64,000 nt of DNA, taken from positions 64,509,952 to 64,573,951 of the forward strand of contig CM055905.1 in the NCBI GenBank assembly GCA_029582155.1, given 5' to 3'. Numbering within the stretch: the first letter of the stretch is position 1; every line of letters starts with the position of its first letter. Of the stretch, positions 1-64,000 are shown one piece after another. The DNA comes from Panopea generosa (lineage: Eukaryota; Mollusca; Bivalvia; Adapedonta; Hiatellidae). A program made the position numbers and the translations under genes. The notes below the pieces were generated by a model. It was not told where the DNA came from, did no database searches, and was given only the letters and a program-made list of their open reading frames with translations.

Positions 1-195
1 ATGTGTAAACAAATATTCAAACACTTGTGATCATAACCTTGTGTAGTATGTCATGTGTAAACAAATATTCAAACACTTGTGATCATAACCTTGTGTAGTA
101 TGTCATGTGTAAACTCATATTCAAATACTTGTGATCATGACATTGTGTTGTATTCCGTTTGTAAACAATATTCAAACAATTGTGACCTCGACATA
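1..195. repeat. 52-bp tandem repeat, about 3.7 copies
   Basis: The unit starts ATGTGTAAACAAATATTC and recurs at 1, 53 and 105, with a degraded copy to about 195. The first two units are identical and the later ones diverge. The array is cut by the window edge, so its full length is unknown. Confidence 0.9.
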
Positions 196-486
196 TTTAC
201 AATTTACTAACTTAATTAAGAGCGTTTAGGGCCTAAAACCATAAAACAGTTCCTAACAATAAATGTCAATATACATATGCAGGTTTTATAAACAAAGTGC
301 TTCTCGTAAATGTATAAAATACTTGTATTTTTTCATCAGGGTTAAATAAATATTCTAAGTTAATTATTATAAAAAAAATAATTAACAAAAAAGATTAAAA
401 TTTTCCAAATAATTTAATTGTATTTTAGATAAATAGTAAACCTGTTTTCACAAATTTTCCCCAAGAACTTATTTTAAGACTGCATT

Positions 487-770
487 TAATATCAAAAGTT
501 AATTATTTGAAAATAACATTTCATCTCAAAAGTTTAGTATTTGAAAGTCACATTTAATTAGAAAAAAATCGTTATTTGAAAATCACATTTCGTCTCATAA
601 GTTAATTATTTGTAAATCACATTTAATCAGAAAAGTTCATTATTGGTAAATTTCATTTATTCTCAAAAGGTCATTATGTACAAATCACATTGAATCTCAA
701 AGGTTCATTATTTTGTAAATTTCATTTATTCTCAAAAGGTTATTATGTACAAATCACAAATCAAAACTAA
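487..770. repeat. diverged ~36-bp tandem repeat
   Basis: Units of the form AAAGTTAATTATTTG followed by AAATCACATTT and a TCTC-like joint recur about eight times with substitutions. It is AT-rich and old, and no coding potential was seen. Confidence 0.7.
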
Positions 771-2237
771 ATTACATAGGCCTTGTTTTTAAGCGTAAGA
801 ATCATGTAACTGTGTGAAAAAGGGGGGCGTAACTGTGTAGTGAGACATATATACAGCCCATCATGTGTTGAAATTGGCGTTAAATTAATTGTTTCGTCAA
901 ATCGACTGAGGAAAGTGTGCTTTTGACGACACAGCAATAAATACAAAGGAACACCAAATACATCAGAAAATGAGAACGTTTAAGATCCAGTAAGTGTTAT
1001 CTTTTACTTTTTATCTATTCTAGGACAAAACAAAAGTTATTTTGATAACAAGAAGCGCATAAACACGAGTAATAATTCACTTATGCTTCCATTCGATAAC
1101 ATTGAGCTATCAGTAACAGCAGATGATTAGATACTAGGTATAGATAGCAATAATATGAAATGGAATACATATATATTAAAAGATATCGTCTTGTTTGTGC
1201 GTGACATTTATCTAGGATACGGTCATATTTATCAATTGAACACAGTTATATATCTCATCTAAAGTACCACGGTACTTTAAAACTAACAACTTAAAGTTAC
1301 ATGTAGTATTATAGAAAGATATCAATATGTTAGTCCAGAAATCGCTCATCTATACTAATATAAAGTCTTTTGAACAAATTATTTTTTTATAAAAATATAA
1401 GTCATATACTAAATATCTTATAAAATGTCCCCTGCATATTTAAACGAATGTTTTCACATGAGACCAAATGATGAGCAAGACAAACACAGCTTCTATAATA
1501 CCGGAAATGGAATGTTTAAGGTATTTTGACATGTTCTTGAACGACATATGGAACGCCATTCCTCTTCTTTTTTTCAGTTTAAACATATTTTATTGCCAAA
1601 TAAACACATATTACAATATTTATCATGCATATAAGTCAAATACGATTTAAGGCAAAAGGGTCTGGCCACAAGTTCTCTCAACATTAGATTCGGCCATTCC
1701 CTTGAAAATAGCAATGCCGTTTCTTCAAATATATTCAAATACATTCATGAATTGGGTAAAATGTCAAAGTATAATTAAAGAAATTTTATGAAATTTGATG
1801 CACTTTGAAATATACTGTATTTGTTTTAAGAGGGCCCCAATAGAGATAGGTGTGCCAATTGAGTTGCGCTCTATAAATAAAGAATGTACTTACTTTCGTA
1901 AAACCAAAACTGTGTTAATTTAGAAAGAGACGTACATGTATGAATGACGCTATTGTTAGTAAAGAATATATAACCAGGTGCATATAGAAAGCTTATAATT
2001 TCCAGTCTTCATTGTTTTGATAAGGTCTGGGTGGACAATACAATTTATTCCGAACAATATAATTTAATGTATCAACAACAAATAGTCAATAAACTAGAAA
2101 CCTTTCACGTATGTACCGATATTGAAATAATCATTTCGACTAGTTCAAGCTATAGTCTAACTCTATATTGTGTATATGAAAAAAAAATCTGCACCGCAAT
2201 CTTAGTTACTTTCCTAACTCTATTTTCATTCATTTTA
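771..2237. other. AT-rich intergenic DNA
   Basis: No domain, splice-consistent exon, RNA gene or clear repeat was seen. Small open frames at 1468-1650 and 2031-2273 have low-complexity translations and no recognisable motif. Confidence 0.5.
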
Positions 2238-2890
2238 AGCTCTACTGGCCAAAGGCCGGAGGGACTTATGTGATGGCGCGTTGTCTGTCGTCCGTCGTCT
2301 GTCGTCCGTTAGCAGCACTTTCTCTGAAACCCCTAGGCCAATAAAACTGAAACTTCACATAGATGTTTCTATGGCATTGGAGACTAAACAATATATTTTT
2401 TTTTCAATCTGATATTCAAGATGGCCGCCGTTACTAAAATAGTCTAAAACTTAAAAACTCTTCTTCTCATGAACGGCCCAGCAAATTTTCATACTGTTTA
2501 TGTAGTAATGATGACCAACTATAGTTTTGTTAGATTTGTTCAAAGGGTGTCCCTAGGATTAAAAATTACCCCCGCCCCGAGGGTTCAATTAGGGGACACA
2601 TGTCATTTTAATAAATATATAAAAAAAATTTAAATGGAAATGATTTTGCATATATCTTTACAGAAGCATTGTTTGGTGAAGGTGGCTCAGATTTGTAAAA
2701 ATGACTGGATTCCACTGTCTTAAGGAGTCAGGAGGGCCCCAAAAGAGTACAAATTTGGAATTACAAAAATCGTTTTCTTAAGACGACATCCACCACCCCC
2801 ATGAGGGTAAATATTGTGGAATTTCAAAAAGTGCTATGGCCACTATGAGTCAGTAGAGCGTCCTCAGGCCCTCTTAGGCCTCTTGTTCAT
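2238..2890. mobile_element. dispersed molluscan repeat of the GTCCGTCGTC type
   Basis: The stretch opens with CTACTGGCCAAAGGCCGGAG, runs through TCTGTCGTCCGTCGTCTGTC, and ends near CCTCTTAGGCCTCTTGTTC. I recognise this layout from non-coding repeats common in bivalve genomes, but the assignment is from memory. The CCAAAGGCC and TTAGGCCTCTTG ends may mark its termini. No coding capacity is seen. Confidence 0.6.
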
Positions 2891-3695
2891 TTTATCTATT
2901 AACATGACGCACGATATCCGTTACATACCTTTACTTACACCCGTTTCCCACGTTCACTTAATAAAGTAACTCTTTGTCTGTGGATTTACCAATGTTGCGG
3001 CGCTTCTATTTTTCAGAAATTAATTTCCACTTTTAAAATAGTAAATAAGAAGAGCGAATTGCCCTATTTATGCCGATTAATATTTGATAAAATCACAATT
3101 AGACATTGATCATTAATCAGTAAAGTTGTTTATGTGTCGCACTTTGTCCACACAGATATATACCTGTGTTAGTGGGACAGAGTCAGCTGGTGCAATGTAC
3201 ATGCACGATGGGTTGACTAATTGGTGAATAGATTAAGTTCAATATTCAGCATGTATTTGCATGCAACAAAGTCCAATCAGTCAGGTTTTTAAGGTAGAAC
3301 AAATGCAATCAAATACTCCTATGTATTGAGTTAAACTAAAACTAAAATCAATTAGTTATATTTATCTAAACAAAGAACACGTACCATTATGTAGAAACTA
3401 AATTCTGGTCATTATTATATTATTGGGGCCATCTTAGCGATTTCTTGGACTTCGGCATCTTTTCTACTGCCTCAAGGATGCTAATGTAGAAACATTTAGT
3501 TAAAATCATGCTTAAGCTAATCATTCGATACAAGAGTCTGTATTTTATGTCGGATAATTAAATTATAAACAATGTACACTAGCTCTGAATCTTTTTGCCG
3601 ACAAAAGAGGTTCCAAATTTAAAATAAAAAATTAAACCAAACACGTGTGAAACAATGAAATTTGCATAAATGGAGACATTTTAAGACTTACAACT
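2891..3695. other. intergenic DNA without recognised features
   Basis: AT-rich. No exon, RNA gene or repeat structure could be supported. Confidence 0.4.
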
Positions 3696-3900
3696 CATAC
3701 TATTTTAGTTTATACTAATTTATTTAAGCTCGATTGCGATCAAAGCTCAGAGCTATATGAACCATTCTCGAGTCTGCTTCCTGGGTAGAACCAGTCCTAG
3801 GTGTTGTTTTATGAGAGAAATCGGGTCGAGCAGGGGATCGACCTCTCATCCTCTGGCGTGAGCGGCCGAGTTCGCTGAACGTAATTTTGACCCAGAGAGC
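3696..3900 (-). mobile_element. tRNA-derived SINE, family B
   Basis: On the minus strand this reads as a tRNA-like head followed by a central block around TACTGGTTCTACCCAGGAAG and a tail containing CTGAGCTTTGATCGC. Relatives lie at 22795-22995, 43560-43750 and 44680-44875. This copy is diverged in its tRNA part. Confidence 0.7.
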
Positions 3901-4190
3901 GATTTTATTCTATCCCGCATGGATGAACTCATGATGGCTTATCCTATTCGTCTCAGTCAAATGATCTTCGATTATGGCCTTCATCACAAAAATATTCTAC
4001 TTTTGTAATGTGTGTTTAACATCCACAATTTCACACAGTCATATATATGACGATGGACGTTATAGAATCTATACTAAAAGTATGTACTAGCAATAACACC
4101 TGTAAATATCGACACACATTCACATCGTTTGTTTAAATAATTCACTTCAAATATAAGTTTTACTCTGACCTTTTTCTTGTAGGTAAGCAA

Positions 4191-4232
4191 GACGTCATAA
4201 ATATATACGTTGACGTCACTATTCTGACGTAA
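4191..4232. promoter_or_regulatory. cluster of three CRE-like sites upstream of the TRIM-like gene
   Basis: GACGTCAT lies at 4191, the full palindrome TGACGTCA at 4211-4218, and TGACGTAA at 4225-4232. All three fall within 42 bp and about 1.1 kb upstream of the ATG at 5283. TGACGTCA is the CREB/ATF consensus. Regulation of the downstream gene is inference. Confidence 0.35.
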
Positions 4233-5282
4233 AGTCTATCTTTTTATTTATGGTTTCCTACGACAAAATCAAGTTTTAAATATTTTCGTAAACGTCAAAA
4301 AATACAGTATATGATTTCGATTTATGGATAAGGAAATAGTTTAACCTTAACCCTAACCCGGAATATAAGATTTGTTGATTTTTTCTCACATAAATCAGGA
4401 AAAGTTTACATTTACCATTTATTTAACATATCTCCTCTAAATGGAACGAGAAAATATCGGACATATTAGTTTTCGTGAGTAACGCCTCAAAATAACGTCT
4501 TTAATCGTGACAAATCGACGTCAATGGTATATTTAGGCAAGTGGGATATTGCTTCGGCAATTTGGGTACGAGAGCCTTTGTTATACGGAAAATCCCTAGG
4601 GAAGTATTGCACTAGGTTAATATCAAAGATATGTCATCGGTTTATTACACGCCTGCAACGTAAAGTATGTGGTAAGTTACACTCCGCGTTCACTTGAATC
4701 ACATATATTTTACATTTTTATAATTTAAATTCATATTAAAAGTATTAATTTTTCGGACAAACTTAATGTAAACTGTATGTATTTTAAGTGAAATTTATTT
4801 CATAGTTAATTTTCTATTGATTTGCTTTAATATAGCTTTATGTTTGAAAAAATGTAATTGTAGACAATGTAGATCAATATATGTCGCATCTACTGTATCA
4901 CTTTCCTAATTATCTCCGTAACATTTAGCAAATTCCAATTATTCTCAATAATACAAAAAAACAGAATTTTTTTTATTATACTTCAATAATAAGTTATAAA
5001 ACAAACGGCATATCAAAAATTAAGGGCAGTCGGGATTTGAATACTTATTTTTATCAATTAAATGAGGGTTTACCCTTTACCCGGTTTTTTTGTCTACCTG
5101 TTGTTGACGTTTACAACTGTGATTTTATCATAGACGTACATGTAGGTTGCTGGTAATCTGACATATCTTTCAAATCAGAGATAGTCGATGAAATATATAA
5201 CTGAATTACATTTAGTTTGTATAGCCAGTTGGGAAGTAATCACAAAAGTTATATTTCGAAGGGACGGACTTTACTATATAAA

Positions 5283-8200
5283 ATGGCGACTGGGTATTCA
5301 CGGTCAGTGGTGGGCGGATCAGACATTTTGTTTGACTTTCCATGTTCATCCTGTGCCGAAGATGGTCACAATAAAGAGGCGTTCCATGGATGTGTCGACT
5401 GTGCGCAGAACTTTTGTGATAAATGTCTTGTGTTTCATAATAAACTTGGAATAACGAAAGGACACAAAATAGTTGATAAAGCCGGCATGGTATCCAGTGG
5501 ACTGCAGAAACCAACTTACCTGCCCACCGACGTATGCAGTACCCACCCTGGTAAAGTGATGGATATGTACTGCGGCACTCACGATGTCGTCTGCTGCGGA
5601 GCTTGTATAGCTATAAAACACAGGTAAGTAGGATAATTTATCGGCTAAAATCTCAATTCTGCGTATGAAAGGCCATTTATAGATGGGGGCATGTATTGCT
5701 TCAGCTAACAGATAGGTCCATTTATGTACTGCAAATAAAATATACCGGTACATATATAAACAGCACCAATTATAGACTAGCTGTTGACTACATATAGAAC
5801 AATGTGTATACTAGTTATAGGTCACATATGTAGGTCCAATTATAGATCACGGTATGACCATTTATAGAATAGCTATTTGATATGGACCACATAACAAAAC
5901 ATTTAATTTCATAAACGATTTATAGACTAGCTGTTGACCAGCTGTGTACAACATATAGGAACATTCATAGCTCAATATAGAAACATCTATACGAACTATA
6001 CGATAGGATACACAGGAAGAACAATTTATAGAAAAGTCATATAATACATACATACTAATTATAGACCAGTTATATATTACTGGTATGATAGTACAGATTA
6101 GTTATAGACTACACATAGACCATTTAAAGATCAGTTATATATTACATATAGACCATTTATAGACCAGTTATATATTACATATATACCATTTATAGACCAA
6201 TTATATATTACATATAGACCATTTATAGACCAGTTACTACCACAAGAGAGACCACTCATAGAATAGTTAATAGACTACATATTGACCTTTTATTGACCAG
6301 TTATTACCACAAGTAAGACCATTCATAGACAAGTTAATAGACTACATTATAAACCATTTATAAACTAGTTAATATACTACATTCAGTCCATTTATAGGAT
6401 ACACGGGGAGGCAAATGTGTAGTCTAGAATACAAATAGACCTTTTAGTAGTTATATACTGATGTATACCAGTTATATAGATATATATATTCAACATATAC
6501 ACCATTTATGAATAGAACAGCTACATACTACATTTATTCCATTTATAGATTAACTATAAATAATCATAGGTAGGACCATTTATAGAATAGTTATAGACTA
6601 CATATAAACCATTTATAGACTAGCTGTATGATACAATGGAAGGATCATTAATAGACTAGCAATTATTCACATTTGTGTCCATTTATAGACCTGATAGAGA
6701 CTACATATAGACCATTTATAGACTAGTTATAGAACCCATAAGGACCATTTATAGACTAGTTATATACTATAAATAAACCATTTATCGAACCATTATAGAC
6801 TATCACTACATATATACCATTTATAGAACAGCTATAGAATCCATATATACCACTTAGAGAACATTATAGACCAATTATATGCTACATATAGACCATTTAT
6901 AGACCAATTATATGCTACATATATACCATTTATAGACCAGCTATAGGTGATATGAATGCCATTTATAAACGAGTTATATATTACATTTATACCACTTATA
7001 GGGTCCTCCGTGGCCGAGTGGTCTAGGTGCCGTCTCAAGATCACGTAAATCTCACTGCTAAGATCGCAGGTTTGAGTTTCGCTCGCTCCAAAACCTTTAT
7101 GTGAGAAAGTTTGCCAGTTACTTGCGAAAGGACGGTGGTTCTACTCAGTCTGACTCAGTCTGAGGTTTTCCTCCACCAGTAAAACTCGATATGCCATATA
7201 TAACATGAAATGTGTTGAAATTAAAAAAATATAAATACTACTTATATATCAGTTATAGACTACATATATACCATTTATAGACGAGCTATACATTTACATA
7301 TATACCATTTATGAATATAACAGCTACAGCCTACATTTATTCCATTTTTAACCAGCTATACATCATAGGTTGGATCATTTATAGACCAGATATAGGATAC
7401 ATGTAGACCATTCATATATCATCTACTGGGCAAACAGGAAGGACTATTTATAGACACACCAGCCACATGTTGGGTTATTTATAGACTAGCTATAAACTAC
7501 ACAAGGTACATTCATAGACAAGTTAGTCGAGCTAAAATAAGTATTTTTAACTAAGCATCTCGATAAATATGGTCGATTTAAAAGTAAGATATGGAGAAAT
7601 GAGCGAAGAAGTCTGACATGCAGATAAAAGATGGCTATCTATAATGTGTTTACTGGTTTGACATACTACGTGTTGTAGTTTGTATTGTTGAAACATGTTA
7701 ACGTTACACTAAACAATGCGACATTTAACATTTGTTAATGTAAGACTAGTTTGAACTTCATTAATGTAACACTTGGTGATTCACAGCGTTTTCAATCATA
7801 ACATGGTTGTGTACTTGAATGTATTTGAATTTAATACATAGACACTTATATACCAAACCTTAATGGTTTTATGCTACACAAATGGGTAGTGTATGTAAGC
7901 CGGATGACTGAATCACTAATAAATAATTGTATTGAGCACACAAACAGAATGAATTATAATTTAAACAGTCCCAAAATTTGTATATTACAGGCCGTGTGAA
8001 GGAGTTGACTACCTCCCTAATGTTGCCAATGGCATCAAAACCAGCACCGAGTTCAAGAACGTTAAATACGGGTTGGAACGTGTCCAGGTTGAGCTTTCAC
8101 AGATCATGAAAACCAGAGAAGAAAGTTTGAAGAGAATCAGAAAATATAAAGACAAATGTCTGACGGACATAGACGCCTGTCGTGAGATGATAGTCAAACA

Positions 8201-9329
8201 CCTAGACAAAATGGTGCAGAAAGCTAAAGATGAAGTAGACGCCATGCACAACATATTGGAAAGTAAAATAAACACAGAATTTCAAACACTGCGAGAAACT
8301 AGAGCAACTCTAGATATTAGCCTAAAACACTTTGAAAACCTTGAGGGAGATAACGAAGTGAACTTGTTTCTAAACGTAAGAAAGGGAAAACAAAACAACC
8401 GTGAAGGAACCATGTTACTGGAAAAGCTTAAACAAACTCCAATGAATGAAACAATGAACTTTTCTTTCAACTCGGATATCACTGATTATTTTGTTCAATT
8501 GAAGAGTATTGGAGAGGTAAAGTTAAACATTAAACCAATCAGCTCCGCGGCTTTACACAGGGATATCACTCTCGGTGATGAGTACAATTGTAATATGAAG
8601 GGTTCATGTCTGCTCGATGACGGAACATTAATGATAACACACCATACAAAAAAGATTTTAGCAAGGCTGGATACAAGCTACAATTTTGTGGACAAGTGTA
8701 CATTATCTGCTGAGCTATTGGGCGTGTGCAGAACAAGTCCAACAGAAGTAGCAGTAGCACTGTATGACAACAAGAAGATACAGTTTGTATCTACATCCGG
8801 CAGACTGTCAGTCTCCAGGTCATTCCAGGTGAAGGAGAAACCTATGTACCTGGCCGCCAGTAATGGAGAGTTGTTTGTTACCAGTGACTCCCCACCACAA
8901 GTAGGAGTATACAATATGACCGGCAGCCACTTGAGAACCATCAGAAATTATCCATCAGGACAGGGAATATTCGACACGCCAAGAGGGATTGTTCTGAGCA
9001 ATGATGGAACCAAAGTACACGTGATGGATGGGACAAAAGGCGTGATTACCATGACAAGACAGGGACATGTACAACACACCTTCACTGACCCACAACTCAA
9101 GTTTCCCTGGGATGCCTGTGTCCTGGAGAATGACAACCTACTGGTATGTGGGTTCAGTTCCTACAACATAATACAGGTGGATAACCAGGGGAGGAAGATA
9201 AATGTTCTACTGACAGGGACAGATCGGATATGCTGGCCAAAGTCACTCACGTATGACGTCATCAACTCCAGACTGATTGTTACCATGGAATTTAACAAAT
9301 ATATAAAAGTGTTCACCTTGTCAAGATAG
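5283..9329 (+). CDS. TRIM-like protein: B-box 1, B-box 2, coiled coil, NHL-type propeller
   Basis: This gene has two exons, 5283-5623 and 7991-9329, joined by a 2.4-kb intron (donor CAG|GTAAGT, acceptor TATTACAG|G) with the frame kept across the junction; the product is about 559 aa. B-box 1 is formed by C21, C24, C37, C40, C45, C48, H52 and H61. B-box 2 is formed by C85, H88, C97, H100, C105, C108 and H113. A charged helical stretch (about 135-230) suits a coiled coil. The C-terminal half (about 300-559) has the repeated GxxVLSNDGT/VIDxxxG pattern of NHL-type propellers. No RING finger lies upstream, so E3 ligase activity cannot be assumed; such proteins usually act as scaffolds or RNA/protein binders. 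The start was chosen at ATGGCGACT, which has a good context; an in-frame ATG-less extension to 5217 is unlikely. A TATATAAA string directly abuts the ATG, which is odd. Family assignment is firm but orthology is not. Confidence 0.85.
5660..7510. repeat. AT-rich ~33-bp minisatellite filling the TRIM-like intron
   Basis: Diverged units built on GACCATTTATAGACCAGT and ATATATTACATATA recur across most of the intron (5624-7990). The array is interrupted by a SINE at 7002-7230 and resumes after it, so the SINE inserted into an existing array. No coding potential. Confidence 0.85.
7002..7230 (+). mobile_element. tRNA-derived SINE, family A, inserted in the intronic array
   Basis: A tRNA(Ser/Leu)-like head carries an A-box-like TGGCCGAGTGG and a B-box-like GGTTTGAGTTTC. 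It is followed by the body GTGAGAAAGTTTGCCAGTTAC, GGTGGTTCTACTCAG and CCACCAGTAAAACTCGATATG, ending in an A-rich tail. Other copies are at 53155-53370 (+), 56380-56600 (-) and 61580-61800 (-). Confidence 0.85.
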
Positions 9330-9367
9330 ACATTGGAAACGTTAATAGTGTGACGATAAAAGTAAGT

Positions 9368-9992
9368 ATCTGCTCGGCCATGGGGCATGTGTAGAACAAG
9401 TCCAACAGAAGTAGCAGTAGCACTGTATAGAGACCAGAAGATACAGTTTGTATCTACATCCAGCAGACTGTCAGTCTCCAGGTCATTCCAGGTGAAGGAG
9501 AAACCTATGTACCTGGCCGCCAGTAATGGAGAGTTGTTTGTCACCGGTGGCGATCCACCACAAGTAGGAGTATACAACATGACTGGCAGCCACTTGAGAA
9601 CCATCAGAAATTATCCATCAGGACAGGGAATATTCGACACGCCAAGAGGGATTGTTCTGAGCAATGATGGAACCAAAGTACACGTGATAGATGGGACAAA
9701 AGGCGTGATTACCATGACAAGACAGGGACATGTACAACACACCTTCACTGACCCGCAGCTCAAGTCTCCCTGGGGAGCGTGTGTCCTGGAGAATGACAAC
9801 TTACTGGTATGTGGGTTCAATTCCCACAGCATTATACAGGTGGATAACCAGGGGAGGAAGATAAATGTTCTACTGACAGGGACAGATGGGATACGCTGGC
9901 CACTGTCACTCACGTATGACGTCATCAACTCCAGACTGATAGTTACCATGGAATTTAAAGAGTATATAAAAGTGTTCACCTTGTCAAGATAG
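9368..9992 (+). pseudogene. tandem partial copy 2 of the TRIM-like propeller segment
   Basis: This is a close duplicate of the last ~208 codons of the upstream gene, offset by about 664 bp and joined directly to a copy of the short 3' UTR. The frame is open for 201 aa from an ATG at 9387 that replaces a valine codon in the parent. It has no B-boxes, no coiled coil and no obvious splice acceptor. By eye it is over 90% identical in protein to copy 1. Differences cluster in short segments (YDNKK to YRDQK, TSDSPP to TGGDPP, SSYN to NSHS). It is probably a non-autonomous fragment, although use as an alternative 3' exon is not excluded. Confidence 0.8.
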
Positions 9993-10030
9993 ACATTGGA
10001 AACGTTAATAGTGTGACGATAAATGTAAGT

Positions 10031-10688
10031 ATCTGCTCGGCCATGGGGCATGTGTAGAACAAGTCCAACAGAAGTAGCAGTAGCACTGTATAGAGACACG
10101 AAGATACAGTTTGTATCTACATCCGGCAGACTGTCAGTCTCCAGGTCATTCCAGGTGAAGAAGAAACCTAACTACCTGGCCGCCAGTAATGGAGAGTTGT
10201 TTGTCACCGGTGACGATGCACAACAAGTAGGAGTATACAACATGAACGGCAGCCACTTGAGAACCATCAGTAAGGATCCAACAGGACAGAGAATATTCGA
10301 TACCCCACGAGGAATAGTTCTGAGCAATGATGGGACCAAATTAAACGTGATAGATTGGGCAGAAGGAGTGATTACCATGACAAGACAGGGACAAGTACAA
10401 CACACCTTCACTGACCCACAGCTCAAGTCTCCCTGGGGAGCCTGTGTCCTGGAGAATGACGACTTACTGGTGTGTGGGCACGATTCCAACAACATAATAC
10501 AGGTGGATAATCAGGGGAGGAAGATAAATGTTCTACTGACAGGGACAGATGGGATACGCTGGCCACAGTCACTCACGTATGACGTCATCAACTCCAGACT
10601 GATTGTTACCGGGGAAAGTTTAAAAGCATTTATCTCTAGAATTGAGAGTGATACAAATTATATAAAAATGTTCAGCTTGTTAAGATAG
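10031..10688 (+). pseudogene. tandem partial copy 3 of the TRIM-like propeller segment
   Basis: This third copy of the same segment is open for 212 aa from an ATG at 10050. It is more diverged than copy 2 (for example KKKPN, TGDDAQQ and HDSNN at the variable positions). It also carries an 11-codon insertion near the C-terminus (between VTGES and NYIKMF) that keeps the frame. The inter-copy sequence again contains TAATAGTGTGACGATAAA followed by GTAAGTATCTGCTCGG, so copies 2 and 3 arose from one kind of unit. No upstream exon of its own is seen. Confidence 0.8.
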
Positions 10689-11290
10689 AAATTGAAAACA
10701 TTGATAGTGTGACGATAAAATTAGGTAAAAAAGCAACACCTTTTTACACGGACAATATCGAATAGTTCAGAATACCAGCAAGTAAATGTACATGTACAAT
10801 TAACAGTTAACTCACTGTGCATCTCAGATACATGTTCGTGGTATTCATATATTGTGTTCTGCGAGTATGACACGGCAATACAGAGCGCTTCAACGAAACT
10901 CTTTCATTGAAACTTAAAGTCAAATATAACATAACGTCTGGTGTCTATATCATAAATCATTGTTTATATTATATAATCAGAGCATATAGGTTTTATAACA
11001 AATATAGTGTGTATACTTTCAAATGTTAATATAAAAAAGCAAATTTCAAAAATATATGAATGCCTTAAAAAGTAAATATAACACTCAAAAAATAAATTTT
11101 ATTTGACGACACAACAATTTGTTACAATAGTTTTCTATAACTATGTGAAATTTGTTAAATCCCAGCTTTCTCTGAGTATACAACACATTATGCGATTTAT
11201 TGTTCGTTTACAGAGGCCAAACTTCTATTCCTGTTTTATAGAGCAGGTTTGGAGTATGTGTCTTGTTACATGATGATTAATTATATAACA
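10689..11290. other. 3' flank of the TRIM-like cluster
   Basis: It begins with the same 3' UTR-like block (GATAGTGTGACGATAAA) that follows each copy, then becomes AT-rich unique DNA. An AATAAA at 11091-11096 is the first reasonable poly(A) signal, but its use is unproven. Confidence 0.4.
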
Positions 11291-14200
11291 TTATACAAGT
11301 ACATGACATTACAGAGCAAAGATACAGGTATTTGTCATGACGGAGTATAAATACAGGTATTTGTCATGACAGAGTACAGATACAGGTATTTGTCATGACG
11401 GAGCATAAATACAGGTATTTGTCATGCCGGAGCATAGATACAGGTATTTGTCATGACGGAGTATAGATACAGGTATTTGTCATGACGGAGTATAGATACA
11501 GGTACTTGTCATGACGGAGTACAGATACAAGTACTTGACATTACAGAGCAAAGATACAGGTATTTGTCATGACGGAGTATAGATACAGGTACTTGTCATG
11601 ACGGAGTATAGATACAGGTATTTGTCATGACGGAGTATAGATACAGGTATTTGTCATGACGGAGTATAGATACAGGTATTTGTTATGACGGAGTACAGAT
11701 ACAAGTACTTGACATGACAAAGCATAGATACAGGTACTTGTCATGACGGAGTATAGATACAGGTATTTGTCATGACAGAGTTTAGATACAGGTATTTGTC
11801 ATGACGGAGCATAAATACAGGTATTTGTCATGCCGGAGCATAGATACAGGTATTTGTCATGACGGAGTATAGATACAGGTACTTGTCATGACGGAGTATA
11901 GATACAGGTATTTGTCATGACGGAGTACAGATACAAGTACTTGACATAGCAGAGCATAGATACAGGTACTTTTCATGACGGAGTATAGATACAGGTATTT
12001 GTCATGACAGAGTATAGATACAGGTATTTGTCATGACGGAGCATAAATACAGGTTTATGTCATGCCGGAGCATAGATACAGGTATTTGTCATGACGGATC
12101 ATAGATACAGCTACTTGACATGACGGAGCATAGAAACAGGTATTTGTCATGACAGAGTATAGATACAGGTATTTGTCATGACGGAGCATAAATACAGGTA
12201 TTTGTCATGTCGGAGCATAGATACAGGTATTTGCCATGACGGAGCATAGATACAGGTATTTGTTATGAGGGAGTATAGATACAGGTATTTGTCATGACGG
12301 AGCATAGAAACTTGTATTTGTCATGACAAAGTATAGATACAAGTATTTGTCATGACGGAGTATAGATACATGTATTTGTCATGACGGAGTATAGATACAG
12401 GTATTTGTCATGACGGAGCATAGATACATGTATTTGTCATGACAAAGTATAGATACAAGTATTTGTCATGACGGGAGCATAGGTACAGGTATTTGTCAAG
12501 ACGGAGTATATATACACAGGTATGTGTCATGACGGAGCATAGATACATGTTTTTGTCATGACGAAATATAGATACAAGTATTTGTCATGACGGAGTATAG
12601 AGACACGTATATGTCATGACAGAGTATAGATACAAGTATGTCATGACAGAGCATAGATACACGTATGTGTCATGACAGAGGATATATACAAGAATATGTT
12701 ATGAAAGAGCATAGATACAAGTATGTATATGTCATGACAGAGCATATATACACGTATTTGTCATGACAGAGCATAGATACAAGTGTATGCCATGACAGAG
12801 TATTGATACACGTGTATGCCATGACAGAGTATTGATACACGTGTATGTCATGACAGAGCAAAGTAACACATATATGTCATGAAACAGCATAGATACAAAT
12901 ACTTATGTGTCATGACAGAGCATAGATACAACTATTTGTCATGACAGAGTATATATACAGTTATATGTCATGACAGAGCATAGATACAAGTATATGTCAT
13001 GACAAAGCGTATATACACGTATATGTCATGACAGAGCATAGATACAAGTATATCTCATGACAGAGCATAGATACAGGTATGTGTCATGACAGAGCGTATA
13101 TACACGTATTTGTCATGACAGAGCATAGATACACGTATATGTCATGACAGAGCATAGCTACAAGTATGTGTCATGACAGAGCATAGATACAAGTATGTCA
13201 TGCCAGAGCATACATAGAGGTATGTGTCATGACAGAGCATAGATACAAGTATATGTCATGACAGAGCGTATATACACGTATTTGTCATGACAGAGCATAG
13301 ATACACGTATATGTCATGACAGAGCATAGATACAAGTATATGTCATGACAGAGCGTATATACAAGTATGTGTCAGGACAGAGCATAGATACAAGTATATC
13401 TCATGACAGAGCATAGATACACGTATATGTCATGACAGAGCATAGCTACAAGTATGTGTCATGACAGAGCATAGATACAAGTATGTCATGCCAGAGCATA
13501 CATAGAGGTATGTGTCATGACAGAGCATAGATACACGTGTGTGTAATGACAGAGCATAATTACAATTATGTGTCATGACAGAGCATAGATACAAGTATAT
13601 TTTATGACAGAGCATAGATACACGTTCTTGTCATGACAGAGCATAGATACACGTTTATGTCATAACAGAACATAGATACAAGTATATATCATAATAGAGC
13701 ATAGATATGACAGAGCATAGATACACGTATGTGACATGACAGAGCATATATACAAGTTAATGTCACGACAGAGCATGGATACACATATATGTCATGACAG
13801 AGCATAGCTGCAGGTATGTTTCATGACAGATCAGATACACATATGTGTCGTGACAGAGCAGAGATACACGTATATGTTATGAAATAACATAGATAAACGT
13901 ATGTGTCATGACAGAGCATAAATACACGTTTGTGTCATGACAGAGCATATTTACACGTATATGTCATGATAGAGCATAGATACAAGTATATGTCATGACA
14001 GAGCATAGATACAAGTATATGTCATGACAGAGCATAGGTACACGTATGTGTCATGACAGAGCATAGATACACGTATATGTCATGACAGAGTATGATGCAA
14101 TATATGTCATAACAGAGCAAAGATACAAGTGTATGCCATGACAAAGTATTGATACAAATGTATGTCATGACAAAGCATTGATACATGTATATGTCATGAC

Positions 14201-14335
14201 AGAGTATTGATACAAGTATATGTCATGACAAAGCATTGATACATGTATATGTCATGACAGAGCATAGTTACAAGTATATGTCATGACAGAGCATAGATAA
14301 ACATTTATTGTCATGACAGAGCATAGATACAAACT
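11291..14335. repeat. 3-kb satellite of 29-bp units, about 105 copies
   Basis: The period is 29 bp. The left part (to about 12.6 kb) uses GACGGAGTATAGATACAGG with TATTTGTCAT. The right part uses GACAGAGCATAGATACAAG with TATATGTCAT. In the right part each unit carries the 10-bp palindrome TGTCATGACA. The left part shows higher-order structure: an AAATACAGG/GCCGGAGC variant pair recurs near 11.4, 11.8, 12.05 and 12.2 kb. Open frames on the minus strand here are by-products of the repeat. Confidence 0.95.
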
Positions 14336-14389
14336 TTGTATAAAGGAATCAATCCCATCAGTTTGCCTCTGTACTAACGTTTTACCGTG

Positions 14390-15190
14390 TGCTTGTCAAG
14401 TTGTTATTTTTTGTATTTTTAGTTTGTAAACACAATTTATGTGGAAATACAAACTATGTATCAATTAACTTTTCGTTTGAGTGTGAGATAAACATATTTG
14501 TTTTCTCCAAATCAGTTAAACACATTTGGAAATATCCCAAACTTTGATATAAATTTTCAAGATTTAACTTCAATGCAATTTTTTAGAACACCACGGTTTT
14601 ATGTTAAACTTTATTCATTATTTTTGGCAATTTTGTATTTTGTTTATGAGAATTTTACCAACTAACAAGTTTTATCGAAATGTAAAATAGTTAATTGAAG
14701 TCGATGTGAATTTTGTGAGAGATATCCAGAACTTTTAGAACATTTATTTTGGGAATGTCATTATGTAAGAGCCTTTTGGACTCAGGTCCATAACTTATGC
14801 ATTTCAAACAATCAACCTTTCAACATCTGTTATCAAAATATATCGTTCGGGTTATATAATTCTTCATCAGTTAATAACTAAACTGTAAACTATTACTTGC
14901 TGAATACTTCATATTTAAAAATAAATACACGAAGACAGTTCCCAGTAGGGAAGCATTCATACCATATCTACAAAAAAACAAGCAAATAGAAAAACGTATT
15001 GCAATAAACAAAAACAAACTTAGATCACACAAAAGTATATGGGGAAACAAATAAACTATAATAACGAAAACTATACTGCATACAGCTTCTCAACTTCTCA
15101 ACTTCTCAACTGTAAATTTCTACTTGTCTTATCTTTGCTCTTTTTCTACTCCCTTTTATCCGTTTTTAATATTTTCTTTTTATATTCACC
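14390..15190 (+). pseudogene. 3' end of a dead LINE (RT C-terminal zinc-binding region)
   Basis: From about 14707 the plus strand reads CEFCERYPELLEHLFWEC, then HYVRAFW. This is the C-x2-C ... H-x3-W-x-C pattern of the zinc-binding region after LINE reverse transcriptases. The same frame continues to about 15060 through a lysine/arginine-rich segment (KRIAINKNKL) typical of LINE ORF2 C-termini, but with several in-frame stops. The element is truncated and inactive, and the clade is uncertain. Confidence 0.6.
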
Positions 15191-15597
15191 CTTAAAATAT
15201 GACTTGTAAGACATTGTATGCATGTTATGTTATCTAATGGTATCATGTAATGTGTTAAGAAAATTATATAGCATGTATTATACATGAACAGTTTTTGTAT
15301 AACATTGTATTATGTCTTACACAGAATAAAAGATATTCATCACAAAATATTGTATTTTGTTTTTAAGTAAATTGATTACCTTCAATATGCTTGAGAGTTT
15401 CTCAAAATAGTTTCCAGAAGTTTCCTTAAGTATCTAAACATTTGCTGTTTTGGCAACACTAAACTTACATTGATTTGGCCGTTCAAAACGAGTTTTTACT
15501 GTAACTTTTTGTTTTACTTGACCAATGTTCAGAAGTAAACCATTTGATTTACCATTTCTTTTAAAGTGGTCTAAACGAAAACGTAGATATTATGAGT
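15191..15597. other. intergenic DNA, possible LINE 3' tail
   Basis: AT-rich. TATGTCTTACACAGAATAAA near 15311 could be the 3' end of the LINE remnant. Nothing else was recognised. Confidence 0.35.
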
Positions 15598-15785
15598 ACA
15601 GTCCACCCTGTATTAGCGGTCACCTCTATTAAGCAGCCACTTGTCTTAAGCAATCACATTTGTTATTTCCCATTTATATGATTTCAGAGCAAATTAACAT
15701 GTATTCAGCAATAACCTGTCTTAAATTATCACTTTTGCCCCTTCCCTTGACTGGCTGCTTAAGACAGGTTTGACGGTATATGTTT
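15598..15785. mobile_element. MITE-like repeat, family E
   Basis: It begins TCCACCCTGTATTAGCGGTCAC and ends GGCTGCTTAAGACAGGTTTGAC. Related copies at 30130-30290, 30775-30957, 36130-36300, 50695-50760 and 59010-59195 share the 'TATTAAGC(A/G)(G/A)(C/T)CAC' start and the 'TTAAGACAGGTTTGACTGTA' end. The two ends are partly complementary, which suggests a short non-autonomous DNA element. Confidence 0.6.
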
Positions 15786-15989
15786 TGCATTTATAGGCAG
15801 AATTAAAGTATAAAATCATATTGCAATATATAATGACACTCTGCTTTTAAGTTAAAAAAATAACCAATGTGGTTGATTATTGATAATTTAAATAATAAAC
15901 ATAAACATCTTCAAATGACTTATATTATTTAATTATTTATCCATTGGTTTGTTTTGGTGCCATTTCCACACTTATGACATATCTTGTTA

Positions 15990-16955
15990 TACTGATGTAT
16001 GTAGGTTTCAGAATATCACATAGTAGAACCAACATCCTTCCACAAGTAACTGGCAACCCTTCTCACAAGTTTACGATCGGAGACTACTACCCTTCTCACA
16101 AGTTTATGATCGGAGCCTACTACCCTTCTCACAAGTTTACGATCAGAGACTACTACCATTCTCACAAGTTTACGAACGGGACCTACTACCCTTCTCACAA
16201 GTTTACGATCGGAGCCTACTACCCTTCTCACAAGTTTACGAATGGGGCCTACTACCCTTCTCACAAGTTTACGATCGGAGCCTACTACGCTTCTAACAAG
16301 TTTACGAATAGGGCCTACTACCCTTCTCACAAGTTTACGATTGGAGACTACTACCCTTCTCATAAGATTACGACTGGGGCCTACTATCCTTCTTAGAAGT
16401 TTACGATTGGAGCCTACTACCCTTCTCACAAGTTTACGAATGGGGCCTACTACCCTTCTCAGAAGTTTACGATCGGAGCCAACTACCCTTCTCAAAAGTT
16501 TACAATGGGACCTACTACCCTTCTTACAAGTTTACGATCGGAGACTACTACCCTTCTCACAAGTTTACGATCAGAGCTTACTACCCTTCTCACAAGTTTA
16601 CAATTGGAGCCTACTACCCTTCTCACAAGCTTATGAATGGGGCCTACTACCATTATCACAAGTTTATGAATGGGGCCTACTACCCTTCTCACAAGTTTAC
16701 GATCAGATCCTACTACCCTTCTCACAAGTTTACAATTGGAGCCTACTACCCTTCTCACAAGTTTATGAATGGGGCCTACTACCCTTCTCACAAGTTTATG
16801 AATGGGGCCTACTACCCTTCTCACAAGATTACTATCGGAGCCTACTACCCTTCTCACAAGTTTACGAATGAGGCCTACTACCCTTCTCACAAGATTATGA
16901 ACGAAGCAGACTATCACAGCGATGAGAGGTATGGGATCTCGAGAGACTCCTTTCA
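15990..16955 (-). repeat. 33-bp minisatellite grown inside a family A SINE
   Basis: About 26 units of CCTTCTCACAAGTTTACGAT plus (C/A)GGGGCCTACTAC occupy about 16055-16905. The left flank (15999-16055) matches the antisense body of a family A SINE (AGAACCAACATCC, CAAGTAACTGGCAA). The right flank (16909-16950) matches its antisense tRNA head (CAGCGATGAGAGGTATG, GATCTCGAGA). The 11-codon period keeps several frames open on both strands, giving SHKFTIGAYYP-like or RRVVGSDRKLV-like repeats that I do not regard as genes. Confidence 0.85.
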
Positions 16956-17404
16956 ACTAATCGGGGGACCCAATTTCAAATTGAAGAAACACTCTTGAAA
17001 CACATTTCATATGCTAAACTATTGTGTATCAATATATATTGCAGTATGCAAAATGTATATTGCAATACTGTTTGAAGTGTATTCTGTACATCAACCATTG
17101 AAGCACTAATTATGTGACATAAAAAACTCACACTATCTATTGTATCACGTGACATTTAGTTGAATTCAACACTCAAACAAAACACGACACATCAAATCTG
17201 ACATATTGTTACTTTGGTACCAGTTTATGGTAAATACATGAACAAGTAGAAAATGAATAAAAACAAAACATTGGCAAGGCAAATATTGCGTATCAATTTA
17301 GTTAAGCCTTTATGAACACATTTCTTACTATTGATACATGTGTAAGACAATTAAATGAGTGCTTGTGTTTAATGCCCCAAAGTCCACCACTCGGAGGACA
17401 CCCA
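16956..17404. other. intergenic DNA without recognised features
   Basis: AT-rich, with no exon, RNA gene or repeat structure supported. Confidence 0.4.
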
Positions 17405-17411
17405 ATGTCAA

Positions 17412-17552
17412 ACTGAAAGGTCAAATTGAAAGGTCATATGGAAAGTTCAAAATGAAAGGTCAAATTGAAAGGTCATATTGAAAGGTCATATGAAAAAGTC
17501 ATATAGAAAGGTCAGACAGAAAGGTCATATTGAAAGGTCATATTGAAATATC
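17412..17552 (+). repeat. 13-bp array of AAAGGTCA elements
   Basis: Perfect AAAGGTCA begins at 17416, 17429, 17455, 17468, 17481, 17507, 17520 and 17533, with degenerate units filling the gaps, so all spacings are multiples of 13. AAAGGTCA is the NBRE, the monomer site of NR4A-type nuclear receptors, and AGGTCA is the general nuclear-receptor half-site. Any function is inference. Confidence 0.85.
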
Positions 17553-17560
17553 AAACACAA

Positions 17561-18125
17561 ATAATATATCTCTTAGACACGACATTGTCACAGCTTATAC
17601 TTAAAACATTTCCACAAAGTTCTACCACCCAATGCTGCTGGATTGTCAATAAAAATCAAAGTATGATTAACTAAATAACTGAAGAATATAAACTTTGGTT
17701 TACTGTATGGAAATTTGTTTACATTATTACAACTTATACAACACATTGATTGATAAGTAAAGAACACTACTGAACATGGCACTCAAATATTCTAAATTTA
17801 TGCATAGATTATGAAAAAAATTCTGATCAGAATTTAAGACTGTCATGTATTCTGACTAAGGTCAATATTCCACGCAAAAAAACAAATGATACAAATTTAT
17901 ACATTTTTTAAAACAAGTTTATTTTGACACACATCTAAATTTCACAAATACAATCGGAAATTTATAGAAATTGCTTGGCAATCATACAAACTCTGGCAAC
18001 CAACCACAAAACATACAATGTTTGTTGTAAAGTAAAACACTTGAATTTTTTTCTTCCCGATACAGGTAATGAACAAAATCACCTTAATTTCATTCCATAC
18101 CTTCTTCAAAATTGCACAACCAGTT
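17561..18125. other. intergenic DNA without recognised features
   Basis: AT-rich. No gene or repeat could be supported. Confidence 0.4.
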
Positions 18126-18129
18126 AAAT

Positions 18130-18412
18130 TATACCATTTTAATGCAATAAAAAACGGCGTACCAGTAAGTTATATCCTTTCAATGCAATAAAATAACGGC
18201 GTAACCAGTAAGTTATATCCTTTCAATGCAATAAAAAATAGCGTAACCAGTAAGTTATATCCTTTCAATGCAGTAAAATAACGGCGTAACCAGTAAGTTA
18301 TATCCTTTCAATGCAATACAATAACGGCGTAACCAGTAAGTTATATCCTTTCAATGCAATACAAAACAGCGTAACCAGTAAGTTATATTCTTTAAATGCA
18401 ATAAAAACCTGG
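18130..18412. repeat. 43-bp tandem repeat, ~6.5 copies
   Basis: Units of GCGTAACCAGTAAGTTATAT and CCTTTCAATGCAATAAAATA recur from 18130 to about 18412, with small changes in the AATAAC/AAACAG segment. Confidence 0.9.
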
Positions 18413-18415
18413 CAT

Positions 18416-19050
18416 CATTATAACATTTAACGTAATAAGCTCGGGCTAGTGTTAACATTTGTTGAATTGTGTGTTGTCCCTTTAATATTAATCTACAAAT
18501 AAAATCACGGAGTGATTAATTGGGTCACTTGTTTAGCAACTGAAATTAAATAAAAAATCGTCATTATCTGTTTCATATCTGGCGCAAAACAACAATGTGT
18601 TTTGTCAAATACATGTATTTAAACTCGCTTTTATCAACAAAATTTTAATTAGACCCGACCCATGGAATATCAATGGTTTAAGTCTATCCAATCTCAACTA
18701 TATTTTTAAACGTTTGGAAATTTCTGGGCATCATCGATTATAGATACAATTTACTGTATTAACAGGCATCAGCTTGAATAACTAATTTGTATATTGGAAA
18801 TACACATATATCTACACATATATCTGCCATGGTATAGTTACTTTAAATTTGTAAGAAACAGGGCTGGATTCAGTTGGACTAAACAGCGAACATGTTGCCT
18901 GAAAAAAATAATACAGTATGGGATCATTTTAAGGAACTATGCAGTAAACGTGTTTGCTGTTTAACAGTGCTGAACGTGGCCCAGACAAGGACAGTAAGAC
19001 AATGTGGTTAATCAATTAAAACAATACTGTCAAATACTGTACATGATATC
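18416..19050. other. intergenic DNA without recognised features
   Basis: No gene, RNA or repeat structure supported. Confidence 0.4.
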
Positions 19051-19054
19051 AGTT

Positions 19055-19575
19055 ATTGATGATACAAAATCAATATTGGTTACTGACAATACACAATCAA
19101 TATTGACTACTGAAAATACATAACCAATATTGATTACTGACAATACAAAATTGGTTACTGACAATATGCAATCAATATTTGTTACTGACAATACACAGTC
19201 AATATTGGTTACTGGCAATACGCAATCAATATTGGTTACTGGCAATACACAATCAATATTGATTACTGACAATACGCCATCAATACTGGTTACTGGCAAT
19301 ACACAATAAATATCAGTTACTGACAATAAGCAATCAATATTGGTTATTGACAATACACAATCAATATTGGTTACTGACAATACACAATCAATATTGGTTA
19401 CTGACAATACACAATCAATATTGGTTACTGACAATACACAATCAATATTGGTTACTGACAATACACAATCAATATTGGTTACTGACAATACACAATCAAT
19501 ATTGGTTATTGACAATACACAATCAATATTGGTTACTGACAATACACAATCAATATTGGTTACTGAAAACATTGT
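19055..19575. repeat. 27-bp tandem repeat, ~19 copies
   Basis: The unit is ATTGGTTACTGACAATACAC plus AATCAAT. The right half (19335-19570) is almost perfectly uniform and the left half is diverged. Because 27 is a multiple of three, several frames stay open on both strands (for example SVTNIDCVL repeats). These are taken as artefacts. Confidence 0.95.
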
Positions 19576-19964
19576 GCAATGATACAGACAATATTCAATG
19601 CAACAAATATTAAATGTTATTTCATAAACAATTAAAAGTACATGCTTTTAAACATGGAATAACTAATAATATATTTCAATAAATAAAATTAAACCTTATT
19701 ATTCTAAAATTCACATTAATAGAAAAAAAAAAATAAATAGCCATATAAATTTGAATCTGGAGACAAATTCCTGTAATTTCCATTCATGAATCAGTAAATA
19801 ATACAAAAAACACTTTTCAATTTAAACTAAAATCTCACTTGTCTAAAGCTACTTGAGCGTGTAAAATTAATGAAGGATTTCTTCTATTACATGTGAGCAA
19901 GGATTCCTTTTTCTTAATCTAGAATAAATAAAATTCAAAATGACTAGTTATAGGTTTCCAGAAC

Positions 19965-20130
19965 TATAATCTGACTATTAATCCAGGGGTTGTGAGTTTG
20001 AATCCCCAACCGGCCACATTCTCTGTGATGAGTGATATTCCACATTGCATCTGATTCCTTTCATCTCTCACTGCTTAATCAAGTGTGAAATTTATTATAA
20101 AGTATTTGATCAGTTTTACTACTGACAGAG
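19965..20130 (+). mobile_element. tRNA-derived SINE fragment, family D
   Basis: A B-box-like region AGTTTGAATCCCCAACCGG is followed by TCTGTGATGAGTGATATTCC and TCATCTCTCACTGCTTAATC. These match the inverted copies inside QSOX (for example 35540-35875 and 39540-39800). Confidence 0.65.
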
Positions 20131-21884
20131 TAATCAAGCCTGAACCAATAGTAATAAAACAATTAAACATACTTTTAATAAATTAACTAACATATATACA
20201 CTTCCTTGTTCGTCAGTGACCGAGTTCAGTCACACCGGCACCTTGGTATTTTACCAGCAAGGAATTGTCAACTAAAACATCTAGCTATACATGTAAATGG
20301 AGGATACCACATTAGTGTCTGATAGTATAAAATTTAGCGGGTGAGTTAGAGGCCGAACCTGATTTATTTTAGACAATCAAGCACTGACAGGATATTCTAA
20401 TGATAATGTCATTATTTGCATGTAACATTTTCGGCAAACAAACACATGTGTTTACATATAGTGAGTCTGAAAAAAAAATATCCAAAATTAATTGATAAAA
20501 TTCAAACAAATCAAATGTAGTTTTCATATGGAAACTGTTCGACTAAGTTATAATCATTACTTTCTATTTGTGCCACAATTAACAGTTCATGAACGGTTTA
20601 AAAAAGTGTTCATTTTGTGTTTAACACAATGACGTCATCAATGTTTGCTTTGATGCAAGATAAACCTTCTCTACCGATTAAAGGAATTATATTGGCAAGT
20701 AACACAAACACGCTGTTAAACCAGACTTTTCCTGTATGTAGTGTGCACAAAATAATGCTTATGTATTTACGTATAAACTTTATTTACTTGAAAGTTATCA
20801 AATTAACAGTAATTGAATATCGGCCAAAACTTTAATACATCCCGCATTACACTGAACTCCGTAAAGTTCCCAAACAAAGCCTCGAAAACGAGATCGGGAA
20901 CGAGTCTTCACGATGTTATCCAATGATTGATTGGAAACCCAAAAGCAGTTCGTTGAAAATGGCGAATGTAAACAAAAACAAAAATGTGGTTTCACAAACC
21001 CGATGTTTGTAATAAAGAGGTTATGCAATTAGACACTTTAGACGCGTATATCTTTAAGTTATAAGTGAATCTTCATGCTGGGCGTGTGTATTTCGGACAG
21101 GGAAGTGACGGTAATATGCCTTTCAGCCAAAGTTGATCATACCCCCGCTTTATTATGTAGACCAATATATAATTATATGATAAAATAATGTTGCCATATT
21201 ATCACAAACAGACAAAAATGGGAATGTAATAATACATGTAATACAGTAGTTTGTAAAAAGGCGATGTATTTTTCAAATTAACAAGCCAACGCATATACCA
21301 TACAGAACTCACAAAGTGAATTGTGTGAATTGTAATTTGATGATTTCCTTTTTGTGTGTTTGTTTTTAAGCATGTTGAGAAAATGTAGATAGATAAATAC
21401 TAAGTACTGAGTACTGAAGGTGGGATTGTTTTTGTCATACCCGCTGCCACAGTAGCATTTCAATTAGGGGGATGAGCTGGGTGTATGTGTGGCAGGGGGG
21501 TGGGGAGGGATTTGGGTGTGGGGATACTAACACCGCAAACACCAAAGCACCTACACTAGCTACATACAAAGTGAATTGTGCGACTGTCAAGTTGATGATG
21601 TTTTTAATGTGTTACTGTTTTTATGCAAGTTTAAAAGATGCTACATTGATATATCGATTATATAATCAATTAATTGCAGTTAACTTTTTTGATCCGAACT
21701 TTGATAACTGGCACATAAAACATAACTTGAATGTATTGTCTGGTCTCAGCAAAGTCACAATATGATTTATGTTGTTCTACCACAGAACCTCAAACCACGA
21801 TAATTAAATTCTTAAACTGAATAAGCAGTCTCGCAGGACATATTCCCTTGTTGTTGTAATTATTTGCTTAAACAAATTGTGTGG
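20131..21884. other. intergenic DNA without recognised genes
   Basis: Open frames at 20617-20835 and 21472-21765 have no motif, start context or splice support. A GT-rich stretch lies near 21480. Nothing else was identified. Confidence 0.4.
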
Positions 21885-22045
21885 AACGCGTGGAACGCGT
21901 GGTCCAGTGGTAGAGCACCAATCCCATGATCGGAGGGACGTGGGTTCGATCCTCCGCCACAGCTATGTGTCGTGTCCGCATATGCTTAGTATTGGTTCTA
22001 ACCAAGAAGACTTCAAGTGTGATTTGCCTAAGTTGTAAGAAACAA
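21885..22045 (+). mobile_element. tRNA-derived SINE, family C
   Basis: The head GTGGTCCAGTGGTAGAGCAC and GTGGGTTCGATCCTCCGCCA is a tRNA-like A-box and B-box pair with a CAT-like anticodon position. It is followed by the core TATTGGTTCTAACCAAGAAG and TGATTTGCCTAAGTTGTAAG. Other copies lie at 51565-51770 (+), 57245-57425 (+), 43395-43500 (-) and 63540-63660 (-). Confidence 0.8.
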
Positions 22046-22314
22046 CCAAAATGTGACTTCATTTTTTTTAAAACAACCGATCTCTCAAATATTCCAGGAC
22101 CCAGTGAGTTCAAGCCAAAACATTTGATTGCATTACAAACTGGGTCATTTGATTTAATAATTACACTAGTTAAATCTGATTGATACCCAAAAAGTTATTA
22201 AAATTATATTAATTTTTTAGAGATTTTATTTTTGTTCTGAAACACAAATTAAACAAACATGTATGATGACTGACTGTCCACAACATTTATAATATACGAT
22301 GAGTCACAACATGA

Positions 22315-22625
22315 ATGAAAAGGGTTTTACGGCATTCTAACACATTGTAAGTTATTCAACGCCAACAGGAAGGAAGATTCCAGGTTCACTCTACATGTAC
22401 AATAACAACAAATTGACATACAGATTAACAAAAATCACATCAACAAATGAATATGCAGAATGAACCTAGAACCTTGATACTTGCAAAACTGCAGAATTTT
22501 AGCAAATTCTATCGTATTATTCAAATTATGACATGCATAAGCCTCAGTGATCCTATTCTTGCCATCAGTCATATGGCTCCCTTGAACCACACAGGGGTTG
22601 TTAATTTAACTACAAGATTCACAAC
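22315..22625. repeat. ~300-bp dispersed repeat, copy 1
   Basis: The block from AATGAATGAAAAGGGTTTTA to CATATGGCTCCCTTGAACCA recurs at 23695-24000 with roughly 85-90% identity by eye, including GCCAACAGGAAGGAAGATTC and AATATGCAGAATGAACCTAG. Open frames inside it are not conserved as proteins. Confidence 0.8.
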
Positions 22626-22689
22626 AACATGACATGATAACTATTCATTACAGCAATGTTCCTGATTTAACATGATTTCCTACACATTA

Positions 22690-22775
22690 TATGTTAAATA
22701 GGGCACCTAGAAAGGTCTCACAATAAATCTGAGTAGAACCACCATCTTTCTCCAAGTAACTGGCAATTTTTCTTA
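22690..22775 (-). mobile_element. family A SINE fragment
   Basis: GGTCTCACAATAAATCTGAG, TAGAACCACCATCTTTCTCC and AAGTAACTGGCAA match the antisense body of family A. The tRNA head is missing. Confidence 0.65.
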
Positions 22776-22794
22776 CATAACTCTTAAAAGTTTA

Positions 22795-22995
22795 AGTATC
22801 TCTGAAGTGAATTTATTTAAGCTTGATTGAGATGAAAGCTCAGAGCTTATATGAACCACTCTCGAGTCCGCTTCCTGGGTAGAACCAGTACTGAGTGATG
22901 TTTTATGAGAGGCATCGGGTCGAACTGGGGATCGAACCCACAATCTCTGGCGTGAGAGGCCAACACTCTATCGATCAGACTACCACCCCACATAA
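22795..22995 (-). mobile_element. tRNA-derived SINE, family B
   Basis: Read on the minus strand, this has a tRNA-like head (GGGGTGGTAGTCTGATCGAT, then GTGGGTTCGATCCCC), the core TACTGGTTCTACCCAGGAAG and the tail AGCTTTCATCTCAATCAAGC. It is a near full-length copy. Confidence 0.8.
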
Positions 22996-23340
22996 AATGA
23001 AAGATTAATCAGGTTACACAGACAAGGAGGTCCCCATCACCCTTTGATATCTAAGCTGTGTTTTATAAAATAGAAGCATTGCTCTACAATGATACATTTT
23101 TTTACATTTATATATACTAGTAATAGGTGCAAACCATTACGTTTTCTATATAATCATATGCAAAACTTTGGCACAGGTAAATCCTACACATAACACCCAC
23201 TGATCTAACATTATTTAAACAAACATTCGGAGTTTTCCAAACAGTTTAAATGCACTTTGTCAGTATAAAGTGCTAAAAGTGTCTAAAACACAATCCAAAA
23301 TTGATAAAGATCCATCCTCTCATTGTATGAAATGTATTTT
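22996..23340. other. intergenic DNA without recognised features
   Basis: AT-rich, with nothing supported. Confidence 0.4.
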
Positions 23341-23344
23341 GTAT

Positions 23345-23460
23345 TTGTACTTTGTTGTTAATATGACCCGACTGTAAACATTTGTAATTTTGTTATATAG
23401 ACGAGAAACTGTACAGTTTAAGTCCGAGTAAAGTTTGTTTTGTTCTGTTCTGTTCTAAAA
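23345..23460 (+). mobile_element. LINE-type 3' tail with TTCTG microsatellite end
   Basis: The stretch ATATGACCCGACTGTAAAC, GACGAGAAACTGTACAGTTT and AAGTCCGAGTAAAGTTTGTT ends in a short (TTCTG)n run. This resembles the 3' ends of retroposons with microsatellite tails. No coding part is present, and the class is uncertain. Confidence 0.4.
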
Positions 23461-23694
23461 AATCTATATTAAGTTTAAAATGAATATCAGCATCTAGTTA
23501 CCACCTAGAACTAAAATACGAATTACTTGGGATTTCGAAAAGTGACCAAAAATTTTTTTTTTGATATATTGGAGAAGTGAAAACAAAACAATGCTTCCAA
23601 TTTCAAGCTTTAGTCTTAACTTGGTGCATAGGACAATTAATAATACCTTATTCTGGAATGTTTTCATATACACCCTTATGGCAACAAGAACACA

Positions 23695-24005
23695 GAATGA
23701 ATGAATGAATGAATAGGGTTTTATGGCGTACCAACATATTATAGGTTGTTCGACGCCAACAGGAAGGAAGATTCCAGATTCACTCTACATGTACAAAAAC
23801 AACAAATTAATATACAGATTAAAAATAATACATCAACAAATGAATATGCAGAATGAACCTAGAACCTTGATACCTGCAGAACTGCAAGAGTTTCAGCAAA
23901 TTCTGTCGTATTACTCAAATTGTAACTTCTTACGACATGTATGAGCCACAGTGATCCTATTCTTGCCATCACTCATATGGCTCCCTGGAACCACACACAA
24001 CAAGG
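23695..24005. repeat. ~300-bp dispersed repeat, copy 2
   Basis: This is the second copy of the 22315-22625 repeat, preceded by a short (GAAT)n run. Both copies have the same orientation. Confidence 0.8.
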
Positions 24006-24427
24006 ACACAATAAGTATATCTAAACATGACATATAGGCAGAAAATGTGTTTGCCCCCCTAACAATTTTCCAGAAAAAAATGAAAAACTACGTTTAAGCT
24101 ATCTGAATTCAAATACACATTTATATAGGATATTTGAATAACATGATATTCCATTAATTCTTTATAAAACACAACAATATCTAAATGTAATAAATCTAAG
24201 GCCAAAAATAAATTATTCAATGTTTCCTAACATCTTGAAATCAACACACTATAAAGTTCCAGAACACACATACATCTATACAATGTAGCCTACCGTGCGT
24301 ATTTACAAATGGCGAATAATGCGTGATCTGCATAATTGTATATACATGTACCAACTTTCATTCAGAGAGAGAAACAATAAGAATCATTCACTGTATACTA
24401 GCAATAAAATGTAAAACATAAGAAGTA

Positions 24428-24618
24428 AGGCCATCATAAATTTGATTATCATCCCAGCTCAACACCTAATTTTCATGCCACCAGACCTTTTTTATTTTAA
24501 AAAAAAATATATATATATATAATTTTTTAAAAAAAATAAATTAAAACTAAAACTTTCTCCCCCTACTTTTTAAGAAAAATTTGGATGAGAATCTAGTAGT
24601 TAGTTTATAATGGCTTAA
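24428..24618 (-). mobile_element. ~200-bp MITE-like element, family F
   Basis: The element starts GGCCATCATAAATTTGATTA and ends AGTTAGTTTATAATGGCTTA, with an A/T homopolymer-rich middle. The ends are imperfect inverted repeats. Other copies lie at 38490-38722, 38968-39152 and 37365-37480 (partial). Confidence 0.6.
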
Positions 24619-25830
24619 GCTAAAGTTTCAAAGTTCTCACAAACATTTAATATAAGAATCTGTGGTAAGTTTCGAACATACGGGTAATCTGTTGTTCCAT
24701 ATTGGTTTATTTTTTTCTATATATAAAGTTCTAAAACAAGGCTGCTTTTCCACGGTAACTTTACAAAAAACTCTTGATTATTACGATATTTGTGACCAAA
24801 GAGACCTTCATCTTTATTTGACCTTTTTGAAAATCATCAGTATGATTATTCATCATTACAGATGTTTCTCAATGATGTTTAACTCCATTGTCAACACATT
24901 ATAGGTAGTCTGCAGAATGCACCCAGCTCTCCTAATTGGGTCCCTTAAAATAGTAATTGTAACAAGCATGCTGATTCGCTATCATTTATCAATATAAATA
25001 TAGTAGGAGGATGCTGATTGGTCTATGAATTTGACGTTGGGAAAACCACAATTGAGAACATTAATTGGTCAGTTGCTTCAGGGAAAGTTTGAATGACGCC
25101 ACAGCTTAGTAAGCGTTATATAGCTATAAATTGTGAGACAGGCATGGAATTCTCTGCTTTTTCACTGGAGGTTAACAGACCTGATTCAGGAGATATCAGG
25201 TTCTTTATAAAGACTAAATTACAGACTGTAATTTTATGGTACCCGGTTTCACTGATGGTAGAATACCTCAGGATATGACTACAGCATATGTCACTCTGTA
25301 AGTAATTTTTCACATAAGGTTTATGGATCAGGCCGAGCTCAAATCCACAACATGATCAGAGATGGATCTTGGAACGATCCATTTTCATGATGGCAGCTCA
25401 TGCAATTCAGCAATTTTATTGTTTGCAGAAACCAGACTGTCAGAACACCGTAACCATGGCAACAGTAACAATGATAATTACAATAACCTTCAGGCAGCAA
25501 ATCTTGTGATCCTTGAACTTTCACCATATTAAAAAGAGCAATCACACCATAATTATTTATTTAGGGAATTTTATCAAAAATTTTGTTTACTTTTATCTGT
25601 TGCTTCATGTGATTGGCCAATTAAGATTAACGGAAATTAATTGAATTTGTAAAAATAAAAAGTAAAGTGTATGTTTATTATAGTGTCACCCCTATTTAAA
25701 CGGCCATCCACAATGGGCTCATGAGACACCTTTACTTTCCGAAAGCTGTCTTTGCCTGGCATCAAGCTGTTAGACGTTCAGTACCCATCAATTTAACTAG
25801 CTGCTGGATTGGCAACTGGGCGCACCAGAA
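24619..25830. other. intergenic DNA without recognised genes
   Basis: Short open frames (24662-24904, 25093-25278) show no motif. Nothing else was identified. Confidence 0.4.
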
Positions 25831-25837
25831 AAAAAAC

Positions 25838-25912
25838 AAGTGCCTCCAACAGGATTCGAACCTTCTATCTCTCACTTTAGAAGCAGACGTCTTAACCACT
25901 AGGCCATGGAAG
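25838..25912 (-). mobile_element. tRNA-like sequence, probably a tRNA pseudogene or SINE head
   Basis: The minus strand reads GGCCTAGTGGTTAAGACGTC, then GAAGGTTCGAATCCTGTTGG, which are good A-box and B-box matches. The anticodon stem does not pair cleanly and the acceptor stem has mismatches, so a working tRNA is unlikely. Confidence 0.5.
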
Positions 25913-26004
25913 ATGGTAGATGTGTATGTTATATACGCACTGGCTTGGTAAACTGCTTCAAATGACTGACAGCCATTTTGATACATGAAGTTTCCACTGA
26001 CATT

Positions 26005-26747
26005 GGGTTTGTATTGGCTAATCATTAATAATCAGGAAATGAGGCAAGGCTTTGAGCATATAAACTGATAGCCCGAGTTCTATTGACTAATCAGTAACAA
26101 TCATAAGGCGGGGTTTTGTGGCATATAAACTGATAGCCTGATTTCTAATGGCTTATCACTAACAATCATGAAATGAGGCGGGACTTTGTGGCATATAAAC
26201 TGATAGCCCGAGTTCTATTGGCTAATTACTAACAATCATGAAATGAGGCGGGGCTTTGAGGCTTATAAACTAATAGCCCTAGTTCTTTTGGCTTATCACT
26301 AACAATCATGAAATGAGGCGGGGCTTTGTGGCATATAAACTGATAGCCCCAGTTCTATTGGCTAATCACTAACAATCATGAAATGAGGCGGGGCTTTGTG
26401 GCATATAAACTGATAGCCCCAGTTCTATTGGCTAATCACTAACAATCATGAAATGAGGCGGGGCTTTGTGGCATATAAACTGATAGCACCAGTTCTATTG
26501 GCTAATCACTAACAATCATGAAATGAGGCGGGGCTTTGTGGCATATAAACTGATTGACCACGTTCTATTGGCTTATCAATCATGAAATGAGGCGGGGCTT
26601 TGTGGCATATAAACTGATAGCCCCAGTTCTATTGGCTAATCACTAACAATCATGAAATGTGGCGGGGCTTTGAGGCTTATAAACTGATAGCCCGAGTTCT
26701 GTTGGCTAATCAGTAACAATCATAAGGTGTGGTTTTGTGGCATATGA
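26005..26747 (+). repeat. 70-bp tandem repeat with promoter-like motifs, ~10.5 copies
   Basis: Each unit contains CTATTGGCTAATCACTAAC (inverted CCAAT), AACAATCATGAAATG, GAGGCGGGGCTTTG (GC box) and GCATATAAACTG (TATAAA), in that order. The central units (about 26230-26650) are nearly identical and the outer ones have decayed. Confidence 0.9.
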
Positions 26748-28435
26748 ACTTCCAAAACAAAAAGTGTCAGAAAAATTAAAAAGATGTATCTTTGATATGA
26801 ATTATTTAAGAAATGCTCAGAAACTTTAACTTGATGTGCTTGGCCTTACAAGTCTACAATTCAGGGAGATAATACAAAGTTATACAATCAAGTCAATATA
26901 ATATTACATCGTATCGAGGAATTATATAGAGAAGGATTGGCAACTGATTGCAATTTTGTGGATGCTCGCATATCCACACAAAATCTTGCAATATCTCGTG
27001 TTCAATTATCTTAACTTCCATTCATGTCAGGAACACAAATCAAATTTTTACATTGCAGGGTGAAATTTTCATTAAAACAATACCATTCCCAGAAATATGT
27101 GTTTAAAAATGTTGAAGTACTTTTGACTACAAAATAACGACAAATTATGATAAATTTTCCTTCAAACCTCAAAATCTTTAATTCAAGATCATTTTGCATG
27201 ATCGAAACGTGTTTAAACACCTAAGATTACATACATCTTTCAATTATGTACAAGAAATCAGTTGCCTGTGAAAAATTAATGATTAATTTGCAAATTATAA
27301 AATAGTGTGCTATTTCATCAACATTTAGTCAGGAAATGGAAGTTTCTTATCCCTCTGTACAAGTCCTCGATCGTATGTATTGATGGCAAACTATACATGT
27401 AAACATATACATTGTATGTATTTATGTTAAAGCTATACATATAAATATAAACATCATATGTACATATTGTAAAACTCTACATGTAAATATATACATTGTA
27501 TGTATATAAGGACACAACTCAATCATAACTGTTTATGGTGCTTGATTCTACCAAAGAATTATTTGGCTTTTTTAAGTACAGTTTAAGTGGTATATAATTA
27601 TAGAAATCATATACCTTTTATTTAACGATTAAAATTAAAATGTGAATTTTTCATTGGGTAATGAAAAACATTTGGCTAGGTAAATGTTCGTTAAACCTTA
27701 ACGTTTTTCCCAACAACATTAAACCAGACTTATGTTTTTCATCGCCTGATAAAAACTCAAAATTGTGTTTTAGATGAATCTATTACACGTACATAATTTT
27801 ACCATATTGATTTTAAACAGGCAGATTATACCCATTAAACCACAAAGCCAATGTCACGATTGAAACAACGATGCTGTCAACACACTAAGTGAGTGCACAC
27901 ATTTTTATGGCAAATTATGACAAACGTCAAGTGAAACATGACACTGTGATGTCGTATCAGACAGACAAGATCATGCAACCAATGAAACGCAAGCTAGTCC
28001 TTTTTAGCTCTGCCCAGCTGTAAATGTCATCGGGAAATAAAACGCAGTAAATCTAAGTATATTTTTAGGTTAAATGCAATAGAAAAATTAATGTAAATAT
28101 AGGGGTAAATAAAAAATGTTTCAAGTCTGAAAAAAGAGTAACATCACAGCCGATACTCATTTTGAAAGGATAAATTTAATACATATTTAGTGATGTCAAG
28201 AGAATTTAAAATTGATATTATACATAAAATAAATATGAGGACTGTTTTTGTTAGAATTATCAATGTATATTACAGTATTCTTTATCAAAATGTTGAATTA
28301 ATTTGTTTCACAAAAATATCATTTGTTACTACTTTCATCAATTATTTCGCAATTTGAAGAATTCAGGTATTTTTAAATACCACACAAATGATTGCTTAAG
28401 CAACCTATTTAAATGTATAAAAGCCATCAATAAAT
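26748..28435. other. intergenic DNA downstream of QSOX
   Basis: AT-rich. It holds short diverged repeats around 27390-27500 (ATACATTGTATGTAT-like), but no exon or RNA gene is supported. The QSOX poly(A) site must lie on this side but could not be placed. Confidence 0.4.
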
Positions 28436-28439
28436 CTGG

Positions 28440-29385
28440 TTTAAATATGCCCTCTTAACAAATGTAGATCTTAAATTAGTCTATAAATTAACCCCTACCA
28501 TTACCTAAACAATTGTAAAGCTTGATTTAGTCAATGAATTAACCCTTACCTGTTGTTACCTAAACAACTGTTAAGCTTGAATTAGTCTATAAATTAACCA
28601 CTACCATTTCCTTAACAACTGTAAAGCTTGAATTAGTTTATAAATTAACCCCTACCTACCATTACCTAAACAACTGTAAAGCTTGAATTAGTGTATGAAT
28701 TAACCCTTACATACAGTTACCTAAACAGCTGTAGAGCTTGAAATAATCTATAAATTAACCCCTACCATTACCTAAACAATTGTAAAGCTTGAGTTAGTCA
28801 ATGAATTAACCCCTACCTACTGTTACCTAAACAACTGTAAAGCTTGGTTTAGTCTATAAATTAACCACTACCATTACCTAAACAACTGTAAAGCTTGATT
28901 TAGTCAATGAATTAACCCCTACCTACTGTTACCTAAACAACAGTAAAGCTTGGTTTAGTCTATAAATTAACCCCTACCATTACCTAAACAATTGTAAAGC
29001 TTGAATTCACCTATAAATTAACTCCTACCATTACCTAAACAATTGTAAAGCTTGATTTAGTCAATGAATTAACCCTTACCTACTGTTACCTAAACAACTG
29101 TTAAGCTTGAATTATTCTATAAATTAACCCCTACCTACCATTACCTAAACAACTGTAAAGCTTGAATTAGTCTATAAATTAACCCCTACCTACCATTACC
29201 TAAGCAACTGTAAAGCTTGAAATAGTCTATGAATTAACCCCTACCTACCATTACCTAAACAACTGTACAGCTTGAATTAGTCAATAAATTAACCCCTACC
29301 TACAATTACCTAAACAACTGTAAAGCTTGAATTAGTCTATAAATTAACCCCCTACCTACCATTACCTAAATATCTGCCAGGGTTT
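28440..29385 (-). repeat. 52-56-bp minisatellite overlapping the QSOX stop codon
   Basis: About 16-17 units. On the minus strand each unit reads CAGTTGTTTAGGTAATGG, then GTAGGTAGGGGTTAATTTAT and a segment with CAAGCTTTA. The QSOX coding end CAGATATTTAGGTAATGG aligns with the unit at 16 of 18 bases, including the TAA stop. The array therefore starts within the last codons and forms the proximal 3' UTR. Confidence 0.9.
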
Positions 29386-32300
29386 ATATTTCCGTCTGAC
29401 AATAAAATGATAATATAAAATTAAAATGATCACAGTGCACAACACATAAAACACCACACACATCCCCATGTCAAAGTTACTAAAACCCCACCCATATATC
29501 TGTCTTGACCCAATCTTCGCTTCTAAATTCAACTCTTCCCTTTCATTCCAAACCAACTGCTTGTCTCTGACAGTCAAGGCATTCTTGGCTCTCTCTTTTC
29601 TCTTTTTATGTTTTTCGACTTTTTGTAAACGTAAATTATGAATTGTTTCCAGATCCTTCTTCCTTTGTTGTAATTCCCACCAATCCAGTGGTTTGTTTTT
29701 CGTCATTTCAGAATTATTATTATTGGCATCAAATTCTCTCTCACCGCTATCCTCCGTTGGTTTTATGATTCCAGACTTGCCGTAAAACTGCAGCAGAAAC
29801 TCAAACACTTTATCTTCGTTAAACATGTCTCCACGGTAACAATCTGAACAAAGAGATTTGGATGGGAACTGAATCTTCGGATATTTTGGGTCTTCTGATT
29901 GGTCCCCATCTAGTCTGGCATTGGCTTTATTATGGGCTCTCCACAGCCACAAGATTGCACTGCGTGGGTTGTGGTCTGCAGACGTAATTGAGGAAGCCAT
30001 TTTAAGAAAATGGTTCACACATGTACTGCATCCGAAGAAATGTTGCATATAGCTTTGAATTGTTGATAAAACATCCAATGGTAAGTCTCTGGGATCTGGA
30101 AAATTGAAAAGTACTTTGAATCTAATTTAACGACAGCCAAAATTGTCTTAAGTAGGCAGGAAAGGGGCAAAAATGACCTTTTAAAACAGGTTAATGCTTA
30201 ATACAGGTTAATTTACTCTTAGAGCATAAAAATAGAAAATATGGTTGCTTAAGACACAGCTTTCACAGGTTTGACTGTACATTCTGTTTTAATTTCTGCA
30301 CTGGGTAATATAAGATTAAATGGTTCCTATGGAGTGACACATTCAAAGCACCATGCTAACATCTGCCCACATATTAAGTTTCATGATTACAGATACAATA
30401 AGCATAATTTAACCATCACTGTTGTTCTATATATCTAGTGCAATGTTGTTGATGGGCTTCAGACATTTTTTTCCAGCAGAATCTGTTTAGTTGTGCGTAA
30501 TATATTTATTTATACTTACTCTCTCTTCCATTTTGATATGCACCCACAGTCAGTGTATGAAATAAGGTCCACATTCCACATGGGTAACCACGGTAACGTA
30601 ACTGACTTCCTTCACACCCCACCCACACTATACGGTCTGGTAGGTAGACACTAACAGTCTGAAATATATATAGCATTATTTAAAGCCATCAAAGAATTGT
30701 TCTATTTCAGACATATGAAAAACATATTCAAATTATAGTGCTGTGGTCATTTTTTAAAAAGCTTCTGTAGAAAGTGTCCACCTCTATTAAGCAGTCACTT
30801 GTTGTAAGCAGCCAAGAAAAGTGGCATTTTAAGACAGGCTGTTGTTTAATACAGGTTACTTAGCTCTGAAAGCATATCAATGGGAAATAACAAATGTGGC
30901 TGCTTAAGACAAGTGGCTGCTTAATAGAGGTGGCCGCTTATACAGGTCTCACCGTACCTAGCAAGCTAAAGTCAATACACGCTGAGATGTACGTCATATA
31001 TACAGCATTACTGACATTACTTTAAGAAACAATTCACAAACGAGCGAAAAACATAATAAAATGATTAAAAAATACCACAAAAGAAACACAGCAGCTAAAC
31101 CATCAAAGCGTCAAATTGCTGATGTGAAGACAGCAAAGACTGAAGATATATGGCCTTTACTTATCAAACTATTTCTGAAATAAGTGCATAATGGCGGACA
31201 TTTCCGAGGTAGTGTCCCGAGGTAGCATTCCGAGGTAGTGTCCCGAGGTAGCATTCCGAGGTAGTGTTCCTAACTTTCTGACAGACCGTTTAAAATTAAG
31301 ACACTTTGTCCTCCTTGGATCCCTCATTTGCTGACATCTAAGCAAAAGACTAAAAGTTTGAAACTCTGAAAAATATCATGATTTTGATTTAAAACTTCAT
31401 CTATCACCAAGTCATTTTTACATTACCACAGTGTCACCTTGACAGTGGTGTACCATATTGATCGCAAAAATGTAGGATCTACAACCTGAGTGGCAGGTCA
31501 AAAAGGTGTAATTATGTGGGTCCCTTTGAAAATAAATTAAGCCATGAATGCAAAAATGAAAACAGAGGAAGTAGTTCACTCAACGGCAATTGTAACATGG
31601 AAAAACAGCAATTTTAGAGCAATATCTCTGTAGAGAAATTTACTCAGCATCACAAACTTTGCTTCACTCACATTTAGCTTGTGATAATCATGCATGCAAA
31701 GTTTAAATTCAATCGTTTGAAAATCTGAAAGAAATTCTCCACAAGAATGATAAAATATGGTAAATGCAACAATTTTACTAAGCGCAAGGGCAATAACTCT
31801 ACATGGAAAAATTGTTGGAGGAAGTGACAGAAGTATCGTATACATTGTGTTAGCGCACTGCAAGTCAATATCTCATTCATCACTTAGAGCAAGACATTTA
31901 AACAGACAAGCAGTTATGTTTGCGTTCAAATATATACAACTTCATGTAGATTCGCATTCTCCTAAAAAAATATTATACTGCAATGAAATTCATTAAAATC
32001 GATTTGCACCCAATGGAATCTATGAAATGTAAAATAATATAAGGTTATTTTACAGTGTTTTGTACAATATTGTAATATATTGTACTGAAAGGTATTGTGC
32101 TGAAAATATATGTTTTTTACAACAATACGTATGAGTACAATATAGTCTCATATTGTACAAAACACTGTAAAATGACCTTTTTATTCTATAACTCTACCTG
32201 AAAGAAATTTATCAAGAGTAGAGAAAAATCAAAATCCTTTCAAATAAAGTTCAAAGCGGCAAATGAGGAAAGTATTCGGATTTACTCATCGTCATGCCGA

Positions 32301-35300
32301 ACATTCTGTCAGTTGTTTATTTTTACTGTTGAAATTTCTACTAAATTCATTGCCTTTTTTTTAGTCACCATCTTGAATTTGAAACTGTGCAATATAAAAT
32401 TTCTTAGATCCAATAACCTTCTACATATTGTACGTTCACATGGTAACATCTGGGGTAGTTGATTGGCTATACACGTACAGATATGGAATAAAAGCCTTTT
32501 GACAGCAGAAATAGGAACAGATCTATTGAATTCTGAGATCCTGAACAACAAAATTTGGTCGAAAACCGAGTTTAGAAGCCCTGAGACTAATATAAAAAAT
32601 ATTCCATGGGCTTATTACTCTTTCCTGTTTAACCAGTACTTAAGCATATTCATCTCGCCAAGAAGCTGATAACTTTCCCACTTGTATCAGCAGTGAGAGA
32701 CTAATAACAACAAGATGCAATGTCCTATATCAATCATCAGGGTGACTGTAGCTGGCTGGGGATTCATGACACATGACTTGATAATCGGACACGCTACAGA
32801 CTGAGCTATCTGGGCCTGGCTCATTTCAAAGTTCAAGGCCATCAACACCTGTTACCTGCATTTCATCTATAGAATTAAGCCACTGGTCCCCTGTAAGTTC
32901 CGTATCCACATCTTTCAGCCAAACTACAACTTTCTCCAGGAAACTTTTAACAGCTTCTCTTCCAGGAAAATACTGTAAAAACATAAACAAAATGGATTTA
33001 AAGAAACAAACAGTAATAATGAAATCAATACTATGAAATAGGTAAAACCTATCAGGAAAGATGCTTTACTAACAAGCCAGTGGAATATTGCATGCAATAC
33101 ACTACCGATTTACAGATAGGACATAATTAGTGTTTGAATGACTTGTTTCTATAGATGGTGACATAAGAATTGCAGTGCCATGCCATGAGAAAATGTGGTT
33201 GTTGCCATAGCAACCACAATTTTTTTGTTAGCTGAAAAAAATGATTAAAGGATCTACACGATATCCTTATTTTTCTCTATTCTTTTGCAAAGTTTCTAAA
33301 TAGTAGCTTGGATACTTTTTTTGTTATCCAAAGAGTGGTATCTGTAATTTTGTTGTCATAGCAATCCTGATTTTTGCCCATCTGAAAAATTAAAATAACT
33401 GGCATCATCCCCCTATTGCTTTCTATCCACATGCAAAGTTTCACAATGCTAGCTTTGATGCTTTTTTAGTCATATGTTCTGATGATGGAGAGAGTTTTGT
33501 TGCCATAGCAAGCATTATTTTTATCCCACTGAAAGAATAAAATGACCTGCATTATCTCCTTATTGCCCTCTATCCACATTTAATAGTAATCTTTCCTGAC
33601 GGACGGACACCTGACAGATGCTGGGCAGATAGAGGGTGGACCTAATGATCCCCTCCGGTGAAACTGGTGTGGGGACTAATAATCACATTCTGTCATCGGG
33701 TACCTCCAAAACAGATAGATTTAAAATGAGATTACTAACGTGTTTTTTTGTGGTATCTTAGCATTTTTGTAATCATTTTAATACACAGCAGTTTACTAGG
33801 TTTTTGTTTTCATTCCATTAACTCTTTACTCTATAGATACATGTTTTCCGGCACCAATCACAGAAGGCCTATGAAAACAGTGAAGGAAGAGTTCAGATTG
33901 CTCGTAACGAGCAATCTGAACACTTCCTGCACTGTTTTCCACTCTGTCTGTTAATATAAACATAATTCACCCAATAATTCAAAAGTCTTCTATATTAGAG
34001 GTGTCCAAAGGCGTCTATATTAGAGGTGTCCAAAGGCGTCTATATTAGAGGTGTCCAAAGGCGTCTATATTAGAGGTGTCCAAAGGCGTCTATATTAGAG
34101 GTATCCAAAGGCGTCTTTATTGGAGGTGTCCAATGGGGTCTATATTAGAGGTGTCCAAAGGCATCTATATTACAGGTGTTCAAAGGCGTCTATATGAAGT
34201 AAAGTGTTAAGACAGGTTTGACTGTATATTACCTACCTTTGCCAAAAGACTGACAAAATGTTTCAGGGCAGAGAGTTTCTCTCCCTCTATGTTCCTATGT
34301 ATCGCTATTTCTTGTCTGAATGAATAATGTAAGGTTGACTCCAGATCCTGCATGTACACACCGGGTCTGAAATAGAAACGTCAGACCTACATATACACAC
34401 CGGGTCTGAAATTAAAACGTCAGACCTACATATACACACCGGGTCTGAAATAGAAAAATCAGACCTATAAATACACACCGGGTCTGAAATTGAAATGTCA
34501 CACCTACATATACACACCGGGTCTGAAATAGAAACATCAGACCTACATATACACACCGGGTCTGAAATTGAAATGTCACACCTACATATACACAACGGGT
34601 CTGAAATAGAAATGTCAAACCTACATATACACGGGGTCTGAAATTGATATGTCACACATACATATACACACCTGGTCTGAAATAGAAATGTCAGACCTAC
34701 ATATACACCGGGTCTGAAATAGAAACGTCAGACCTACATATACACACCAGGTCTGAAAATGAAACGTCAGACCTACATATACATACCCGGTCTGAAATAG
34801 AAACGTCAGACCAATATATACACATCGGGTCTGAAATTGAAATGTCACACCTACATTTATGCACCGGGTCTGAAATAGAAACGTCAGACCTACATATACA
34901 CAATGGGTCTGAAACAGAAACGTCAGACCTACATATACACACCGGGTCTGAAATTGAAAAGTCAGACCTACATATACACACCGGGTCTGAAATAGAAACG
35001 TCAGACCTATATATACACACCAGGTCTGAAATTGAAATGTCACACCTACATATACACACTGGGTCTGAAATTGAAACTTCAGACCTACATATACACAGAG
35101 GGTCTGAAATAGAAACATCAGACCTACATATACACACCGGGTCTGAAATAGAAACGTCAGACCTACATATACATACCCGGTCTGAAATAGAAACGTCAGA
35201 CCAATATATACACACCGGGTCTGAAATTGAAATGTCACACCTACATATACGCACCGGGTCTGAAATAGAAACGTCAGACCTACATATACACAATGGGTCT

Positions 35301-38300
35301 GAAACAGAAACGTCAGACCTACAGTTACTATCACTTTCTCCCCCTGATGTGGACACACATGGTTTGTGCTGCACCAATACAATAGTGAATGCTGGTATAT
35401 GGTACATACAACTGATATATGTTACAACTTTTGTATTATGGGTCTGAAATAAAGGCGTTAACCAGACATATTTATAAATAAGTTTCGGCTAGTCTTACCC
35501 ATCATTGCTGCCCTGGTCTCACAAATATGTTTAATTGAATATTTGGTTTCATTTTTATGCTATCAAGGGCTTACAAACGACCCAACCACTCTTTAGTTAG
35601 CGTCATTTTATGCCTTCAAAGGCTAACAGACAATAAGTTAACTTAACTTAACTTTCCTGGGATCCTGGAAGGTTAAACAGTACTCAAGCACACCTGTCTC
35701 CGCAGGAAACTGATAACTTCATCACATGAATCATAGATGAAAGACAAATGTCAATGAGATGCAATTTCCTTTATCAATCATCACAGAGACTATGGTGGCG
35801 CGAAGGATTCAAACTCATGACCCCTGGATTGATAGTCAGATGTGCTACTGACAGAGTTAACCAGGTCTGGCTCCTAATAACTAGGTATCATTCCTTCTGA
35901 ATAATATTAGGTGTTACATAAGTGTGTCACAAAAGTCTGAACTTACTTTGTATCCTGGCTATCAGCTAATGGTTCTTGTTCCTTTTCATCTGCTATTTCC
36001 ATTTCTATCTTGTTACCATGGTTACCCGCTGGTTTCTTGATTCCCAACTGCTCTGGTGTCAGAAGGTCTTTCAGGGATGCCACCATAGCCTCGCGGGTAC
36101 TGTTCTTCCTGGGAACAATATCAACAGGTAAAACCTGTGTTAGTGGCCACCTCTATTAAGCAACCACTAGTCTAAACAGCCACATTTTCTATTTAACACT
36201 TTTATAAAAAAAAATTTAATAAACCTGCCTTGAGAGGTCATTTTTGGTCTTTTTCTCATGAGTGGAAGCTTGAGACAGGTTTAATTGTAGCCACACAGCA
36301 TTTTATTTTACATATTTCAAAAACCTTAAAACAATCACTGCCCTAAAAAAATATTCTTTACAAATAATTAAAGCAGGGAGGTAGTGAAGTGGATAAAGTG
36401 CTGGCTGCTCACATAAGAGGTTGAGAGTTTGATCCTGAGCTCAAGCAGATGCCTCTCAAAAACAGGTGTGATGACTTTTTACTTATTGTCAAAAAATGTT
36501 GACACAATTTCCAGAAGTTACAGAGTAGTACAAGCTTCCAGTAGTGATTCCAGGTTATCATCAGGGATAATCTACATGTACGGAAGATTAGGGATAATCT
36601 ATATGTACGGAAGATTCTCATTATTGCGAACATTATAACATCACAGAACAACTCACTTATACAATATCAAAAAATCTTACTTGAAAACACGGGTAAAAGT
36701 TCCATCTCTGTTTATCAGATACAACGACGGAAATGTAGTGATACCAAACTTGCGCACTGAATCTCTCAGCATGCGACGTACCAGCAGCGCTTTGTACTGG
36801 AATGTGTCCAAAATCACCTGCGAAGTAAAAATGTGAGATATGAATCACTGATCTACAGTACGCGCCACCCATAACCTTCATTCTACTCTTTTCACAGATT
36901 TTTGCTTTTGATTACATATTAAGCATTGTTTTTATGCCATCGAGGGCCAACAGATGATCAGTAAACCTAACCGCTGTTTCCTTGGATCCTTAAAGGTTAA
37001 CCAGTACTCGAGCACGCATAACTTAGTTACTGTAGTATGTTTGATGACTAGGAAGGCTTGTGTAAAGTTTCAAGTCAAAACATGCATTCTTTACTGAGAT
37101 ATGGACTTGATGGCACTTGCACGCAAAACTTTAACCAGAATTTCTAAGTCAAACAAGGGCAATAATTTGCATTATATTCATGCAAGAGTTATCTAACTTA
37201 GTTATTGTAGTAGGGTTGATGACTAGGAAGGCTTGTGTAAAGTTTCAAGGTAATATATGCAATAGTTACTGGAATAGGGACTTGCATGCAAAACTTTAAC
37301 CAAGGTGACACACCGACACCGACGTCTGGGTGAGTAGAATAGCTCTCTTTATTTTCCGAATAGTCAAGCTAATAACAAAAAATAAGAAAAAACTCCACAC
37401 CAACCTCACCCTTTTACAGAAAAATTTGGATGATAATCTAGCAATTAAGTTATAATAGCCTAAACAGATTTGCCTTATACCGAAGACACTTAGGAACCAT
37501 AATGACAAATACCCAATAACAACTATTGATTCCGCCATCTAAAGTATGATAAAACTCCATGCCAATAAACCTTTATAGAGTGTGAAGGTAAACAGCTGGG
37601 ACAGTCACAAAACGCTGTCAACATGTTATTTTACATTCAGATCGACTATAATATCTACAGCTGGCAACACCATCTGTCTTTATTCTAAATGTAAATAATG
37701 TTTATAATATACACTGGTGAATTTAGAGGGGGGAGAGAGGGGGCCACCCCCGCTGTCTGCGATTACCTAAAAATTTAAAAGCTATTGATTTTGAATATTT
37801 AGCCTCAGTTTTATGCCATCAAAGGATAACAGGTGTGCAGTAAACAACTCTTTCCTGGGATTTAGGAAGGCTGACCAATTTCCACAAGTCATTGATAACA
37901 TGAATCTGCGTTGAGAGATGTTGTTGTTGTTGTTGTATGGTGTATAGCATCGCTTTCAACAATTTTTCAGTCATATCGCGACGGTATCTACTTGAGACAG
38001 TATTCTGAGCGCTGTCACACTGGAGTATCATGGGGCAGATACATGGTATGATACCCCACCCAGTCACATTATACCAACACTGGGCCAACCAGACCTAGAA
38101 CTCTCCTCTAAATGCCGAGTGTCAAGCAAGGAAGCTTCTAGTACCATTTAAACTAAAAGTTTTGGTATGACGCGGCCGGGGATTGAATCCACGACTTTAC
38201 GTATACTAGGACACTCTCTGGAATTCTGCATTGGACCTCCATGCCCATCCTGATGGAAAACCCTGAATTTACATCTGCATAGATGGCTAGGAAACATACA

Positions 38301-41300
38301 TATCTCTACTACATTTGTATATGTTGATAAAATAGCATGTGAAAAATTAATATTTTGTCAAATATATCATTCAAATTTCACAAGCAACTGATTTCTGATA
38401 GAAATGTAAGCTGTATGTTACCTTAGATGTTCAATAATGTATGGAATACAAAATATGCTCTTAAATTAAAATCATTGCAGTTTGAAGTAAAATTAAGGCC
38501 ATTATAAATTAATTGCTAGATTATAATCCAAATTTTTCTTCAAAAATGGGGAGGATTTTATTTTTTATTTTCATTTTTAAATTTTTTGATGTTTTTTCAA
38601 TAAAAAAATAAAAATTTAAAAAAAAAATTAAAAAAAGAAAATAAAAAGGTTTGGGGCAGCATGAAAATGAGGGGGCTGGTGGGGATGATATTATAGCAAT
38701 TAATCTATTATGGCCTGAAGTACTTATTTTCATATTTTTAGTTGCAGTATACAATTTTTTTAATTATAAGTTCTCAAATAATTTTGAACACAATTCGCTG
38801 GGAATAGTCTCATTTTATAGAGAATTTCATTATGCAAAGAAAGAATTTTGATTTGTATTTCTGAAATGTATGGAAGTCAGGATATTTGAAAATGAAATTT
38901 TGGGAGATTTTACATAAATACATGAGTGTTCATAACATCTCAAACAGTTGTTTTTCCTTCTTTAGGCCATTATAAATTAATTATAAGTCAAACTTTTCTT
39001 AAAAACGGGGAGGGCGGGACGATTTTATTTATTTTTACTTTTTTTTTTATCTTTTTTTAACATATTTTTTAATGATAATAAAAAGGGTTGGGACAGCATG
39101 AAAAAAAAGGGGGCGGGCAGGGATGATAATCTAGCAATTAAGTTATTATGTCCCTATATATATAAGACCTTGATATATGACTACAATGTAATACATCATT
39201 TCATCACTTAATTTACCAACATCTATCTAAACAACACTTAGTCATAATGAATATAATAAAAAATTATATAAAGCAACTTTTTGTTACGTTTCATTTCACA
39301 TAGTGATAAATTATTCATACAAAATAATTTATATCAAGCCAGGGGCAATTATACATATTATGTATTTACATTATTAAGTTTGTTCAATTACTGTATCGAG
39401 AACAATTGAAACATTACATAAAACTTTGTGATCATGTTTATAGAATGTAAACAATAGTACATCTTTTTTTTTAACACCACTTCCAACACATTTCAGATTA
39501 TATATGGCATATCCAGTTTCATTGGTGAAGGATTGAATGATTGATTGAATATCTAGTGTCATTTTTATGCCATTGAAAGCTAACAGATGATCAGTTCACC
39601 TAACCACTGTTTCCTGGGATCCTCAATGGTAAAACAGTACTCTCCGCAAGTAACTGATAACTTTCCAACTTGAATAAGAGGTGAGAGATGAATGCTAATG
39701 AGACACTATGTTGTATATCAATCATCACGGAGATTGTTGCTGGGCAAGGTTTCAAACTCATGACCTCTGGATTGACAGTCAGACTTATTACCGGCTTATT
39801 ATGATACTCGAACCTGTATTAAGAATCCATACTGAGGTACTGATGCAGTCATTCAGAAGGAATGGTTGTAAAATACAGATAAAAAATGTTCTTTATTGCT
39901 TTTATATGCTAGTTGTATTACATACATATAAAATATCAATAAATGCTTCACTCTAGTATTATAAGTCAGAGCTTTTTTAACCTTATTAAATAGAGGCCAA
40001 AATTTGGTGACTTCCCAATTGAGGCCAAAATAATTCTTTAAATGATAAAAAAAAAAATTATTTTTCTTACATAAGGGAAAAAACAACTGGATATGAAACA
40101 TTATTGTAATATCTGATAATTACTGGTTAGAACAGGATCTTAACAGAGTTACGCCTTATTTTCCAGTTTGCCAAAGCCTTAAAAAAATTCCTAATTTCCC
40201 TCCAAAGTGCTGTTTGTTTCCTAATCTCAAAGGCTTGGGCCTCTTTCCAATTATCAGAAAAAGGCTCTGTAAGTGAATTGTAAAGCAATATCGTCCCCAC
40301 CTACCTGTCGACCCACGTAGGAGTCTGCTTCCTCAAACACAAACGCCACATGTTTGTGATCATCCCGCGTCTCATCCCAGATATCGTGCATCAATCTGCA
40401 ATAAATTATACATTAGAGTTGTATTATATAATTTATGCTACATGGTCATTGTCAACATGCGGAGCATGTGGTCCAGTGGTAAAGCACCGAACATAGGATC
40501 AGAGGGTCAGTGCCAAAGTCTGCATGATGATTTGAAAGAATGCTTAGGTTAAGTGATCATCTGTTAGACACCCCTCCCCGATGGCATAAAATCATGCTAA
40601 ATAATAAAACAAATAAACAAACTTACTTACATTATGGGAGATAACTTTGGCCAGGATTTCGGAGGCTCGAACGAAGATGTATTGGAGACAAAATCCACAA
40701 TCTTTTTGAGAAGACTGTCGGTGTTCTGGTCTTGATACACCTCCCCTGGATCAGTATCTTTTGTATGTGGACGGAATAGCTGAATAAAAAGAATATTGTT
40801 GAATACCCCTCATAAATATTACTGCTGAATTCCCTATATAAATATTAAATATTATTGCTGAATACCCCTCATGAATACTATTGTTGTTGAATACACTCCC
40901 ATCAATATTATTGTTGAATTCCCCCCATAAATATTATTGCTGAATAGCCATCAAGAATATTACTGTTGAATACCCCTCATAAATATAATTGCTGAATAGC
41001 CCTCATTAATATTATTGCTGAATACCTCTCATAAATATAATTGTTGAATACCCCTCATAAATATTACCGTTGATTAGCACTCATAAATATTATTGTTGAA
41101 TGCCCCTCACAAATATTATTGTTGATTACCCATTTTAAATATTATTCAGAGTTATTTTCCATGAAATTCGGAAGAAGCCAAATTTAGCTTTCGTAATTGG
41201 GAAAAAAACAGTGTGCTGAAGAGGAAATTTTTTTAATTTAGGCATTTTTTACCTCTACTCGAAAAAAACCCATAATTTTTTAGTTGGAAATTAATCAAAT

Positions 41301-44300
41301 TTCAGCCCCTGTTTAATAAGGTAAAAAAGATCAGTACAGGTACTTGTTGAAAACCCCTCATACAAGATTTTGTGAGTTGACAATTTATAAAGATAACATT
41401 ATAAGATATTAATTTTAGACGTGCACACACAAACTGCCAATATTGATTGTACGCAAAGTAAATAAAATCCTGTACGAAATATTCCGACTGACTCGCTGTA
41501 AAGAGAAAATGCTATACATTTTTTTATTCAGCCCGAACTCATTCAGATTAATGATTAAACCAGTGCATTTAGAAACAATACACTATTTGTGCTTGGGCAA
41601 TACTTTTATTTATTAAATAAGCAAAATAAGTCAATTCTTTATTTAACAGGTATCCAATTACATGCCATTGTTTAACTGGGGTAATGAATATGTAATAATG
41701 TATCATGAATGGTAAATAGACTCTAAGCCTACTATAATACAGATCTGACTATATCATTACATGTATGTTGAACAAATACAAACGATAAACACGACACACA
41801 TTCAAACAAATGGATATACATACATTTAAACACAAAATGTCTTATGTATACCTATATGATTTCATTCCTGTTAAAGGGGTAAAAAACGCTATAAATGTCT
41901 TCAAAAATAGAATTTGTTATAAAATGGATAAAAAGCATTCTATTATAATATTATATATAGATAAAATCAGAATGATTTTGTTTATCAAATCCACCCAGAT
42001 GTGACAAAATCGACATTACAAACAGAGTGGTAAACTTGAAGCCCAATCGTCATTCTAAAAATAGACAGCACTTAAATACTGCTTGATGACCTTCGCATCG
42101 TCATACAAACTCTTTCTAAGATACAACAATTTTTACCAAGTGTAAACCTGTTTAACTGATCAAACTGAAATCACATTTAATACGTCGCCAAATATGTTGA
42201 AATTTTAAGCAAGAAATTTATATAGTCTAATCTAGGCGCGTAGCTCTAGTTAGGAAATCCCTTTACAATATATTATTTTGGCATGTTTAAATATATATCC
42301 TTTCGACAATACAGAATCAGTGTGTATATAATTTTTATAGACATGCTTTATTTGAAAAAAAAAAGTTATAAGCCAACTTTAAACTTTAAAAATTCCTGGT
42401 ACTCCCTTTAAATATGTTTTGTATTGTCCTCATTAATCAAAGTAGAATTATAAGCAATTTTGGTCATCGTGATCTTACTGCCAACAAAATATGCCCAGCA
42501 AAACTTTTGTATTTTCAAATTAATGTGTATAAAATTACTATGTCCTTAACTGTTGATCATGTAGGGAAATACTGTTTGGTTGAATATTTAGCAATATTTT
42601 TTTTTACCATTGCGGGCTAACAGACGACCAATTAACCTAACCACTCTTTCCTGGGATTCTGAAAGTTTAACCAGTACTTGAGCACACCCATCTCTGCAAG
42701 TAACTGATAACTTCTCACTTGAATAAGAGGTGCAAGACAAATGACAATGAGAGGCAATGTCATATATATATTGATCATCATGGAGACTGTCGTCGGGCGG
42801 CAACTCAAACTCACGGCCCCTATATTGATAGCTTAGGGCCCGGGAAAAATCATTTTCATCATTATTGAAGGTACCCGCTTCCATTTCCCAAACCCAAAAA
42901 ATAGACTAGGATCTATGGAATCTGAAGACAACACCTCAGAGACGTCATTTTATATCTAGTTAACATGTAATATTAACAATGGCAGTCAGCTACGTGTATA
43001 ACGTACTTCATTATAAATCTTGATACAAATTCTGCATCTTAGTGCTGATGGACTGTCTCGAAAAGACACAAAAATAAAAAACAGGACATGAATTATGATG
43101 CAAAATGTCATAAAATTTCACAGCAATGATGGAAGATTTGTTCAGGAATGTTCAGAGCTTATTAATCTGACTGATCAATGTCTACGATCTGTGATTGACA
43201 TTAGATCAGATTTCATTTTGGAAATAGTTCCTTCAAGCTATGTTGGGATACAGACTTTTTTCATCCATTTTCACTCTGATATCCCTTGCATATGTTAGTT
43301 GGGATCATGTTATATTTGGTAAAACAAGGTTATGGCCTATTTTTTTTAGTTTTAAACTTTTTAATTTACTTCAGTTGTAAAACAAGTTATTACAACTTAA
43401 ACAAATCACGCTCAAAGTCTTCCTGGGAAGAACCAGTACCAAGCGTACAGGTATGCGGAAAAGGTGTCTTGCTCAAAGACACCAAATGGTATGATACCCC
43501 ACCCACTCACATTATATCGACACCGGGCCGACCAGACCTACAATTACCTTCTAAAAGTGGGGCGGTAGTCTAATGGATAGAGTGTTGGCCACTCACGCCA
43601 GAGGTTGAGGGTTCGATCCCCAGCTCGTCCCCGATGCCTCTCATAAAACAACACTCAGTACTGGTTCTACCCAGGAAGCGGACTCGAGAGCAGTTCATTT
43701 AAGCCCTGAGCTTTCATCGCAATCAAGCTCAAAAATAATTAGTATAAACTAAATGCTGTAAGAGCTAAGCAAGGAAGCTTCTAGTACCACTTCAATGTAT
43801 GACCTGGCCAGAGATCATCTGCATGCGAGGTGGACATTCTACCACTAGACCAAACTGTGGTCTGAACTGACCTTGAAAGTTGGAAAGGCATTGGCTTCAT
43901 ATTTCCTGCACAGCTGCGTGTTGTCCTGGTTGGCACAGTCGACGGCCGCTATACCTATCACAGGTTGCCAGGCTGCAGATAAAACAGTCATTATGGTTAC
44001 ATTCTTTAAGTATTAAAAGTAATAGGATTAAAACATTTAATGTCCTGCAATGATTCATTAATGTTTTTTGTTTGTGTCTTTAAAAAAAATCAGTTTTCAG
44101 TGCTTTTATACCTTATTAAACAGAGGCCGACATTCGGAGGCTTCCCAATTCAAAAATCATATTTCCCCCCACTCCCCACCCCCACCGCAATTGAGCCAAA
44201 AATAAATTTCCCAAAATGAAAAAAAATATATCATCTCTTAATAAAACAACTGGATACAAAGTATTACAGTAATATCTGATAATTATTGGTTAGAACAATG

Positions 44301-45360
44301 TTACTTTATTTTTCAGTTTGCTAAAGCCTAAAAAGAAATTCACAATTTCGTCTCAATCACACCTCTTCCCAATTTCCAGAAAAACGGCTCTGGTTTTATA
44401 AAAGTAGACTTCTATAATTAATTTTTAAAATTCTTCCTCTACATATGTATATAGCCTGTTAAATGTCACTCTACTGCAAGAAAGATAAATGAAACTGTAA
44501 TAGGAAAAAGGGTGCCATAAGTTCTGAGTAAATAAACTGTTTTAACTGATGTTGTTGATCATCTTATCGTGAAAAAAATCTTGATTCTTTGATTGGACTA
44601 CCCAGTAGTAGTAAATTTTGTACAATTTGTTCATACAAGGTTGGAGGACGAGTGTAAAACAAAAGTTTTTAGTTTAGTTTATACTAATTTCATTTAGCTT
44701 GACTGTGATGAAAGCTCAGAGCTTATAGAAACCGCTCTCAAGTCCGCTTCCTGGAAAGAACTGTGAGTGCTGTTAAATGATAGGCATCGGGTCGAGCTAG
44801 AAATTAAACCCGCAACCTCTGTCATTAGCAGCCAACACTCTATCCACTCATCTGACTACTGCCCAGCTTTGAGTGCATCATTCTGATTGGTCACTTACTC
44901 AGTAGACATAGTAGTCAAAATCTGGAAGACTAAAATATGTAATGTTAATTCTGTCATGGGAAATTTTGACTACCGGTAATACAGCATTTTTGAGCCACAG
45001 GGATTATGATTAACCCCATACAGTCTATAGATCAGTCAGATAGCAGACCGGCAAACAGGAGTTATGGAATATCCAGCCCCGTCACTAATCTGGCCCCTGA
45101 ATGAAACGGCCCCATTTAGCATGGAAAATCCGGCCCCACATTAATTTTGAAAATAATATCATTGAAATATTGGAAAGTTATTAGTTAATTTGAAACGCAC
45201 ATATTAGTTACTTTGGGATTGTTATTGAAAACTTACTCTTAATGGGAATTATATAGTGCATATAATAATAAATGATTGTTAATGAAAAGTAACTTTTTGG
45301 GGGAATGAAACTTATGATTTATAATTCAATTTAATAATTAATTAATTTAATCATAAACAC

Positions 45361-45419
<59 letters not shown>

Positions 45420-48400
45420 GTCTTATATTGGTTAGAAGTACTTTTTTGTCATTAATCATTATAATTTGAAGAAGACAAGAAAAAATGGACCGCATGTTTT
45501 CATGTATTTGTACTACGATATTATGCAGTTAATTTTAGTGAAAAGCAACGTCAACATATTAACGTGGCCAAGTATTCCTGATATCAAGGATTTTGCATGC
45601 ACTCAAAACAATTGTATTGTCATTGATTGTAAATTATGCCCCCACTGTTTCTTGTTGATATCTATTGTGTGTGTCACCTTCATTTAGATTGGTTTGTAAA
45701 ATGGCACAAATGTATGCAAACTTTTAAATGCTTCTCTATTTTTGAAAGAGATTTTGTAAATGGTTAAAGTGCATTCTATTTCATATATTTGTAGTAATCT
45801 GAGACATAATTGTTAATCGTATTTTAATTTCGTCTTTCTGTCAATATGTTGAGAGATAATGCAAGTTTGCTTGCTCTCTATCTCCATATTTTAAGTTCTG
45901 GGTAATTTGCATTCCAACATTGGCATGTATCTCATTAACATCGTATTCTTTTCTGTAAATGGTATAGATGTAATAACGAAACCCATTGTACATGTCTGAT
46001 CAACATTCATATTATTCACACAAACAAGACCTTAAGGCTTTTAAGCACTGTACCATATTGAATACAGGTACAAATATGAACTTATCTGATTTAGGCAAGT
46101 TTAAATTGTATCAAGTAGGGTAGGGCAGTTTGCTCCAATACCAGACATGTTTATGTATGGGGTATGTTATAAGCTGTCACCAAAATATTAGTGAATTCAT
46201 ATCCCCGCTCAAAAGGTCCATGGACAAAACTGACATTACATAAATTTGTTTTATCTACTTGAGCAATGCATTATTATGCCTAAAAACTAAAAAGTAACAT
46301 CCTATTGTAATGTGATTGTTTTTCTTTTATGCAAGGGCTGACATAATGGGTAGGTTAAACAATAAGTGAAGGAGCAGATGAACACGATGGAATTTTGACA
46401 GTGTCGTGGTGGTGGTAAGAGATGTTACGGTGGACAATTTTAATATACCGGTAGATATTCACTTGTATTGAACAAAAGAGCAAAGTGTATGTCATCACTA
46501 AATAAAGGAATTGAAACACAAAGACCACTGGCCCATTGTTCAGGACACCTGCTGTATGACCTCTACCATAGAGTTTGTTGGTACTACATAAATAATACAT
46601 GCATCTGAGATATTCCGTCATGAGGAAAATTGGCTGTCAGGTACACATTCAAGTTTGTCATGTTGACAGTGGCTCTTTTCAAACGAGTCATCGAAAACAT
46701 GCACGACATTGGACATTCTGAGGCCTAGTTCTTCTAAAATATTGCGGTTTAACTAACGTTAATAATATATACAATATCGGGTATTTTACATATCGTGTAG
46801 TGGCTTAACTCTCTGTTCAAAGTCAGTTCAAAGTTCAGCCTAATAACCCTAATAGGGGATTTATCACCGGCGCAAAGCGCCGGTGAAAATCACCGGAACG
46901 GCATTGTACACGCGTCCGTTAAATTACAAGTGATACTTATTTATTTTTTGTATTTCCGGTTTATGCACTGGTGTGTCAAGGACTGTAACCCGTACAACTT
47001 AAATAGTTGGTTCCCACGATTGGTGAAAAATGGTGCATGACGGCAACCAAAAAATTAACTGGAGGAGTAAGCTCCCTTGACGAAAAAAGTGCACGTTTGG
47101 CTAAACCAAAAATAACTTACTCTTTCCATACTTCAAAAAGAAGTTCGATAAGTATATGAAGAAATGTTACGGTAATACGCATTATTACGTTACATACACG
47201 ATGTGTTTATGATTTAACAATATATATATATACAATTCATGTATACTTATTGAATGAAATTGATAAATAACACTTTCGATTCTGCCATCCGAACAATATG
47301 ACTACAGCTGAGGGACACCAGCAGCCAACATATTGTTGTCTAGAATCTTAGTACAATTATACGTAGATAAAGGCTGATACACTTGTTATTTTGCCCGCTA
47401 CGATAGGTGTACTATTTAATCAGTTATTGTAGATGCACGGTCTTGGAAGTATTGCCACTTACAAATAATGCTATGTAATGCTTCGTGGACAAGTAGTTTT
47501 CGTTACAGATCGTGACACCGTGACAGCTGTGTTGACATATCTGCATCAGACGTAATTAACACTGACAAAAATGATGTCTTCAGTCAGTCAGTCTATGTTT
47601 GTTTACCCTCGCAGCTTTGCTCTAGACATTTTGTCGTCTACATATACAGTGCTAATTTTGAAAGTATTAGAACCAATACTGTATTTATAACATGACTTGC
47701 CTTGTTTCAAATCATTTTCTCTGCTAAAATTGATATGGTAGTCTAGTTGTTAGCAGGGGTATTTTTTTATTTGTTAGTATGGGGTAAATCGTGTCGCTGT
47801 TGTTAGGATACATTATTGCTTCAGGATCCAGGGGTCTCCAGTTTCATTCCCGGTTGGGTTTCATCACAGTGGCTTATTCGGGCAAGTAAATGAAAGTGTT
47901 GTGAATGTACATAGGTCACTTACAACATGTTAAGCTAGCTATTATAGTGTGGTAGTTGAAGTGCACTGACTGTATTGAAAGTTGAGCAATGAAGTACAGG
48001 GTTAGTACTCGGATGGGTGACCGCTGTCACTTTAATGGCGACGAGGATTAACTTTCAAACCTGTGTCTGCACAAATCTCTCTTTCCTTCAGATGGAACTG
48101 GATATAGCCAGGAACTGCGGGAAGCCACAGGCTGTGCAGTTGGGGGCTAAGCCCTAAAGGTTAAAGAGGGGAGGAGTGTAGTGAATGTATATAGGTCACT
48201 TACAACAGCCTTGCTGTTAAGCTAGCATGGTTGAAGTGCACTGACTGTAAGTTGAAAGTTAAGCAACGAAGTACAGTGTTAGTACTCGGATGGGTGACTG
48301 CTGTCACTTTAAAACCATGCAATCCTTTGAAGGGGATTTAAAGCAGTTGGTCCCGTGTCCAAGGAGAGTCATTCCCGTGATGTTGATCAGTGGAATAAGC

Positions 48401-51400
48401 TTCCATCGCATTCATGAAGAGTTTGACATCCCTACCTGATGGCGAAGGGGATAATCCAGTAAAGAAATTAAAGTGCCTGTAAAATACTTGTAAACATGTG
48501 CACTTTGTGCTTGCACATTATCCTCTGTTGAGGGTGTTGCAGTGTAAGTAAGATAGAAAGGAAGAATTATAAAGGTTTACAATGCGCCTGGAGATGGCAA
48601 CTGTTTTTCCCTACTGCCTGATGGGGCTGTGCATTGGCGTTTTTTCATTGGCGTTGCATATCGCGATACTTCATTTTCAGAATGAATGTATCAGATTATT
48701 GTGCCAGCTAGTGATGCACCGGTTGACAATATAGACTTGGACTATTATGCCGCATGGTGATACATCGGTTGACAACATAATATCAGACTATTGTGCCAGC
48801 TAGTGATGCACCGGTTGACAACATAGTATCAAACTTATGCCAGTTAGTGAAGCACCGGTTGACAACATAGTATCAGACTATTATGCCACCAAGTGTTGCA
48901 TCAGTTGACAACATAGTATCAGACTATTGTACCAGCTAGTGATGCACTGGTTGACAACATAGTATCAGACTATTGCGACAGCTGGTGATACATCGTTTGG
49001 CAACATAGTTTCAGACTATTGTGCCAGCTAGTGATGCATTGGTTGACAATATAGTATCAGACTTTTGTGACAGCTAGTGAGTGGTGCACAGGTTGACAAC
49101 ATGGTAGCAGCCTATTGCAACAGCTAGTGATGCACTGGTTGACAACATAGTGGCAGACTATTGTGACAGCTAGTGATGCACCAGTTGACAACATAGTAAC
49201 AGACTAGACGACAGGGAAAACATATCTCTATAGAAATGTTTGTTTTTATCTGTATGAAAATACCGAGGCAACTAATAGCATCTTGCTTCTTAAGTACATT
49301 TTACAGTGATCTTTTTTCAATCATTGTTTCCGAAATGAAAGTGAACAGCATGTTATTTCTCATAGCTACAACAGTAGAACATATGAAGTGATCACCTCTA
49401 TTTAGCAACCACACATTTCCTTACTTTTTTTTTATATACATATACTCCTATGTTACTATAATTTCTTTAAAATGCAGAGTAGACAGATTGGTTGGAACTG
49501 TTTAAATACTTGAAAAGCAGCATTTATATTAAACAGTTGTAATACCATGCCATTTATTTGATACTTTTGGCCGCTTAGGCTTAATTAAAATATTTTGTAG
49601 GGCTGTGTATTGCTTGAGAAATAGTGATGACCGGGCTGGGGATTGAATATACAATCTTCCACAAGCAAGGCGGATGCTTTACCCCTGGGCCACTGGTGCG
49701 GTTTTACAGGATGGAGGATTTCCAGTAAATACTTAACTAGCTCCTCTTCAGCACTGATTGTATGTTAAACCAAACACAGTACTGAACATGCATACTTCTG
49801 TGTTTGAAAATGATTTTAGTTGGTTACTTGCTGTATTGCAATACACTTGATAAATACAGTTGATTAAGGCATGTTATACACGATATGCCATATTGTGATA
49901 TAACGCAATTTCAATATATTGCTACAGTCCTACATTTCCAGTTGATCCACAACAATCCTGCTGGTTGGAAACATTTTTTACCCCACCCCTCCAATAAAAA
50001 TATTGTTGTTTATATAATATATTCTAGGTCTTTGCTTGTCCTTTCTCTGTCCATATCCTTTAAAAGGATTTTCAGATTGGCTGCATATTAAAAATGTCCC
50101 CTACCTACCTACCCACCTCCTATCTGGTATGGGTTTGAAGTGGCAAACAAACAATTTTTTAAGGGTGGTCTTAGTTATCACATATTCAGATAATATAATG
50201 TACACTTGGTTTGTGGTGTCGGGGTACATCTCTATAGTGTAAGCTAGCACACTTTTCTGTTTGAAAAGAGTTCCAGGTTCAAGTCCTGGTGGGGATCTTG
50301 ACACCCTTACGAGGTTGTACAAACTAAAAACTCCATTATATTTGTCAAAATTTAAATAAAAGTGTAATAGATGGTGTAAATACAATGCCGACCTTTCTTT
50401 ACCAAGACTGTACACATGAGTGCCCATAGCCAATTGACACAGGTAATTATTATATATACATGTATAAGACAATACAATTGGTATGGGCGTAAAGCTATAT
50501 GAATGTGGCAACTAGAACTATTACCTGAATACATATAGACAACCAGGTTGGACTCAAAACCAGTCTCAAAATGTTACAATCATGTAGTAATGAAAGTAAA
50601 TAAAACAGAAGAGATGAAGCTAACAGAGAAATACCACAAGTTCTGTTTGTTTACAATAACTGAGACATATACATTAAGTCACTGACAATATAGTTAAACA
50701 TGTGTTAGTGGTCACCTTTATTAAGAAACCATTTGTTGTAAACAGCCACAACCTAGACACCGGATTCTGTCAGCCAGAACTATAATATGAATGTAAGTGT
50801 TGTTTAAAACATTCTGTACAAATTATTTTACCAAATAATTCTTTAAGGACTGCACCCAAATATGTACATCTATGGGTTGTTGTTTTACTACCAGGTATTT
50901 AACCATGATAAGTGATATCATTTAATCAAATAGGTGATATCATTTATAGTACAAGTAATATCACTTATTCGATTTATGAATAAGTGATATCCTCTATTCA
51001 AATAAGTGATATTACCTCTTTGAATAAGTGATATCTCTTATTAATATGGTTAAATAGAAAAACAGCACCCCATATACATAAAATCTTTTTGGTGATATAT
51101 TTCAAAAAGTGGATTATTCAACCAGTTACTGGTTTATGTCACTGATTCAACCAAAGTTGAAAAATTAAGAATTACTATATACTACTTAAAAAGACTGTTA
51201 CACTGATATATACTTAATGAAACACATAAAAAATATTTGGTGGCAATTTATTCCCTAAACAAAAATAGATTTGACACAAAAGTAGCACCTCTGCACAAGT
51301 AAGTCCATTTGTATCCCGCTATATACCTTTGGTAACTGAGGTTACTTGTTATATGTCTTTGGTATCCTAGAAAAAACATTTATGCTAAATAATTTTTCAC

Positions 51401-52529
51401 ATTGTAGTTAAAATTAGAAATATTAAAAAATGTCTCTATCCCTGGTTGCTGATTATCCTACTTTGTCTTTTTGGCACTCTAGATTACTACAGCAAATATA
51501 CATCAAAATTTAAGAAATACTAAAAAAAAATGTCTTTATTTCTGGTTACTTAGTTATCCTTTTTTGTGCATAGCACATGGTCCAGTGGTAGAGCACCAAA
51601 CCCATGATCAGAGGGTCGTGGGTTCGATCCTCCGCCATGGCTATGTGTGATGTCGTTCAGCAAGACACATTCCCGCATATGCTTAATACTGGTTCTAACC
51701 AGGAAGTCTTCGAGCGTGATTTGTCGAAGTTGTAAGAACTTGTTTCACAATCGAAGTAAAAATAAATAAGTTTAAACAATCCTTTCTTATCTTTTGTAAC
51801 TGATGGTTACGACAGCAAATATTCAACATCCAAGCAAGGACCTACATAGATTCTATATACTTCTTTGAGCGGACTTGCACATGGACTTACAAACAGACTT
51901 ACATATTTTGGCCCATATATGAAACGATAAAAATGCTATACAACTGTATTTTCTATTAAACTTTATGGCAATTTATTATTTTGACAGTTATAAATCTTAT
52001 CCTGATACACTGATATTAAATAATTTACATATACATTGACTGGAATCGATAAATCCCCTTTTAGGCAGTGCCTTATTACATATTATTACTATTAAAATAA
52101 AAGAGTAAAAAGTGGGGCCGGATTCTCCATGGCCGTTTTGGAGCATGGCCGGATTTTCCATGTTTCAGCAAACAGCTAGACTGGCTGATTCCTGTTCCTG
52201 ATGGTTCATGGGAAGAAAGAGTTGTATGTCTCATGCCAAATTAAACAAGCCAAACAACATAAATTACCTTGTAAGTACTTTGCAAACTCTTTCCACTTTG
52301 GGGCGAACTTTATACAGTGTCCGCACCAGCTGTTGTAAAATTCAACTATCCATGCCGAGGTGGAACCCACCACGGTAGTGGGGAAATTCCCCCCATCCAG
52401 GACCACTACGTCATCTGTCGCCGAGTACAGACCTAAATCCTTTTCTCCGGTGGCTGTCTGACACAATACTAATAATAAAAGAACTTGATATACGAAGAAA
52501 ACACTGAAATTCTTCCCGTTTCCATTCAT
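29362..52529 (-). CDS. QSOX: quiescin sulfhydryl oxidase (QSOX), ten exons, 673 aa
   Basis: QSOX is an FAD-linked oxidase of the secretory pathway that makes disulfides in client proteins and reduces O2 to H2O2. Exons on the minus strand are 52268-52529, 43872-43972, 40631-40779, 40305-40395, 36681-36817, 35947-36108, 34237-34366, 32856-32972, 30520-30658 and 29362-30095. All junctions are GT/AG, and the total is 2022 bp in one frame. Residues 1-28 look like a signal peptide. The thioredoxin domain has WCGHC (C69, C72). A second, redox-inactive thioredoxin-like domain follows, with FGITTFPS. Then come the helical linker ([14 protein letters not shown]) and the Erv/FAD domain, with WVGCEGS, YPCGMW, FFGCSTC (C452, C455), [13 protein letters not shown] and a third CxxC, CSDC (C512, C515). 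One membrane segment lies at about 639-662, before a short basic tail. The length is close to animal QSOX proteins. The catalytic cysteines are intact, so the gene looks functional. Exon 7 and the stop codon are embedded in minisatellites. Confidence 0.95.
30130..30290. mobile_element. family E MITE-like repeat in QSOX intron 9
   Basis: It contains TTAAAACAGGTTAATGCTTA and ends TTTCACAGGTTTGACTGTAC, matching family E. It is diverged. Confidence 0.55.
30775..30957. mobile_element. family E MITE-like repeat in QSOX intron 8
   Basis: It opens GTCCACCTCTATTAAGCAGT and closes CTTAATAGAGGTGGCCGCTT. The two ends are complementary over about 18 bp, which is the clearest sign of terminal inverted repeats in this family. 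Confidence 0.65.
31195..31272. repeat. short array of CCGAGGTAG units
   Basis: TTCCGAGGTAGTGTCCCGAG followed by GTAGCATTCCGAGGTAGTG alternates for about 2.5 periods of 31 bp (half-unit 15-16 bp). Confidence 0.8.
31560..31890. repeat. dispersed bivalve-type repeat in QSOX intron 8
   Basis: Phrases such as CATGCAAAGTTTAAATTCAA and GCAAGGGCAATAACTCTACA are typical of a widespread bivalve repeat; I recognise this from memory. The overlapping open frames on both strands are not considered genes. Confidence 0.45.
32041..32179. mobile_element. 139-bp MITE with 30-bp terminal inverted repeats
   Basis: The left arm 32041-32070 and the right arm 32150-32179 are reverse complements with one mismatch (both contain TTTTACAGTGTTTTGTACAA on their own strands). 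The interior is AT-rich and non-coding. The element lies in QSOX intron 8. Confidence 0.85.
32670..32830 (-). mobile_element. family D SINE in QSOX intron 8
   Basis: On the minus strand a tRNA-like head (CCCAGATAGCTCAGTCTGTA) is followed by GATGATTGATATAGGACATT and TAGTCTCTCACTGCTGATAC, as in the other D copies. Confidence 0.7.
33170..33680. repeat. dispersed repeat with three ~150-bp internal units in QSOX intron 7
   Basis: GTTGCCATAGCAACCACAAT, GTTGTCATAGCAATCCTGAT and GTTGCCATAGCAAGCATTAT recur at about 150-bp spacing, each followed by related CTGAAAAAAT and TTGCAAAGTTTC segments. It ends in CCTGACGGACGGACACCTGA and CCCCTCCGGTGAAACTGG, which resemble known bivalve repeat ends. Confidence 0.6.
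33985..34200. repeat. 25-bp tandem repeat in QSOX intron 7
   Basis: About 8.5 units of GCGTCTATATTAGAGGTGTC plus CAAAG. The first five are nearly identical and the last three have drifted. The array ends about 40 bp from the exon 7 donor. Confidence 0.9.
34340..35325 (-). repeat. 39-bp minisatellite built from the exon 7 splice acceptor of QSOX
   Basis: About 25 units. On the minus strand a unit reads TTTCTATTTCAG, then ACCCGGTGTGTATATGTAGG and TCTGACG. The authentic exon 7 junction reads TTTCTATTTCAG|ACCCGGTGTGTACATGCAGG. The last unit (34361-34399) is thus the real splice site, and the upstream units are copies of it in the same orientation. A stray partial unit lies near 35440. Long open frames on both strands here ([13 protein letters not shown]-like) come from the 13-codon period. 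Confidence 0.95.
35540..35875 (-). mobile_element. family D SINE in QSOX intron 6
   Basis: On the plus strand it reads TTTTATGCTATCAAGGGCTT, TTCCTGGGATCCTGGAAGGT, ATCAATCATCACAGAGAC and ATTCAAACTCATGACCCCTG, then a tRNA-like head. It is the most complete D copy in the window. Confidence 0.75.
36130..36300. mobile_element. family E MITE-like repeat in QSOX intron 5
   Basis: It runs from GTTAGTGGCCACCTCTATTA to TGAGACAGGTTTAATTGTAG. Confidence 0.55.
36367..36470 (+). mobile_element. family B SINE head in QSOX intron 5
   Basis: A tRNA-like AGGTAGTGAAGTGGATAAAG and GGTTGAGAGTTTGATCCTGA are followed by AGATGCCTCTCAAAAACAGG. The 3' part is lost. Confidence 0.6.
36925..37372. repeat. family D fragment plus a dispersed bivalve-type repeat in QSOX intron 4
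   Basis: The first 95 bp match the family D body (ATGCCATCGAGGGCCAACAG). From 37030, TTGATGACTAGGAAGGCTTG and TGTAAAGTTTCAAG occur twice, about 180 bp apart. The stretch ends GACACCGACGTCTGGGTGAG and TAGAATAGCTCTC, which I recognise as the end of a common bivalve repeat. Confidence 0.55.
37790..38100 (-). mobile_element. family D SINE, composite, in QSOX intron 4
   Basis: The body TTTATGCCATCAAAGGATAA and TTCCTGGGATTTAGGAAGGC matches family D. It then runs into ATGATACCCCACCCAGTCAC, which also occurs at 43490-43520. Confidence 0.6.
38270..38965. mobile_element. dispersed element interrupted by a family F MITE (QSOX intron 4)
   Basis: 38270-38500 resembles 52735-52950 (for example ATCTCTCTACTAAATGTTGATA and CAGTTTGAAGTAAAATT in both). 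38820-38960 resembles 56930-57070 and 61995-62180 (GGATATTTGAAAA and CATAACAT). Between them, 38490-38722 has complementary ends (GGCCATTATAAATTAATTGC and GCAATTAATCTATTATGGCC), which marks a nested MITE. Confidence 0.6.
38968..39152. mobile_element. family F MITE in QSOX intron 4
   Basis: The ends GGCCATTATAAATTAATTAT and TAGCAATTAAGTTATTATGTCC are imperfect inverted repeats around a T/A/G-homopolymer-rich core. Confidence 0.6.
39540..39800 (-). mobile_element. family D SINE in QSOX intron 4
   Basis: TTTATGCCATTGAAAGCTAA, TCCTGGGATCCTCAATGGTA, CAATCATCACGGAGATTGTT and TTCAAACTCATGACCTCTGG are colinear with the copy at 35540-35875. Confidence 0.75.
39960..40270. repeat. dispersed repeat also found in intron 1
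   Basis: TTATTAAATAGAGGCCAAAA, TGACTTCCCAATTGAGGCC and TTTCCAGTTTGCCAAAGCC correspond to 44095-44400. A shorter trace lies at 41220-41335. Confidence 0.65.
40790..41150 (-). repeat. 26-bp minisatellite abutting the QSOX exon 3 acceptor
   Basis: About 13 diverged units of TGCTGAATACCCCTCATAAA plus TATTAT. On the minus strand a unit ends GGTATTCAG|CA, resembling the real acceptor TTTTTATTCAG|CT at 40780, and both are preceded by AATATT. The array starts about 10 bp inside the intron. Confidence 0.85.
41151..42585. other. QSOX intron 2, unrecognised AT-rich part
   Basis: Nothing could be identified except a trace of the 39960-40270 repeat near 41220-41335. Confidence 0.4.
42590..42860 (-). mobile_element. 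family D SINE in QSOX intron 2
   Basis: TTCCTGGGATTCTGAAAGTT, TCTCTGCAAGTAACTGATAA and a tRNA-like end (AACTCAAACTCACGGCCCCT) are in the usual D order. The open frame across it (42588-42884, minus) is not a gene. Confidence 0.7.
43395..43555 (-). mobile_element. family C SINE 3' part in QSOX intron 2
   Basis: On the plus strand it reads ACAAATCACGCTCAAAGTCT, TCCTGGGAAGAACCAGTACC and AAAGGTGTCTTGCTCAAAGA, the antisense of the family C core. Confidence 0.65.
43560..43755 (+). mobile_element. family B SINE, near full length, in QSOX intron 2
   Basis: The tRNA(Val)-like head GGGGCGGTAGTCTAATGGAT and GAGGGTTCGATCCCCAGCTC has good A and B boxes and a CAC-like anticodon. The core TACTGGTTCTACCCAGGAAG and the tail TGAGCTTTCATCGCAATCAA follow. 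It is the best B copy in the window. Confidence 0.85.
44095..44400. repeat. dispersed repeat in QSOX intron 1
   Basis: Same family as 39960-40270 (TTATTAAACAGAGGCCGACA, AGTTTGCTAAAGCCT), with a C-rich insertion at about 44165-44190. Confidence 0.65.
44680..44875 (-). mobile_element. family B SINE in QSOX intron 1
   Basis: TGATGAAAGCTCAGAGCTTA, AGTCCGCTTCCTGGAAAGAA and a tRNA-like end (AATTAAACCCGCAACCTCTG) are the antisense of family B. Confidence 0.75.
45358..45420 (+). repeat. (TCTG)n microsatellite
   Basis: About 15 uninterrupted TCTG repeats in QSOX intron 1. Confidence 0.95.
45421..46860. other. QSOX intron 1, unrecognised part
   Basis: No exon, RNA gene or repeat is supported. Open frames at 45466-45687 (+) and 46355-46621 (-) have no motif. 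Confidence 0.4.
46864..46886. repeat. perfect GC-rich hairpin
   Basis: TCACCGGCGC, AAA, GCGCCGGTGA form a perfect 10-bp stem with a 3-nt loop in an AT-rich setting. It is followed within a few bases by a further half-arm, ATCACCGG. Confidence 0.85.
47896..48035 (+). mobile_element. 5S rRNA-derived repeat, copy 1 (QSOX intron 1)
   Basis: 47975-48028 resembles the internal control region of 5S rRNA: GTTGAGCAATGAAG matches the AGCTAAGCAGGGTC (A box) region, and TTAGTACTCGGATGGGTGAC matches TTAGTACTTGGATGGGAGAC (C box). The flanks are not 5S. It is a 5S-headed retroposon or 5S pseudogene. Confidence 0.7.
48181..48313 (+). mobile_element. 5S rRNA-derived repeat, copy 2 (QSOX intron 1)
   Basis: This is the second copy of the block at 47896-48035. 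It has a slightly better A box (AGTTAAGCAACG) and the same TAGTACTCGGATGGGTGAC C box. The spacer between the copies (48036-48180) contains GGAACTGCGGGAAGCCACAG. Confidence 0.7.
48690..49207 (+). repeat. 46-bp tandem repeat, ~11 copies
   Basis: The unit is ACTATTGTGCCAGCTAGTGA, TGCACCGGTTGACAACATAG and TATCAG. It is moderately diverged and lies in QSOX intron 1. Confidence 0.9.
49620..49705 (-). mobile_element. tRNA-like SINE head in QSOX intron 1
   Basis: The minus strand reads CACCAGTGGCCCAGGGGTAA, then GATTGTATATTCAATCCCCA. The A and B boxes are recognisable but degraded. Confidence 0.45.
50228..50297 (+). tRNA. tRNA-like cloverleaf with a GTT anticodon, possible tRNA-Asn pseudogene
   Basis: The acceptor ATCTCTA pairs with TGGGGAT (two G-U pairs). 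The D stem GTG/CAC, the anticodon stem CTTTT/AAAAG around the loop CTGTTTG, and the T stem CCAGG/CCTGG around TTCAAGT all pair. The D loop lacks the usual GG and the A box is imperfect, so expression is doubtful. A SINE head is the main alternative. Confidence 0.4.
50695..50765. mobile_element. family E fragment in QSOX intron 1
   Basis: TGTTAGTGGTCACCTTTATT and AAGAAACCATTTGTTGTAAA match the family E left end only. Confidence 0.5.
50896..51056. mobile_element. 161-bp foldback element of ATAAGTGATATC modules
   Basis: The ends TATTTAACCAT (50896-50906) and ATGGTTAAATA (51046-51056) are perfect inverted repeats. Inside, AATAAGTGATAT-type modules recur about six times in both orientations. Confidence 0.8.
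51565..51770 (+). mobile_element. family C SINE in QSOX intron 1
   Basis: The head CATGGTCCAGTGGTAGAGCA and TCGTGGGTTCGATCCTCCGC is followed by the core TACTGGTTCTAACCAGGAAG and the tail CTTCGAGCGTGATTTGTCGA. It is a near full-length, low-divergence copy. Confidence 0.85.
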
Positions 52530-52639
52530 TTTCCACGTAACATGTTTTTATTGACAAACAATTTTATCTCCGGAAAAGAAGAGTGCTTTCAGACTGGGTA
52601 TTGTCCAATTATCTACGTGACAGTCTGCACATCCCAAGG

Positions 52640-52990
52640 GCAATCGTATATACTCGGCCAATTTCGTCAGCCTTCGGCAGGTGTTCCCAGTGATACAAAG
52701 GGCTGCGTTCAGTCAAGGACTTACATAGAAGAATAGCACACGTGCATCTCTCTACTAAATGTTGATAAAACAGCATGCGAAGCATTAATAATTTGGCCAA
52801 TTAATCGTTCAAGTTTCACAGGCAAATGATTTCATTTACATAAAATGTAATGTGTATGTAATTTTAGTTGTTTTATAATGTTTTGCACACGCATAATGAC
52901 ATTGAATGTAAAATGATTCCAGTTTGAAGTAAAATTTCCATTATTTTTCTTGATTTTTATACAAGTTTTGTTCTCATATTATCTATTTCG
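52640..52990. repeat. dispersed element next to the QSOX start
   Basis: TATACTCGGCCAATTTCGTC and GTCAAGGACTTACATAGAAG, then sequence shared with 38270-38500 (CTCTACTAAATGTTGATAAA). The TATACTCGGCCAATT block recurs at 58797-58815 and, inverted, at 59825-59845. The copy lies within about 110 bp of the QSOX ATG and may overlap its promoter. Confidence 0.6.
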
Positions 52991-53154
52991 TTTAATACGC
53001 ATGTACAAGTTACGATGGTTTTATCTGACGCTCAAACGTTCGTCCGAAACTATGTAGGTCATTTTACATGTTTGTTTGTTGTTATTACATTAAAATATAT
53101 GCGTTAAAATCGGAAGTTTCTTTTTTATTTTGGTCACTGCCTGTTAATTCTTGA

Positions 53155-53370
53155 AGGGTTCCTCTAAAGCGCCGTCTCTTGATCACTTACCTCTCAATAC
53201 TACGGCCGTAGGTTCGAGTCCCGATCGCTCCAAAAACTTTATATGTGAGAAAGTTTCCAGCTACTTGCGGAAGGAAGGTGGTTCTACTCAGGCTTAGGTA
53301 TTCATCCAACAATAAAACTAGAGATGCCATATAAAACCGGAAATGTATTGAAAATGGCGTTATTTATATA
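53155..53370 (+). mobile_element. family A SINE
   Basis: GCGCCGTCTCTTGATCACTT and CGTAGGTTCGAGTCCCGATC (B box) are followed by GTGAGAAAGTTTCCAGCTAC, GGTGGTTCTACTCAGGC and ACAATAAAACTAGAGATGCC. Confidence 0.85.
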
Positions 53371-53521
53371 CCCCATTAAAAAAAAATAATTCTAGGAATT
53401 TATCTCTAGTTCTCGTGTGCTCTGTCGAGGAGAGATAAAACATGAGTGTGAGGTAATTTCTTATTTCACATGTAACACTATAAAGTTAATGCGGTGAGAA
53501 AGAGTATCAACATTTGAACTT

Positions 53522-53638
53522 AAACCTCACATTGAAAGGAGATTTCCTGACGTAATATTAACCGACCAATAAGAGTGTACCTCACATTGAAAGGAGATTC
53601 CCTGACGTAGTATTAACCGACCAATAAGAGTGTACCAA
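53522..53638. repeat. 55-bp tandem duplication
   Basis: ACCTCACATTGAAAGGAGAT to ACCGACCAATAAGAGTGT occurs twice in a row, with only a few differences. Each copy has a CCAAT motif. Confidence 0.9.
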
Positions 53639-53869
53639 CTATTGCTGGATGTAGCCATTAGTCAGTCAGTTTATTAAGCCTTCGAAAAGAATTGAATCGG
53701 AATACTAATTAAGAAATCCTTCATAAAAATCATTGATATATCTAATAAGATAAACAAAAGAAAACGTTTTTTATAACTATTGACAAGCATTCATAAGCAA
53801 TATTGATATCTAGAATATGTAAACAGTTTTGTAATGACAACATTACTGATCATACCGGGTTGTATTTTT

Positions 53870-54215
53870 GTTGTTGTTCTGTTACAAGTCTGCATAGTGT
53901 CTCAATGCGTCTATTGCATCCCTATTCCTTTTCCAGTCTTCTATTCTTTCTAACCTTACAAGAACTAAATTGAATTGGTATTAGTGATTTGTCTCTATTA
54001 TTTCAATTGTTATTAGCTGATGGATAATATGTGTACACACTGTGTTTATTTTCTTTTCATTTTGTATTTACTTTATCCTTTTATCATGTGTTATTCCATG
54101 TCATATTTTTTCATTTATTTGTAATATTTTAGGGGAAGGGCCGAACCTAATTTTCTGAGAAGTTGTGGTCCAACCCCACCGCTGCAAATATAAATGCAAT
54201 AAAACATGAATAAAC
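53870..54215 (+). mobile_element. probable LINE 3' end
   Basis: GGGGAAGGGCCGAACCTAAT, TTTCTGAGAAGTTGTGGTCC and AATGCAATAAAACATGAATA resemble 3' tails of non-LTR elements, ending with an AATAAA. No coding part is left, and the assignment is from general recognition. Confidence 0.4.
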
Positions 54216-54227
54216 TAAAGTCATCCA

Positions 54228-54440
54228 GCGTGGTCATACCTATGCCATGTGACGGCCGTACTGGTCATACATATGCCATGTGACGGCCGTACTGGTCATA
54301 CCTATGCCATGTGACGACCGTACTGGTCATACATATGCCATGTGACGACCGTACTGGTCATACATATGCCATGTGACGGCCGTACTGGTCATACATATGC
54401 CATGTGACGGCCGTACTGGTCATACCTATGCCATGTGACT
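54228..54440. repeat. 31-bp tandem repeat, ~7 copies
   Basis: The unit is ACTGGTCATACATATGCCAT plus GTGACGGCCGT, highly uniform. GACGGCCGT/GACGACCGT and CATACATATG/CATACCTATG are the variants. Confidence 0.95.
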
Positions 54441-55685
54441 GGAAAATGGAAATGTAGTTTACACACCTGGAAAATGAACAAACAGAAAAAAAAACGTTCT
54501 AATGCCGCATTATCAGAAAGATTTACCTTTATATATTGCGTAAAAGGTGACGGTTTTTAACAAAACCTCAACTGTTTAACCTCAACTGACAACCAATGAA
54601 ATCGCTTAACATTTTAAAATGACTTGTCGCTCTTATTTGTTAAAACAGCCTTTCTTAATAATTACTAGTAGTATTTCGTCATCACTGCGCATGCGTGAAT
54701 AACATTGCACAGACTCCACCCTTTTTGACTCTGAACAAGTCTTGTACAAACTACAAGGCCCGCGTGAGCTATGATTAGAAACGGCTTAAGCAACGGATAG
54801 GCTTCCGAACATCAATCATCGTAGCTTTCATCATAGCTCCGGAGCGCCCAGAGTTGCATAAACTGCCAGTAAAATTACATTTAACACAAAGCCAGTTAGT
54901 TTCCGTTAAGTAAACAATTTAACAATTAAGAAACCCCGGTCGCTCCCTGCTGTCGCTCCCTGTTTTTGGGTTTCTTACTGTCTGCGGTCGCTCCCTTTGG
55001 GTTTCTTAATTTTATTTTTTATTTTTTTTTTTTACTTAATGAACACTATCACACAGTGCAGAATTTTATAAAATGATTATTATCGATGTCATTGGTGATA
55101 AAAAACTATCCAGTACTTTTCGTGGGCGACATGGTAACTTTTCTATATTTTTAGCTAATTTCCCAAACTTTTTACCTTTAAGTTGTGTCCTCAACAATAC
55201 GTTCTCATTTTTTCTTGTTTTATAATTTTCTAAAAAATTCGGATGCATTTGTCATTGGTGATTCATTTTCGATTAAATCAAGTTTTGTAAAATATTTAGC
55301 CGTACAAATATCAATTTGTGTCTGCGCCCATGCTTTGTTTTTGAAACACTTCGATTAAATGAACTTCTTGACACTGTATGCCGGTGAACAGAGACTTAAT
55401 TACAATGAGTCACTGATGTTACCGATTCCATGACAGTGAAATGGTTGATTGAAGTGTTTGAAAAAAAAGGCACAACTCATCTGAACGACTTTAAATGCTG
55501 TGGGTATCCCCCATTTATGAGCTTATCAGCATTTTGTTTTGTATTATCGCAATCTTGACCTAGTTGCCTTTAACATATGATTGACTCAATCGTGCACACT
55601 CGGTAATTTCCGCCATCTCTCGACATTAGGAACATCAACGAGGTGTATCGAATTAAGTTGACTGTGTTACAAACCATAGTATTTC
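54441..55685. other. intergenic DNA between QSOX and the Gly/Tyr-rich gene
   Basis: A short GGTCGCTCCCTG repeat flanked by inverted TAAGAAACCC/GGGTTTCTTA lies at 54929-54999. Nothing else is supported. Confidence 0.4.
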
Positions 55686-55851
55686 TCATACGTGACACTT
55701 GCTTTTCTAAAAGATAATATCCGAGATAGTTCGATTGTTTGAATCAACCAATCAAAAACGTTATTCGATTATTGCTAAAAATAGTTTTCTTTTATTCTCG
55801 GTCGAACCTGTCAAGACGTTTGTCTTTTAGAAAAGCAAGCGTCGCATATGA
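55686..55851. mobile_element. 166-bp MITE with ~29-bp inverted ends
   Basis: TCATACGTGACACTTGCTTT at the left and AAAGCAAGCGTCGCATATGA at the right are inverted repeats with few mismatches (shared CTTGCTTTTCTAAAAGA). The AT-rich interior is non-coding. Confidence 0.8.
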
Positions 55852-55907
55852 TCAAGACTATACAATCCCAGTTAAAAAAAGCACAGCAATAGTTTGACTT
55901 TTTAAGT

Positions 55908-55913
55908 TTTATT
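55908..55913 (-). terminator. poly(A) signal AATAAA of the Gly/Tyr-rich gene
   Basis: On the minus strand ATATCAATAAAACTT lies about 140 bases after the stop codon, in the last exon, which fits a short 3' UTR. Confidence 0.7.
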
Positions 55914-56051
55914 GATATTATTTAAATTCATAAATAAATAGCAGCAGAAACAAACGAGGTTGTTTGTCTTGTAATGTGGGAAATGCTTATCACGTGAGCA
56001 CTTGGTGATTGCGTCAACGTCACCTGTGGTCTTTGTTACCTAAGATCCTGC

Positions 56052-57919
56052 TTATCCAGTTACTGCAATAGAAAGAAAAAAAAACAATATAATTATTTAT
56101 TTAAGAAGCAGTAGCATATAGGTTACTTAATGTAAATAAAAATGCATAAAACAAGAAAGACTTGAAACTTAATTCTATTGAACTCAATTTAGAAGTAGTT
56201 TATAGTGTTCTTTGCTCTTTTACAGAATGTTTTTACATGGCAGGATAAGGTTTCGCTAGTATGTGTTAAGCGAATAAACACTAACATTTTATAACATGCA
56301 GGGATTAATCCTACGCAAGAAAAGCAAACTTAAATGTTAAGTTAATGTTAGTGATGTCTAACCCTGGGTATAAAATATGTTTTGAGTGAGGTTTGACGCC
56401 ACTTTCAACAAAGTTCAGGTTATATATAACCATTGGTGGAGGAAGACCTCAGAATGAATCTGAGTAGAACCACCGCCCTTCTGCAAGTAACTGACACACT
56501 TTCTCACATAAAGTATTTGGAGCGAGCGGGAATCGAACCTACGACCTTGGCGGTGATTGGTAAGTGATCTTGAGACGGCGCATTTAGACAACGAACGGCC
56601 CTGGGTATAATTTTCCTGGTTCAGCCAGAAAGAGTCCAGCGTTAGTTAACTAAGATGTAAGAACTTGTTTTTCAATAGATGTAAAGTAGATAAGTAAAAA
56701 ACACATCTGGTTTACTTACATGTGGAGTTGACGAGAATGATTTGGTCTGTGGTGGAGGAGCTGCCGGTCAGGAAGAGGGGAAGGAGAACCAACAACAACA
56801 GAAGGGGCACTGCGAAAGGAAAAGAGATGTTTTAGTTAAACATACAAAATAATCAGTAATTATATCACTAATTCATATCAAGGAAATATATAGAGAACGA
56901 GAATGGTCACGTTTTGTAGAGAATTACATTATGAAAGTTAATAATTTTGATATGTATTTCTAAGATGATTGGTAGTTAGGATATTTGAAAACGAGATTTC
57001 GCGAGATTTTGCGTGAAAACACGAGCGTTCATAACATATCAATCAGTTGCTTTTCCTACTCTACATAAGTCCTTGCTCATATACTGTTTCATTTCTACAA
57101 ATATTGAACTATCAAAATTCATTTAATAATGAATTATATTCTATATTTGTTTATTAACTCTTACTTTAGAATACTTAACAATTAATGAATATTTAAAATA
57201 ATAAAAAAGTAAGAAATATATTTAAGAAATAAGTATTCCATTTTGATTATCACGTGTTCAAATGGTAGATCATCGGACCCGAGACCGGCGGGTACTGGGT
57301 TCGATCCCTTGCCACCGCTATGTATGGTGTCCTTGCGTAAGACACTTTATCCACATATGCTTAGTACTGGCTTTATCCAGGAATACTTCAAACGTAATTT
57401 GTCTTAATTTCAAGAACTTGTATCATAAATGATTTATATAAATACATTAAAAACAACCTGAGTATTTGTTAAAGTGTGACACATTGCATTTCAGTAGCAT
57501 AATGACCTAGATAAGCTTATGTTTAGTATATATTATGCTTAAAATCCGTACAAGTCATAAATAAAACTATACATACTCAGGCCTCCGATTCCTGATGAAG
57601 CTCTGCCCTGAGAACCTCCAATAGGTACTGGTATGTAAGCAGCCTTTTGGGAGTTTCCGTATCCCATAGCTGCCCCAAAGCTTCCGTATCCGTATCCAGA
57701 ACCGCTGCCGTAGCTCGACCCGTATCCGGCACTACCGTAGCCAGCGCCATATCCGTCATCACCGTAACCAGCGCCATATCCGGCACCACCGAACCCTTGG
57801 TGGATAGAAGCAGATCCAACACCCCATGAACCGGAGTTTGATCCCCAGTTGTTCTCATCGGCGATGGTGAGGGCGACGCATGCGCCGAAAGCGATAATGG
57901 CGAAAAGTGTGACCTTCAT
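56052..57919 (-). CDS. secreted Gly/Tyr/Ser-rich protein, 147 aa, shell-matrix-like
   Basis: Coding exons on the minus strand are 57577-57919, 56720-56809 and 56052-56062. A non-coding first exon ends at 58549 (donor AACA|GTAAGT), and the second exon starts at 57931 (TTTTACAG|C). Residues 1-20 (MKVTLFAIIAFGACVALTIA) are a clear signal peptide. Residues 43-88 are rich in GYG, with GAGYGAGYG and GSGYGYGSFG blocks. Splicing at CTGA|GTATGT and TTTCGCAG|TG then adds a leucine-rich hydrophobic stretch (PLLLLLVLLPLFLTG) and a short polar end, VNSTLTG. Without that splice the frame would end after YDLYGF. I prefer the spliced form because the downstream exons have good splice sites and a poly(A) signal follows. 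Such composition is common in mollusc shell-matrix proteins. The family is not firmly identified, and a structural or adhesive role is inference. Confidence 0.75.
56380..56600 (-). mobile_element. family A SINE in intron of the Gly/Tyr-rich gene
   Basis: TGGTGGAGGAAGACCTCAGA, TGAGTAGAACCACCGCCCTT, GGAATCGAACCTACGACCTT and GTGATCTTGAGACGGCGCAT form a full antisense copy. Confidence 0.85.
56890..57090. repeat. dispersed repeat in intron of the Gly/Tyr-rich gene
   Basis: GGATATTTGAAAACGAGATT, TCGCGAGATTTTGCGTGAAA and ATATCAATCAGTTGCTTTTC match 62100-62185 closely, and 38870-38960 less closely. Confidence 0.75.
57245..57425 (+). mobile_element. family C SINE (variant head) in intron of the Gly/Tyr-rich gene
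   Basis: ATGGTAGATCATCGGACCCG and GGGTTCGATCCCTTGCCACC are followed by the core TACTGGCTTTATCCAGGAAT and ACGTAATTTGTCTTAATTTC. Confidence 0.75.
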
Positions 57920-58075
57920 GTTGAGTTTGAGCTGTAAAAAAAAAGATGAGAGATATTGTCAATATTGTAATGTGTCAGAAACATTGTTAAATGTCTTCCG
58001 GATGACAAAATATAATTAGATGATAATTACTAAAACTCGTTCGCATATGAACTGTTGTATGCGTTTGTTATGACT

Positions 58076-58102
58076 GTTGTTGTTGTTGTTGTTGTTGTTG
58101 TT
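58076..58102 (+). repeat. (TTG)n microsatellite
   Basis: About nine TTG repeats within the first intron of the Gly/Tyr-rich gene. Confidence 0.9.
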
Positions 58103-58548
58103 GGAGGTGGTGAGTTTCAGAGCCGCATTATTAAAGTATTGTAACTGATAACTGCAGTTTTAGTACAAGATGTATTTAAAGGTATATTTCATTAATGAGT
58201 TTTCCAATATGGTCACACTATACCGTTACTGACATATTCTATAAATATTCTGTAAATGTTCTGTAAATATTCTATAAATGTTCTGAAAATATCGCTTATG
58301 CCGTTTAATTAATGCAGCTCTTAAACTAACCCGGCGTTTCTTAATCATTAACCTTGAATACAATCCGCGAAATAAGTTTCATATCCACACTATAATGATA
58401 TGTTTTTAGTTTTAAAAGATTTATAGATCTATTTTAAAGCACTAGAATACAATGTTTAAAGTCACAGACATAATTTTAGAATAAAAATCCAAATTTATTT
58501 CGAAATTAAATTAAAACATTTTCTATTTAAAAATCGAGAAACACTTAC

Positions 58549-58605
58549 TGTTTGACAATCCGAAGCAGAAGTGACGGATTCAAACTTTCTCCCTCGTTTT
58601 ATACG
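58549..58605 (-). promoter_or_regulatory. TATA promoter and non-coding first exon of the Gly/Tyr-rich gene
   Basis: The minus strand has TATAAAACG at 58597-58603. A start site 25-30 bases downstream (about 58570) would give a short leader ending at the donor AACA|GTAAGT (58549), to be joined to CTCAAACTCAACATG at 57931. Confidence 0.6.
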
Positions 58606-59009
58606 AATCCCCACGCTTCTTACGTTGATCTGATCACGGAAGTTGCACAAGACGCACTCGGCTTATGCCGGGTATATGCAATATTACCTCAACTCAGATG
58701 ACAAGTTTAATACCCCCGGCTAGACCGTGATCGTGCTGTAGTTCGTTCGTACCCGACTGACCATGCGCAATCTGTGAGGATGTCATAGCAATCATTTATA
58801 CTCGGCCAATTCCGCCATCCTTCGGTATGAAGATAATTGACGAGGTGGTCCGAATTGATGCCATAGTTCGTTCGTGCCAGATTGACCATGTAGTCTATGA
58901 TCATGTCAAAAATAACCAAAGATGGACAAAATGAAAAGAATAAGAAAAAATATATAATTCCATTCTCAGATGAAGTTATTTCAAGCAATGACTCAATAAC
59001 ACTGAGTCA

Positions 59010-59195
59010 AACCTGTTTAAGCGGTCACCTCTATTAAGCATATTTTACATTTGTCTTTAGCAGCCGCATTTGCTATTTCCTTTTCTATGAGTTCAGAGTA
59101 AATTAACCTTTATTAAGCAACACCCTGTCTTAAAAGGCAACTTCTGCTTCCTCCCGTGACTGGCTGCTTAAGACAGGGTTGTCTGTACATTGTTT
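59010..59195. mobile_element. family E MITE-like repeat
   Basis: AAGCGGTCACCTCTATTAAG to GGCTGCTTAAGACAGGGTTG is colinear with 15598-15785. Confidence 0.65.
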
Positions 59196-59389
59196 AAGTA
59201 TCTTGTATTAAAGGGATACATGATAAACGAAAACTGGTTCTATAAATAATAGTTTTCCTATTTGTTACTTTTAGCAATGACTTAATTATATGTTTATTTG
59301 TCTCTGGCATTTGGTGGCAACAATGGTTGTACTTTTTTTCTTCGTGGATTGTTTTGGTTGGTGAAATTAGGTTACCTTAATCATTGTCT

Positions 59390-59612
59390 ATCAATTCTGG
59401 GGTCGTGAGTTCGAATCCCCGCCCGGTAACAGTCTCCGTGATGATTGATATACGACATTGTGTTTCATTATCATGTGTCTCTCACCGCTGATTCAAATGG
59501 GAAAGTGATCATACCTTACTTTTGGATATTGATGTGTTCGAGTTCTGGTTTCCCAGGACCGTCTGTAAGCCCTCGATGGCATAAAAATTACGCTTAATAT
59601 CCAATCAATCAT
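59390..59612 (+). mobile_element. family D SINE, near full length
   Basis: GGTCGTGAGTTCGAATCCCC (B box) is followed by AGTCTCCGTGATGATTGATA, TGTGTCTCTCACCGCTGATT and CCCTCGATGGCATAAAAATT. It is the forward-strand counterpart of the copies in QSOX. Confidence 0.75.
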
Positions 59613-59887
59613 TATTATCATGACATGGGGTCCATGAAAGATTAAAGAAACATAATGTCACCAACCACGTGCACTTGTTGATTATTGACAGATTTTTTTT
59701 ATTTGATATATCAGGAAATAATACTTAACTTAGATTCACAAATTGTGTTAAGCAAATTATACTATAATAGCTGAATTCGGACCACCTCGCCAATTATTCT
59801 ATTTAGTACCAAAGGATGACGGAATTGGCCGAGTATATACGATTGTAAAAACTGTAATCTATCCGAGAACCTGATATCTCCAAAATC

Positions 59888-60123
59888 AGGGGTGCGTTAC
59901 ACAAATCAACTTACGACAAAAATCATCGTAAACGTAAACCAACACTTATTTATAGTATTTTTAATATTCATCAAAATGAATTCAAAAATCCATGAAGAAA
60001 ATCATATTTTTTCTTGAAATATAATCATTTTAAATGTCGTTCAAAAATTTAAACAAACAAGATGTAATTGTCAAATTGATTTATGACGATTTTTATCGTA
60101 AGTTTTTGTGTGAAACGCAGCCC
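59888..60123. mobile_element. ~235-bp MITE with ~40-bp inverted ends
   Basis: The left arm (GGTGCGTTACACAAATCAAC, TTACGACAAAAATCATCGTA) and the right arm (TACGATAAAAATCGTCATAA on the minus strand, preceded by GGGCTGCGTTTCACACAAAA) pair with few mismatches. Confidence 0.75.
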
Positions 60124-60159
60124 GGAGCTATTAACCCCCACTGAAAAAGAAGGGAATAA

Positions 60160-60221
60160 TATGCAGTAGTAGTAGTAGTAGTAGTAAAAGTAGTAGCAGT
60201 AGCATTAGCAGAAGCAAATGA

Positions 60222-60253
<32 letters not shown>

Positions 60254-60465
60254 CAGTAGTAGTAGCAGTAGCAGTAACAGTAGCAGTCGTAGTAGTAGCA
60301 GTGGCAGCAGCAGTAATAGTAGTAGTAGTAGTAGCAGTTGTAGTAATAGAAATAGTAATAGTAGCAGTAGTAATAAAAGTAGTAGCAGTAGTAGTAGTAG
60401 CAGCAACAGTAGTAGTAATAGAAGTAGTAATAGTAGCAGTAGTAATAAAAGTAGTAGCAGTAGTA

Positions 60466-60511
<46 letters not shown>

Positions 60512-60629
60512 CAGTAGTAGTAGTAGTAGCAGCAGTAGTAGTATTAGCAATAGAAGCAGTAGAAGTAGCAGTAGTAGCAGTAGTAGTAGTGGGGGAAGTA
60601 GTAGTAGTAGTAGTAGTAGCAGTAGCAGC

Positions 60630-60680
<51 letters not shown>

Positions 60681-60716
60681 TGTAGTAGTCGTCGTGTGGT
60701 AGTAGTTATGGTAGTA
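60160..60716. repeat. ~560-bp AGT/AGC trinucleotide tract
   Basis: An almost unbroken run of AGT, AGC and AAT-type triplets. The open frames for poly-Thr/Ala, poly-Leu and poly-Val across it are products of the triplet repeat and are not annotated as genes. Confidence 0.95.
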
Positions 60717-60847
60717 GTTCATTTAATATCAATATGGTTGTTTACCGTATTTTGGTGAACACTTAGAAGAACTGTGTTTCGTTGCGGATAGGTCGTACCG
60801 GAAGTCATGTCAATACACGGGCTCAAAATAAAATTGTGACGTAATGT

Positions 60848-60864
60848 TGGCCGCCAGGGGGCAA
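60848..60864 (+). promoter_or_regulatory. CTCF-like motif
   Basis: TGGCCGCCAGGGGGCAA matches 15 of 17 positions of the bilaterian CTCF consensus YGRCCASYAGRKGGCRS. Binding is not shown. Confidence 0.35.
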
Positions 60865-61579
60865 TCTGATCACCTCGGCCTTTATACGTATTATATGGAG
60901 GATACGGAAATACCCGATGTTTCACGATTGCGCTAGGGGGAAATGCGATATTACGAGAGTGATCCAGTCTTCAAGCGCAACCATGCATCAGTTAAACAAT
61001 ACATGTATGTTATATGAATTTGTATTTAACCAACATAGTTTGTATACGTCTACACATGAAGGCAAACTAAAGTTGGCAGAACTTGTGGCCCAAACCAATT
61101 TCATGTAAAATTATGAAATATAATATTAAGGGGTGGGGCGGGGGGAGGGGTACCCATATGGCATATGCATATGGCATATGCAAAATATAAATGACCTCAT
61201 GTGGCATATCCAAAAAATACTTTTGGAGAAACTAAAGTTTAAGATTGCGAATCTCTAATTGTGTGTATATCTCTAATTTTGAGTAGAAAGGGGTCAAACT
61301 GCATAAAAGGTCATCATAGTGATTCTAAGATGGTGTAAGGATCTTAAAGAGGCTTGAAAATATATCAAAATAAATTAAAAGACTCAAAATAGAAAAATAA
61401 TATTAAAATTTTAATTCCATTTTCGAATAGCATATGGAAAAAAATCAATCAATAACCTGATATGATATATGCCAAAAAAATATATCGCCTATATGGCATA
61501 TGAAAAAAGCATAACAGACCCTTTGGAAAGGCTGTCATATTCAGTATACGTCTACATATGGGTGACAATATGCAAATTA

Positions 61580-61800
61580 AATGGGGTTTAACGCCATTTT
61601 CAAAACATTTCACATATCCAGTTTTATTTGTGGAGGAAGACCTCAGACTGAGTAGAACAACCGTCTTTCTGCAAGTAACTGGAAACTGTCTCACATAAAA
61701 TGTTTGGAGCGATCGGGACTCGAACCTTCGACCTTAGCAGTGAGAGGTACGTGATCTTGAGACGGCGCCTTAGAGCACTCGGCCACGGAGGTCACTATAT
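61580..61800 (-). mobile_element. family A SINE, full length
   Basis: GTGGAGGAAGACCTCAGACT, CTGCAAGTAACTGGAAACTG, GGGACTCGAACCTTCGACCT and GCACTCGGCCACGGAGGTCA make an antisense copy with an intact tRNA-like head. Confidence 0.85.
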
Positions 61801-61994
61801 GTAAATGAGGCCGACTATGTAGCGAGACGATTAGAATTTTAGATTTGTTTAATTAAGGGGGTTAAAGTATGATATATTTAGATATAGATCTGCTCATATT
61901 ATTATAAAAGAAAATTGAACTATTTCTTGATTTATATTCATATTAAAATGAAAATACAAAAAATAATTTAGAATTTAGAATCTTATAGATTTAT

Positions 61995-62230
61995 TAAAAT
62001 AGTGCAAATTGAAGTAAAGCGTTCAAATTCTTTCATTTGCTGGCAATTGTCTTGTTTTGTAATGACTGACATATTTTACTTGCATTTCTGAGATGAATGG
62101 AAGTTATGATATTTGAAAACGATATTTCGCGAGATTTTGTGTGAATACGCGAGCGTTGATAATATATCAATCAGTTGCTTTTCTTTTCTATATAAGTCCT
62201 TGTTTCAGTCAGTAACGCGTCAGTTAACAT
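61995..62230. repeat. dispersed repeat
   Basis: TTTGAAAACGATATTTCGCG, TGTGTGAATACGCGAGCGTT and ATATCAATCAGTTGCTTTTC match 56950-57060. Confidence 0.75.
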
Positions 62231-63150
62231 ATCTCTGTGCAAAGTATGGGCCTTATTCCTTATACAAAGCAGTGATTTGATAATATGTAAATTTGTCGCT
62301 GCGCAAAGTAACTATATCTAGTTCTACACCAAAGACCAAAGGAATACAAAATAAAATCAGTATAAGTCAGGGCCTCAGGCTATCAAGATACTACAAGTCC
62401 TTGAAGATATCAAGGATTCGTATAAGTCCTTGAAAATATCAATGTAAAACAATTAACATTATTGCAAATAGATCTATTATAAAAATGTTGTGAATGTTAA
62501 TTGTATGTGTGGTCAAACTGTCTTAATTACGGATGAGGATGTCCTGATTCCGAGACAATCACACACCAATCGTGAAATATCGGGTATTTCCGTATCCTCC
62601 GTCTATTGCGTAGCATAAAGGCATAGGTGATCAAAATCACACACGTTACGTCAAACTCCACGGACTGGTTCACTCTACTTCCGGCTCGGAGAAAGTGAAC
62701 ACTCCTGCATTTGACTACCATTTTGTTTATTTTGTTACGGAGTAAATGGATTCCTGGTTGCCAGCTCTGTGTCAGTCTTACATTGGTTGCCGGGTATAAT
62801 ACGCAGCCCCCCCCCCCCCCCCAATGCAGTTCAAATCTGCGAATAATATAGAGGAATTCCGATTGCTTACCAGACTCTCACGCTCAGTCCCATTCTGGCA
62901 GGTATTTCCTGCATCAGAATTTAACATTGTATACCTATCTGTATGGTATCAAAATGTTTGTTCAGGCTTCAATATTTATTTATGCATGGAAAGTGTTTAA
63001 GCAAGACCGCCCTAACCTATATCTTGAACGCCCGGATGTAACCAATGAAATTCATAAGGGCTAGATTTCGGGCCCAAATATTGACATTCTTAAATAAATT
63101 ACATTTTTTTATAAAAGTATTTTTAAATGATAAGGCAAACATTAAAATTT
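62231..63150. other. intergenic DNA with a poly(C) run
   Basis: A run of about 17 C lies at 62806-62822. The minus-strand frame 62527-62721 has no motif. Nothing else was recognised. Confidence 0.4.
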
Positions 63151-63153
63151 TTT

Positions 63154-63228
63154 AAAAAACGTGCTAAAAGCTTTATACGTGCATCAAGTATATATTTGAT
63201 GCACGTATTAATCTTTTAGCACGTTTTA
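63154..63228. mobile_element. hairpin element with ~33-bp arms
   Basis: AAAACGTGCTAAAAGCTTTA and TACGTGCATCAA at the left are mirrored by TTGATGCACGTATTAATCTT and TTAGCACGTTTTA at the right, around an 8-base loop at 63188-63195. Confidence 0.85.
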
Positions 63229-63539
63229 TAATTATAATGTGCCCCAACGGAAATGGACGCCAATTGCAGCAAGAGTCACAGTCAAGGTTAACCTGCATAG
63301 GAAGAGGCTAAATATCAAGAAGGTTCCCTTTCACTGCGCATGATCAACTTGGAACATTCGGAATCCTCGGATTTTTCTATTTACCGCTAAAATTCAAGAT
63401 GGACATGTTAATGCTTTCGGTACTAATAATGTCTTTTATACGGAATTAGTGGTTGGATGTAAACCCCGATACGTGTGATACTCTTAGTTTATGTTTTGTT
63501 TAAGTCGAACACGTACATGTAAACGAGAGTTAAGTTTAA

Positions 63540-63660
63540 ACTTATTAATTTACAACTAAGACAAATTACGCTCGGAGACTGCCTTGGTAGAACCAGTACT
63601 TAGCATATGCGGAAAAAAAGCGTCTTACTCAAGGACACCACATATAGTCGAAAGACAGAA
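63540..63660 (-). mobile_element. family C SINE fragment
   Basis: ACAAATTACGCTCGGAGACT, GGTAGAACCAGTACTTAGCA and TATGCGGAAAAAAAGCGTCT are the antisense of the family C core. Confidence 0.7.
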
Positions 63661-63666
63661 CTCCAG

Positions 63667-63760
63667 CCCCCCCCCCCCCCCCACCATCGAACATGGATTC
63701 AGTGCTCTAATACTACTACCCCCCCCCCCCCCCCCCCTTTCCCACACACACACACCAAGT
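63667..63760. repeat. poly(C) runs and (CA)n
   Basis: Two C runs (about 63667-63682 and 63719-63737) and a short (CA)n follow the SINE fragment. Such runs are error-prone in assembly. Confidence 0.9.
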
Positions 63761-64000
63761 GTTTAGTATGATAACCTTAGTTTTTAATAATTTAATAAAA
63801 AAAAAAATACTTTAGGTGTGTGTACATCCAACCACAGCAGGACCTGGTTTAATATCTTGGTTGGTAACTAAGCTCATAAATATGGTGTTTATGCACAGCT
63901 TTTTAATTATTTTAATATCCGACTTGTCTCTAGAGAAGCAAAATAAAAAATCTTTACAAGGATTCTAATAAATTGCAATATGTCGCACTAAGTGGGTAAT

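Follow-up and report, generated by a model that had tools for sequence, protein, structure and literature searches.

What is a row of 25 near-identical 3' splice sites doing immediately upstream of one exon, how did it arise, and which site is used? The question is raised by a gene on the minus strand of the window (the whole stretch of 64,000 nucleotides analysed; all positions refer to it). The gene is QSOX, as the first-pass annotation had proposed, and it is found once in the genome, since all four matches of a 234-aa query (4/4) lie within it. The features considered first are as follows.

29362..52529, minus strand: QSOX coding region from start codon (ATG) to stop codon, in 10 coding exons that encode 673 aa
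35947..36108, minus strand: exon 6, ending in phase 2, with the donor GT next
34342..35323, minus strand: minisatellite, 24 tandem acceptor units and the authentic boundary (TRF and unit listing)
35104..35318, minus strand: five-unit block, 208/215 identical to 34714-34928, 390 bp apart
34677..34713, minus strand: first 37-nt unit; entry here would lead to a stop at codon 136
34601..34637, minus strand: second 37-nt unit; entry here would lead to a stop at codon 75
34237..34366, minus strand: exon 7, 130 nt long, with the AG of its authentic acceptor at 34367-34368; the unit matches the first ~25 nt of the exon
40780..41146, minus strand: 26-bp minisatellite (TRF 40846-41146), whose copies reach the exon 3 acceptor (40779)
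28457..29370, minus strand: 55-bp minisatellite, with the final QSOX codons and the stop codon inside its first copy

Structure of the array

TRF reports a 39-bp minisatellite of 25.3 copies on the minus strand (34342-35323, 86% matches), which runs into exon 7. The first-pass description of about 25 copies of 39 bp directly before this exon is therefore correct. It had also described the unit as an acceptor followed by the start of exon 7; the copy is real, and its exon-like part is about 25 bases rather than 28. The tandem TTTCAG acceptors number 24, with exon-side coordinates running from 35298 to 34405, and the authentic acceptor follows at 34366. The units are 39 nt long in 22 cases and 37 nt in two. 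TTTCAG is kept in all 24 upstream units, in each of which it is followed across the splice position by ACC and then by exon 7-like bases. By hand count on the listing, 12 of the 24 units have exactly TTTCTATTTCAG, and the remaining ones read TTTCAATTTCAG, TTTCTGTTTCAG or similar. Repeat sequence also makes up the last 20 bases of the intron, which are identical in 7/24 of the upstream copies (hereafter decoys). The similarity of the five-unit block to 34714-34928 represents a past block duplication within the array, as judged from one sequence of the locus. Position 35443 (TTTATTTCAGACCCAT), which lies 145 nt upstream of the array's first unit, also resembles an acceptor but was left uncounted; scores near it are 35 and 33, and unrelated places reach 37.

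Minisatellites make up 29.7% of a 198-kb genome sample. At the QSOX exon edges an excess of arrays is not seen (2-3 of 19 edges, versus a rotated mean of 3.5), using an array list made by hand from TRF in which the 26-bp array is extended as far as 40780. The 26-bp unit is dissimilar to exon 3.

Match to exon 7 and origin of the unit

The consensus unit agrees with the exon 7 coding sequence at 22/25 positions, with an alignment score of 33, whereas the best of 2000 shuffled exons scores 24 and the best of the nine other QSOX exons scores 17. A whole-genome search with two units returns at least 11 matches, every one within the array, which speaks against chance; the repeat counts from this search are lower bounds. 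Because the unit is found only here, it probably arose at QSOX from an intron-exon boundary, and a dispersed satellite or a mobile element is disfavoured for the same reason. The unit has no exact match in viral contigs, and Rfam, at its gathering threshold, reports no family anywhere in the window. The stretch of exon 7 that matches the unit encodes YMxDL, which is common to three aligned sulfhydryl oxidase 1 chains that we take to be mammalian. Since the motif is common to other QSOX1 proteins, exon 7 predates the array. A nonsense T occupies column 17 in 22/22 of the 39-nt units, where exon 7 has C.

Boundary-spanning minisatellites are already known from amphioxus, where they are called mirages. 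They are described in Adh3, in the globins BflGb6 and BflGb9 and in TnC, with similar repeats in PGBD5 (PMC3087553, PMC3902484, with Canestro 2002 cited). According to these papers, mirages are minisatellite-like tandem copies across an intron-exon boundary with exon sequence included, and many copies, not all, carry splice signals. The QSOX array is likewise tandem (39 bp x 25.3), spans the boundary (22/25) and carries TTTCAG throughout (24/24); it is also homogenised, the terminal cluster boundary being left out of homogenisation. The differences should be noted. The QSOX array has 24 extra 39-bp copies, whereas in BflGb6 the units are 150-160 bp long and number 6 in one haplotype and 3 in the other. 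Every QSOX copy gives a premature stop. The host genome is also another one: it measures 1.47 Gb and the window has a G+C content of 35%, and both values weigh against amphioxus.

Our preferred reading, to which we give a probability of about 0.75, is that the array is a mirage-type minisatellite, born by duplication of the QSOX intron 6/exon 7 boundary and mostly silent. The structure of the array, its locus-only unit and the exon match are directly shown; the order of events, which we infer, would be as follows. A piece of about 40 bp, comprising the branch-point region, the pyrimidine tract, the AG and about 20 coding bases, would have been duplicated, perhaps at TCTG, which is present on both sides of the piece. 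Two C-to-T changes and the loss of one base would then have altered the founder unit, and slippage and unequal exchange would have spread it. Because its bases are coding, the last, exon-bearing copy would have retained them.

Reading frame, splice signals and alternative readings

Entry from the exon 6 frame leads to a premature stop from all 24 upstream acceptors, always before the end of exon 7. The stop lies at codon 6 in 18/24, at codon 8 in three and at codon 4 in one, so that 22/24 stop within eight codons; the remaining two decoys, 34637 and 34713, open the 37-nt units and stop at codons 75 and 136, respectively. Only acceptor 34366 reads through. Of the two first-pass statements on this frame, the restriction of read-through to the last acceptor holds for 34366 alone among the 25, while a stop six codons in for every copy is right as to the stop and too narrow as to the codon. 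Because the unit length of 39 is divisible by three, a single founder stop is enough to place one in nearly every copy. The predicted alternative product carries a premature stop for 24/24 decoys, as in regulated unproductive splicing.

The branch-point region should also be noted.

34380..34384, minus strand: CTGAC, with its A 15 nt before exon 7, within the repeat unit

CTGAC, which we take to be a branch-point-like motif, is the only such match within 40 nt upstream of exon 7. A motif of this kind lies 15 nt upstream in 17/24 decoys; the other seven (7/24) have none, as is also the case for the real exon 10 acceptor. When the decoys are read in frame, the TGA of CTGAC serves as a stop, and the TGA columns are intact in 24/24 units. 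On a small internal matrix, scores range from 4.7 to 10.9 for the decoys and from 3.2 to 9.5 for the nine real QSOX acceptors, with exon 7 at 7.1; 11/24 decoys reach or exceed the true exon 7 site (seven of these are ties). Judged by this matrix, the decoys appear no weaker than real acceptors.

None of the 35 inferred mutations falls within the 9-base acceptor core, TTTCAGACC (P 0.003, post hoc), and column shuffles gave p 0.032 and 0.006 in two runs. Similar clustering is found in 1/9 other arrays in the window (p 0.016). The intact core is one weak hint of something beyond neutrality, as pure neutrality would not predict it.

These observations, namely the stops behind all decoys, the decoy scores, the unchanged core and the intact TGA columns, are what a splicing sink would display. 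The decoys, which are transcribed ahead of the true site, would compete with it and send stop-bearing messages to decay, lowering QSOX in proportion to copy number, with the core under selection; a second QSOX gene is not found in the genome. We consider this reading, which builds on the first-pass idea of decoy sites tuning QSOX level through nonsense-mediated decay, unlikely. A single founder stop suffices for stops in nearly every copy, and the amphioxus authors report no interference with regular splicing, yet allow that the copies could serve as cryptic sites (PMC3087553, PMC3902484). Furthermore, in the 25-bp VNTR in intron 18 of human ABCA7 (23.7 copies in the reference), retention of one unit is 2 +/- 1% and independent of length, while skipping of the next exon rises with length (PMC5954066).

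The ABCA7 array is a minisatellite of similar size whose terminal copy includes the genuine splice site of the adjoining exon. It differs in lying on the donor side, with the GT as its opening dinucleotide, whereas the QSOX array lies on the acceptor side; the QSOX unit carries the exon 7 3' splice site, not the 5' splice site that defines a donor-site VNTR. The human 6-16 gene (IFI6) likewise has a splice site inside its repeat unit. Going by the title alone, this minisatellite is again on the donor side and supplies multiple splice donor sites to the transcript (Turri 1995, cited in PMC3618361). VNTR6-1 in TERT intron 6 (38 bp, 24-66.5 copies) is an intronic minisatellite of similar unit that affects splicing and decay; its authors point to an expandable G-quadruplex rather than to copied splice sites (PMC11830802).

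Under the preferred reading of a boundary duplication, the repeat is probably spliced out harmlessly. The 25 acceptors being near-identical, the correct one is most likely set by the downstream body of exon 7. By exon definition, the authentic acceptor would most likely be chosen, as the sole one that continues into the remainder of exon 7 with its donor, and the upstream units would then be excised as intron. A leakage of a few percent, as in ABCA7, might go chiefly to the nearest units and give stop-bearing messages for decay, with little effect on protein. If the decoys are used, the array length would become a rapidly mutating control on an oxidase gene without a second copy found.

An inverted repeat surrounds the acceptors.

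34364..34387, minus strand: GGTCTGA/TCAGACC, an inverted repeat of 7 bp that surrounds the authentic acceptor

Its stem is intact in 18/24 decoys (one via a G-T pair), or 19/25 with the true acceptor included. The main unit type folds at -9.3 kcal/mol and the true site at -10.3 kcal/mol (z about -4 for each), and 1% of shuffled units attain an inverted repeat of such length. It could thus be proposed that the hairpin, not the acceptor, is what is conserved, driving repeat instability in DNA or hiding acceptors in RNA. This appears very improbable: 6/25 stems are broken, on the partner side only and without compensation; the stem-broken unit type folds at -4.5 kcal/mol (z -0.8), which its shuffles match; and 2/9 other units in the window have inverted repeats of 10 and 8 bp, longer than this one. 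Predicted accessibility is 0.00-0.08 across all 25 acceptors and does not single out the true one, so RNA folding was rejected as a site discriminator.

Least probable of all is that an ordinary intronic minisatellite came first and its last copy later captured the exon 7 acceptor, as might be imagined from the repeat-derived 20 bases before exon 7 and from the 26-bp array, which abuts the exon 3 acceptor without resembling exon 3, because the unit carries exon 7 coding bases for a motif that also occurs in other QSOX1 chains and is necessarily older than the array.

A second acceptor array and genome-wide samples

Just ahead of an AAA+ exon lies another acceptor array built in the same way, with a unit-exon match of 27/29 and 16 upstream copies; QSOX is thus no single oddity in this genome. 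All 16 copies (16/16) end in a stop when read in the AAA+ exon's own frame. The copies counted include two TTTCAA and one TATCAG, so that the AG is lost in 2/16 units, a loss that tempers the hint from the unchanged QSOX core. The exon (37 aa) was identified by PDB search; a Pfam search with these 37 aa gave nothing.

Reed and Maniatis reportedly performed the classic competition experiment with 3' splice sites duplicated in cis. The QSOX array is a natural version of it, and its 25 near-identical acceptors, which differ mainly downstream, offer a ready natural test of splice-site choice.

Among 21 AAA-domain matches found, 13 were examined (two of which contain stops) and none (0/13) has an array within 300 bp; the other eight, including near-duplicates and hits in long open frames, were left out by choice. 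Exon-side arrays are thus uncommon in that sample. In the C1 sample, no exon was recognised by eye beside the acceptor-like arrays L028 and L013, the latter running into N. L020 and L027 were flagged there as further acceptor-like arrays.

Over the whole genome, three TTTCAG spaced 20-50 nt occur 34,184 times, versus 25,181 for the reversed pattern; these counts include overlapping windows within arrays and leave single-word rates unaccounted for, so no enrichment is drawn from them. The exact 12-mer has a genome count of 1558, versus 420 when reversed.

QSOX gene and the array before exon 7

The window (C12:64509952-64573951 of a 1.474-Gb genome) carries a QSOX gene on its minus strand, as proposed in the first-pass annotation. 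The gene model has ten coding exons, GT-AG introns and an ATG-to-stop open frame of 673 residues. The identity is borne out by the Pfam domains Thioredoxin, QSOX_Trx1, FAD_SOX and Evr1_Alr, all above the cut-off, and by the closest solved structures (sulfhydryl oxidase 1 chains, E 9e-110). A whole-genome search with a 234-residue query (exon 7 into exon 10) gave four matches from seven candidates scored, all four in this QSOX gene.

The array described there as copied exon 7 boundary units is also found, with small corrections. TRF places it at 34342-35323, with a period of 39 and 25.3 copies. In the gene direction, TTTCAG occurs in 24 tandem copies, followed by the authentic one at 34366; the units are 39 nt long in 22 of the 24 cases and 37 nt in the other two. 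At its start, the consensus unit, ACCCGGTGTGTATATGTAGGTCTGACGTTTCTATTTCAG, agrees with the first coding bases of exon 7 in 22 of 25 positions; the differences are two C-to-T changes and one A absent from the unit. Since the counterpart of this exon 7 stretch in three sulfhydryl oxidase 1 chains is SKIYMADLESALHY, the exon 7 coding bases must predate the array, and the unit is a copy of the intron-exon boundary. Over a stretch made up of the final 20 bases of the intron and the first base of the exon, seven of the 24 upstream acceptors (decoys) match the true site exactly; the sequence in which exon 7 would be expected to have its branch point, tract and AG is thus itself part of the repeat. 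All 11 matches in a genome-wide search with the unit lie within the array. A five-unit block that recurs at a distance of 390 bp (208/215 identity) points to unequal exchange or slippage in the past.

Stops and choice of the acceptor

Exon 6 breaks off after the second base of a codon. Entry at any of the 24 upstream acceptors leads to a stop ahead of the exon 7 end, and 34366 is the only read-through acceptor among the 25. The first-pass annotation had placed this stop six codons in for every copy. The premature stop and the read-through at the last acceptor hold in full, whereas codon 6 (TAG) applies to 18 acceptors; three others meet a TGA at codon 8 and one a TAA at codon 4, and the two that open the 37-nt units meet stops at codons 75 and 136. 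In the alignment, the TAG columns are preserved in 21 of the 24 units and the TGA columns in all 24, both in the exon 6 frame save on entry at a 37-nt unit. The observation of a splice-acceptor minisatellite is confirmed with small corrections.

By an acceptor matrix built on the other eight QSOX acceptors, a rough guide given the few training sites, exon 7 scores 7.1 and the decoys 4.7-10.9; leave-one-out scores of the nine real QSOX acceptors range from 3.2 to 9.5. The exon 7 score is reached by 11 of the 24 decoys (seven are ties), and by 2.5% of 1060 intronic AGs elsewhere. The true site has a branch-point-like motif 15 nt ahead of the exon, as do 17 of the 24 decoys. No sequence feature directly upstream of the AG marks out the true site from the decoys; the difference lies downstream, in the remainder of exon 7 and the donor that follows it. 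We infer that exon definition selects the last acceptor.

A GGTCTGA/TCAGACC pair flanks the acceptors, and its 7-bp stem is unbroken in 19 of the 25, including the authentic one (one G-T pair counted). The predicted folds are -10.3 kcal/mol (z -4.0) for the true site, -9.3 kcal/mol (z -4.1) for the commoner unit type and -4.5 kcal/mol (z -0.8) for the GGTGTGA type. By local folding, all 25 acceptors are predicted to be equally hidden, with unpaired values of 0.00-0.08. Little weight is placed on the hairpin, because two of nine other units in the window have inverted repeats longer than 7 bp.

Arrays of this structure are known in amphioxus as mirages, minisatellite-like duplications of intron-exon boundaries, which, according to the authors, seem not to disturb regular splicing, although the copies could act as cryptic sites (PMC3087553). 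Repeats in lancelet PGBD5 have been likened to mirages (PMC3902484). In human ABCA7, a 25-bp VNTR holds the exon 18 donor, whereas the QSOX array carries an acceptor; single-unit retention there is 2 +/- 1%, independent of VNTR length, and exon 19 skipping depends on that length (PMC5954066). In the part of the literature covered by our search, amphioxus was the only source of acceptor-side boundary minisatellites. By structure, the QSOX array is a mirage, and it is most likely a mirage-type minisatellite that would be removed by splicing with no more than slight leakage. That the decoys set the QSOX level through nonsense-mediated decay is a possible reading, to which we give a low probability.

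Sister array and the acceptor core

The acceptor-like word TTTCTATTTCAG occurs at 1558 places in the genome; within the first 100 of these, a conspicuous cluster of eight led to a second acceptor array.

L009 4344-5194 (G000:C1), minus strand: sister acceptor array, with 16 copies upstream of an AAA+ (FtsH-like) exon

Its units of 48-62 nt, mainly 48 and 59 nt, adjoin an exon coding ALLRPGRFDVEV..., and the consensus unit matches this exon at 27 of 29 positions. All 16 copies lead to a stop, read in the frame of the AAA+ exon itself. The AG is present in 14 and lost in two. The exon resembles AAA+ ATPases in the PDB (AFG2 homolog B, FtsH and others), and frames nearby contain DEID and HEAGH, which we take to be FtsH motifs. 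The design thus recurs in this genome.

On a tree of the 24 QSOX units, the nine columns TTTCAGACC carry none of the 35 inferred changes (P 0.003 for a run like this under random placement; 0.032 and 0.006 in column shuffles). This run could reflect constraint on the acceptors. However, it is a post hoc find, noticed by looking, one of nine other arrays in the window has similar clustering (p 0.016), and the two lost AGs of the sister array also speak against constraint.

TTTCTATTTCAG and similar downstream sequence are common to L001, L003 and L008, and likewise, as a separate group, to L002, L004 and L005; these are possibly dispersed repeats carrying splice acceptors.

Minisatellites at exon edges

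Counting arrays with a period of at least 15 and at least 3 copies, minisatellites make up 15.8% of the window. In a C1 sample of 198 kb (L011-L030; about 7.6 kb is N) their share is 29.7%, and in one 9.9-kb piece (L025) it reaches 89%. Arrays meet two to three of the 19 QSOX exon edges, and rotated positions give 3.5, which makes an array at such an edge unsurprising in QSOX. By contrast, none of 13 AAA-domain matches examined, out of 21 found, has an array within 300 bp. The notable part of the QSOX array is the copied exon bases rather than the placement.

Other arrays lie at or near QSOX exons. A 25-bp minisatellite (33982-34195) starts 41 bp past the exon 7 end, so that arrays flank exon 7 on both sides. 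A 26-bp minisatellite (40780-41146) extends up to the exon 3 acceptor; some units read TATTCAG|C, resembling the real site TTATTCAG|C, and the unit has no resemblance to exon 3. A 55-bp minisatellite (28457-29370) starts inside the last codons of QSOX, and its first copy supplies the stop codon (TTTAGGTAATGG), where AG|GTAATG could double as a splice donor.

Elsewhere in the window, long B-box/NHL-like open frames lie at 5200-10700 on the plus strand, presumably a TRIM-type gene, and its C-terminal part has two more near-copies in tandem.
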